A stretch of 64,000 nucleotides of DNA. It comes from Apus apus. Taxonomy: Eukaryota; Chordata; Aves; Apodiformes; Apodidae. The notes under the pieces were generated by a model. The model had not been told where the DNA came from and made no database searches. It saw only the letters and a program-made list of their open reading frames with translations. Position numbers and translations under genes: made by a program. Positions within the stretch are counted from its first letter, which is position 1, and every line of letters begins with the position of its first letter. The stretch is taken from NCBI RefSeq assembly GCF_020740795.1, contig NC_067296.1, positions 7,851,001-7,915,000 of the forward strand, given 5' to 3'. Positions 1-64,000 of this stretch are shown here, piece after piece.

Positions 1-1489
1 TGTTAACAAATTATGTTGCTTGCACAACACATTGGCATGTGAACACTTCAGAAAAAGGGAGGGTCACAACTCAGCCTCAGTGGAATTAGGAAGAAGATCC
101 AATGACTTCAGCAGAGTTACACAAAGGAGAGCTCTATTGTTTCTGTGGGAGTTGTGGTTAATTTAAGTAGTATTTCCCATCAGCTTTCTGCAGCTTTCTA
201 CATGCAGGACTCTTCAAAGGTGGCATTACCTTCAGGATCACTGTGTGGGCTTCCATTTCAGACAATGAATAACAAAAGCCTAGTGACAGACTTTCAGGAA
301 GTCTGGGTGTACACTATTGTACTAAAAGCATGAAAAAAGGCACAGAGTAGTGTGCAGTTATATATATCTATAGAACAAACATACAGTGATGCTGTGATAA
401 TGTAGAAATTGCAGGAATTCAGCACATAGATAAACTGAAGTTTATTTACATTGCATTTTGTCTGCACTAGTAGTAATATAAACCTATTCATGATAACGCT
501 AAAGCAGTAAACATTAAGATTTTAAAGCACACTGAGGTCTTTGAATTGCCTCCCTGTTTATCTCTTGAGTCCCAGTTCCAGAGAATGATTTTTCCCTCTC
601 AAGTCTGTGGCAATTTAAATAATAAAGCAGAGGTTATGTAAGTGCAGAGAATTATGGAAAAAATGTAAGTGGAAAGTACGTATTTTTAAAATGCACTTGA
701 ATAACTCAAATGCAGCTGAACTGACATTATTCAGACTTTCCAGTCTTATTCAATACTGGATTGAAACCAAGCACAAGAAATTTCAGGCCCAAAGGACGTT
801 TTTAAGAAAAGTGTAAGTACCTATATTTCTAGTTTACAATGTCTGTCTGGGAAAGCTCCACTGCCTAAAGCAAGATTAACCTATCTTCTCATGGGATCAA
901 ACTAAAGAGATGTGAAATAATTAAGGAGGCGTTTGGATCAGTTTGCAATCATAAGGACTGATTCAGCCCTGAAGAGCACCCAAACCAGAAGCCTGGATTC
1001 AAGTATCTGTGGTCTTCTAGCAAAATATGGATGCAGATTCAGATCCAAATTTAACACTGAGTTCATTTCTAACCTGTGCAGACACAAACTCTAGGTCCAG
1101 CTCTGCATTCCTTCCACACCCAGAATTGGAGTTCTGCCTGAATAAGGAATGCAAGAGAGAAATTAATTTCTTATCTTTATGGCAGATCTTGTTTGGTGAT
1201 GTACATGCCTATGAACCTGCCAAAACTCAAATGTGTAACATAGTACGCAGTCTAATGTAAAAACTGATAGATTATGATTACTCCTGTAGGACATGTAAAA
1301 TAAGCTTACACTATTTTCATAAGCATAGGCGACTCTTCCTAACCCAGGTATACCTGAACACAAACAACTGTTATAAATAACTTTCATATATGAAAAACCG
1401 AAGATCCCATGTTTGAATAAGAAATTAGGAACAAAGGGAATAAAATATATATTTTCAAACTGAAGGACATTTAAAAGTATGCCTATAGG

Positions 1490-1509
1490 AAAAAAAAAAA
1501 AAAAAAAAA
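1490..1509. repeat. Poly(A) tract, 20 bp
   Basis: An uninterrupted A run in AT-rich intergenic DNA. Confidence 0.95.
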
Positions 1510-2152
1510 CTCAGAGGGAAAATACTAAACAAACAAATAAAATAAGGCTTCTCAGTATAATATTATATGTCCATTATCCTCCAAAATCACAGGGTAGCAT
1601 TATTGCATACATAGGCAATTTTTCCATCACTCCAAAGAGACACGAACTTCACCTTTGCTTTTTGTAAGATAAATGCAATTATGGTTCCTTCAGCTACCCA
1701 ACCAGTAGTATTTAAAAATTTGCAGGGAGAAAGACCTTCCAAATGCATGAATGACAAAGAACTGTGTAAACAAGTCCCTTTATGTGTGGATCCTGGCCTT
1801 ATTAAAATTTTCCCAGATTTTTCAGTCAAGTTTATACAAGAACTGCCCACCAGTGTTAGTTACGGATGCTGTAATTTATGTTACATCTATGCTAAAACTG
1901 GAACCCTAGTACAGACACACTTCCATCAGCATTTTTGTTAGTTTGAATTACTTTGCTCAAAAATCAGCATCAATTCTATAATAAAAATCTCTTCTTGCAA
2001 ATACTAGATGTATCCATATCTGGAGAGCTGTGACACAATTACTGCATGCACCAACCAGTTCTGCTGTAACTTTGGCCTTCCTGGATGTTCTTCTCATTAT
2101 TCTACCCCAAACAGTATGCAAAGCTACAGGATAAAGATGACCTTCTGTGGTC

Positions 2153-2174
2153 AAAAAAAAAAAAAAAAAAAAAA
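2153..2174. repeat. Poly(A) tract, 22 bp
   Basis: An uninterrupted A run in AT-rich intergenic DNA. The neighbouring short minus-strand frames with long Phe runs come from this tract. Confidence 0.95.
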
Positions 2175-3023
2175 GTGAAAAGGGCACAATAAGGTAATTC
2201 ATGCTGCATTTTGTTCAGGAAAATATTTTCATAAGAGTTGAGCATGGGATATGTTGAATAGAGTGTCCTGTGGCAACTATTCTGAGAAAAAGGAATGCTA
2301 GATAAAATCAAGGAGTTTGGCTGCTTTAAGGCTTCCTAGGTAAGACTAAATCAAAATATTGCCTATATACATTCTCTCTTTTCATCAGCATGTCAATTGT
2401 AGTAAGTAAGAATGTGCTATTAATTCCCAACATCAATATCTGGGACAATTTTACATAGTCAAATGTTTCCTTACTTTCACAGAAACAACTATTACTGGAA
2501 ATAGTTTCCAGAGCATGTTGCAGGGGGAACTAAGTAAATCAGCTAGCACACTGCACACTTTTCAATGAAAAAGTTTCTAAAAATGAATCAGGATTTAATA
2601 AAAAAAAGTCTCTGAGGTACGTAACTCATGCCCACAGTAGAATATTTTTCAATTTTCAACACTATATAGAGAATTCTAAAATGCTAACAGATGTATGAAA
2701 CAAAAAAGCAAAATTTTCCCTTATTCGCTGCTGTGCACACATATAACACACAGAAACCAATGCTCTGAAACATTTTCCACTAGAAAGACAATTTGCTTGC
2801 AATTTCTTCTCCCTTTAAATTGTTTCTGTGGCAACACATCTGGTGCTGTAATACTGGGCCAGAACATTAACTATCCTGAAAGAAGAAAGTTATGTTGTTG
2901 TTCTGGTCTACAAGAATGTGAAGCAGAAAAAAAATCTGCAAATACATGTAATCACATAACCCTTTTTGCCTTGATAGGTGCACATAACACTAAGCAACCG
3001 ATACTTATGCATAACTTAAGACT

Positions 3024-3046
3024 ACAAGTTAATTTAATTAACTTGT
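3024..3046. repeat. Perfect AT-rich palindrome
   Basis: ACAAGTTAATT, one central T, then AATTAACTTGT form an exact 11-1-11 inverted repeat. A TTAATTAA (3046-3053) overlaps its end. It could extrude as a hairpin or bind homeodomain proteins, but short AT palindromes arise easily by chance. Confidence 0.8.
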
Positions 3047-3749
3047 TAATTAAATTAAAAATGTTTCTACAAGGGTTAGTAAAAACTCTTGTGGTAAGCA
3101 CCCATTCTATGAGCCAGCTTTTTTTTTTAAAAAAAACAAACAACAAGTGCTTTGATATGACTGTCCCTACCATATGAAATGAGGAAAGTGTTCAGCTCAA
3201 AAGAACAATGCTTATTCCCTAATCATTACTCTCCCTACATAATGGAAAAATATTGATATTGATTTCTTATTCTCCCCCCAGTGCTATGTAAACATTGCTG
3301 CATTATCACCATTTTACAGATGAGATATGTCAGGAGCACATAAGGCCAAATCATGTGAGGTGTCTGTCAAACTCACATGCCTCTCTTGGTCACCCACACT
3401 GAAATATGCAGCCCTTGGCCCTCTGAGCTCTTGAGGACTAGCACCTATTGATGCTTAATGTAAGTCTTGGATATCCCAGCTCGAGCATGACAGCATTCTC
3501 AGAATTTGCAGTCTGGACAATTTAGTTGTTGAGAAGGGAAAGAAGAAGAACAAAAGCTTCCAGCCCCAATTCAGTTTGTTAAGTCAACAAGTGAACAGAT
3601 TTTTAAATCTCTGATAATTCTGACAAGTTAGTCTGAAATCTTAAAGTTGTACTCTATGACATAATCCAATGAGTTATTACGGGTGCGTTACTGTGCAACC
3701 GAGATTAACACCTCCAGATATAAACCCTACCATGGATCTTAATTCACTA

Positions 3750-3965
3750 TCATGTAATGGTCTGGGTTGGAAGGGACCTTAAAAATCATCTAGTCCCAAC
3801 TCCCCTGCATAGGCAAAGACACCTCCCACTAGACCAGGTTGCTCTGAGCCCCATCCAACCTGCCCTTGAAAACTTACAGAGAGGGGGCACCCACAGCTTC
3901 CCTGGGCAGTCTGTTCCAGCATCTAACCACCCTCACAGTGAAGAGGAATACTTTTCCCATACTAT
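3750..3965 (-). mobile_element. CR1 LINE, 3' end fragment
   Basis: On the + strand it reads AATGGTCTGGGTTGGAAGGG, then ACCTTAAAAATCATCTAGTCC..., the reverse complement of the conserved CR1 3' UTR. It continues through CTAGACCAGGTTGCTCTGAG and CCCTGGGCAGTCTGTTCCAG. About 215 nt remain, heavily 5'-truncated as is usual for CR1. The short open frames across it are not genes. Confidence 0.9.
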
Positions 3966-4698
3966 CTTATGGAATTATACAAGGGCCAGGGCAATTGGCA
4001 AGGGCTACTGCATTGACTTCACAGTCTGGAGTAGCAGGAGTTAAAAAAATAGCAAAAGTGGATTTTTGCTACTCCATCAAGCAGATCAGGGACCAACTCA
4101 TGGAAAGGACATATCTGATGAATAACAAAATATCACTGACATAGTTACTTCTCCAGTAATAATTACATTTTAAGTTCCCTATGAAATAAGTGTTATTATT
4201 TAATGTGAAACAGCTAAATTCATATCTAGATCAGTTACATATAAATTGGTTTGCTAACTACAGTTACAGTATTTTCTGTATTAGTGACAAAGAAAACAAG
4301 ACTGTCTTGTGTTCTGATCCTCTAAATTACTAATGATTAAATGCATTTATTGGCTGAAAACCAAGGGGTTTTTTTCCCTAAAAAGTTGAATTTAATAAAA
4401 ATTATGGTTTTCAGGCATTCTGTCTCTGAAGACATACTGGTTTAAAGCAATCTGTGCTCAGGGAGAATAAACTGGCAACAAAAACTGAGAAGTTGAAAAT
4501 AAATGGGTCAAAACTGGTAGGTGCCATTTTATGATCAGAATTAAAGCCAGGACCCTGAGCATCTGTAGTCATTAAATGCCAGCTGACGTCCTTCACAAGA
4601 CTTGCTGCCTGTACAATTTTGGATTGTCACCAGCCAATCACCTTCCAAAATCCAGTTCTGGCCAATAACAGTCTGGATAATTCAACTCTGTCTGTTCC

Positions 4699-4770
4699 CT
4701 TTTCCTCAGCCTTTTGGCTAAGATAGAGTGTGTATTTTTAACTAATATTAAAACTAATATTTTACATAAA
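4699..4770 (+). pseudogene. U2 snRNA-like pseudogene fragment
   Basis: CTCAGCCTTTTGGCTAAGAT (4705-4724) nearly equals the 5' end of U2 snRNA (TCTCGGCCTTTTGGCTAAGA and onward). It is followed by AGAGTGTGTATTTTT, resembling the next U2 bases AAGTGTAGTATCTGTT. After that the likeness fades into AT-rich sequence with ACTAATATT repeats. This looks like a 5'-derived, truncated and mutated copy. No proximal/distal snRNA promoter elements are seen. A chance match over about 35 bases cannot be excluded. Confidence 0.5.
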
Positions 4771-6439
4771 ATATCTCGTTCACTTCCAATCTAACCTTTC
4801 TATTTATTTAATCCAAATGGCATAATTAACAAACCTTCCAAGGCAGTTCTCACTCCCTTACTTTATCTTGTATAACTTTCTATAAACAGGACCTCTGTTT
4901 TGTCCTGCTGCACTATAACTCCACATTATCACCCATCAAGCCCCTGAGAAAGAGACACATTAAAATCATAATTTTTCCCTCCTCACAGACTATGTCTGTT
5001 TTCCCTTCCCAACCATAATGGCCCTATTCCACTTCTTAGGTTCTTTATGAGAATATTGCAAAGGAATATTTGTGAAGGAATAAGCTGTGGAAGGGAATAA
5101 AGTGATAGTGGTGGATCTGCTATTACAGGGTCCCAGCTCCCTGCATGGATTGCTCCTAAGGAACCCAGGGCTAGGGCAACTGTACTGCTGCTCGTAGTCT
5201 TGACAGAAGGAAATAATTTCAGTTTTATACAACCCCTTAGATAATACCATTACATAACTCACCATTTGGCCTATATTTCCCCATTCTTGGATCTATGCTG
5301 TTAACAGAAATATCACTGCTTCACTGCAGCTCCTGACTAACTTTAAGAATTGAGTACTAGATGGGGAGATAGGACCTGTCATTTCAGGGAAGCCCTTTAA
5401 TTCCTCTAAACAGTAGTCAGACTCTACTCAGAGAAAAATTTTACCAAGCTAGTTGTTCACTACCACATCAGGTGTTGTATCTCATACAAGTTTCTCTCTA
5501 GACCTGGGGCACAAAGCGGGTTTGCCATGCCATTCAGTTACAGCTCCTTCCCATTTTGGCAGGTTTTTTGTAGCTTTTCCTGCACTACATGTGGTGCTTA
5601 CGTCAGGTACCCTGCAGAATTCAGAGCAGCATGTAAGTGACCAACTGCAAAATAAATTAATGCAACAGAGAAGGTGTTTCTAATACGCATGCTCCTTTAG
5701 ACACATCTTTCTTAGATATCTCTCCATTCAACATGAAATGTTCCCTCAGGTACCTTTTGCATTGTTTACTATCCTTACAGATGGTCTTCCACTGTTGGTT
5801 TGTGTTTGCTGGGGTTTTTTTAACTATGGTCTTTCAAAAAAGACTATGTAATGCCCCTCATTAATAAGTGTAGCTCTCATTTTACAGCTGTGAAAACACA
5901 GGTAGAGACGGATTAAGTCTTGATCCCAACAAAGGAAATGACTGAATCAGGAGTTTTGAGTACTGGTGCTGTACTCTGACTGTGGTTCAATACTCAAGAA
6001 ATGGCTTAAGAAATATGTAACCTTGTTTTTCAAATTCCTTCAAGTTTCTTTGGTTGATGAACAACTCAATTTCCATATGGCCCAACTTATTTAAAACACT
6101 TTTTAAAAGGGGAAATTAAACTCTGTCTGAAGCAAAATTGATCTGGGCTGTGACCCAAAACCTCAGTTCGTATTTATGAGCAAATAAAATGTAATCTCTG
6201 CACGAATGAAGAGAGTTCACTAAAATATAACCAGCCCATACAACGACACCTCCAAAACACAAACCCTACGGGATGGCATAAACATTGCCCTGCTCCTCTC
6301 ACTTTTCCACCTGCTCCAGCCAGGCGTCCACCTCCCAGGGGGTTCCTGGCTGTTTCCTGACGTGAACACGTCTACACCTGGATAAAAGGCTACGGCTCCT
6401 CTTTGTGCCGGCGCTAGCCTCTGTAGGAATATCACCATC
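4771..6439. other. Intergenic, nothing recognised
   Basis: AT-rich sequence with no repeat family, RNA gene or exon that I can identify. Confidence 0.65.
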
Positions 6440-7085
6440 CTTCGAAGCTCGCCTGCTTACGGATGCCCACAGTCTTTAAGGAGACTACCCCCGTAAGGGT
6501 GACATGCCCCCCTCTCGGTGTCCTGCAGCACTCACCTACCCATGCGGTGCCGGTGCCTCCCCGGTTGCCCCTCGCGTCTCGGACCCCCCGTCTCTCCGCC
6601 GGGGGCCCGAAGCAGCGTTACCGACGTGCCCCCGTCCCGTCCCTCCGCCGCCGGGCAGGGCGGGGGTCGCGGGGCGGTACACAGCCTGTGCCTGCCCGGT
6701 GCAGGCAGCCGGGCTTCCTCCCGGGCGTCCCCGGTGAGATCCGCTCCGCGGTTCTCCGCGCCCAGGTGCTTCCTACCTGCCCTCTCGGCGGCGGGGCGCG
6801 GAGAGCAGCGCGGCTCCGCTACCGCGGCAGCGCGGGGAGGCCGGGCCCGCCGGGAGGGCCCCGATAGCCGCCGCTTATCTGCTCTGCCTGTCCCCCAGCT
6901 GGGCTCCGCTTCCAGGAACCACGGCTCCAGAGCGCTTGTTGGCTGCTGGATGCCGCTCGCCCCGTCCCGCTCGTTGCCTCCCTCCCTCCGACCCCCCTCA
7001 TCCTGGCAGGGGGGGCTGGGAAAGTGCAGCGCGGCTCCAGCACATGCCGAGCCTGCGGTCACGGCCCGCACCCTCTGCTATTAAT
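6440..7085 (-). promoter_or_regulatory. CpG island, candidate minus-strand promoter (RIPOR3 by synteny)
   Basis: This GC-rich island is flanked by AT-rich DNA. On the minus strand, CATGGGTAG|GTGAGT (donor bases 6531-6535 read in reverse) is a strong splice donor, so a first exon ending at 6536 is plausible. A GATA site (CTTATCT, about 6874) lies inside. In human the gene upstream of PARD6B is RIPOR3/FAM65C on the opposite strand. No RIPOR3 coding exon is visible in this window, so only a non-coding first exon could be here. The overlapping open frames on both strands are composition artefacts. Confidence 0.4.
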
Positions 7086-10000
7086 CAGGGAGCATCCCAA
7101 GCGCCCTCTTCCTTACTCCAGCTGTTCTGCTCCAGGCCCCACCACGCCACAGGGCAACGGCAAACCGGCTACAGGCGCGGGGACACCCCCGCCTGCCCCT
7201 CCCGTTTATTCCTCCGTTCCCCTACCCCCCAGCTCTTACCCCTTCACTTCTTCTCAGACATTTTCTCCTGTGCCCGGATTCCCTCCCTTCCCATCTTCCC
7301 CATCCATTGCTCACTCCTCCCCTTACCCCACACTCCGTTCCCTTTAAGACTCCCACCTTTCACAACCCCCCAGTCATTCCCTAATCATCATCTTTTGTTC
7401 TTACTGCCTCCTCCCTTTTTCAATCCCACCCCTCCACAGCTTTTCTGTCAGTGAAGACCAGTAATTTGCCGTGTCTTTGATCCTTTGTTAACCAGGGCCA
7501 GCTCCAGACCCTCTGCTGCACCCACTACTAACCTCCTTGTTGCTTCTTCAGGCAGGTACTGCTCCTCGAGAATGAGCTCCCTCCTGCTAGCTTTCTAGGC
7601 ACCTTCCAGATAATCCTGGCAAAAAGACATGAAGTTGTGATGTAGAAAGCAGGCTGCAACCCTCCCTGATCCTTGCCTCACCACATGAACCCACAATCAC
7701 ACCTCTTTCAAACAATGCCTTGCCAGGCCTTTTGTAAACACCAACACACAAACATGTTCTGCCTTGGGCAAAGCACCTTGGATTAGGGTATGTCTCATCC
7801 ACCTTCTATTTCCCCCACTGTTATTTAGCACCATTTCCCATCAGGTTTGCCTGCTGATGGATAGCACAGGAAGATAGACACTCCCCATGGAATAAATCAG
7901 CTGACTGTACAGAATTTGGATATGCTCTTATGGTAACTATATTACTCATAGTGTTTGCTCCCCTTTTCACCATATTCAGCAACATCCAGGAAAAAATTTC
8001 AAACTCCACCATCCTGTTTTAGGAGGACAAAACACAAACTAAAGTTCTCAAGGCACCAGATGACCACAAATCCCATACAAGGACTTGTTAGGACAGAGAG
8101 TCTACTTTCTTTTGCAGTACTTAATGAAATTCATGAGGATTTGTATTTTTCTCTGCACACACCTAAAGGAAAGTCTTGAAAGAGGCAAGGGAAGATCTCT
8201 TGCACAGCTGAATATGTTTTTAAGAAGATGCATGAGGGAATATGACACACATGCAATTGAGAGCAGCAAGAGACAAAACCAGATGGGCTGATGGAGTTGG
8301 CTGAGCAAACAACTCAAGCACTTCACGTGTTATATATATTATAAAGAACAGCACTGAGATGCAAGTAAAAGTGGGTTTCATACCCGATCTTGAAGCTGAT
8401 TTGGGCTTGGAACACTGGAAAAGGCAATGGTGATACACCATGGAAAAGACTAGTATTAGAACTAGAGTATCTAGCAAGACAAAGCAGAGAGATGCAAATA
8501 CCTGGGATTGTACAGATAAGTAAATGACATATTCTAACAGTCTACTAACTTTTCTCTTGATTTTCCTAGTATTTGGGGTTTTTTATGATCAATCACACTG
8601 TCTGTTTGAAGAATCCCCCCCTGGCAAATACAACTGCAGTAGTTCAGGCTGCAGCCAGCAACATGCCCTGCTTCTCTGCTGACGTTTCCCAATCTTACAG
8701 GCCAGTCTCAAAGCTGGATGTGCACTCCAGCCTTAGACTCAGCAGTGTGGACAGTATCAGAGCAACTCATGCAGCTACAGGACTACCCTAAAATGTGGAC
8801 TGTGAGCTGCTGCAACTTCAGAACAGACTCATGTCTTTGCCTGCCAGCCCCATAGCGGAATGGAGCACAGGGGCTGTCTGAAATCAACTTAACTGGATTT
8901 GCAAGACACCAGATTTCTGCAGGAACCCTACACAACTGAATGACCAAAAGTCCTTCCTGTTACTGTCATTTCCTCCTAAACATGAAACTTAAAATAAATT
9001 TCACAGACCAGACCCTCAGCTAATGCAAATGACAAAGGTTCCCTCATTCCCAGTGCAGATGTCCCTTTTTACTTCAGCTGAGGATTGGCCTTATGTGGTT
9101 TCATTCCAGTTTATTTTTTATGATCTTCATTTGCTGTGTCTTCATCTGGTGTGTTTATGTGGCTGGTGCTTGGTTTTCATTATTTTTAACTGCATTTCAG
9201 ATTATTTGCTCTATGGTTTTGTTCACATTCTCCTTTTCCATGAAATTCTAATAAAACACTTGGCTACAGATTTTCCAAATTGAATACTGATGTTTAGTGG
9301 AGCTAATTATGTAGCAGGGTTCAAAGCAAGTTCTAAAATGTAACAATTTACATATTCTTGAAAACAATGGACACAAACCTACAAATTATTGTTACAAGCT
9401 AGTTTCATAGTCTTCTGGTATTTCCTTTAAAAATACATATGTTTAGTATTCTCACGCATATGAAAAGCAGTAAATACTCCATTGCTGGCATCATTAGAAT
9501 ATTTACAATGAAAAAGTAAAACACACTCTGATGTCTCTTAGACCTAAAGGGACATTAAAAAATTGCCAGTACATTTCCTTCAAGGATCTCAAAGCACTTA
9601 AAAAATTCAGCCACTCAACATCTATCAAGTAAGTGTACCAGTGATATTCAAAGATCATAAAATGTTCAGGATTATTTCAACAACATTAGACATTTAGTGT
9701 TTCAGCCTCACCACTGTTCTGGCATAATCAGATGAACTATAATTGTATTGTTTAAGTACTGAATTAAGTAATTTTTTTTTGTTTTCTAAACCAATCGAAC
9801 TACAGTCAGCAAACTCCATGAGCAGGCTTCTCAGGAAGATCTAGACTAAACTGACTTTTAGAAAGGCTGCTATAAACCATAGCTCTGTTTATAATAGCAA
9901 TAGCTAATAACTCAGTAGTTAGCCCTATTAATATGATCCTTTACATGAGGCTGACTTGGAGAAAACACTCATTTTTCTTGCTGCTCTTAATGCAAGCAAT

Positions 10001-10890
10001 ATCTATGGAAAGATTTGCTTGTATCTCCACCCCATCCTTTTTTACTTCATATTATTATAATTTTAGAATGCTACTTAAATATTAAGAAATATGAAGTAAC
10101 CTTCATAGAAGGAGATTATCTATCAGTCTATCAGTATGTTAACTAGGCACTTTCATTACTAGCACAATAAACTTCATACCATGTTATAACAAAGCAGCCC
10201 TGAGCATTTACTCAGTTTCTGAGGGTGTATTAAGGTAAGATTAAACTGTAATTACACACATCCAGAATTCTAAGCACGTTATTATTTTTGCTTCTTTGTG
10301 CATCTATCTGCATTGGACTTCATGTTATTAACTCAGGAGAGAAACTAAAATATGAGCCAGCAGAAGCAAAGAGTATCTTCTAAGAGCTGAACACAGTTAT
10401 GACAGTGGCTGAACTCACATGGATTCAGTATTTGGGAATGTGACATACATGGAAAAATGTAATTGCTTTTCTATTCCCTTTGGCTTGTACCTTTCTATTT
10501 TTACTTACTACCACTGCATCGGTACTATCTGGTTAATAAACAGTGACAGCTCAATTCTGTTAGTGTATAAATGTTTGCCTGTTTAAAGTCTGTATTTTCA
10601 CCGTGGGTTTGACTTGTTCATGTATGCACGCATAAAAGTGCTGGGGAGAAAAAGCCTAAATTGATTTGAATTGCCTGAATACAGTTATTGCTTTTTATTT
10701 TCTTAGCGCATGTTCCTAATAATTCACATTTTCCTAAAACGTCTCTAACTTCATCATACGATTTCAACAATAAATCTGTGAAATATCAAACCATCACAGG
10801 ATTAATTTTACATACGAATTACAACGACACGTCAGGTTATGACAGCAGTTACCGTACTAGAAACCCTCGGAGCACACACGCCGAATTTAA
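7086..10890. other. Intergenic, nothing recognised
   Basis: The first 400 nt are C-rich and pyrimidine-rich (TCCC and CCCTTT runs near 7200-7450). The remainder is AT-rich, without a recognisable exon or element. Confidence 0.65.
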
Positions 10891-10975
10891 CGACCGACCG
10901 CTCCCCCTCCCCGCTCCCCGCCCAGGGCGGCCCCTCCCGCCGCCGGGAGCCCAGGGCGGGGCGCAGCGCCCCCTG

Positions 10976-11255
10976 CCGGCCCGTAGTGCCCCGTACCGGT
11001 CCATAGCGCCCCCTGCCGGCCCGTAGCGCCCCGTACTGGTCCATAGCGCCCTGTACCGGCCCGTAGCGCCCCCTGCCGGCCCGTAGAGCCCCGTACCGGT
11101 CCATAGCGCCCCGTACCGGCCCGTAGCGCCCCCTGCCGGCCCGTAGCGCCCCGTACTGGTCCATAGCGCCCCGTACCGGTCCATAGCGCCCCCTGCCGGC
11201 CCGTAGCGCCCCGTACTGGTCCATAGCGCCCCGTACCGGCCCGTAGCGCCCCCTG
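10976..11255. repeat. 20-bp minisatellite, 14 units
   Basis: Fourteen back-to-back 20-bp units have the pattern CYGGYCCRTAGCGCCCCSTR, with only substitutions between them. They alternate between CCCGTAG and TCCATAG forms and between CCCTG and CCGTA ends, giving a patchy higher-order order. A partial unit (10959-10975) precedes and a degenerate one follows. Because 20 is not divisible by 3 and no stop arises, all three minus-strand frames stay open (145-186 codons). This makes the open frames an artefact. The tract sits in a GC-rich block (about 10890-11340) about 4.8 kb upstream of the PARD6B start. Confidence 0.95.
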
Positions 11256-11772
11256 CCGACCCGCCGCCGCCACGGGAGGGGCCGGTGCGGACAGCACCGA
11301 CAGCACGCACCCCGGTGCCGCCACGACAGCCTCCCACGCGTGATGCGAGCGGCCAATCCCCTGAAGAGTCCGTTCTCAACCGGCTAATCCACCTTCTGCA
11401 TTTGTACATTGCGTCCTAAGCGGTGCAGGAGGCTCCAGTGCTTTGGGTTTTGAGCACGTGTGAGCAATGGTGGATGACTCGCCTGTTGCCCAACAGTAAT
11501 TCAATCATAATAAATAAAAATTATGTGCTTTGTAAAGCGCTATAATTTCTTTTGCAACTAGATGTAGATAAAAACTGATTTTCTCACAGTCAGACAAATA
11601 ACGGAACCACAAGAGGTCCTGCCTTTACTTCCCTTCCTTGGAACGCTCCTATCAGAGCAGTTTGACCTGGCAGGACACAAATGTGTTCCTGCCAGTTCTG
11701 CCCAAGTCCTGCGAGCTCAGGGCTGCTTCTCTAGGAAAAAAGAAAAATTAAAGTTCTAATATGTACCAAGTG

Positions 11773-11808
<36 letters not shown>

Positions 11809-14800
11809 AGTGTTTATTCCTCTGATATGTCATAATTTTTCCAAATTTTTAGAACTCAGGAATACTGAGCACTGGAAAGACAAAAAAGTGATGCTCACAA
11901 TTACTTTGAGGAAAGAAACACTGAATTCTTATCTATTGACCTGTACAGCTCAAGCACCATCCTGGTTTCTTTTGAACACTTCAGCCAGAAGAGTTAAATC
12001 ATTAAACTCTCAGTGTGCAAGTGGAAGATGTCAGCTGTGATTAGTACTACTGTGTTTAAATAAGGAAGAATTTCAAAGTAATCCAGAGTCATTGAACAGA
12101 AATAGATTTCTAGATGAATGGGAAGAAAATGCATTTAAAGCTTTCAATTATTTTAGTTAGAAACCTTAGAGAGTAGAAATTAAAGAAAAAAAAGGAAGTC
12201 TTGAAGGAAATTAAAGTCTTGAAAGAGGCAAGTACAAAAAATGCATTGATAAAATCTAGGCAGAAAAGAAGCAGTCCCTAGCTTGAGAGCACTTTTGAAC
12301 TACACTCACATTCTTTTACCTACACAGCCAATACACTATGGGCAGGACTGGACTCTATTCCCAATTTCTACACAAGAAAAGCAACAAATTTTACATCACT
12401 ACTTCCATGCTAAAAAGTAATTTTATGGCTGTACACTTACAAAACAAATACATTCATTACTAAACCGACTATTGGTTTCCTCCATCAGGAAAATAAAAAA
12501 ATAAAGAAAACCAAAACAACAACAACAACAAAACCCAAATCAAAAGTAAAATCCACAAAATCCCACAACTGCCACAATTTCAGGATAAGAAATTCAGTCT
12601 TTGTTATACAGGTGTTATTTAAACATGACTGTTATTAATAAATTAGCTAAACTGCCAGGCAAAGGGATTTACTTGGTGAGCTTTGCTCTTATGTTTGTAT
12701 GTTGGTATGGATTGTATTTCATGGAGATAAAATACAACAAGCTACCTACCCCTCTCAAATTCCTTCTCTCTAATGCAACACTTGTAAATCCACATATCCT
12801 GCTCCAGGATCAGGAATATTAACAGAATGTTATGAAATGTTTTTCCACGGCTTCATGGACACCAATAAATATCACAATATATATTATTTTCATTTGTGAA
12901 TATCAGATGTCTTTCAGACAAAAATGGTTTGTTTGTACCAGTCACTTAAGGGGAAGGTAAAAGCAATTTGAGGTCACAGGTCCCTAATATTCTCAAATAT
13001 TCGGTTATCCAGCCTATTCACTGAAAACTGCTCTCATTGTAGAGAAATATAATTGGTATGCAAGATTAATGTATCAGAATTGCAGAAGGTATAAAAGGTA
13101 TGAAAGTCTGCAAATACACATTTTTTTTTTCTTTAAAAAGAGTAGGAGAATCTCTGGCATGACTTTCTTATTCTTGTTTTGGTTTGGTTTTTTTTTAAAT
13201 AAAGCTTTTCTTGTATCCTTCTATTTTTCTCTTCCCATTAAAAACCAAACAAACCAACCAAAAAAAACCCCAGCCTCTCATCAACTCCAATACAAGACTG
13301 AATCTAACAATCACTTTTCTGAGCTAGCACTGACAGTGCAAATAGATAATAGTTTATGTTAAATACAAAACCAGCATAAGGTCTGAACTATCCAGTAAAA
13401 GTTTAGGTGGGTCATAAATAACAATTAACATGCACTGGCAGACATTTCTATGCTTTATCTTGGAAGTGCTCTTTCAAATCCCAGGAGGGCTACGCAGAAC
13501 ACCATTTCATTTAAAAAGTGGGAAGTCTTGAGATGGAAAAGAAGCTTTACAGTAGAATCTTCCTATACTCCATAATGGACTTTGTGATCAAATTTATACT
13601 CCAAAACAAAGGGGGGGGAAAAAGAAAAAAGAAAAAAAAAAAAGCCTCCCAAGAAACTTCTCAAGCTCTCCAGAGATTAGGAAATCCAACCTGTCTTTCC
13701 ACTTCACAGAAGCTGAAACTGAACGTGCTGTGAATAGCTTAATCAAGTCTGAATCACAGGTTTTACAGAATTTGTGACTAAAATAGCTCTATAAACTTGT
13801 GTTACAACTGGCACAAAAAGCCTGCCTCTCTCCCTACCTTTATCTGAGATCAAATTGTTTATCACATTCCTTCCTCATACATCAGTTCCTTGTGATGAAA
13901 GCAAGCCCATGATTAATACTTTTTATTAGGTTGGTTCCAGTGACTTCAAATGACTTTGCCCTGACTCCTTAAGCATGCTACCACACCCACAGCATGGCAC
14001 TCCAACCATGCTAGGAATGCACAACAACAAAAAAAATTATCTTTACTCCATAAATCTATAGCAGTAAAATTAGCTGCACAATGGCTTCAAGCACATATGG
14101 TCTTCAGGATGTTCTTCCTCCTTCACTCCCAAAGAAAAAGGGCAAACCAATAGTTTTTAAAACCTAGAGAAGGCACTGTTCTGTTACTCTCACTCTGTGC
14201 TTTCCCATAGCTCGTTAAGCAAAGCACACTGCAGGAGACAGAAATGGCAAGCAGTCCAAACTCTTTTCAATTTTCTAATTCCAAAATGACAAAATAAGGT
14301 GTTTTATAGAGTCTTGCTCACGTAGCTGTAAGCTATCTTCTATTTACACCAGGATCACAGATTTTATCTAAACTTACAGACTTAATTGTCTATGTATACT
14401 TTTGCAGTGTAGAACCAAAACATAATACATAAAGGCTGGGAAGACTTGAATTAGCCTAAACACTGTCTGACAGCAAACTATACTTAACAATTAACAATAT
14501 CCTCTGTACTAATTACAGCTTGGCTTGGCTTGGATAGGTGCAATTTCTTTGCCTTTGGCATGACGGGAGTAAGATCAACTTTACAAAAAATGGCACCGGC
14601 TGAAAAATGATTCAGCACGGGATGTTTCCTTTTTTAATTACTGATTACCAGCTGAGACTTGAGAACTGGCTAGACACTCGTACCTCACCTCAACTGCAAG
14701 TTGTTTGAACTCTCTTCACAGCCACCTGCATAACGACTGCACAAGGATGCCTCTCACCAGCTTCTCTTCTACCAGGTCTATAGATTAGGGATTATACATT

Positions 14801-15219
14801 TCCAAGGTTTGTTGGCATAACCAGATTAATCTACATGCTTGGTTCTTACTATGACATGTAATAAGTGAGAAGTTACCTTTCTTCAGACTGCAATGTGTTC
14901 ATCCTCTCTCCCCTAAGGGAGTTTGCCAATACCTCTCTCAAGGTAGCTAAGCAGACCTTTACATGAAAATAATTGATCTATCTCAGAATTAAACCAATCA
15001 ACAAGGTCACGTAAGACAACGACTCTGGTAGGGTACCAGATCCTGTGATATTAGTCGTGGTTAAAATAAAAACAAACTCCACTAACACCTTTACACTGAG
15101 GATGGGCTTACAAGATGTGCACCCTAAAAGAGTTCAAGCTTCCAGCCCAACCTAGACTTACTTTATGCAATCTATACTCTAACACCGGGGCACATCCTGG
15201 GTTAAACTGGCAGCATCCG
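11256..15219. other. Upstream flank of PARD6B, nothing recognised
   Basis: AT-rich DNA with the A28 tract, CAA/CAAA-type simple repeats (about 12508-12540 and 13240-13270), a G8-A5 run (13612) and a threefold GCTTG repeat (14519-14534). No exon is recognised. Confidence 0.65.
11779..11806. repeat. Poly(A) tract, 28 bp
   Basis: An uninterrupted run of A. It may be a simple-sequence tract or the tail of an unrecognised retrocopy. No gene-like sequence is recognised immediately before it. Confidence 0.95.
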
Positions 15220-16420
15220 AAAATGCCCGAGGTGTCCTGACGCCACCGGCCCGCAGCCGGGCCCGGGGCACAGGGGCTGCGGGGGCCGGGCCCGCCTCCC
15301 GGCGCGGTGCTGTTACAGGTGAATCATAACATTAACTGGACAGCGGCTGCCCAGGGCGAGGGGCGACCCCGCCACCAGCCCGGCCTCACTGGAGGGGGCG
15401 ACGCGCTGAGGCGCCCGAGGAAACAGGCGGAGACCCGCGCCTCAGCCCGCCCGGCCCCGCGCGTACACAGCGGGCGCGAGCACTGCGGGGCAAAGGTCGC
15501 CCAGGCACATCCCGCACCTGCTCCCTCGGAGAGAAGGGGAAGAAAAAAACCAGAAAGCTACTTCCTCGTGGCACAACAACCCCTCCTCCTCCCCCTGCTC
15601 ACCCGCGCCCGGCTCCCGCCTCCATCCCGGCGCCCCGCCCAGCCCGCCGCAGGTGCGCGGCCCCTCCCGCGCGCCCGCCTGCGCGTGCCCGCCAGCGGCA
15701 GGTGCGCGGCCCCGCCCCCCCGCAGCCGGCGCCCCGCCCCCTCGCGCAGGCGCGGGGAGCCCCGCGGCCGCCCCGCCCCGCCCCGCTGGCCGCGGGCTCG
15801 GCAGGTGCCGGAGCCGCCGAGGCCCCGCCCCGCCCCGGCCCGGCCCGTCTGAGGGCGGAGGCGTCGCGGCGGCAGCAGCCGGCGGAGCGGCCGCGGTTGC
15901 CGGGGGCACTTGGCTTCGGGCCGCGCCGCTCGCTCTTCTCCCCTTCTGCCTCTCTTCTCTGCTCGCAGCGCGCACGGGGGGCACCCGCGGGAAAGAGGGG
16001 AGAGGAGACGAGACACCGACCCTTCTGGCGGCATGAACCGGCCTCACCGCGGGGCTGCGGGCAGCCGGGGCCTGGGCACCATGGAGGTGAAGAGCAAGGT
16101 GGGTGCTGGCTGCCGCGCCTGAGGGCCGCGGGCAGCGGCGGGGCGGGAAGGAGCCGGCCCGGCCTGGCCCTGCCCTGCGGGGGCGGCCGGTCGTGGTGCG
16201 GCGGTGGGAAGGGCGGTGAGGGGCAGGGAGAGCTGCTGACTCACCTGCCGGAGGTGGCAGCGGGGGCGAGGGGCCGGTGTCCGCCGGGGCACGGCCGTGG
16301 TGCCGCTCCAGGGCCCCTCAGGCCCTCGGGCTGCGTGAGGCGGTGGTCGCCGGGCTGGGGCTGGGGCGGCTGCCTGCCCCGCCTGCCTTCCCCGCCCGCC
16401 CCTGCTCCCGCCGGCTCCCT
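15220..16420 (+). promoter_or_regulatory. PARD6B: CpG-island promoter and 5' UTR of PARD6B
   Basis: This block of about 1.2 kb is very GC- and CpG-rich inside AT-rich flanks, and it brackets coding exon 1. It contains many GC boxes (CCCCGCCCC at about 15772-15785 and others), an NRF1-like GCGCAGGCGCGG at about 15743, and a directly repeated 16-mer GCAGGTGCGCGGCCCC at 15649-15664 and 15698-15713. No TATA box is evident, so dispersed initiation is likely. A pyrimidine-rich run ending in CTCGCAG at 15968 could be a splice acceptor or simply 5' UTR. The large overlapping open frames on both strands here are composition artefacts. Confidence 0.85.
16033..16098 (+). CDS. PARD6B: PARD6B coding exon 1 (residues 1-22)
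   Basis: This exon encodes [20 protein letters not shown] and then SK, matching the start of mammalian PARD6B. The chosen ATG at 16033 has G at -3 and A at +4. A second in-frame ATG at 16081 (Met17) sits in a stronger context, CACCATGG. The donor GTGGGT begins at 16099. The exon lies in the downstream part of a CpG island. The end of the exon holds the first PB1 strand with the lysine (K20) of the type expected to contact the aPKC PB1 acidic motif. Confidence 0.93.
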
Positions 16421-19400
16421 CTGGTCTCCTCAGGCTGCTCCGCTGGTGAAGGCTGAGGCAGTGAGAGTTGGGCGGTGATGTCGCTTTTACTGAACGCCCT
16501 GTCTGCAGGGGAGGAAAAAATAAGTTGGGTTTTTTTTTTTTGAAGTGTTTTACGCGGCCGGGTTGTTGGAGATGGTCCCTTGGAGTCTGCGTAGACTGAA
16601 AGACACCCAGACAAGTAGATGTTTGGGGAAGGCTTGGGGTATCTGGGCGAAAAGAGCTGTTTGGAGTAATAATTCACCAACATCAAAACCTGTTCTTTGT
16701 CTGAATTGGAAGAAGAATACATTTGTTTAACTGGGTGGCTGTTTTTCTGCTTCATTAATTTAACTTAATGACTACGTGCTTCTGAACGTTTTGGGGTTTT
16801 TAGCGGGATAGAGCATATTCTTGTAACTTGGATTTCTTGATAGAGATAAGCCATGGCTAGCATCTTAAAGTAGAGCTTGCCATATTTTGGAGGCTATCTG
16901 AAGATTTTACGCTGATAATTGTTTTATGAGTATGTTCGTGTCTATGTTGGGGCTTATACCAACAATTTCTTGTTGAAGCTTTGCACGCTTCTGTACATTC
17001 TCTCATGGATGTCTCTGTTCTTCCTATTGTTAATTTTTATGGGCTGGTTAGACGAAGTCTTGCTGGCAAAACTTTGATGTGAAAGAGATTAGATTTTTTT
17101 TCTGGTTTATGCTTGCCAATTTATTTATTTTTTACATGTAATTCTACAGTTAAGAGTTGTGAGTGTTGAATGTGCAGTAATATGTGGGGTGTTAGCCTGT
17201 TAGTTGAATGTGTGTAACTTGAGTTAAAACCCCCTTTTCACTGTCTAGGCAAATTGCAAGCACACCTACATAAGTGTATGTTTTCTTTCATTGGTAGAAA
17301 AATGTCTCTTGTGGGCTTTTTTAAAAGCTTGTCTAAAATCTGTCTATATTGTGCATCTTCCTTACCTGCTAATCAAGTGGTGCAGCAGCAGCAGTATAGG
17401 TGACTTGTTTGGGTTTTTTTGAAGGATAAAGTATAGTGCTGAAACTTCTGGAAAATGTATGGTTGGTCTCTGTAGCTTGGATGATGATTTCTTTGCAGTG
17501 TTAAATTAACTTCCATGTGGACAAAACCAGAAAGCGCAGGAGTAGCTGGTAGCTATGATTTAAAATACTAGTTAAGCATAGCTGTTACTGTGGTTGGTGA
17601 AGTATTTTTATTTTTCATCTCTGCTCTTGTAAGATTGCAAGCAGTACAATGTGTTCATAAAACAAGACTTGTCGCCTCAGCCCAAAACTCTAGACTTACT
17701 ATTCCCCCCTTGTATGTTTTCCTTGATTTAAAATATATCAAGGATCACCTGTGTGATGTGTTCTTTGGTGTTTGTACAGGGAAGTGTAGAAGTTCTAATG
17801 AATAGGGACTGTCTCTTAAGTGCATGTTAAGGAGCAGGTTTCAAGGCATTCCTAGAGCTACTTGTCGCTAATGCATTATTTAACAGCACCTTGATTTAGT
17901 GTTGCATACAAGTCATCTTCCTTTTATGAAAATAATAAAGTCTAACCAGAGAGAGGCTTGTGGGGGAGATGGAAAGGACCATTACTGTGGAGTGATACAG
18001 GCTTTGAAGGCTTTTCAGTGATGCACAGCTCTTTATTTAGTTACTCCAAATCAATAATCATGCCCCAACTGACAAAGCTGTGCCAGCACAGTCCAACTGT
18101 AGTTGCAGTTATAGGAGAAAAATCCTTTTGTTGGTCTAGTTTATTCAATTTGGGTAACAAGTCTAAACTTGCCCTGGGGAATCACCATAGTGTATTAATT
18201 CCAGTTAGCCCTTTCTCTCATCATTGAAAATCAAGTTTTACACCCCAAATTAGAGTTCCTGGTGATGGCATGAAAGCCCCCGAATTAAATTCTAGTTCTC
18301 AAGATATAAAATTCAGGTGTGTGTCATGTTCTCCTCACTTTTGACTTGGAATAATATATTTTTTTGCAGAATATATTGATAAGGCACATATGGTTACTGT
18401 AGTTAATGTCCTATTGTTGCTGGAGACTTACAGTAGAGCAGCAGCATGCTGTGTTACAGAGCACTTAAAGATGTCTCTTGTAAGTCAGTCTTACTTAAGT
18501 GAATATCTCTAGTGACTTCCTTTCAGGCACAAGTGGCTCGTCCTGCATTTTCCCAGATGAGTTACCAGTGTAACAGCATGCTTTGTAAAGAGCTCAGGTG
18601 ACAAGAAGCCATCTCTTCTTCAGTTCTGCAGCTCCTCTAAACCTCCTGTTAATTCTAAGTGCAGCCCATTTAATGGGATGGATTGCAACATTTGATATAT
18701 AATGAAAGCATTTTGGGGCTTTAAAATAAACTATGAAATTGTCTAGAGGTTTTTTGGTCTTTTCTCAAATACACTTTGGAATATTATTGAGTATATGGCA
18801 AACCACGTTAGGAAGTAATAGCCAGTGTTTGCACCAACTATGTGAGATTCACCAATATATGAGATTCTATGGAAAAAAAAAAAAATCACACTGTTGAAAA
18901 TCTGTGCCTTTATGTGCTTGATGCAATAGGATTTAACACTTACTCCAAAATGACCCTGAGGTTGTTGGCTTTTTAAACTTTTATTACCGAATTATGTTTA
19001 AACTATGAACTCTTTCCAAGCCAAACAATTGAAATTTCTGCAATGCCTGGACAATTCCTGTGGCATTCATACTTCACATAGCTGAAGGAAGATTTAAGAG
19101 ACATGATGTCATGCTGTTTCTGACGTGATCAGAGTTCCTCCTGCAGGCTTTTCTTTGCTTTTTTTGTAAGTAGGTATGAATCATCCCTTCTTCTTTTTTG
19201 TTAGGTAATGCTACTGTAGTGGGAGTATTTCAAGAAGAGGGGTATTCACAGATAATTCCTTTATTTGAAGCATTGGAGGAAGATGGGATGTTGGAAGGTG
19301 GAGCTTGCTTTGCTGTGCTGTGTTTGAGTTAGTATGGTGTTAATGTGCTACCAATGGGGTCATTCTCTCCTTATTTTCATTGCTTTGTTTGCATGTGAGA

Positions 19401-22400
19401 ACTCTGAACCTCTTATTTTCTAAAAGTTTGTGATAAAATGTGAGATAAAGGTTGGGCTGGAGGCTTGCTAATGTGCACCTTCCTATTTACTGTGGGGAAC
19501 ATATATCCAAGTATGTGACACTTGAGGCTCAAACTTTCCGTGAGTATTTTGTTCCATGTGCCATTCTGTTCTGCCTAAAACTAAACTTGCTAAAGAGATT
19601 ATTTAAAGTCTTAATGTTCACTGTAGGTCAGTAATAGAATCCACACAAAAAATGCCACCAACTGACTTTTTTTGTTGTTTTCTTTTTTTTACTGACTAGT
19701 TTATTATTCTTTTAATTTGTATGCAAGCTGGTCTGCTTTTAGTAGCCTAGCTGCTGCTATCTCTTAATTGCTTTTAGCATCTTTGGTATGTTGAGTGTGC
19801 CTGATATGGAGGCTTTGGAGTAATTTGTATCCTATATTCTGTTTACTATGTTTTTAAGATCTGTGTGATTTAGGAGGCTGAGGCTTGAGTGGATGAGGGA
19901 GCTGTTGTATGGTGGTACTGACTAAATGCAAATCTTGCCCCTGAAAGTACAGTGCTAGTGTCTCAAGGGGATTATTGCATATCTTGTGGATCTTGTCTTG
20001 TCCTTTATATCTCCTTTTAGGCAAGAGCAGAATTGGCTTGAGATCAGCTGACTATAGCTTTACTGCACACAGTTTGTACTGAAAAGCAGGAGCCATTCTT
20101 TATAGTCTTCAGGTCAAAGTGGCTTTTTAGTTTTTCTGGAACAGCTGGGAATCTGAAAACTACTCAGATTTGCTTAGATGAACCATAACTTTGTAATAAT
20201 CTGTACATACTGTTCTAAAGCATGCTGACATTTCTTTGAAAAAGTTCCAGGTAGTCACATACCATAGGAGGGTTAATAATGATTTTGAGCCACCATCATC
20301 AGTGTTGGGCATGAATGATTCTGTCCCTTACTGAGAGCACGACTGTTTCATAAACATGTAGAATTTGCAATTATTCTTACACTAGTTTGTCACCTTAATG
20401 CTGAGCTCCCATGTTAGTGAATGTTTTCACTAAAATGGAGCAATGAAAGCAGCTTTTGCATATTCAAAAGTACATGTTTATTAAGACCAAAATTGTTACA
20501 ACTTTGAGGGCACAAAAGAGCAGTTTAAACCTACCTTTTAATGCCACTTCAAAATTATTTGTTGTAGTTTTTAGTGTACTTTTCATTCCATAACTTTTCT
20601 GGTTTAACATTCAAATTATTGTATTGCTTGAGGATGTTAGATTTCCATATTAATGATGTAAGATATGTTTTGTTGTAGTTTGGAGCAGAATTTCGACGAT
20701 TTTCGCTGGAGAGATCCAAACCTGGAAAGTTTGAGGAGTTCTATGGATTATTGCAGCATGTGCACAAGATACCAAATGTTGATGTTCTAGTGGGATATAC
20801 GGACATTCATGGAGACCTGCTGCCTATCAATAACGATGACAATTATCATAAAGCAGTTTCCACAGCCAATCCTCTACTCAGGATTTTCATTCAGAGAAAA
20901 GGTAAGTGTGCTTGAAGTCTGTGAATCATCTGTTTATCCACTTCCACTGTGTTGCAGTAAACAGTGTGACGTAGGGAGGAAATTTCATCATGTTGAATTA
21001 TGTAATAATTATGGATCAGAGAAGATCCAACTCTTGCAAGAGCTTCCTCAGGCAACCTATTTATACTTTGTGATTCTTTGCTTGTATTTAGTTCAGTTAG
21101 ATAAAGTCAGATCTCTAGCAAGTGCTTCTTTCTGATTTTATGTAAACAAATGGAAAAAAAGCTTTAAACTTCTAGGGTTTTCTGCTCCGTGTGTTGGATG
21201 CCTTTCACTTAAAATTCTGATCTTGATCAGACAAGGAGAATCCTTTACAGGATGAAAAGAAATCTCAAAAGTCTTATTACGTGTCAGTATAAATTAAAGA
21301 GTAACTTCATAATATGCTACTCTTACCACCCTTTCCTAATAAAACTTTCTGAAGCTTTCAAAATAACAAGCTTATTTCAGTTAGCAAATCTTAATTGTAA
21401 GTGCTGTTCATTTTGCCTTTGCTGTTGGTTTGCCTTTAAAAATAGCGTGTCTTCTGGGTTGTCTTTTTCTAGTGTCTGCTTTTGTCAGAGAAGAAGAAAA
21501 AACAAACCAAATTTGAAGTTGTATTTGTTCTTGTCCAGAAAAACATATTTAGTGTATGGAACTGAAGGGGAGGAAAGAAATCTGGTGATGGGATTTTTAA
21601 ATTGTTTTAACCCAGAGAAACTAAGAAAACGTGATTTCTGCACTTGTTGGTTTTCTGCTTACATACAGGTGTGAGTGTGCACACATTGGGTTTATGTATA
21701 GGAATAGGTGCATGTGCATTTTCTGTCATAATAAGGCAGTTGACTGATCTTTGAATAGCAGACTGCTTGTTGCTTAGCTATTTTATAAAGATATGCACTG
21801 TTTGTGGCTGTCACTAAGACAGGCTTTTTTCCTTAGAAAATACTTGGACATTGAGAGCTTCTGTTACTTTCCCACTCCAGAAAAATTAACAAGCTCCACT
21901 GCAGCCTGACACAAAAGCAATATTCAAAAATAGTGTGGCTGCTCGCCAACTGCTGTGTTGCTGGCAAAATGCATTTGCTTTGTTTGTATTGAGGTTAGTA
22001 TGGTAATGCCTGTGTTTTCAGGCCTGAATTGCCAAAGCAATGAACTATTTCCTTAATAGAACCTAGAGGTAGAAAAGGTCTGTGATTCCATTTAATCTCT
22101 TACAGTAGCCATATGACGAGAACAGATAAGCCACTTTGTCAGACTGGGATTATTGAGGTTATATTTTAACACCATATGTTTTTAGATTGTTATAGTGTTA
22201 CATGTTTGATGCTGACTGTTACTAGTGCTACATTTATAACACTTTATACCTTTATTCCCTATACCTTTATTTAAAGCACGGTAGATTATTTCTTATTATG
22301 CCTGTGCAAGGAATTGATTTGGTGTAATGCACAGAACTAGAAACAAGATTAACCCACTTTCATTTTATTATGCCAAGAACTGATTAGCAGGAAAAGCTAT

Positions 22401-25400
22401 GTATGAAGTTGTCATCACCTTCCAGTTGAGACTAGAGTTGTCTAGCTGTAGAGTTTTAGGGAATAAAGAACTCAGGCTGGCATCCCAGTCTGTCACTTCC
22501 AGCACTGTACTTCGTGCTGAATTAGTTGTGACTATTTTGATCACTTCTGTTGATTAAATTGAGGCTTTGAATCCGTTAGCATCTCTGCCATATAGAACAG
22601 AGCTTTGTTTGACAGAGAAAAAGGAAGTAACTTGATTCTGTATTTTATTTGATAATTTGCCTATAACTAAAGCTGGATTGCAGGCACTAGAGACGTTATA
22701 ATATGTGCAGCATAATTTGTTAAGGTGTGATTAATTCATCCAGTTGCACAGATCTTCACTGGGTGTACCTCTGAAATGGAAAATCAGATGTCTGAACAAA
22801 TACCTGCTATTGATCAGGCAGCTTTCATCTGGGCTGTTTTGGAGCTTTAATAAGTGACATGCTACTTTCCACCTGTAAGGCTTCTTGTGGCTTTCTCTTA
22901 AATAATATGAACAATTTATGTTTTCAAATGAAACTCTGCCTTTTTATTTTTTCTATTTCCATCAATAGTAGTTGGGCATTTAAGGTCTTTGGCAAAAAGC
23001 CTCTGTGGGGAAGACAAAGTTTTTGCTATTTTAAAAGACAGCAAAAAAGGAAATTTTATTATACTGTCTTACCTACTGCATTATAATTTTTGGAAAGCTG
23101 ACAAGGTATGAGCAGGGAACAGTAAAACCTAGGACCAGTAGTAGTAACTGCTTAGTATATTGCATCCATGGAACACCTTCAAGGGTTGAAATGGGAGCAA
23201 CAAGATTCTTTTGCAGTGTTACTAAGTGATAATGTGACTCCAAAATTTCAGAAATGTTGGTATGCCAGAGTAAGCACTTTTTTCTTTTCTGTTTGAATTT
23301 GATTCCTGATTTATGAAAGCTAGAAATGTCTGTCCCAAGCATTTATGAGTATTGGTTAATATAAGAAGCTTGGAGATCTTGTGCTGAAATCAAATCGCAT
23401 TGTTCCTCTTAGACTTTTATAATTGTATTTAAATTACTGTAAAATATTTTAAACTGCTCCAGTACTAAATCTAAACTGGAGCTTGATACTGCACGAGTTA
23501 AGAATGGCTGTCAGTTTGTGGAAAACACTTGCTTATTGGAATTTCATTCTGCAGTTTAACAGATTAACAGGTACTGTTGACATCTGGAATTTAAAGGTTA
23601 AACTGACGTATTGTGATTAAATCCAGATGTATGGGAGTCACTCTGTCTGTGAGAAAAATCTTACTGAAGATAAAATGGTTGGGGGGGGACACACACAGAC
23701 TGCACAGGCCCTGAAGGCCAGGGGCGACTCTGCATTTTAAACACAAGATTAATAGAGATGGTAACTTAACAAAATATATATTTCATTATAATATCCTTAA
23801 AACTGACTTGCCAGATATTAAGTTACAATATACAACTCCTGTAAGTTCTGCATATATGTGACTGTATATAGTAAAAAGTGGGTTCTTTGATGAATCCATT
23901 TCTGCCCCTTGGGATAGAGCTTCTCAGTGAAAAAGTCTATTTTGGTGAAAAGTAAGAGTTGGCTTTTTAAACAACTCTCCATGGAATAACCTAGCTATTC
24001 TGAGTCCTGTTCCTAAAACCACAATTTTCTAAAACCATGTTTTGTTACAGCTTGTGACTAAATAAGAGACAATATTTGTTTGGGCTTATTTAAAAAATGC
24101 TAAATTTCTTTTATATTCAATTTTTTAAATTATTTGTATTTTGAAACTTTAATTTTTGAGGGGTAACTCTAAATTGCTTTGCAAATAGATTAGGAAAGCA
24201 TTTAATAGATGTTTTGAATAATGTTAAATTGAAACCAGACTTGACATTTGTGGGCTTTTATTTTAAATTTAATGTAGCAAGTGTATACAGATTGGTGCCA
24301 CCTTGGGCTTGAAACTGCTAGGAGAAAAAAATCATTCTTGCACTAAGTGGATGTTCTCCTTAACACTATCTGTAGTTAACACCTTGTCCTTTGGCTTTAT
24401 GCCAAAATATTTTCTGCTGCAGCTTTAAACTGATTAGCTATGTGCCAGAACAAAGATGCCTTTGTGCTTGAGAATATTGCTTTAGAAAATTTGTTTAGCA
24501 GTGGAAGAGAGGTTAAACAGAGACATGCTTCTTGGCTAAGATTTGGAGAGATGAGCTTTCATCAACCTTTCACTATTTCTTTTTTTCTTACAAGTTATGT
24601 AACTTTAATTGTTTATCTTAAGGTTTGTGCTAATTTTGAACTACAAGACTACTAGGACTGGTTACAATGTAAAACAATTACCCTCTGCTCAAGTATTTTG
24701 ACATATCACTTTGCAATTTTGGGATGCTTTTAGTTCAACAATGTGTCATGTAACTTAAGTAGCAAGTTTCTAAAAGCAAAAGCATTTTTGATTGTATATT
24801 TGTCTCTGAAAGAGACTTCTAAAATTCATGTCTCTTTCAATAAACATTTTTGATTTTTTTTTTAAAGTACTTTTGAATCTGTTAGTTCACATACAGATAT
24901 ATTTACATAATATTTCTTTCAAAGCTAGTTCTTTTGCGCCTGGACATGCTTCTCACTAACAGTGGCAGATTGGGAGATGGTTTTTGTGAACTCTGTTCTT
25001 GTCAGGGAAGGAAGTTACGAAGCCATGTGAATAGTTCTAGATCAAACTGTTGGGTTCAGAGTACAAACTTACTGTGATCTTTTACACAGTAAATCTACTT
25101 CTTGGCTTTAATAAATGTGTATGTTTGTATACATAGCACATGCCAAACTTGCCATGTAGGCACGGAAGGCCTGAGTGGCAGGAAAGGGATCCTGATACAT
25201 GGGTGAAGAAATTTTACGACCCTCTGTGGCAAGCTGTGAACATCTAATATGATATACATCTGATATGCCTGAATTTGTGAAATACCAATTACTCTGTCCA
25301 ATTCTTTGACAAGAATCTGAATGTGAGCACTTTGAATTTAAGGAGAAAAAACCCCAAACTGAGTATCTTTTAGTGTTGCAATGCACTTGTAAGAAAATCA

Positions 25401-28400
25401 ATACTGATAATGTTTTGACACAGTTTTCCTGTGTATTGTTTCTAAATGGACTCTTGTAGTAAAAGCAGGAGAAACTTAGTGGTTCACTGGTAACAGTATG
25501 TTAGTACCTATATCCTAACTATCAGCAACTTCTACTCTAACACAAATAAATAGTGTGTGTACAATTTTCCTATTTTCTTTAGATGAGTTTAGACTGAAAA
25601 ATAATATGGCTTAAGGTCTGGGCAATATGGAACTAATCAGTCAAAATGCTTCCAACTTACTCATTGGCTCTCTGGAGAGCTTCCCAAAGAACAGAGCTTT
25701 TCTGGATTAATGTGGTGTTAAATGCCTAGATATGTCACCACTACAAACCAAAAAGAAGTGAAGCTTTTGAAATGAGGCAAAATTATACCTTTTGTCCATG
25801 CAGTGTTTCTGTGGTTCTTCAAATGTTTTTATCTAGTTTTGTTGGCTTTACCATTGATTGTCCAGCCTTAAAAATAAAGTTCTGAAATTTCAGATCTACA
25901 CTACTTAGACATGCACTGCACATAAAAGTTTTTGCATAGTTTTTGAGATCACTAAGATGCATATCAGCTGCTGGTGGGAGAGAGAAAATAATGACCTAAA
26001 GAAATAACCTTTGTACTCTTTAACTCAATTTTAATATTCAAGTCACCATTGACTATTATCTAAAATCTTCACCTATAGTCTAACTTTCTTGCTGTCATTG
26101 TGTTACTTTAATATCTTTTACTGTTAAATACAAAGCAAAACCCTTCTGTCTAGTATCCTATTCCACAATTGTACTTTCCAAGTTGTTTTGTAAGCAGTTG
26201 TAATTCCGAATAAGAGAAGCTATTGCAACTCATTGACTTGCAAAAATCCTCCCAGTGTAAGGACCAGATGTCTAATTTAAAACTGGTTGGATGGGTTGTT
26301 GGTAGAGATAAGGGCAAAATTTCTCACGCTTTTTTTTCTTTGATCATAAATTTTAAGCAAACATTAAAAATTCTTGCATGCTGTCTGAAAAATCTGTGTG
26401 TTAGTTTTCAGCAATGCAGTACAAGATTTTTAGTGCCTAATCTTCAGTCTGTTAGATATCCTAAACTGCATTTTACAGAGAAAATTGTAAGTTTGCATTT
26501 TTGGAGATGGGTTACACTTCAAGTATGGTCCATCTGTTGTATGCTTTGGTTTGGGAGGTTGGATTGGTTTTAATCAGCCCACCCTTCAATGCAACTGACT
26601 TAACACCCTTAAGCATCTGAAGAACAGATTTTAGGGTATTCCTACAGCCTTCTTGCTTGATGTTGAAATCTAATGTTATTTAAATTTAAACTTAAATTGT
26701 ATTTTTTTCTCAACTTCTTTTGCTGAAGAACATAGTGATTTAATGCTTTTCTGCAAGAACTTTCAGACTGAAACAAAAAATTATTTTCTGTATTCATAAT
26801 CATCTGATGTCTCAAGCATAGCTAGTGTAGATTCTTCTGTTTGCTTCTACCTTCCTACTCTTCCTTGTACAAAGCATAGAATGGCCCAGATTGGAAAAAA
26901 ATCATCTGGTCCAATCTCTTATGGAAAAGGGAACCTAGATGAGATGATCTAGCACCCAGTCCAATTGCATCTTGAAAACCTCTAGTGATGAGGACTCCAC
27001 TGTGTCCCTGTGGAGTTTGTTCTAGTGATTGATCTCACTGTAAAACCAACCAACCAAAAAAAAGACAACAAAAAGCACACCATTTTCTTAGATTGAGATG
27101 AAACCTCAGTGTAGTTTGTATCCATTGCCCCCTCTTGTCCATGTGGCTTTGTTCTCTTTGCAGCCACCCCTTAAGTACTGAAATACTGTGGTGAGGTTTC
27201 CCCCAGGCATTTTCTTATCAAAGGTGAAAAGCCCTAAGTCCTTCAGTGTTTCTGCATAGGGCAGGTTCTCCCGCCCTTTGATCATCTTCGGGGCTTTCTT
27301 TTGGACCTTCTCCAGTCTGTCTAAATCTTTCTTGAATTGTGAGGACTAGAACTGGACACAGTACTCCAGGTGCAGTCTTACAAGTGCTGAGCAGTGGCTT
27401 GGTCACATCTCTTACCTCTGCTAGAAACACCCCTGCAATGCAGCCCAAGGATCCAGTTTGCCTTTCCTGCAGCACCACACTGCTGCATCATCTTCACCTT
27501 GTCCACCAGCACCCCCAGGACCATTCAACAAGACTGTTTCCCAGCTACACAGATGACAGTCCATACTGGGTTTTTTGGTGATCTCATCCTGGGTGCAGGA
27601 CTTTGCACTTGCCTTCATTAAACTTCATATTGTTCTTTGTGACCCAGTCCTGGATTTATCTTCCTTTTTACCTGCAGATCCTAGGCAGGGATGCAGATTT
27701 CGCCCAGGCTGTGTCAGTAGGTGAAGTGGGAGAGAAAAGTCCCTAGGTAAAGAGGCATTTCAGACATCAGAATTGCTTCTGCAGATAAAATTTCTTTTCC
27801 ATTAGTGGTTGCATGACTTCAGTGTCTTCTTTTTTTAACATTGTAAGCCACTTGCATACTTGTGTATCAAATTGTGGCAGTTAGAGCATTGCTTGTATGA
27901 ACAGTGTTGCCTGAATTATTTGTGTGCAAGCCCCTTTTGTCTCTGTTCCACAGCCATTTTACCTACATTGTATGGGGGCAGGGAAGAGAGTGCAGAATGG
28001 AATAAGCTTTCTGGAGTTTGAATTCAGGTCACTTGGCTAGCTTCCAGGAACTAGGCAATAATAGGCACACTGGCTGCTTTCCCTTTTTCATTCTTTCTTT
28101 TCCAATGATCTGAAACCTGAGGAGAGAAAACTAACAAGTGGAATTACTCTGAATAAAATTAAAATGTTTCTAGGAACGTACTCACTCTTTCCATTCTAAC
28201 CTTTCTCCTAAGCAACTAGAATGTAGTTGTTTGTGTTTCTGCTGCTGCTAACTTGCTTTATTTTTTGTGTGTACTATTTTTCCTTGGTAGTAGGAATCCA
28301 AAAGTACTACAAACTTAAAGCTCTTCTTTTGTGTGTAGAGAGAAGTGCTTTTACTATAGCAAGCCAGAATGAGATAATTCATTCTGCTAACCTAAACCAC

Positions 28401-29281
28401 GATAGCAGTGTGATATATAAAGTGATCTAATCATCAATGTGCTATGTCTTACAGAAGATGCAGACTACAGTGCCTTTGGTACGGATACTATGACAAGGAA
28501 GAAGAATGTCTTATCAAATGTGTTACGACCGGATAATCACAAGAAGAAACCACACATTGTCATTAGCATGCCAAAAGACTTCAGACCAGTGTCTTCTATT
28601 ATAGATGTAGATATTCTTCCAGAAACCCATCGTAGGGTACGACTTTACAAATATGGAACTGACAAACCCCTTGGATTCTATATACGAGATGGCTCTAGTG
28701 TCAGAGTAACACCACATGGATTAGAGAAAGTTCCAGGGATTTTCATATCCAGGCTTGTTCCTGGAGGTCTGGCTCAAAGCACAGGCTTACTGGCTGTTAA
28801 TGATGAAGTACTGGAGGTGAATGGAATAGAGGTTTCAGGAAAAAGCCTTGATCAAGTTACAGACATGATGATTGCAAACAGCCGTAACCTGATCATTACA
28901 GTAAGACCAGCAAACCAGAGAAATAACGTTGTGAGGAACAGTCGGACTTCTGGCAGCTCCGGGCAGTCTACTGAATCCAGCCTTCCAAGTAGCACGCCAA
29001 ATATTTTAGCAAATTTCTTGCAAGGCGAAGAGGAGAGCGATGAAGAGGACATTATTATTGAAGATAGTGGTGAGCCACAGCAGATTCCAAAAGCTGCACC
29101 TACCAGTGAAAGCCTAGAATCGTTGACACAAATTGAGCCCCATGAGTCAACACAAAATGGATTCCTTCCTTCCAGTGAGATGAACTTGAATCATTCAGCA
29201 GGCAGCATTAGTATGGAATATGAAGTACAAGATCAAGAGCATAAGTCATTAGAAGAAGATGGAACTATAATAACACTATGA
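16033..29281 (+). CDS. PARD6B: PARD6B, partitioning-defective 6 homolog beta (three coding exons)
   Basis: The coding sequence joins 16033-16098, 20679-20901 and 28455-29281, which is 1116 nt or 371 residues plus TGA. Human PARD6B has 372 residues. Domains in order are PB1 (about 18-97, binds atypical PKC), semi-CRIB (about 133-164, binds GTP-loaded CDC42/RAC) and PDZ (about 157-250, binding loop with PLGFYIRDG). A divergent tail follows, with an acidic run (EEESDEED) and the C-terminus TIITL. The family is a cytoplasmic and cortical scaffold of the PAR3/PAR6/aPKC complex, which sets apical-basal polarity and tight junctions. Splice borders are AAG|GTGGGT, GTTGTAG|TTTGG, AAAAG|GTAAGT and CTTACAG|AAGAT. 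The second junction splits codon 97 (G + AA, Glu). The PB1, CRIB and PDZ parts are nearly identical to human, and only residues after about 255 drift. PARD6A or PARD6G are less likely because the linker and PDZ flanks match the beta paralogue. Identification is very secure. Confidence 0.97.
16099..20678 (+). other. PARD6B: PARD6B intron 1
   Basis: This intron of 4,580 nt lies between donor GTGGGT and acceptor TTGTTGTAG. The first 320 nt continue the CpG island. The rest is AT-rich, with no recognisable repeat family or exon. Short open frames inside show no codon structure or family resemblance. Confidence 0.9.
20679..20901 (+). CDS. PARD6B: PARD6B coding exon 2 (residues 23-96 plus 1 nt; PB1 core)
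   Basis: The exon opens with [20 protein letters not shown] right after the acceptor TGTTGTAG and ends ...RIFIQRK plus one base before GTAAGT. It carries nearly the whole PB1 fold, including the acidic stretch with D64, D68, D75 and D76. Its 223 nt give phase 0 in and phase 1 out, which agrees with exon 3. Confidence 0.96.
20902..28454 (+). other. PARD6B: PARD6B intron 2
   Basis: This intron of 7,553 nt lies between donor GTAAGT and acceptor CTTACAG. It is AT-rich and contains one CR1 fragment (26873-27680) and a G8 run at about 23682. No further exon or RNA gene is recognised. Confidence 0.9.
26873..27680 (-). mobile_element. CR1 LINE fragment in PARD6B intron 2
   Basis: Read on the + strand it starts CATAGAATGGCCCAGATTGG and runs through the antisense of the CR1 3' UTR and the end of ORF2, for example GGACTAGAACTGGACACAGT and CCTGCAGCACCACACTGCTG. 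It is more diverged than the copy at 49.3 kb and carries an A/C-rich insertion near 27042-27080, so it is an older insertion. It lies antisense to PARD6B. Limits are approximate. Confidence 0.85.
28455..29281 (+). CDS. PARD6B: PARD6B coding exon 3 (residues 97-371; CRIB, PDZ and tail)
   Basis: The acceptor is CTTACAG at 28448-28454 and the stop TGA is at 29279-29281. Open reading continues upstream to a GTG at 28439, but those bases are intron and acceptor, not coding. Residues 133-164 are the semi-CRIB ([20 protein letters not shown] and onward), and 157-250 are the PDZ domain with its LGFYIRDG loop and the [17 protein letters not shown] core. The tail from 251 contains [16 protein letters not shown], then a bird-specific-looking segment, the acidic run, and IPKA...[11 protein letters not shown], which is shared with mammals. 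Confidence 0.97.
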
Positions 29282-32200
29282 AATTACATTGGTGTACTTT
29301 GTATTAAGAAAAGATGCCATACTTGGTTTAATTTGGCTCAATATGGAATGTGTTTTATGCCTCTCCATCCACCGAGCACTGCAGTTTAGATTAAAAGATG
29401 GGGGAAAAAGTAAATACAAGAAGCTAAAAATTATTTGACTAACTTAGGTTAATTCTGCACTTCAGTGTAAATACTTCACAAAGACAGAAGATAATTGATA
29501 AATAACTGAAGTTGTATGAGGAAAATTTAAATTGAAAATGAAGGATAGATAAGAGATGCCTGTGAGCTTTCTTTTAAAGGTACTTGATTTATTATATTTT
29601 TTAATGCAGGATACTACTGGTTCTACAGAAGTAAACTTTCATTCTTGTGTGAGGTTGACTATCTAATGTACTGTGGTTTCATGTTCATCTGAAGTGCTGC
29701 TTATGTACGATGGAGCTGCTTTAGCCACTTCATTCCTGTTCTGGACTGCTGTTTAGCTGGTAGAGCTGTTTGTGCGGCTCTGTGTATGATGAAACTGAAA
29801 AATAAGCAGGAGGTGGGGTGGAAAGAGGTGTTCATGGTTGTTCTAGTTCCCTGATTGACATATTGAGCAACAGGGATGTGTGATAGTGGTCAGTAACTTA
29901 ACAACAGTCAGGATTTGAAGGTGTGGACTTCTGATGTCGACTGTTCTTTTTTTAGTGAATGTACAACCACAGGTTCATTAGTCATGCACCTTTACTGGTT
30001 TTAATGGCCAAATAAGCTTACTTTTAATGACTATGATTTTGAAATTCAAATGTGAAAGTCTTAACACTCATGCATCAAAGACCTGTTCTCGTTTTAGTTT
30101 GCAATTATTTAAGGATATCATTGGATTTAGTTGCTAGTCCCAGTAAATTTTAAAGAAATCAAATGTAAATTTAATGCTATGGAAATAACATAAAATAATC
30201 TCTATTAAAATCATAGTCCTAGTCAAAGCAGTGAAGGTCTCACTAGCAAAGGTTTGCTGTAGTGAGTCTGTTTTTTATAAAGAGTGACTTTCTTCAAACC
30301 TGAACAAGTTTATTACAGATTAAATCAAATCCCTGAATTAAAAAAGTTTAAGGCAGAATGAGGCTTTAATAGAACTTGCTTGAGCCAGGTAATGTTAAAT
30401 TATTCATTATAGTGAACAAAACTGTAAATGCTAATATTTCTGTGTATCACTGGCTGGGTGTTCTGGATATTACGGAGTTGTTACAGGTAAAACAAAATAC
30501 TGATGACAAGTCCTGATACTGCAAGTGCATAAGTATGCATTTGATCAGCTGCAAATGTACTAGGAAAATTGCAGGGAGAGCTTCTAGCATTATTTTTTCC
30601 CTTTTAGTGTCTCCTGTTTTACCACTTTAGCACTCAGTTCCCAGCCTGACCCTTGTCTGGGAACTGAAGTTATGGCAGGAGAATGAGATGGGGGCTAATA
30701 GGATTAGGAAGAACAGTGGATGGACGGAGCTTCTCACCAGGAATCCAGTTGTCTGTCAACCTCTAAGAAAGAAATAGGATGATACCAGTTCTGTACTGTG
30801 GCCCTGTGCTTACCAGAGCCATTTCTCAGCAGCATGTTCTACTCTGTGGGAGATGTGATGAGCAGGAAAGGAGGCTAACCCCTTTCTTTTTTTCCCCTCA
30901 ATCTATCTTGAGGAAACATCTACCTCTGGTAACTTTCCTAACAAGAGACTAACTGTACATTTAATGTTAAAGCATCTGTAAAAGGATATAGGAGGCTAAA
31001 ACTACATTTAAGGTTTTTGTAATTATGTAAACCAAATTGCACCAGAAATTACTGCTGTTTCATTTTACTAAATGCAAATTTACAATTCATATCTTGTGAG
31101 CAGTAGTATTTTCAAGCCTTCAATACCATAGCACTGAAGTTCAGGTCTCGTAGATGTCAAGAAAAGGTATTCATGCCATTTGATTAATGGAGAAATAGCA
31201 TAAGAGACAGTGGTACTCTGCAAATACAGGCTGGAGTTCTGCTTTGTCAGATTTATTTCTGGTTTCTTCAGTGTGCACATAGAGATGTCCTGGAATCTTT
31301 TCCAACATGAGCAAGAATTTTGAAGTGTTTTACTAATAATTACTAAAAGTGAAGTAACTACATCCATTTAGTGTGAAATGAGGAAACGTTCATTCTGCAA
31401 CATGTAGACTTTAAATATACATATTTTCTGTCAGTGCTGCTCTATACTTCCTTTATTTCAGGAAGATTGTTTACTTTATAATGACTTTTCTTCCTGTATG
31501 AAATAATCTGTGGAGGGTGACTTTCATTTATTATGCTAGTTTGCACTTCTGTGCCTTTTGTTTACTTGAATGTACAATTATCAAAGGAATAAAGGCACTG
31601 GGATGAGAAGAGAATGAGGTTCACAGACACAGAAAATGAACTGGTAGTGCACTTAATACAGGTGTAATGTTTTCATTCAGTGGAAATACATTATGAGGCT
31701 AATGTGGTAATGTGAGGATTTTGCAGCTGGGATAATAGCTCTGAGCTATTAACATACAGGGAAGGAATGAGTCTGAGAATTCTAGGGTTGCAAGGTAACT
31801 TATTGCTTAGGTACAAACACCCAAGGTTAGTGTGCTGCCAAACTCTGTTGCCTAATCCCTACTCACAACAGACGCATGAATATTTTGAATCTATACGCCA
31901 GTATTAAGGACTTGTATAAATTTAACTAGAGTCCTGCTCTAAATTGCATGAGAATTCATCTCTTAGGACCTTTTTTGCAAACTGATTAATCTGAATGTGA
32001 GATGATAATCTTTGACACACATCGTGTTCTATTTTACAGAAATTTGGTAAGATGCAGTAAAAGTAAACATTTGGGACTTGATAAAAACATTAAATAATAA
32101 ACCTACAAATGTTTTTTTAAAGTGTGTATTTACAGTTACAATGACAGACTGCACAGCATGTAATTGCTTAATGCTGCAGTTACCATAAAGTTTCTAAAGT

Positions 32201-33135
32201 TCTTCCATATCTTACTAATGCATACACTGTTAATTATGAAATATTTTTAAATTGTTACTTCAGGATGATCAACGTTTCATTATGAGTGGCTACACTTAAT
32301 TTTATATATAAATGGTACTGGGGTTCAGTATAAGGTTTTTTAAAATATCCTGATATTGTTAGCCTTTCATTCACTACCTCCTAAATTTTTAACATCTTTA
32401 CAATTTTCTCCTTGGACGAAACTACTTAAAGGCTTGACTGTTTTATATAGATTTTATCTTTAGCTAAAGAAAGAAAAAATCCAAAAGTAATAGTGAGGAT
32501 GCTACGCATGATTGACAATATTAAGCTGCTATTAATGTAATCTTTGTGTATTAAGTATCCTGTATATGTAAATTGTATTTTCAATCCCAATTTTATAAAT
32601 TAATTTATAAATATCCAAATTATTTCAAAATGGAATGGAAAACTAAAATTCCTTTGACTAGCGTTATATATTGTGTACATGCACAGTGGGGGAACAAGTA
32701 TTTCCTTACTTGCAACTGGGAGATTTAAGTGCACCTTAATAAGAAAAAGAATAAATTCTTAAGAGAATTAAGATGCATTTACTTTGAAGTTCTGTTATGG
32801 TACTGGACAAGTCAAGCCTAACTGTGAATCGTTTTTATGTTTTTTTCCACAGCTGAATGAAATTTAGGACAATGTTCTCACAAGCTGTCTTTAACATGTG
32901 TATTTTTGTGAATATTATGTATTTTCTAATTAAATTTTACTTGCAATGTGATTTTTACATGAATGAACTTGTTTAAAATGTCAAATATCAGTATTTTTCT
33001 TACAACTTTAATGTATAATGTACATTGGTATCTCACTGAATGAAGATTGATTTTACAAAATCAAACTAGATGTAGCTGTATATTAGTCTTATATTTTTAC
33101 AGACTGGAATAATAAATGGATATAGAAACAAAATG
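29282..33135 (+). other. PARD6B: PARD6B 3' UTR
   Basis: This is a long AU-rich tract after the stop, without open frames of note. It carries many ATTTA pentamers, a Pumilio-type TGTAAATA at 29466-29473, and several internal AATAAA hexamers (for example at about 31590, 32095 and 32750) that could give shorter transcripts. The distal end is inferred from the last clustered poly(A) signal at 33111. Mammalian PARD6B transcripts also have long 3' UTRs, which supports the extent but not the exact end. Confidence 0.7.
33111..33116 (+). terminator. PARD6B: Probable distal poly(A) signal of PARD6B
   Basis: An AATAAA lies within GGAATAATAAATGG and is followed about 20 nt later by A-rich and then T-rich sequence. 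Cleavage would fall near 33130-33140. After it, sequence character changes to ordinary intergenic DNA. Confidence 0.6.
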
Positions 33136-36100
33136 TTTTCTCAATTACTTTGTCAGATACGTAAAGATGAGGAAGAATGTGTTCTCTTATTCTGAAATGT
33201 GAAAGTAGATGGGTTTAACTGTTATTCCCCCCCACCCTGGGCAGCTAATTGGCCTCTGTTTTCAAAACTGTCTTAAAACATTTGCTGCTTTTCCCTTCCC
33301 TGGAGCAAATCTACACGTGGGAAGTCTATAAGGATTCAAAACATTTATCCTTCAGTCCTGTTGGCTAACCTGTGATGTGCTTATTCCTACAGCAGCTGCA
33401 GATACTGAATCTTGCATTGTGTCACTTGCCTGAGGACTGCTTATAGTAAAGTTTAGGTCCTGAGGTCTGGAAGATGGTTCCTCATCCTCTGTCACCTTTG
33501 TCAAGTGCTGCCGCTGATGTGAAGGTTTTCACTGTTACTGTAAGTATTTAGTATAACTGTATTAACATTCTAACTTAAACCCATTCCACTTGCAAATATT
33601 TCGTCCCATATCTAATGCCTTGGCAGCCCTTGTAAACATTTACCTAGTGACAACAGAGCTGTGTTTTGTTTAGTCCTTTTGAGCAGAGCTTTTGTGGCTG
33701 CTGGTCTTGGTGCCAATCATATGACTGCTGTTCTGTACCTTCCTTCATATATGCGTGACTTGTTTCATTTGCATGGTTCAGCACTGTTCATACTGACCTA
33801 AGTACCTATGGGAAGGTGACAAAAAGGCTAAGAACACCACTATAGTATCCTAATATTGGTATACAGCTGAAAGAGAACCCACTTTACTTCATCTGTGCAC
33901 TTGAGTCTGAGTATGTGTAGCTGGAAGATATTTCTTGGCTCAGAAACAGCTCACGCCTCTCTAAAGGAATGCTGAAATTGGTATAGTGTTCTTGAAATGG
34001 CATGAGCTTTAAAAATTAATCCTGCCCTTATTAAAATTCAGATGTAATGTTTTTCTAACTCCAGAGCTCCTGTCCAAATGAATAAAGCTCTAAAACTGGG
34101 AGAGATTTCCGAGTTACTGACTCATCTTCAACATGTGAATTGTTGTGGGATCAAGTAACTTTCTAATGTTGCTGCCGACTTGTTTTTCAAGCGTGGAATA
34201 CTTTGAATGGGATACAAAACTGAGAGGAGCAAAATCTGAAGAATTGCAGACAGACTCCAAAATCAGACAATAACATGGCAAGCAATTCAGTGTAGGTCAA
34301 GTGTACACGTCTGGGGAAAAATATCTTAATTAATTTTGCATATGTAATGATAAATGCCAAGCAGACTTGCCTCTCAGGAATCCATCCCGGGCTGTGATAG
34401 TTCAGGGAAAACGTCAGTCCCATACTTGCTGGCATAAAAACCCAAACTGTGTTAGTAAAGGAATAAAGAACAAGACTGATATTATATAAAACTATAGTTC
34501 TGCAAGTTCTAATTGCTTATTGTCAAAAAGTATACCAGACTGAAAAAAGCAGTAAGTCATCTGATTATAGGATGGTTTTAGTATAACAAAACTGAGTAGT
34601 AGAGGACTAATCAGCCTGGAAAAGATAGTAAAAAGCAACAAAGCTGTATGTGAACAGCTTCATGTGAGGAAGTTTTGTATCAACAGATGGGTTGAAAAAA
34701 TGTGATGGAATATCATACCCAGTTACCAGTTTTTAGTTATTTGATTTATGGTGAATTTTATCTTAAGCAGTGATTTTTTTTTTTAAGGAGGCTAAAAGCA
34801 TATTGGATGTAGAGGACACTCTTTCGTGCAAAGTGTACTTCCACAGGATTAGCCTGGTGTTGGCCTGGACTCTCTGCAAAGGTATCTCCAGTGCTCTTGG
34901 CTTGGGAATGACACTAAGTGTGTGGGATACTTTCACTGAGGGAGGGAGTGATCTTTGCAGCAGGAGTAAGGACTGCTTAGCTGGAGCATTAGTATCAATT
35001 AACTTCATGTGCTTTTCATCAAGGGGTGGGGCTATTGTGGGAGCAACGGCAAAGGAACGTGTCCTCAGGAAGGCACGTATCTATGAAGATAAAGTAAGCT
35101 TGATAGGGAGCTTTAGAGTGGACAAGAACTGAAGAGACTAATGCTAATACTGACCTGGACTGAATCTGCAGTGGAGGCACAGTACAGAAACTAATTCGGG
35201 ACACTTCAAGGATTTGAGACTGAAATGCACACTCATGCAGGTCAGCAATGCTGTTTCTGCATATCTCCGTAATCCCTACTGGTCATTTTCCTAAACTAAG
35301 AAACTTAATTGTAGTGGGAGTCTGTAACTTTCCTTACTGCTGCCTCCTTGAGGAAGAAATGCAACTCTTTAAGTACCATGCAATAACTCATCTGTCCTTT
35401 AAATGCCAACAGTACTTAACTTTTCTCAAGCTCTTGACAAGGTATTAGAACTTCAGCTATTTCATGAAATTGAAAATCCATGTATGGTTGCAGATACGAA
35501 ATGTTTCTGGGATTTTCATAAGTAATCATTTGAAAATCCTCCTCTCTTTGGTATAACAACAGGAGAGAGATTTAGACTAGTGCTGAATATCCCTTTGAAA
35601 TTTTCCTGTTATCCTACAGTTAGCTGTGACGTTCTACTTTCTGAATTACTTCTGATGAACTTGTGCTCCTTGCAATACCACTATTGATATTCAGATACTA
35701 TGATGTTGTAGTTGCATGTGCTAGAAGAGAAATATCAGCTTCAAGATAGCTTCATAATCTTCCAGTACTAGCTTGAGGAAAAATGTGTTGGATGGTAACA
35801 GTATTGTTCTTGGATGCTGCTGTAGAAGTATGCAAGAAATGATATGGCTGGTTCTTGGAGAGGCAAGAATGTAGCCAAGATTTAAGAATTCAGACTCCTT
35901 GTGCAGCTATGATAGATCACTTGTGTACTTTCTCTCTCAAACAGGAGATAATTTTTTTCTCTGAGGACTTAATGTAGTATGCTTGATTTTAAAAATACTT
36001 TAGAAATATGAAGTGCAAAGCAATTTGAAGAAGTACTGTGCTTATAACCAGCTTTTCTTACTATAGCAGTTCAGAAATGTTGCTAATAGGATATAATTTC

Positions 36101-38214
36101 ATATAATTCCAGTTGACATTCCTTTCTACTTGAACTACCATTTTATTACGTGATAATATAAAAAAATACTTTGCATTTCATCATGTGAAATATTTGTATC
36201 TGGTTTTGTGATGTTATATTTAAGAAAGTCTCTAAGACCATATTTATTGCTTTCTTTCCCCAGGAGAACATGGTTCTTTTTCTCTGTGGTGCAATTACTT
36301 CTTCAGAATGCTTTTTTGTTTGTTTTTTTTTGTTTTGAGCACCTGGTTATACCTAATTACTGATATGGCTTTTTTTGTAGCAGTAGTCACAGATGCAATG
36401 GCAATGTTCAGAAACAAGAAATAGAGTTTGATGGGACTGATGAGAACAGCAGATGATGTGAAAGGAAGGAGAAGGTAGGGACATCATCCAGGTCAGGGTA
36501 TGTTTATAGTTACAGCTGCCAAAGCTGATGTGTATCATAATCTGGCATGTCTACATCAGTTCTGAAAATAAGTGGCCTAGGTATTCCCAACAGCAAGACA
36601 GAGAATGAGTGAAAAGTAGGAAACAAATAGGAAATAGGCTAACAGGGGAGGCAAGAGTCCCAGCATATTTCAGAAAGGAATCCTTAGCTTTGCAATAGCC
36701 AAAAGTTTATCTGTTATACTAAGGTGTATAAGCTGGTCAAATAAAAGACACTACCTCTACCTGCCAGCATGGCCTCTTTCTTTAGACCATCAGAGCTGTA
36801 GCAGTAACATTGAGGCACAAAAAGAAAAGGGTATTGCTGTTGGGAACCACTGGAATTCCTACAAGGCCTTTATGTTTTTGGTATTTTTTCTTTTGCTTTT
36901 CTGCTGTTCTTGATACTGTGGGTGGGTTTTCATCTTTCTGTTGGAAGATGCAAAGGATCTGGAATTCTTAAAACACTAAGGAGAAAGTATTTAATATATA
37001 AACATATATTTCTCTGACTTTCTCAATGTTCATAAGGTCACATAAAACACTTGGGCTTGTAATTCAGAAGTTTTTAAATCCTAATAGCTCAAATCCCCTA
37101 ATAACCTTGTTATTTAGTGTGCCCTTCATACTCTTTCTATCCTGTGCTGTAAAATGAGAAGTAGAAATATTTTGCAAACTTGAGAATAAATGAGCTAAAA
37201 GGTAATGCAAAAAACTGCTTACAGAGACAGTTTGGATGTTTTATTAAACATAAAATGTCTTTCAAAAATACTTAAGGTGGTTAGTAACTGCATTTGTGCA
37301 ATGTAGAAAAATTGCCTGATTTTTTGAGACATCCTGCAAATTCAGTATCTTGAAAAAATGAAGTAATTCAGCTTGTGGCTTTGTTGTATTTTGACTGCTT
37401 TATACTGAAAACTATTAGGATAGTGAAGGTAGAAAGGCTATCCTACATTTACATCCTTACAGCTGAGACATGGAGGTCACAAAGCTCTTTGATCACAGAA
37501 ACAGAAATAAGGTACATGATCTCTTCTCCTTAGAACTGTTTTCTCTTGAGTGGATTCGTCTACAGTAAATAATTCATGCTCACATGAATGGCATAGTCTA
37601 TATGGAATAATCAGGAGGAATCTAAGTTGATGTTACACTTTTAGAGCACCCCTGTCTCCTTGTGTTTCTTAATATTTAACTCTTCATGCTCCTCCTCCTG
37701 TGAGAGCTAGCTTAGTTTTGCAACAGTTAATCTGTGATACAGAAGATGTTTGGAGTATTTGATTCTGATCTGTTAAAGCTTCACAAGTACACTTACAAAT
37801 CTCACAGAAGTTTTATCTGGTGCATCTTTCCCTGATAGAAACACTTATTTCAAAGCTACAGACTACAAACCCTCGGGGTCTACAGCATAAGTGGTACCTG
37901 AGGGGCTTGAGCAGAGAACAGGGATGAGCTGTGAGCTCTGCAAATGGATAGCAAGGCCCTGCCCAGCCCTGCAGAGCCTGCAATTTTAACTGCTCAGTGA
38001 AAGAGACTAATGCAAGGAGGAGCATCTTCTGGTGAAGGAGCCTCCCTAACTGCAAGGCTCCCACACGGAGTCTCCCACAGCTCCGTCCTTTTTGCCGGAG
38101 TTCCACCCTGCCTAGTGTAAAATTGGACGGCCCCAACCTCGAGTCACTCAAGCACCTTGCAAACAGGGCAGAGCGAAATTCTGAGCACCTCCAAGCTGCC
38201 TTGAATTAAAAACC
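33136..38214. other. Intergenic after PARD6B, nothing recognised
   Basis: AT-rich sequence with no repeat family identified. Its short open frames look like chance. Confidence 0.65.
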
Positions 38215-38900
38215 GGAGGCCGAGTGCAGCGCACCTGCCCGGGGAGGGGCTCAGCCCCTGCCCTCGGGCTGCAGGACCGGGCAGGACGCTGTGGGGGGCG
38301 GGGGCCGTGCCTGCGGGGCGGCGGCACCGGGAGCGGTTGGGTGGGTTGCGGTGGGTTGCGGTGGCCCCCGGGGCCGGGTTCCCCCCCCGCCCCGCAGCCT
38401 CGCGCCGCGGCCGTTGCTGCTCCCGCCCCTCCTCGCCAGAGGGCGCGCGCGGCCCGCGGCGGGCGGTGCGGGCTGGGGCGGGGCGGGGCGGAGCGGCGGC
38501 TGCCATGAGCTCCGCCGGGCGGCCGAGGGGGTGCTGCGGCCGGAGAGGCCGCCGGAGCCCCGGGCGGGGGGCGGCGGCGGCTGAGGAGAGCGGAGCTCGG
38601 CTGGAACCCGTCGGCCGGTGAGGAGGTGGGCGCAAGGGAGGGGCCGCCGAGCAGGGGCTGCCCCGGCGCGGGGGCGGGCTGGGCTGCGGGGTCTGAGGGA
38701 ACGGCGGAGGGGAGGAAGCTGCAGGTGCGGCCGGCGGGCTTCGCTCCGGGCAGGGGCTCGGGGCTCCCTGAGGCAGGGGGCGGCGGGGCAGCACGGGAGG
38801 AGCGGGCCGGGGGCTCGCAGCGGGCGGGTCAGGGTCGCTGTGGGCAGTAACCTCCGCCCCGCGCCGGCTGCCCCGGGGCCCGCCCCGCCGAGAGCTGCCC
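38215..38900 (+). promoter_or_regulatory. CpG-island promoter, + strand, candidate BCAS4 promoter
   Basis: This is a GC-rich island with consecutive GC boxes (GGGGCGGGGCGGGGC at 38476-38490) immediately before GCGGCGGCTGCCATGAG. It lies about 5 kb past the PARD6B 3' end. A + strand first exon with a good donor follows. BCAS4 is the expected next + strand gene by synteny, and a BCAS4-like exon lies 12 kb downstream. However, the first-exon peptide does not resemble the BCAS4 N-terminus I know, so the assignment is an inference. Confidence 0.55.
38491..38617 (+). other. Candidate first exon (non-coding or short N-terminus)
   Basis: It starts near the GC boxes and ends at CGGCCG|GTGAGG (donor GT at 38618-38619). 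An ATG at 38505 opens 37 codons plus 2 nt before the donor (MSSAGRPRGCCGRRG...). This arginine- and glycine-rich stretch is not recognised. In the unspliced reading a TGA occurs inside the donor. It could equally be 5' UTR. The borders rest on motif reading only. Confidence 0.35.
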
Positions 38901-41900
38901 GGGCTGCTGCCCCTCTTCCCCAGCCCCCTCGGGGGGTGTGAGGAGCTCCCTCGCGCCCCTCTCCCACTGCTCGTGGTGTTTGCCGTGTTTTTGGAGCCAG
39001 CGGGGGGTTTGCATTCCCTCTGGCTGAGGAGGGGGCTTGTCTTCAGGTCTCCTCTGCCTGGGATGCAGCGTTGGGTAAAGTTGGGCTGCTGCTCTGCTGA
39101 ATAAGTGTTTCGATGCGCTTTTTTTCTTAAATGACCGTGGCTGTGGCTGCTACTCTTGTTTTTGTGGAACACAAGGCTACTGGTGACGGTAAGGTCAGGC
39201 TCAGAGCACTGATGCGATTAAGTGATGCTTAGTTGGGGAATCTCAGGTGCGGTTAGTTACCCGAGTTTGGTTGTTTAGCTTAATCCGGAGGGTGACAGTG
39301 GTTGTCTTGGAGAGAGCACTGTCACCATCCTGGTAGCGGCTAGAGGACGCTTTAGATCCCTGAGGGCAAGGAGGGAGGTTCTGAAGTTGCACTTTGTAGG
39401 CTAAGACACTCCTCCACCTACCCCCCAAAAAAAAGAGAGGGAGGCTACAAAAACAGAAGTAGAGAGCGCTGGGAAGTATCCTCCTTTCGGACCTGTAGGC
39501 AGCTGTTACGCCGCTTGAGCCTGGTGGTAAAGTGAGTAACGTTCTCATTGGGCAAAGACTTTAAAATTTTCTCAGGTTAAAAGACACTTCTAAATCAGTC
39601 TTTATAATAGCTTCCCCTCACCCTTTTCCTTAATTTTGGCAGTAAAATGTTTATGTGATTTGTTTTTTTCTTGGAGAAAACTCTTGTTCAGTTTCACTAT
39701 TAAGATAATGTTTTGCCTGTGCCTCTCCCTTTACATCATCACTCTGACAATTTCATCTCTCCATGTGGGGTCATCCATGATTTGCAATAAGTCAGACCAC
39801 TTACATCAAAAACTTGGGACCTTTGTTTTGGTTTTCTGTTCAGCATTTTCAAGGAGATGATATAGTGCTTAGTCCACGATACCCACATAATTTTCCTGTG
39901 GTTAAACCACTGACAGCTTTTGTCTTACTTCTGGATTAAGATCAACGTTATTAGTCATCTACACATCTATTAACAGTTGTGAAAATGAGCTTTCAAGCTT
40001 GATTAAGATGACATTGGAAAGTAAGCTTCTTTGTAGGGAATAAGTTTCATTAAAATACTAGTTCATGTCAGCAGGATTCTAGTGGTATTACCACATGCTA
40101 CGCGTGTTAAATAAGAAATGAAGACCTGCCAATGGATAAAACAATTTGCCTGTACAGTGTTATATGGCAGAACGTGTATTTTTGTAACTGAGTGCCAAGC
40201 CTGTTAGTTCTTGAAAGGAAAACAGCAACAACGTGTTCTCTGTTACTTGCAAGTCATTCTGTTTCCTTCAGGCATCTTCACCTGAAATTAAATGCTTGTT
40301 TTAATACTGGTCTCTCTTGATTCTTGCAGATATTGGTAGCTTACTTAAAGCAGCAATGTAATTTAGGTATTTTCCTTCTTGGGGATTACTCACAGCTTTT
40401 GTGGAAGCATCTTCTAAAGTGTCTCTTCCTGTGGGCCTTGCCTTGCTAGCTCAGTGCTGTCACATATCAGTTCTGTTGAAATCAGAACGTGGGCTTACAG
40501 TTCCTTTCCAAAAAGAGCTGCCTTAGTGTTTTGCATTTTGAAAATTTTGTATTTAGCAATAACCATTTACTCTAACATATAACTCCCAATTTTCATTATA
40601 ATTTTTATTTTGTGTAGTAGTTGTAGCAAATGAGGCTATGACAATGATGAATGCAAAAGGAAGATATTTGTATAGTCCAGGAGAAGATTTTGCTAAGTGA
40701 AAGTTTTCAAGCATATCCTGCATGACATAATATTGTTCTGCCTAATTTCAATGTGTGCTGTGAACAGCCATGGAAGATTTTAGTTTTACTATTGAGATAC
40801 ACTTGCCATTCTTCTCTTTTTGTTTCCCCTTATACAGTGATTGTTTCCCCTTGTTTTCACTGTTTGGTTTCCTTTTTCAGTATTCTGAAGGTGGCATAGG
40901 AGGACATTGTACTGAAGAACCTGTTAATTTTCAGTAATATTGAAATGTTCCTTCTGGAGTCTCTAATGTTATAAGGAGCTGTGTGGTTTTCTGGTTTGGC
41001 TATTTTTGAAGTTTTCTATGGCTACCTTTTCATCTTAATGGCACAGTAGGAGAGCACTTCAAATTCTGGCAAAGCCAGCTTAACTTTTTGAGTGAAAGCA
41101 GAAGGCTTTTTTGGGAAATTTGTTGATTTATTTTTTTTTTCATGTTCTTTAATGAAGTGTGGTAAGTTAGAACACTATATTTGTATCTTGCATGCCTGAA
41201 CAGTTGAGGACATAAAGCACCTGACCCAAATATTTTTATCAAGAAGCAAGCTTTGTATTAAAAAAAAATAAAATAAATCCTTGGGAAAAGCAGGTAAATT
41301 GTTCTAAGGTTGAATGGGAGCACAATGCTAAAGCAAAATGAAAGGAGTGGTGGGGAGAGTTACAAAAGCTTATCTTATCTTGAGCTTGAATTAAAGAGGG
41401 AGGAGATTGTTGTCAAGAAACAGAGATATTTAAAGGGAAGTGGTGAAAAAGGGATATTACTATGGGTGCAGTATAGACTACATTAAAGAGTCTGAAAGGA
41501 AAGCTCAAAGCTAAACTGCCTATTTTCTCCCTTTAAGTTACAAAATGAAGGCATGGTTTTAATTTTTTTCTGTTTTCTTTCCATAAATAAGCAGGAGAAT
41601 CAACAATATGGGAACATTAAAGTGGTACTGTTGTGCCTTTGGCTAAGGTTTCATGGTAGGTTAACACTGCTAGTGAAAGATCCAACGTGTCTCTTCTTCT
41701 TGCTGCCTTTGTCAGTGCCAGCCTTCACTTGGCTAATGCATTGAGTTGAAGAACTGATCTGAGCTAAAAAGATATGGCAAAGAAATTAACCATTAGTTTT
41801 TAATCCAGAAAAGTTTCCTGATTAATTCCATCGGGAATGTCTGTCCTCTCACATGCAAAGGATTGGCCTTAGGGGCTTAAGTGAGTGATGGAAAAGACTA

Positions 41901-44049
41901 CTTTTATAGCCAGTGCCAGCTTGTGTAATTATAAAGTGATTGTCAAATTACAGTCTTAACTAAGAAACACTTGTCACTCCGTATTTTCATTATAACTTCA
42001 ATGTGGTCAGTAGGGGTTATTTCAGATCTTAATTATAAATACAACAAACTAGTGGAATTTACACCTGCTTTACAGTCATGCATTCATTGATTGCCACCAC
42101 TGAACAGCCTTTTCAAAGCTGGAAGTTTGGTATCAGTTTTGGATTTATCTCTTTAAGCCAACTGTGCTAGTCCTGAACATGGAGCTACCTTAGTGGTTTC
42201 TAGTCCATAAAGCTGAGTGTGCACAGACTTGCCAAGAAGCTTCTGGAGTTTGATAGAATTGTTCTGTAGGCCATCTGATGCTTGCACCACCCACTGGGAT
42301 TGCTCTGCTGTAAAATACATGAAATGAAAAAGCTAGCAATTATGTTGCTCTGCCTTATGAAGGCTTGAAGAAATCAGACTCAATGCTTTCCAGTTTTTAA
42401 CATATTACATTTATTATAGTAACATCTAATCACTGGGAACTCTTTCCTATTTGAAAAGAATGCATTTTTCTGTTGCTAAGCAGTGATCTTTCCAGAGTTA
42501 CCCAGCGTGCAGTGGGGAGGAATAGTGCTCTTCTTTCTGAGGAGAAATTAGATGTGGAAATTCTGCTCCTTTATTTAAGCATGCAAAGGAGCAGCAGAAG
42601 GAAAACAGCTTTTCAACACAGAAATCTTTATCTCAGACAGACATGGAACAGATTGTTAGGAGATGTAAACTCATGTTAGCAAGACTGAAATCCATGCATT
42701 GATTTACAGCATCTATGGACCCTTCCTGATAAACCTGTGGAGTAATTTAAGGTTTCTTCTGCTCAGATATGTACACAAAAAAGAGGCAGTGAAACCTTTG
42801 TGGGTAGGTTTTTAATCTGGTATAAGTGAAATTACAATGTGAATATAGTGTGATAGTTTATGCCACGATGGCAACTTCACACAGAGTTGGTGAAGCACAA
42901 GCATCTTAGGAAATAGCATTAGTAGGCTGAGAGGTGTGGTCACTAAGTGAATGAAGATGCCAGCTGCTGACAATTTCTCTGAGATAATACATACCACTCT
43001 TAAGTGCCGCTCTAACATAGTTGCAGAGCCTTTGGACTAAGTTGGGTCACGTTCCTCATACTCAGAACAGGACCTGAGCTCCCATCTGCCTTCTACTGAA
43101 ATAGGTATTTATCCTCAGCCCACGTTATGCCCTATATGTAAACACACATGTTTGCCCTTGTGGAAACAGCCACCATTTATTCCATGTTCTTGAGACTTGT
43201 TTGTTGTTCTTACTTTCCTCTTCGTGATAGCATAAATCTTTTAGGTTTTGAATCACTGTACTGGAAGTGAGTAGGAACTGAGTCCCCAGTCGTTGCATGA
43301 TTGCAGACCTAGAATAGCACACTGTTGTTTTGTGAATTAATTCTAAACTTCAGTTAAGAGTGAGAGTCTATCAGCTTTTGTTCTCAGCAGAGGTGGGTGT
43401 TCCTGGGCTCTTGGCTTTAGGTTGACACTCTTGTAGCTGTTGAGTTTTTCTGGAGCTCTGAAAACAGGCTCCTTTTCCAGTATGGGAAAAACATTTCAGT
43501 CCTGTCCAAAACTGCCCTTCTGAGCAGCTCTTCCTTTTTTTTCCTTTGCTTCAGAATAGTCAAAGTGGTGGGTTTGGGGTTTGTTTTGTCTTTTAGGTAT
43601 TTGCTAACGATCAGTGGTTTTACGGGCTTTAACCATTAAGTGAATATCATGGGCTGTAACTTCAAATTGACTTTCATAAATCAGACTTTGTGTTACATCC
43701 AAGCTTTCTGCTTCAAAACTTGAGCGAGATGCTTGTCGAGGAAACTTGCTGAAATATGCGCTGATATTGTAGGTTTAGAAGCCACGGGCAGAAAACTCAT
43801 TGTGAGATCTAGAACCTGAAACGGGCGTGGAGGCAGATGCTGGGGACATCCTCCTGTCATACAGGTCACCTCTTGGTGCAGGGGTGGAAAGCCCCTCCCA
43901 GGGCCTCAGAATTTTACATGTCTCGATACACTGAATTCTGTGCCCTTGCGTTTGTCGCTTTTGGAGCAGGAATTGGCCCCAACTCTCCGCAGCTCCGCGT
44001 GGGTTCCCCAGTGGGATGGCAGAAGAGGGAAGGCACAGCGTGTGTGCTG
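38901..44049. other. Between the two CpG islands, nothing secure
   Basis: Probably the first intron of whatever starts at 38.5 kb. I searched by eye for BCAS4 exons 2 and 3 and found no convincing match. Confidence 0.55.
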
Positions 44050-44335
44050 CCCGCCAGAGGCCCCCACCTGGCCTGTGTGGCTGTTTTTCTCCCTCCTGCG
44101 GGTGCAAGAAGCGGCAGAGGCGGCTGCAGAGCTGTTGAGGAGGCTGGGGGGGGGGGGTTCGGCGGGGGCCGGGCGGGCGGGGGGCGCGGGGCCGCCATCT
44201 TGGAGCGCGGCACGGCGGGCAGGGCTGCGGGCGCCCGCCAGGTGGCGCTGGGGCGCGCGGGTCTGCCCGCCCGGCCCGAGGTGGGACCGGGGGGGGCCGC
44301 GGTCCCTTCCGTCCCCTTCGCCGTGGTGTGAAGCC
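44050..44335. promoter_or_regulatory. CpG island with YY1 motif, orphan promoter
   Basis: This is a compact GC-rich island inside AT-rich DNA. It holds GCCGCCATCTTGG at 44191-44203, the classical YY1 site, whose minus-strand reading CCAAGATGGCGGC often overlaps start codons. On the minus strand an ATG at 44198 opens MAAPRPPPARPPPNPPPP. On the + strand, CCCGAG|GTGGGA at about 44280 is a possible donor. A G12 run (44146-44157) and G-rich clusters could form a G-quadruplex. Direction and gene are unknown. It may be an alternative promoter or a non-coding RNA start. Confidence 0.45.
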
Positions 44336-47300
44336 TTCCTAGAAGGCTGCTCCGGTGCTACAACAGCTCGTTTTGAGACGGGGGCGCTGGACGGGCTGAT
44401 GCAGACGCTGGTGATGTGTGTTCCCGTAACGTTCATGGGCACCGGCTGCTAATTAAGGCCACCTGTGCCAGGTGCTGTACAAATGCAGCGAGCTCGTCGT
44501 GGCTGCTTAGAGCCTGCAGTCAGAATCCGAGAGAGAAGTTGATACGGGTGGAAGAACTGAGCAGGGAGGACTAATTAATGGTGGGGTTGTGACTGATATA
44601 CTGTGCAGCATTTGTAGCATGCCAATTATCCTCACTGCTCTTGGTGCCTAATTGCTTGGGATAAACCATTTAGAGCAAGAGGTATGTGTTACTATTTAGC
44701 TTACCTCAGGCTTTCTGCACAGAGTGGTGCTGTCTGAAGGCTATTTGGGTTATGGTGCTCATGTAAGACTAATGAATGTGATTTTTGCAGTCAACTTTCC
44801 TTTCTTGGGGGGGAGGGGGGGAGAAAGGTAAAATTAGGGAGAGGAACTGATGCTGCATTTTAACCCTTCCTGAGTGCTAGTTCAGGTAACATGGACCAAA
44901 TTTTTAGAGGAAGTTTCTCTCATGATAACTGATACACAGACCATCTTGTCTTCTATTAGCACTTACCACAGCGTTTTTCTTGTGTCTTCAACCATCTTGT
45001 GTAATGCATGTGTCACTGGCAAATACAACGGTTGCTGATGGTATTGAATGCACATCTAATGGCACGAAGTGACCAGCCAACCTTTCCTCTGGGACTTGTT
45101 GCTTATGAGCTATTTTGTTGGATGATTCTTAGGAACTGTATAGATGAATGGAAAGGGACAGGATAAAGTGAAGCAGATAAGAAAATAATGTGGCCAGTGT
45201 TTCTTAAGCAGCTGAAAACCCATTTCCTTTATTGTTACAAGCTTTAGTGCAAATGAAAGACCTTGGTGTGCTGGCCTTTGTGCACATTATCTTCTGTTAA
45301 CAAAACATATGCCAGTATTGCTTTTGAAGCATCTTTCCACCTTTCTGTTCATGTATCCCAGTGTTGTTTGGAGAAATGGTGTGCTTACTCTTAAGGGAAG
45401 AACTCAGAAGTCATAGGTGGTCCCAAAGCAGCCTGTTTTGGTCTGCAAGAACTCATTGAAAACTCAGATTAACATGTTTAACACAGTTTATGCAAAATAT
45501 AATCAGCTAACTAATTATTATTTTGTTATGGGACAAATCTTCCTTCCATCTTGGATTTGAATACTGCTCAAGAAAAGTGATGCCATCCTCCTTGTTCTAG
45601 GTAAATCAGTCAGCAATATAGCCAGTTATTAATCCTTTATTGACTTCTATCAGAGGTTTCTGGTTTTGTTGTTGGCATGTCTTGCTTATGGAAAGGGCGC
45701 ATCATTGCTTCCAGAAGGAAGTGACATAGAGTGGAAAGAAACTGCAGCTTGGCTCATGAAAATCTCATGGGTTCTTAAAAGGAGAAATCGCTGCCTTGTA
45801 AGAATAGTTCAGTGTTAGTGGCTGTTTAAGCGGTTCTTTTTCCATTCAGCTTTTGATAAAAATAGCTGTAAAGAAGCATGTGAAACTCGGAGCATGCAGT
45901 CTATTTTTTTATATATCTTGGCTTTCAGTTGTCAGCTTTATAGTCTCTAGTACAGCACATTAAGTGTGTGCAAAATGTAGAAAACAAAAGATTGGTTTCT
46001 TGGGCCAAAAATTCTTTGAATTCATTCCTGAAAGGTGATGATTGCTTCAGTGATACGACATTTGAATCAATAGCTCTTCACTGCTGATCATATTCTGTCT
46101 GATTTACTATTAAGTCCATTCACTCAATTCTTCTGTTTGGGAGCTTATGCTAAGATTTTGTATGTACCTCGTGCTTTTTCCTATGAATCAAGCATGCAGC
46201 TTACATTTTTGGCTCTAATATGGGGAAGATGGTTAGTTTGTTCAAATGGGTCCAGTGAGCTTTTAAACCTCCTTTGTGACTTCTTCTCTTGTCAACCTTT
46301 TATACAAAAAACACTAACCTAGTTTCAATACTCTGTCTTTGCGTTGCCCCTGAAAACATTTTTCCACAACCTGCAGGCTGTGAATAGTTCCCTAGTATGC
46401 AGATTATTTACCTTATCTGGGAATATCAAAGCACTGCAGCCAGTGTGCTGATTCTGTGCCTTTCTGTGCAGTACCTACAATGTAAGATTCCTTTCAGCAG
46501 CACATCAAGTGGTATCTGGGAATCTAATAAATCTAATGTAGTATTTGAACTGATTCCAGCTTCTGTGCCTGGCAATAATTTGGTCTTTTGTCTATGCCAA
46601 CAAAAGGCAAGGAGAATCTTGTTGATTTTTTTTTTTCAATTGGGCATTCAGTGAAGTATTTGCATAGAGGAATTTGGCTTTTCTTCTTTGAGTGTGCTGC
46701 TGCTTTTCCCTTACCCAGTACTCTTGATGCATATGTTTGAATATTGCAACGAGGAAGAAGCTGTATGCTCAGTGCTAGGAAGACAAAATGCTATTTCCAG
46801 TTGTCACATTGTTGTACCTGGCTAGGCACAGCACAGCGCTTAAAATGGACACTTGGTACAGGAGGTAAGTGACAATGACAGTGCAAATAGAGTTGAGCAT
46901 GCCTCATGCTTGCCATGGGAGGAGCAACTTGCAATAAAAAGATTGTGCTAGAAGAATTTTAGTGCCAGTTATTTAACTGTTGTGATGTCTTCCTTAATCC
47001 ATTGACTTCAGTAAAGTAAATTAATATATTTTAAGTGGCTTCAGAGCCTCTCAAGTATAATTATCAATTTGTGAATTTTAACTGAGCTATAATTTGAACC
47101 AGTGACACAAAAGCAAAAAAAAATTCATTGCAATAACCATACTTTTGTATATGCTTTTTTAATATTGTTTTCATGGGTCATTGTTAGTTACCTTTGTAGA
47201 CACGGTTCTTTCTGCTTCTTTTATATCAAAGCACGTTCGAAAATATTTCTGTTCAGAGATGCACAGTTGGTTTAGTTACATGTGAGAATAAACTACTTCA

Positions 47301-49254
47301 ATTTTTTTGGCTAATCCTTGAAGAGATGTATGGATAGACACAGAGTTTCTGCTTATGCTTGATACTCCTTGATACTCTTTCTTTTTTTTTTTTTTTAATA
47401 TGTGTGTTGATCCTCCAGCATATTCAGCTGTTTATAAAACCACCGGTTAGTTGTTCTCAAGCCATTGAACCTTCTTGTGGATCTTGCCTCGGGGGAGTAT
47501 GTTTGTAAATATTACTATATTATGGTTCCACAGCCCAGCTGCTAACTGCTTATCTTTGTCTCATGGACTTAGTTTGGGAACCTCCTCCCCGAGGTCCTTA
47601 AGTGTGAAACCTGGTTTCATCACTCGGGAAAAGAGAGGAAGACCTCAGTTTTCTCTTTTCTCACCACCAAGCTGTTCATTTCACAGTGGTTACTTTTACT
47701 TGGTGATCCTTTTATGTTACTCTGTATTAACATGCGAGATTAAAGACTGAAAAATAATATATAGAGATAATTAAAACAAAACAAAAAAAACCCACAACCA
47801 TCTGAGACAAATAGGATTTGCACAGTATCTTTGACTTCTGGCTCCAGGTAATTTTGTTTTCTTTTCCTGAAAACAAATAAATCTTGGTTGCTTTTTTTTT
47901 AAAGTACCAAATAAGAAGAACCTGTGCTCATTTAACTGGAACAGCTTAAACTGCACTGTATGCAAGGATCAGGTCTTGCTGCCCTACACGCAGTGTGCCA
48001 TTCCTGGTTTGTGTTCTAATTCATCATTCCTCCTCTGGTTGTGCTGTCTCCTAGCTGACTTCGGTGCTGTTGGTTTGCTACTTCCTTGAGATTAGTCTTG
48101 CTGGCTTCAATTAGAAGACAAAGCTGAATCAAACCTTCCCTCCTTGCCCCCTCCTCCAATTAGCATAGTAAAAACTAGTAAGAGGAAGACAGGTTTTTTG
48201 CTATGGGCTGCTGTGCTCTGGTGCTTGTGCTGAGTGCTCGGCTAAAACTTCAGTAAGATAAGGTAAAATACATGGCATGAGGGGAAATAAATCTTGTTTT
48301 GTAATGTGGGGCTTCAGATCAGTTCTGCTTTCTATGGCTTGTGAGAGGTTGCTGTACCAAGAGAATCATTTCCTTTGTCATGTGCTGACTCCTCTTGAAC
48401 TCCTCTGTCGCTGTGGCTCTGCAGACTGCTGCAGAATGACTCTTCTTGAATCATATTTGCATATAATTTCCTTTCATCCCAGGCTGCTTGCTGGAAAATC
48501 AGCTCTCCTGTCTTGCGTTGGTTTATTTCTACCCTGAAAGAAAGATGGTTTAGATTTGTCCGTGTCTGCTCTGACCTTGTGTTGACATTTTTTGTATTGG
48601 ATCTGTGCAACATCTCCCTCTTTCTGGCTATGTCCCAAGCTGTGTTTATATTTACAGTAGTTATCTACTATTTAGCTGTAAGAGTGGCTTTTCCCTAGTC
48701 CTTCCTGAGACCAACATTAGCAAACTGTTTTTTGGAAAGTCCAGGCTCAATTTTTCTCTGATGTAGTTTACCTGAATGGGAATGTCAGCTCAGACAGATC
48801 ACCAATCTGTTTTGCACATGTGCTTTATGATAGAGGAGGGGTTTTTTTGCTTATCATTGACCCAGAATAATTCAATAGAAGAAACCTGGAATTCTTCAGC
48901 TTTGGCTCCTTCATTATGTATTCTGTATTTTATTTAAAGTTAGAAAATATGTCTGATTCCATTCACAGGGATCCTGCCAGTGTGTCTGTGCTCACTTTCT
49001 GTTGGTTATAAAGTACACTGTAAAGATAACAGAGTGTGTCTGTGTGGACTGCTATGTCACTGCTGAGGAAGGTGTCCATATGTATATATTTAGTGGGTGT
49101 AGTACTGAGACCAGTAATACAGGAGATACTGTTGGTTTGTTTACAATAGAAAGCTACTACAATTTTGCTATGTCTATTTGATCTCCTATTATAGAACACT
49201 TACAGGATTATAAAAACACTTGATCTGCATGTTCTCATTCTGGTAATAAAAATT
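44336..49254. other. Probable intron or intergenic DNA, nothing recognised
   Basis: AT-rich sequence with G-rich runs (44806-44822) and the T15 tract. No exon is recognised. Confidence 0.55.
47382..47396. repeat. Poly(T) tract, 15 bp
   Basis: A T run after two copies of TTGATACTC in tandem. Confidence 0.9.
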
Positions 49255-50103
49255 CCCCAAGATGAGTGGAGAGGTTGACACACCAGAAGGAAGAGCCAGC
49301 CTCCAGGTTGATCTAGACAGGCTGGAGGAGTGGGCTAGCAGGAACCATATGAAATTGAAAAGGGAGAAGTGTAAAGTCTTGCACCTGGGAACACATAACC
49401 GAGGAGTGCAGTTCAGACTGGGATCCACCTGGCTGGAGAGCAGCCCTGTGGAAAGAAACCTGGGATCTTGGTGGATAACAGGCTTAACATGAGTGAACAG
49501 TGCACTGCAGTGGTGATGCTGGGCTGCATCAACAAGGGCATCACCAGCAGAGATCAAGAAGTCATCATCCCACTCTACTCAGCGCTTGTCAGACCACACC
49601 TGGAGTACCGTGTTCAGTTTTGGTCCCTGCTCCACAAAAAGGATGGGACAGGCTGGAGAGGGTGCAGAGAAGGGCCACAAGGATGACCAGAGGACTGGAG
49701 GACCTGCCATATGAGGAGAGGCTGAGAAAACTGGGTTTGTTCAGCCTTGAGAAAAGAAGGCTCAGGGGAGACCTTATTACAATGTTCCAGTATTTACAGG
49801 GTGGCTACCAAGAAGTTGGAGACTCCCTATTTACAAGGAGTCACATGGAAAAGACAAGGGATGATGGGTACAAGTTGATCCCGGGGAGATTCCGATTTGA
49901 CACAAGAGGTAAATTTTTCACCATGAGGACAATCAAACATTGGAATAGTTTCTCAAGGGAGGTGGTAGTTCCCTTCCACATTGGACAGTTTGAAGTCTCA
50001 GCTTGACAGGGTGCTGAGCCATCTCATACAAACTATAGTAGTACCTAGAAAGGTTGGACCAGATGATCCTTGAGGCCGCTTCCAACCTGGCTTTCTATGA
50101 TTA
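49255..50103 (+). mobile_element. CR1 LINE, 3' 850 bp with reverse-transcriptase remnants
   Basis: The element is in sense orientation. It encodes pieces of the C-terminal part of CR1 ORF2 in more than one frame: VDTPEGRASLQVDLDRLEEW near the start, then ALVRPHLEY and EERLRKLGLFSLEKRRLRGD. It ends with the CR1 3' UTR (GGACCAGATGATCCTTGAGG) and the terminal TTTCTATGATT. At least two frameshifts show it is dead. It is 5'-truncated. Its end lies 461 nt before the BCAS4-like exon. Confidence 0.93.
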
Positions 50104-50564
50104 ATCAGTAATGGAGAATATCAAAACTCCTGATCTTTTTTAGCTAAAATCACCTGTTGTTGTCTTTTCCATTGCCGTTTCCTTACTCCTACCACTTCAG
50201 TCACAGTGGTAGCAGTGTCTTTGTGGGTTCTGAAGAGCTTTTCACCTCACTGCTGAAATGTTGCCAGACCACTGCACACTATGCAAGTGCTTACATACTG
50301 TTTATGCTGAGAAAGGAGCAAAACTCTGCCCTTAGGTAAGGTCAAAAATTAGCCTAGCCAAGCCATTAGCCTTCTTATGGCTGTAAACATCTGCAGTCTA
50401 CTTATGAGTATGTGCCCCTTGGATATATATGCTAGCAATAGTTCACTCTGAAATCTTGTCACAGCTTTTTCTTTGACTTCTAATCTCTAGCTAGGATAAT
50501 GTTGAAACCTAGCACACGTGCTTTTAATTTTCATTTTCACTAGGTGTTTTTCTTCTCTCCATAG

Positions 50565-50702
50565 GCATTTGCTAAAATGGTTGCACATCAATACTCACTC
50601 CTTCCTAGAAGAACAAGTGCTTGAAGCAGAGATGAGCCATGGCAGTTTTCTGAATACTATTTGCAAATTATTTCATTGTGCAGCTATCTTGTCATTTAAA
50701 AC
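50565..50702 (+). pseudogene. BCAS4: BCAS4 exon with internal frame break (probable relic)
   Basis: The exon is bounded by a pyrimidine tract plus CCATAG and by the donor GTGAGT. It begins AFAKMVAHQ in one frame and continues SFLEEQVLEAEMSHGSF... in the next. Human BCAS4 as I recall it reads AFVKMVGHHVAFLEADVLQA, then ERDHGAF. The match is clear on both sides, but seven bases (50592-50598) sit where human has one codon. The exon is therefore 138 nt instead of about 134 and the frame shifts. Read in the first frame it hits TGA at 50622. BCAS4 is a BLOC-1 subunit 4 (cappuccino)-like coiled-coil protein of poorly defined function. PARD6B-BCAS4 order and orientation match human chromosome 20. I did not find the other BCAS4 exons. 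Decay, an assembly error or an unusual splice form remain possible. Confidence 0.62.
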
Positions 50703-52714
50703 GTGAGTATTCTTAAAGTTTCTTTGAGCAGATGGGAAAGTGGTGTTAAATACCCTTTCCGTATCACATGTGGCCTTACAGCATATTTAATTATTACTTT
50801 TAAGTGGCTTAAAAGAACTAGCTACAGTTTGCTTCTGTAAAGGAAGTTTTTCTTCTGTTTAAAAATTTTTTTTCAATAATTTTTTTTTTTTAGTTAGTGC
50901 TTAGGCTTTAATAGTTCCAGCAGTAATTTTTGAGGAGTTCTACATTTTGCTCCTGAATGAAAGGATTTTCTCTGTGTGTGTATATGCAAATAGGGTGCTT
51001 GTTATACATCATCTTGCAGTGAGAGACATAATCATAGCTTGCTCTTTCCATTTAGTCTTTGTGTTTATGTCAGTTATGTTGAAATTCGTAGGGTCATCCA
51101 TGGATGAGCACTGGAGGGGATGAGAACTCTTTCAGTGAATTTTAGTGATACTTGCTGATAGAAGAAGAAAGTTGGGAGTCAGGGATGAGATCTGATATGG
51201 ACTTAAGGAAGCTTTACGTACTCTTCATCCTGTCTGTCTCTGTTCTTTTCCAATTATGTCTTCATACTACTTACCTTTACACTGTGTTTTCCTTCTCTAA
51301 ACTCCCAGGTCATTCTCTAAATCTGTTGTTTCCCCAGCAATTCATCTCAATCTCCAATCAGCCTTTTCTGAACTTATCCTTTCTGTTCTTCCCTCTACAT
51401 GTCATGTGAATCTACCATGTTCTCAGTCTCGGCATATCTCCATCAGGGTCTTTGTTCTAATCTCAGCTACCTCCCTGCTTTCTTTTGTCCCTTCTGTACT
51501 TCTGCCATTATGTGTCCTGATGGGGCTTCTGTGCCAGTCTGCATAATACTGGGTAGGCAAAAATACACAGGTATTGGTGATTATGTATGTACAGCTGAAC
51601 CACTTCAAATTTTTGTCTGATATCGTAGCAACATCTGGGAGCTTCCGTTGCAGGAAAAATCCAGTTCCATTTCAGCAGATACAGGACAGACCTTAAGTGT
51701 TTAAAGAGAGTCATGAATATTCAGTCTGGGTAACTGAGGCATGGACAGGAGGTGGTGCATACTGATTTAATCTTCAGCTGTCAAACTTCAGTGGATCTTT
51801 AGAAAACCACAGTTTATATAGACCCAGTAAAGAGTTGTAACTTGGCCAAATTTGGTAATATTTTCATAAGAATGGGAAAATATATCCCTGATATGAGGGC
51901 AGTTTACTGACAATTTAAAATCTCTGCTGGAGTTTAGGAAGGCATTGGAGCTTTTCAAAAGAGTTAAACAACACATACTTTTCCTTAATTTCATTATCTG
52001 AATTGGCTTGATTTTGTTCCCTGAAACTTTCCAAACATGGTAAAACTGCAGCAGATACCCAGATATCTGGAAAATATATCAAAACTGGAAGTTTTGCAAG
52101 GTCGGTCTGCCTATACAAATAATGTTGTATAATAGTAAGAATGTGGAAAAGGTCAACTATTTATTCAGAAGCTGGCTCGAGTTCTGCTTGAAGACAGCAT
52201 AGGATTTTCATTTTTTTTTTCCTTGTAATTACAAAGAAAAATTTTGAAATGCTGCATAATCATGTATTCATGTTGCAGGTATTTAGAATTATAGTATTAG
52301 TGAACAAAAGAGAAAAATAGAGGACAGTGTAGCTTCCTACTGTACTGATCTTATCCCTTCCATTGTGTCTCCCAAAAATAGTACATCTAGAAAGCTTGGT
52401 GAGACAGGTAACAAGGATGAGCACAGATAAGAAAAGTTATCTCACAATAATTTCTAAATAGACAAAGACAAAGGCTGAAGGGAGGACAGAACAGGATAGA
52501 GATTTGTGAATTCATCTATATGTGGAGTGGATGAATAGAAAATGATCATTCACTCCCTCCCATAATTCAAGAACTAGCGCCATCCAATGAAATTATCAGC
52601 AGGCAGGTTCAAAGTACACAAAGGGATGTACTTACTTTAAATGATGTATTAATATACTATAGAATTTATGTCCACAGAATGTTATGTATTCCCAAAGTAA
52701 TTAGATACATTCAT

Positions 52715-52726
52715 GGGGGGGGGGGG
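52715..52726. repeat. G12 homopolymer
   Basis: A run of twelve G. Such runs are length-unstable and error-prone in sequencing. Confidence 0.9.
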
Positions 52727-55700
52727 AAATCCAGCAATGGATGTTAAACCAAAACATCTGGCCTTCAGCCACAAATTCTTAAAGACTGGGAAGTAGGTTT
52801 GTATATTTACCCTTCAAACCTTTGCCTAGGCAATCCCTTCAACTGATGACCACTTAACAGGGATTATTAGGCTGCATGGACCCTTGATTGATGCAGTACA
52901 GCTGCTTGCTAATAACTTTTATGCTGTGGTTCTCACTGTAAATTCTGGCTCTGAATGAGAATGCATTGTGCTGGTAAGGGATTATTAACTTAAAGTAGAA
53001 GTGTGCAGGAAAGGATTGAATTGTTTAAGTACCTGAATGGAGTTTGAAGTTCAACAGCAACATTCTGTTTGGTTTGACTTGAAACCCTATAAGATCCTTA
53101 CCAACTATCCAAGTTTCTGTACTCTCCAAATCTGTTTCATTCTAGCTGTCCATCCTTTTTCTCCTGTTATGGAGGATGTCATTGCAGAGATAGCCTTTTT
53201 GCATCTTTTGCTGTTTGAAAGTTATGACTGTCCTGACCATTTTTGTACTTGAGTTTAATTTGTTCTGAAATGATAGCATTGAAATTATGTATCTTTTCTC
53301 CTTAGCCTTGATGGGACTGGGTAAAAAGTTTGAGAGTTCCTCTCTCTCTGAGTGTGTCCTTGTACATGTATTTCAGCTAAGTTTTTTCCTCTTCTAGTTA
53401 AACACACTGCTATTTTAAACTTAAGGGAAAAATAATTTCATTAGTTTACAATTATATTTCAAAGTGCAGCAAAATCCTGTAGGGTTTATCTTTTGTATTT
53501 TTGGCAGTGTTTTTTGGGTATTCAGAAAGTTGTTTCATATAGACTTGCAGTACACAGTAGCACTGGGAAAGGTGTCTAATCTGTGGGAGAAAAGTGAGTA
53601 ATCAGAATTCACTTTTTGTATTGGGAATATCTAGAGGTGGTCTGAAAAGAAACAACCTTATACTAAATATAAATTACAAATATAACTGACTAAGTCTGAC
53701 AGCTTGTAAGAATGTAACACCTCCTGAGGGAACAGAACAGAGGAAATAACTTTCTCTTGTGAAGTCTGCAAGCTCTGTGGAAGAAAAGCTTGAACTTTGT
53801 ATGGGAGAAACTATGATTTCGAATCTTTTATCCGAAGATGTTATCTGTGCCATGGCTGAATGGGGTTCAGCAATCTTAGAGTAAGGACAGAAAACCTATT
53901 TTAGAAAACTTCAGCATGTGGAGTTTTAAAAAATCCCTACTAGTATATTTTCCAATGGAAGAAAACCAAATGTCAGCAACTCTTGCTGTTTTGTCATGCA
54001 TCTTGTGCTATCTGGCATTTTCTTAAAGCCAGAAATTTTTTTTCAATGTCATTGGCTGAGAATATTGAAAAAATATATATATATTTTTAGAGTAAATTTT
54101 AATCCTTGTATAGTTGCAGGGAAAGGCTTATAAAATCCTAACCTCCAAAAAATCTTGTCAGTCGTATGAAGAAAAAGCTGCGTGTTCATTAGATTTTTTT
54201 TCCAAAGGCTTTTTATTGTCTTTTTCCTTTTACTAATATGGTAATATCTAGAACAGCAGCTGCTTATCTGAGGTGGAGTTTGCTGTCTTGTCTTGGCTAA
54301 AGTGCTGGCTAATGGTTTTTCCTGACACCTGGGGTACATTCTGACAAATTGCACTGGGCAATTGATGTGATACAAAGCATTCTGTGTGTTACTTCATTGG
54401 TTCATTGGAGCTCAGTAATGAGCAAAAGTTATGGATGAGTTATATTGACTTAAGTATCTAGGAAAGGCACTTGTACTTAACCGTTCTTTTCAGTGGTTAC
54501 CGGGGTACAGTGTCAAGTGCAGTCTGGCTGCAGTCTCGACAGGTTGTTAGTAAGTTAATTCTCTGCGAGAGAAGAGCTCAGAAGGAGCTATGTAGAGTTA
54601 AGGTTTTGCTAGCTGGGTTTGAATTTTCTTAGATCTTAACAAAAATAATTGGAATAAGAAATCTTTCCTGTATTGAGAATTTGCTTTTTTTTTTTTAACT
54701 TTTGCATATGAACCTTCAAATGTAATTTAATGTCAGTTTCAGCATCACTATTTGCTATGTATTACCCATTTCTTTTCTTGAAGACTCCAAAGCACATATT
54801 GGCTTTTCTCTTATGTTGGCTTTGCCACTCACAACGTGTGATCACATATATGTCATGCTACTTCTTTGTGTCCTAGTTTACCTCACAAGATAATATTTAG
54901 TGTTTCCAAAATGCTGTGAGATTTTTCTGACAGCCTTGAAGAAAAATATTTGTTAAATTATTACTAAAATGTAGCAGATGGGAAAGATGAGCAGAGAGAA
55001 AATAGAGCAGTGTATTTCAAAACTGGGGGTGTACTATGTTCATATTTAAAACTCAGTAATTTTCAAGTGCTGAATACTACCAACCACTTTTTAATATTGG
55101 AGAAAATAAAAAAATCTGACACGCACTTAAACATTTTCTGTTAAAAACTTTGGTGCTGTGTTCAGTTTATTTAATCTGCAACTATGCTAGAAGTTCATCC
55201 AGTTTCATTCTGATTTGGACTAATTCATTAACAGATTCAGGAGCCCCAGATTGGTTACACTGGTTCTTTGTAGAGAAAGATAATACTTAAAAATGGGAAG
55301 ATTCATGTGAGGGGATGCAGTAGGTCCAGAAGTGAAATTTCAGCTACCCATGGCTTTAGCCCTCATTCACCTGTTTTTTTGAGGGAGCCTGCACAATTCT
55401 CAAAGTTGAAGCAAGAGTTTCTTACGAGTTTGCTGAGTCTGGTGTAGAGCAGAAGAGCTTGAGAGAGGTGGCAACACTGTGCTTGGACATCAAGTGGTGC
55501 TTCTGGTTTGGAGGAGCAGATGAGAGTGCTGGGGGCTTGAATGTTGCACGTGGGAATAGGCATAGACACACCTGTGTATTGAGAACACTGGGGAAGGCTG
55601 GGGGAGAAGTGGGAGTTTGGGCTGGTGGGATCCAGCAGGCACACATACAACATTATTGACAATAATAGTGTGTAGTTTTCATGTATGCAGGAATAGAAGT

Positions 55701-58700
55701 CAAAATACAAAATACTGCCTGTTCCCTCTTGAGCCAATTTTTTTTCAGTGCATCTAGAAGTACTGTAAAAAGTCTTTAAACTAGAAATGCAATTGTTAGA
55801 CTGTCCAAAACATGGCAGTACAATGGCACATAAATAAGGATTTGTGCAGCACATGTTCTGAGTTAAATACATAGTGATGGAGGCAAACTGCAGTGTAATT
55901 GCTGCTCTTTAGAGAGCAGTTGGTGCAAAGGGTCTCTTGTCCTAAACAGGTACCACTTACGGGAGACTTCAGCTTTTAATTGAGCCATCATGCTGAAATG
56001 GTAGTGGAAAAAAAGATCTCTAGCTTATGTGCAACAACGAAGTTAAAATAACAATCCAGATTCTTTGGTTTTTTTTATATCAATGCTAAGATTGGCTTCT
56101 GACTTCCTGTTCTGTAATGGGAAGGGATTAGGCCTTTTATGTTTTGAAAGAGACAGAGCCAATGCCTGCTGCAAAATTCCATCACTGTGATCAAACGGAT
56201 GAATAAAAACAGCTAAGAAAAACTTGATTTGTCAAAAAGCCACCTTCATTAATCATAGAAATTGTTTTTAAGCTATACTTGCATTTCGCTGACAAAAGCT
56301 TCTGGCTGCATATGTAAAGATTTGTAAAACAGTGCCTTTCTGGATGCTGGTATAATCTGTGCCAGAAAACAGAAACCCAGCCTCTGCATGTAAAGAGCTC
56401 CTCCTCCGCAGTTCAATTTCAGTGACTCTATTGGTTAGTATTGTTGAGCTTTAAATATATTCTGCAGAACACGGTTTACTAGGCTAAAATGCTCGTTCTT
56501 GAAAGGCAAGGAAAAAAATCTTGCCTCAGAGATGTTTTACACAGCATTGCCCTGTGCAGAGTTAAAGTGAAATTAGTTAACAGGCTGGCGCCAGTGAAAT
56601 AAGCAGTAAATGTCTCTTCACCCTCCCCTTTTCTTACACTCCTTTTGGCTGCTCCTGTAAGGAATGCAGCAAGTAGTGGCTACTGCTGTCACTATTGATT
56701 TAAACATTTGCATGTTACAGGTTGCAGCTCTGCACTGTGTTTGGGGGCAATATAGAAGGTCTTCAGTTGTATCAGATTTACTGTTCATATTTGAATTTGT
56801 CTTCTATATAAGGCTCTGTGACATTTTATCCATTGTTAAACAGGATTGTGTGCACTTATTGTTACAAAACAATGTGTGTAAAATACTTAGGGTTCACAAT
56901 CCCAGTGGTTCGTGGTTCCTATTCATAAACCTGTGCTGTGTTGCTGTCGATTCTTAAAAAAACAAAAGCAGTAAAATAATAAAAGCTAAAACTTGGCTGC
57001 TGTGTCTCTAGCTTAAGTGCCCTAGGGCAGCACGTTGTGAAAGGTGCTGTTGGGTCCCTTTCTTAGCAGAATTACTTGTGTGGATTTTTCTCACAATGCC
57101 CCAGTTTCTTTGTTACAGGTGTTAACAAATTTATACATCTGATTTTCAGAGAAATGAACCACATTTACCAAAATAGTAGAATTCTCTTACTAAAAAAAGT
57201 CAACTCTTTTCCCTGTTTCAGGGTTCCTTTGGTTATACTGTTTTTCTCAGTTTATGCTATACCAGCTACATTTTAAGTTCTAGCTGAGTTGCAGAAACAC
57301 CCTGCAGACTACATGATGTTAGTTTTAAACATTTCACATGGATTGTAATACATTGAGAAACTATGTTTTTGCCAGCCATAGTTGTGGTGAGCTTGTTGGG
57401 AACTTTGTTTTACCATATTTCTGTGGATTATTGCCTCCACTGCATGGTATGTTCCTCCATTTATTTCTGTAACCATGTAATATATACTTTTGTAATGGTG
57501 TCTCATTAGAGGAATGTCTGTAGAAATTGTGGTCTCAGTGTGACAAAAGCAAAAATGTCTGTGTTTAATTTGTTCCTATTTTTAATTCTGCACACAAAAA
57601 TGTTGACCTTTAAAATGGTTTTCTGTTTACAAACATTTTACTTAAGAATAATAAGGATTCACAATTTAAAGTGGGGGTTAGATGGCTTAAGTGAGAGCAG
57701 GGTGCTAAATCTTGAAGGACACGATTGACAGTAGTTCCAGGCACAAACTGCTTTCTGGGTAAACACACCAGACAAATGGGCAAAAGGAAACACATGCAGT
57801 ATCTTGTTGATAGGAATTGGAGGCACACAGGAATAAAATTACTTTATTATGGATGTGCCATACATCTGCAGTGTAGCTTGGCACCACACTGAAGTGTCTA
57901 CAGAGCCCTGAGTAGACAACTCGCTCTGTATGAAACTTGTTTGCTGAGCTATTGTGATGCTTCAGCTCTTCACCTGAAGTCCTTTTTTAAAGGACTAAGA
58001 AGAGTAGGTGAACAAAGAATCCATTTTATAATTGGAGAAACTGGTACAAGACCAAGAAGATGCTATGGGCTGGTAAAAGGTTAAATAGAAAAATACTCCA
58101 GTTATTCCACACAGAATAATTTCTGTTAAAATGTGGATGAAGTAGGAATGAGGGAATTTTGGAAAGGAATGTTTGTTCTGATTTGGCTTTTATAATATGG
58201 AGCACATTGTAGCTTGTGGATTTTCACAGTATCCTAAAGTGATACTCAGAAAGGAGCAACTCATATAAATCACTCTTACTGTAAATCAGGTTGACTTCTT
58301 CTGGAAGTACATAGATTAAGATGAATGAAATACAAAGGCTGTCTGGGGAATGAAGATCTTCATCCTGTTAATACTTTCAAAGAAAGTTGACCTAAGTATG
58401 TATTTAGCTATCAACTCATATACAAAGTGATTAAAAAATTGTGTTGTTTGTGAAATTAGTCTGAATCTTAGCTTTCGCTTTTACTTGAGGTATTTTGCAT
58501 ACAAGGTGAGAAATAAGGTGAGAGGTCAGATTCTGGAGAAGATTTTTCTTCTCTCCCTTTTTACAAATGACCACAGTGCTGCTAAAGGCTACATTGCTGT
58601 TACTAAATTGTTTGTTCTCCTTGTGGGAAACTGTTCTTTTCTTCCCCACCCTCTGCTTATGGAGTTTATTGCTGCCTTCCTGTCTGCCCTCCCCCAGCTT

Positions 58701-61251
58701 CGCACACATATCCAATTAACTGCCCCCTTCCTCTGCTCTTTCCTCCATCTCTTTGTGCTGCCTCATAGATGTTCCTACCTGGGACACCCACCGCTTTTAA
58801 AAAATATTTTATCAACTCCTTTGCAGTGCCTCTGCCTTTTCTGTGTGAGCCTGTTAAATATGGAAGTCTCCTGGGGGATCCAACTGACCTTCTCTGTGGC
58901 TCATTTTCCTGATGACTGCTCTCCTCTTGGTGGTTGTTCACAATTCCTCCACTTAGATTTTGTTTGGGACCTTTTGCATGTCATCTAGTAGCATGTGTAA
59001 CTGCTAAATGTATTTAGAATAAATACCTGTCAGGACAATAATGAGAAAAAAACTAATAACTAGAAGTCAAATAGATGAAGTGGGTGGCACGCTCTTGTAG
59101 AGAAGACACAGTGGCTGGATCTTTTGCTGGTATGTTGAAGTGAAACCAAAGTTTCATTTTCCTGCATATACTGTGCCTTTAACTGGGGCAGTTTAGCTGC
59201 TCCTGCATTAGAGAAGAGGCAGAGGAGCCAACAGGGGTTGAAAATCACCACAGCTGTCTTCATGCAAGCTGTTACTCTTTGAGCATTCAGTTTAATGTAT
59301 GCAGTCTGCCACATTCATTCTTGAAGTAGCTCTTACATGGGTAGCTGTAAAAGGGGTAATTTTGGTCCAATATACTTTCGACAATAGGAACTTTAATGTG
59401 ACAAGAGAAACGCACATCTTTGCTTCCTAGCATCAAAACTGTTGCAAGTAAATAAGCAGTTTCACAGTTGTCTTCAAAATTGTGAAAGACATTAATAAAA
59501 TCTGTGCAACTTTTTTAAGTACAGAGAAATCTACTCGCAAATGAATTCAAGTCTCAGGAAGAGGGCAGTAAGGAAGGAACTGAGGACAGTAATACTTAAA
59601 CATATGTGTTTCATTAATGTGAGGAGTGAAGTGTTGGAAATGCTAAGTGAATTCAAGAAACACCTGGGTTCCTTTGTGGAGAGGAAAGATCTGGTGAAAG
59701 ATCTGGGATGGAAATAAAAAGGCATGAGTTTTAAGTATGAAGGATCTGGGACCAGATGAGGGTTTTTTCACTATAAAGAATGCCTTGTGTTCAAGTATTT
59801 GTGGCATAAATGTATCCTGTTAGTGTCCTTTTTTCACTTGGGTATGACATATGCTGACATTGGCTATTTTGGTTACAACCACAGTATTTTTTATGTTTAA
59901 TTTTACTATTTCCAATCATTGGGAGTAGGACCCCAGCAGCTAATACACTGTGGTGTAGTTTTATGAAGATAAATTAGTTATATAACCTAGTAATAGGAAA
60001 TGGATGACATAGTTCTTTAGCCAGAATTCACAATTTCAAATTCACGCGTTGACTTTATCATTACAACTGGGGCATACACTGGAGGCAGCATTTGTGCACA
60101 GTTACTGTGCAGTGACTTTTCTGAAAAGGGTCTGTCCACCTTCCAGTGGATAGTTTTCCACCTCATGCACCATCACCACGTGGGCTTCTTTCCCTGACAG
60201 CTTCTGTAAAGAAACTTGATTTGGAATTTGCCCATCTAGATCAGGACCTCTTGCTCAGTGTATCTCCATACTAATTGTAGATGTCGCCCATCAAAGTGGT
60301 CCATTGGATGCTCTCTTTATAAGAACACATTTAAAGCATGACACTTGTTAAAGGCACATATGCAGATCTGGTGGATTTTTATTTTTTTGTCTTAGCAACA
60401 GCTAAGCAGAACTTCATAGCACATAACTTCAGAAATATGTATTCCTTAGTGACCTGGAACTATAGCAAATGCCTGTTCAACTGCATTACTGAAATGCTTG
60501 AGTGCTCTTTAGGATTATTACTAGAAAAACACTGAATACCGAATGAAATACCATTTTAGCCAAAACTAAAACAAAGCTTACCCTCATGTCTTGACATTCT
60601 CTAGGTCACAGACCCAACTATTGGAGCATAATGTTGATCACCTTTAGTTTTCAAGGGGGTAAGAAGTTAGGAATTTTTTTTAAGAACTGATTTTTTTTTA
60701 TTTTTTTTTTTTTAAGTTTAAAAAGTGTGTATTTCACCAAGTGGAGAAATGTTCCCTCTGCTGGTATCCATCCCTTCCTGGCTGGGCCATTTTCTGTGGC
60801 TTGCAGGCAGTTTTGTGTGTGATGTAATGGTGGTGTTGCAGGAAAGGTGCTTTGTTGTGCTGGGGCCTCTAGGAGCCGTAGGACTAGCATTTTTTTTCCA
60901 GAGCCTCCAACACAAACGCACACGGTGATGCGTTGGTTCTCTTACCCACTCTGGTTACCAGCGTAGTACCCTTCCCCCACCTCTTACCAAGTGTTTCTCC
61001 CCGAGGCAAATTTCTTGCTGTCTGGAGTACCAAACATGCACGGGCACTTTCTTTTTTCTTTAAGATTTCCTAGTGTAGTTGCTAAAAAGCAGCAAGAGCT
61101 AAAAAGACTATTTTACATAGGTTTTTCTGGTTTTAGTAGAGAGACAAAGAGTGTGTGTACATGTGTAAAAAAAATTACATAGTTTATGGCAAAGTGAGAC
61201 CAGCTTTCTCCTGTTTTTCTTTTTTTTTAAGTATCTTTACTCAGCAGTCAC

Positions 61252-61269
61252 TTTTTTTTTTTTTTTTTT
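61252..61269. repeat. Poly(T) tract, 18 bp
   Basis: An uninterrupted T run in gene-free DNA. Confidence 0.95.
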
Positions 61270-63522
61270 CCTGTGGTAAAAAATACGACGTGAGCAGATG
61301 GCAAGTATTAACACATGAAATGCACTGCCTGCTTGAAGTTGATTTAACAGTCTAGTTTTCTGTCGCTGGCTTTCAGCTAGTTAAGTAGTGTTTACAAGTT
61401 AATGAATTTGTTCCACTTGAAATATTTGTTGGTATGTGCTGAGGTTCACTGGTAAAGGGATCCTTTAGGAATAATAGAGGAAAGCATGATGTTTCTAGAC
61501 ACTGAGCTTGTGGGGTTTTTTTCCTTTGACTGATTTTAGCATTTTTGCCATTAATAGGAAAAGAGAGACAGAAAGAGCAATAGCAGGTAACACGTAGCCT
61601 TTTCTCTGATGTTGCAATCCAGCTTTGAGCACTGCAGTGATTCCATACCTTATAGCAGCTCCATATTTGAACCATCTAGTTTGCAGTTTCATTTCTATTG
61701 AATGTTCCTGAACATTAGACAAGGATTTGAAAAACAAATAACGTTTTATGTAGCAAATCAGGAAACATTTTCATATTCCTATGTGGTCTGCTTCCATGCT
61801 TGCTTTGCAAGGATGACTGTAAACTATTAAATAGGCTGCTATATATAAATTAGGCCACATTTGGCAGCAGAACTGCCTAGAAGAGGCTGATCGAATTCTG
61901 TATATGTTGAGTTTAATGCATAAAACTCCTTACTACACCACATGCTATCTACCTAATAGCACTTGAAACAAAGCCAGCTCCAAGAATTGTATTCATTGTA
62001 AGAAATATTTACTGCTGGTTACTGAGCATCAAACACACTTAGTGTTTATACAGCACATTGGTCTTTGTATAGAACGTTCTGTTTGTCAAAACTACCTAAA
62101 CCTGCAAACCAGTATTCCTTGTCAAGCAACCTGTAAGCACTGATGCACAGAAAGAGTTAACATATTTTACTATTTGAGCAATTTGTGCCAAAATAGTATG
62201 TTTTAAAGGCTTTGTTGATATTTTTGACATAGTTTTGAATTTTTTAAAATAGTAGATTTTAGTTTTCTTAGTTGTTTTTTTTTCCCTTTTTTTTATTTTA
62301 ATGTTACCCACTTTAATACCAGTTTATTCAAACAGGATGAAGGTCAAATTCCTGTTTGGAAAGGATGCCATCCATAGGTCACCTTTGACTTGAAATGTAA
62401 GATCATAACTGCCAGAGAAGACCAAACTAATTGCTTTGAATATGTGTGAGTGTATGTTTAATACCTAAAAACAGACAGTAATTTATTGTATTCTTGAAGA
62501 AGGCTTCTCTCCCAGGTAAACAGTGCTCGATTGAGTAGGGTTGAGATCAGTCTGCAAGCACAGACATTGGTGCAGCTTTGACAGGAGGCCTGAGGTGGCA
62601 GGTTTTAACTACCTGGGAGATGGTACAGACACCCCCTGGCTGTCCTGGAGTGCTCTGTGCTCCTGCTGCATGCAGTTCATACGCAGAAATGAGACTCGTT
62701 AACCATGCCTTTTATTGGGCTTTATGGATGTGTGACATCATTGGCAGCCAATCAGAAAGTGCTTTAGGGCAGAGTTTAGAAGCTATTTCATAATATATTT
62801 ATATTCAGTGCAGATATTTTTGGGCTTCAGTAACATTCATTTTGTCGCAGAGTCCATGTGTCAATATGGCTTGGGGAAAAAAAAGGTATGAAATAGCATG
62901 TTTGCCCTTGTTTTTTTTGTAGTTCAGCTGGTAGCAAAATGCTATAGAAAGCATAGCTGCTATGGTGCAAAACAGTTATTATGGAAATTATTTTCTTCCT
63001 CCAGCAGCAATAATGCTGCAAGCCTATCTTAAGCGATGTTTGCGTGCTCCCTCCTAGCCTGCTTCTGCTTAAGTAGCCAGACCTGAAATATTTCCCAAGC
63101 TGCTCTGGTTTGCCAAGAACAAAAATACAAGACAGCCTGCAGAAAACAAGTGTGTGTGAGTGCCAGCCAGAGTCACCCCTGCAGCTGGGCTTCCTTGTCC
63201 CTGGCCTGGCTTGGCTGGACTGGGGCACCCTAGTTTTCAAGCCCCTGGGCAGCTCCCACACCCCCTGTGTGCAGGGCACCTTGCTTTGCCTTTGCCTCAG
63301 TGCACACAGACTGTTTTATTCTCTCTTAGTTGACAACTTACCCTATTGAAGGAGAACCATTCACTGATAGTGTCTATTCCCACCATTCCTGCTTAACTCT
63401 TTCATTTCCAGATTAGCAGGACCACCTGGGATTGCAAAGCAAACTATTATGATAATTTGCAAACCATAACAATTTTTTTAAAAATCAGTTTCTATTAAGA
63501 CAAAACTGTATCTTTTTTATAG

Positions 63523-63537
63523 AAAAAAAAAAAAAAA
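63523..63537. repeat. Poly(A) tract, 15 bp
   Basis: An A run in gene-free DNA near the window end. Confidence 0.9.
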
Positions 63538-64000
63538 GAGGCATTTATCAGTGGTGGGACTGTTCCTGCTTTTATTTTGTGCTGTTTCTCCTCCCATTTA
63601 AGCACTGTGGCTGTGCATGTCAGATTGCTAAAAGTCACTATTCACATATGTTCCATGACGGTCCTGCAAAGCTTACAAGAGCAGTACTGACTCCATCCTG
63701 TTGGGATCCCAGAGATTTTATCTGCTACTGAGCAAAAAGACCTGGAAAGAAGTCTTTCAGATGTTAGCTGTATCTCTAGCATGCTGCTCAGTGTTCACAA
63801 ATTATTTAGAAAACGAGGCATACAGTGAGATGAGGAAGCTTGTTGACATAGTTATTTTGAGATCACAGAAATGATGCCAGCTGCAGAGAGCTGTAGACGG
63901 ATCTTGCAACATTGTGAGACTGAGTGGAAGAACTTGTAGCCAAAATGAAATGTCACTAAAGACAAGGTGATGCGAATAGGGGTGATGCAAGCAAGCTTTA

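Follow-up and report, generated by a model that had tools for sequence, protein, structure and literature searches.

BCAS4, a homologue of cappuccino, has been described as a protein whose function is unknown; in pig it lies in the gene order PARD6B-BCAS4-ADNP, and in mouse it is absent (PMC2374978). Mouse carries a transcribed unitary pseudogene of BCAS4, named Pbcas4. Its full-length transcript is reported to match the BCAS4 3' UTR only, and the authors' experiments indicate that it competes for microRNAs (PMC3580494). Human BCAS4 has in addition been treated as an intronic integration site (PMC12719739), and in another article the gene occurs in the reference list only (PMC6669545). In the open-access literature searched we came across no description of a loss of BCAS4 in birds.

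The DNA analyzed here is a stretch of 64,000 nucleotides from Apus apus, referred to as the window. Judged from its sequence, the segment at 50565-50702 is most likely a surviving coding exon of BCAS4, located at the original site of the gene downstream of PARD6B. Below we describe this exon, its surroundings and the search for the remaining BCAS4 exons, and we compare the locus with the mouse system.

The BCAS4 exon and its frame break

The reference proteins, among them human BCAS4 and PARD6B, were provisional sequences that did not come from a database record. The features of the exon, which we take to be exon 3 in our own provisional numbering, are the following.

50541 to 50564, + strand: intact splice acceptor, a pyrimidine tract ending in ATAG, read from the sequence
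50565 to 50702, + strand: putative relict BCAS4 exon with a frame break, 138 nt, recognized by two-frame homology and splice sites
50593 to 50600, + strand: perfect tandem repeat of a 4-nt unit where the frame breaks, a probable slippage duplication; a second such repeat starts at 50599
50622 to 50624, + strand: TGA stop hit by the upstream frame, from the translation
50703 to 50708, + strand: intact splice donor GTGAGT, donor score 7.97

On the + strand the 138-nt stretch is flanked by TTTTTCTTCTCTCCATAG upstream and by GTGAGT downstream. Translation from 50565 gives AFAKMVAHQ and then reaches the TGA at 50622. Translation from 50566 reads SFLEEQVLEAEMSHGSFLNTICKLFHCAAILSFK and stays open across the whole exon to the donor. 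The acceptor has pyrimidines at 15 of the 16 positions from -20 to -5, and an equally good acceptor with C or T before the AG and G after it occurs at approximately 0.05% of the AG sites in the window. The donor GTGAGT, preceded by AAC, was scored with a matrix of approximate frequencies, and its value of 7.97 is reached by 1.5% of the GT sites in the window. The exon coordinates, the two frames, the intact state of both splice sites and the encounter of the original frame with TGA are all as a sequence-only reading of this DNA had given them.

Similarity of the exon to BCAS4 is above chance. A frameshift-tolerant alignment of provisional human BCAS4 scored 83 at the exon, compared with 37 for the best control in a scan of the + strand from 29279 to 64000, where the controls were the opposite strand and one shuffle of each block. 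The alignment joins the two halves of the exon by a single 7-base step, which bears out the earlier proposals that each half resembles BCAS4 in a frame of its own and that seven bases occupy the place of one codon. The 3' half alone has an ungapped score of 62, a value reached by none of 200 shuffles (shuffle maximum 49). The ungapped score of the 5' half, 36, is no higher than chance would give over 34.7 kb, given a mean shuffle maximum of 33.9, and this half is counted as BCAS4 because it directly precedes the 3' half. When read through the break, the exon shares 19 of 44 residues with the provisional human protein, 6 among the first 9 and 13 among the last 34, the latter in keeping with the drift of the 3' half from the human residues that had been pointed out before. 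A tblastn search of the window with provisional human BCAS4, a check suggested along with those proposals, retrieved the 3' half with a score of 28.5 bits and a window-wide E of 0.006, the next-best matches being at chance level with 23.1 bits. Two other exon-3-like stretches on the + strand, at 44211 (score 42) and 38034 (score 40), lie above the control maximum of 37 and were taken as composition noise; they illustrate that, with so few controls, exceeding the maximum by 3 to 8 carries little weight. Pfam was uninformative for the exon and for the provisional BCAS4 piece. Among PDB sequences one search had no match and another gave five matches, all with E of 0.32 or worse and none a relative; in IMG/VR nine stretches fitted a pattern, of which none encoded a relative, and Rfam gave no matches at gathering score.

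By the alignment the exon should hold 44 codons plus 2 nt, or 134 nt, and it measures 138 nt; it therefore contains four bases too many. Because a perfect 4-nt tandem repeat sits at the break, a small tandem slippage duplication of four bases is the simplest account of the lesion. It is an account and not a proof. Perfect 4-nt tandem repeats start at 0.9% of window positions, and we estimate that one would fall within some 15 positions by chance in roughly one case in seven. This is the only lesion within the exon, and the 3' frame contains no stop.

The PARD6B neighbourhood and the search for other BCAS4 exons

PARD6B lies 21 kb upstream of the exon on the same strand. Three pieces of it were matched, none of which contains a stop or a frame break.

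16033 to 16116, + strand: match to the PARD6B N-terminus (first coding exon), 71% over 28 residues in tblastn with provisional human PARD6B, of which the last few matched codons may enter the intron
20679 to 20900, + strand: second coding exon of PARD6B, 97% identical to the provisional human sequence
28454 to 29278, + strand: last coding exon of PARD6B, open, with the PDZ domain; 80% over 276 columns, Pfam PDZ 2.7e-11 for 28421-29278

Because this upstream neighbour is the same as at the pig locus, we consider the exon to be probably at the original BCAS4 site. ADNP has one long coding exon, and this exon is absent from the window, in which the longest stop-to-stop frame anywhere is 380 residues.

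The state of PARD6B also bears on whether the four extra bases could be an assembly error in a BCAS4 gene that is intact. Such an error would agree with the finding of only one lesion in one exon. However, PARD6B is read from the same window with its frame unbroken in the three matched pieces, long-read errors do not typically take the form of a 4-nt tandem repeat away from homopolymers, and the absence of exons 1 and 2 described below would require a separate cause. We regard an assembly error as extremely unlikely.

With the provisional queries, tblastn, frameshift-tolerant and ungapped scans of the interval from PARD6B to 50565 gave no recognizable BCAS4 exon 1 or 2, nor did tblastn (E up to 1000, best 25 matches per query) or ungapped scans of both strands elsewhere in the window. 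Coverage was the whole window for tblastn, both strands for the ungapped scan and the + strand from 29279 to 64000 for the frameshift-tolerant scan, and the window sequence contains no N. In 500 simulated cases per identity level, an unbroken exon 2 rose above the shuffle maximum of 45 in all 500 at 65% identity, in 487 at 50% and in 409 at 40%; for an unbroken exon 1 the corresponding counts above the shuffle maximum were 500, 488 and 412 of 500. Intact copies of exons 1 and 2 are therefore very unlikely, provided that the provisional queries are correct; copies in a heavily ruined state may still be present. Besides the frame break, the unrecognizable state of these two exons is a second observation that the sequence-only reading had not made, and with both BCAS4 looks to be broken in more than one way.

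The candidates that emerged from these scans were rejected. The strongest is listed here.

42971 to 43044, + strand: weak candidate for a ruined exon 2, frameshift-tolerant score 41 with a control maximum of 33, stops inside

Its ungapped score of 37 was reached by 5.5% of 200 shuffles, and by eye it is without convincing splice sites. Two further exon 2 candidates, at 45615 and 60603, scored 34, just above the control maximum of 33, and an exon 1 candidate at 43909-43950 scored 33, where controls reached up to 38. As the latter follows the exon 2 candidate at 42971-43044 instead of preceding it, at most one of the two can be right. For exon 4, nothing above control was found downstream (best ungapped score 33, reached by 43.5% of shuffles) with a query that was a guess and for an exon that may sit beyond 64000.

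The mild decay of the exon at 50565 contrasts with the disappearance of exons 1 and 2, and for this reason a physical deletion of the 5' part of the gene would fit better than a slow decay of everything. Repeats of at least 60 bases that could explain a deletion by recombination were absent from 29280-50564. The missing exons would likewise agree with the exon being a fragment left behind by a move or duplication, with a working BCAS4 elsewhere in the genome; the upstream neighbour, however, is the one that the original site would have, as in pig, and we judge a relocated copy to be very improbable.

Two CpG islands are located between PARD6B and the exon. On the + strand of the first, at 38101-39000, an ATG in good context is followed by a possible donor, by eye, and in the second, at 43901-44600, no gene was recognized. 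Inspection by eye revealed no convincing first exon of BCAS4 in either island. Each of the two could have been the promoter of the old BCAS4 gene, and the island at 38101-39000 could be the start of a non-coding RNA. Reverse transcriptase frames, which we presume to be CR1-like, are found at 49250-50003 (+) and end approximately 560 bases upstream of the exon; elements of this kind point to the DNA of a bird or some other sauropsid. A GC-rich minisatellite at 10965-11263, consisting of a 20-base unit with a 60-base higher-order period in 5 copies at 92%, lies inside a CpG-rich stretch at 10801-11500.

These surroundings also have to be considered for the possibility that the exon is still part of a live gene, either because a new or unrecognized exon upstream has a phase 2 end and so leads into the downstream frame, or because an internal acceptor skips the break. 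The frame from 50566 is open over the entire exon, both splice sites are intact, and the CpG island at 38101-39000 could serve as promoter. In such a gene, however, the start of the exon would encode residues that are not those of BCAS4, no upstream BCAS4 exon was recognized in the window, and only 13 of 34 residues of the drifting 3' half are identical to human. A living gene that uses this exon is very unlikely in our assessment.

Interpretation as a probable unitary pseudogene

With high probability, BCAS4 is a unitary pseudogene in this genome, at its original site downstream of PARD6B. Its coding sequence carries a disabling lesion, the frame break with the TGA at 50622, and its exons 1 and 2 are unrecognized. 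The sequence-only reading had suggested a loss of BCAS4 function in this lineage with the locus still in its syntenic place. Of this, the coding loss at the syntenic site is well supported by the frame break, the stop and the position of PARD6B upstream; the loss of function itself, the nature of the lesion as a duplication, the order of events and the absence of a surviving copy elsewhere are what we infer.

Under the pseudogene interpretation, a four-base insertion, most simply a tandem slippage duplication, would have broken the frame, and the 5' coding exons would have been deleted or have decayed past recognition. A ribosome in the old frame would find a stop as codon 20 of the exon, and no working BCAS4 would be made. 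Conjecturing from what is known of the family, an overlap with BLOC1S4 is the likely reason why the loss would have been tolerated.

Several observations count against this interpretation. The single lesion, the open 3' frame and the intact splice sites amount to mild decay, which is odd beside vanished exons 1 and 2 unless these were deleted. The 5' half of the exon is at chance level when taken alone, a weak exon 2 candidate exists at 42971-43044, and the BCAS4 queries were provisional.

A more extended version would place the loss in a bird lineage, independent of the rodent loss, with the locus perhaps still giving rise to a non-coding RNA that starts at a surviving CpG island and takes in the relict exon by splicing. 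We consider this version unlikely. In 50703-64000, two seed sites for miR-185 (shuffled mean 0.74, maximum 3) and one for miR-665 (shuffled mean 0.37, maximum 3) were counted with provisional seeds, both within the shuffled range.

Comparison with BLOC1S4 and with the loss of BCAS4 in mouse

BLOC1S4 (cappuccino) is an intronless gene at a different locus from BCAS4. As a homologue of BCAS4 it also aligns to the 3' half of the exon, at 23.9 bits in tblastn with the provisional query. This match is weaker than that of BCAS4 at 28.5 bits and no better than the chance match of BLOC1S4 itself at 44092, which has 23.5 bits. The exon is nearer to BCAS4 than to BLOC1S4, by a margin that is small and obtained with provisional queries.

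Because BCAS4 has also been lost in mouse, where its remnant Pbcas4 is transcribed, the kind of event proposed here is a known one. We view the present case as a further loss of a gene already known to be lost in rodents, and thus as an event of an ordinary kind; a single lost gene is, on its own, ordinary. A second, independent loss of BCAS4, if true, would mean that some vertebrates can dispense with the gene, and would provide a natural replicate for the published claim that the RNA role of BCAS4 in mouse outlives its protein role (PMC3580494).

The absence of BCAS4 in mouse concerns the same interval, which in pig holds PARD6B, BCAS4 and ADNP (PMC2374978); in the present window, by contrast, a relict exon is visible and ADNP was not found. 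Pbcas4 represents the same gene, lost as a coding gene. It differs in being a rodent locus that is transcribed and whose role as a microRNA competitor has been put to experiment, whereas the locus described here is known from its sequence alone and retains a coding exon together with both of its splice sites.
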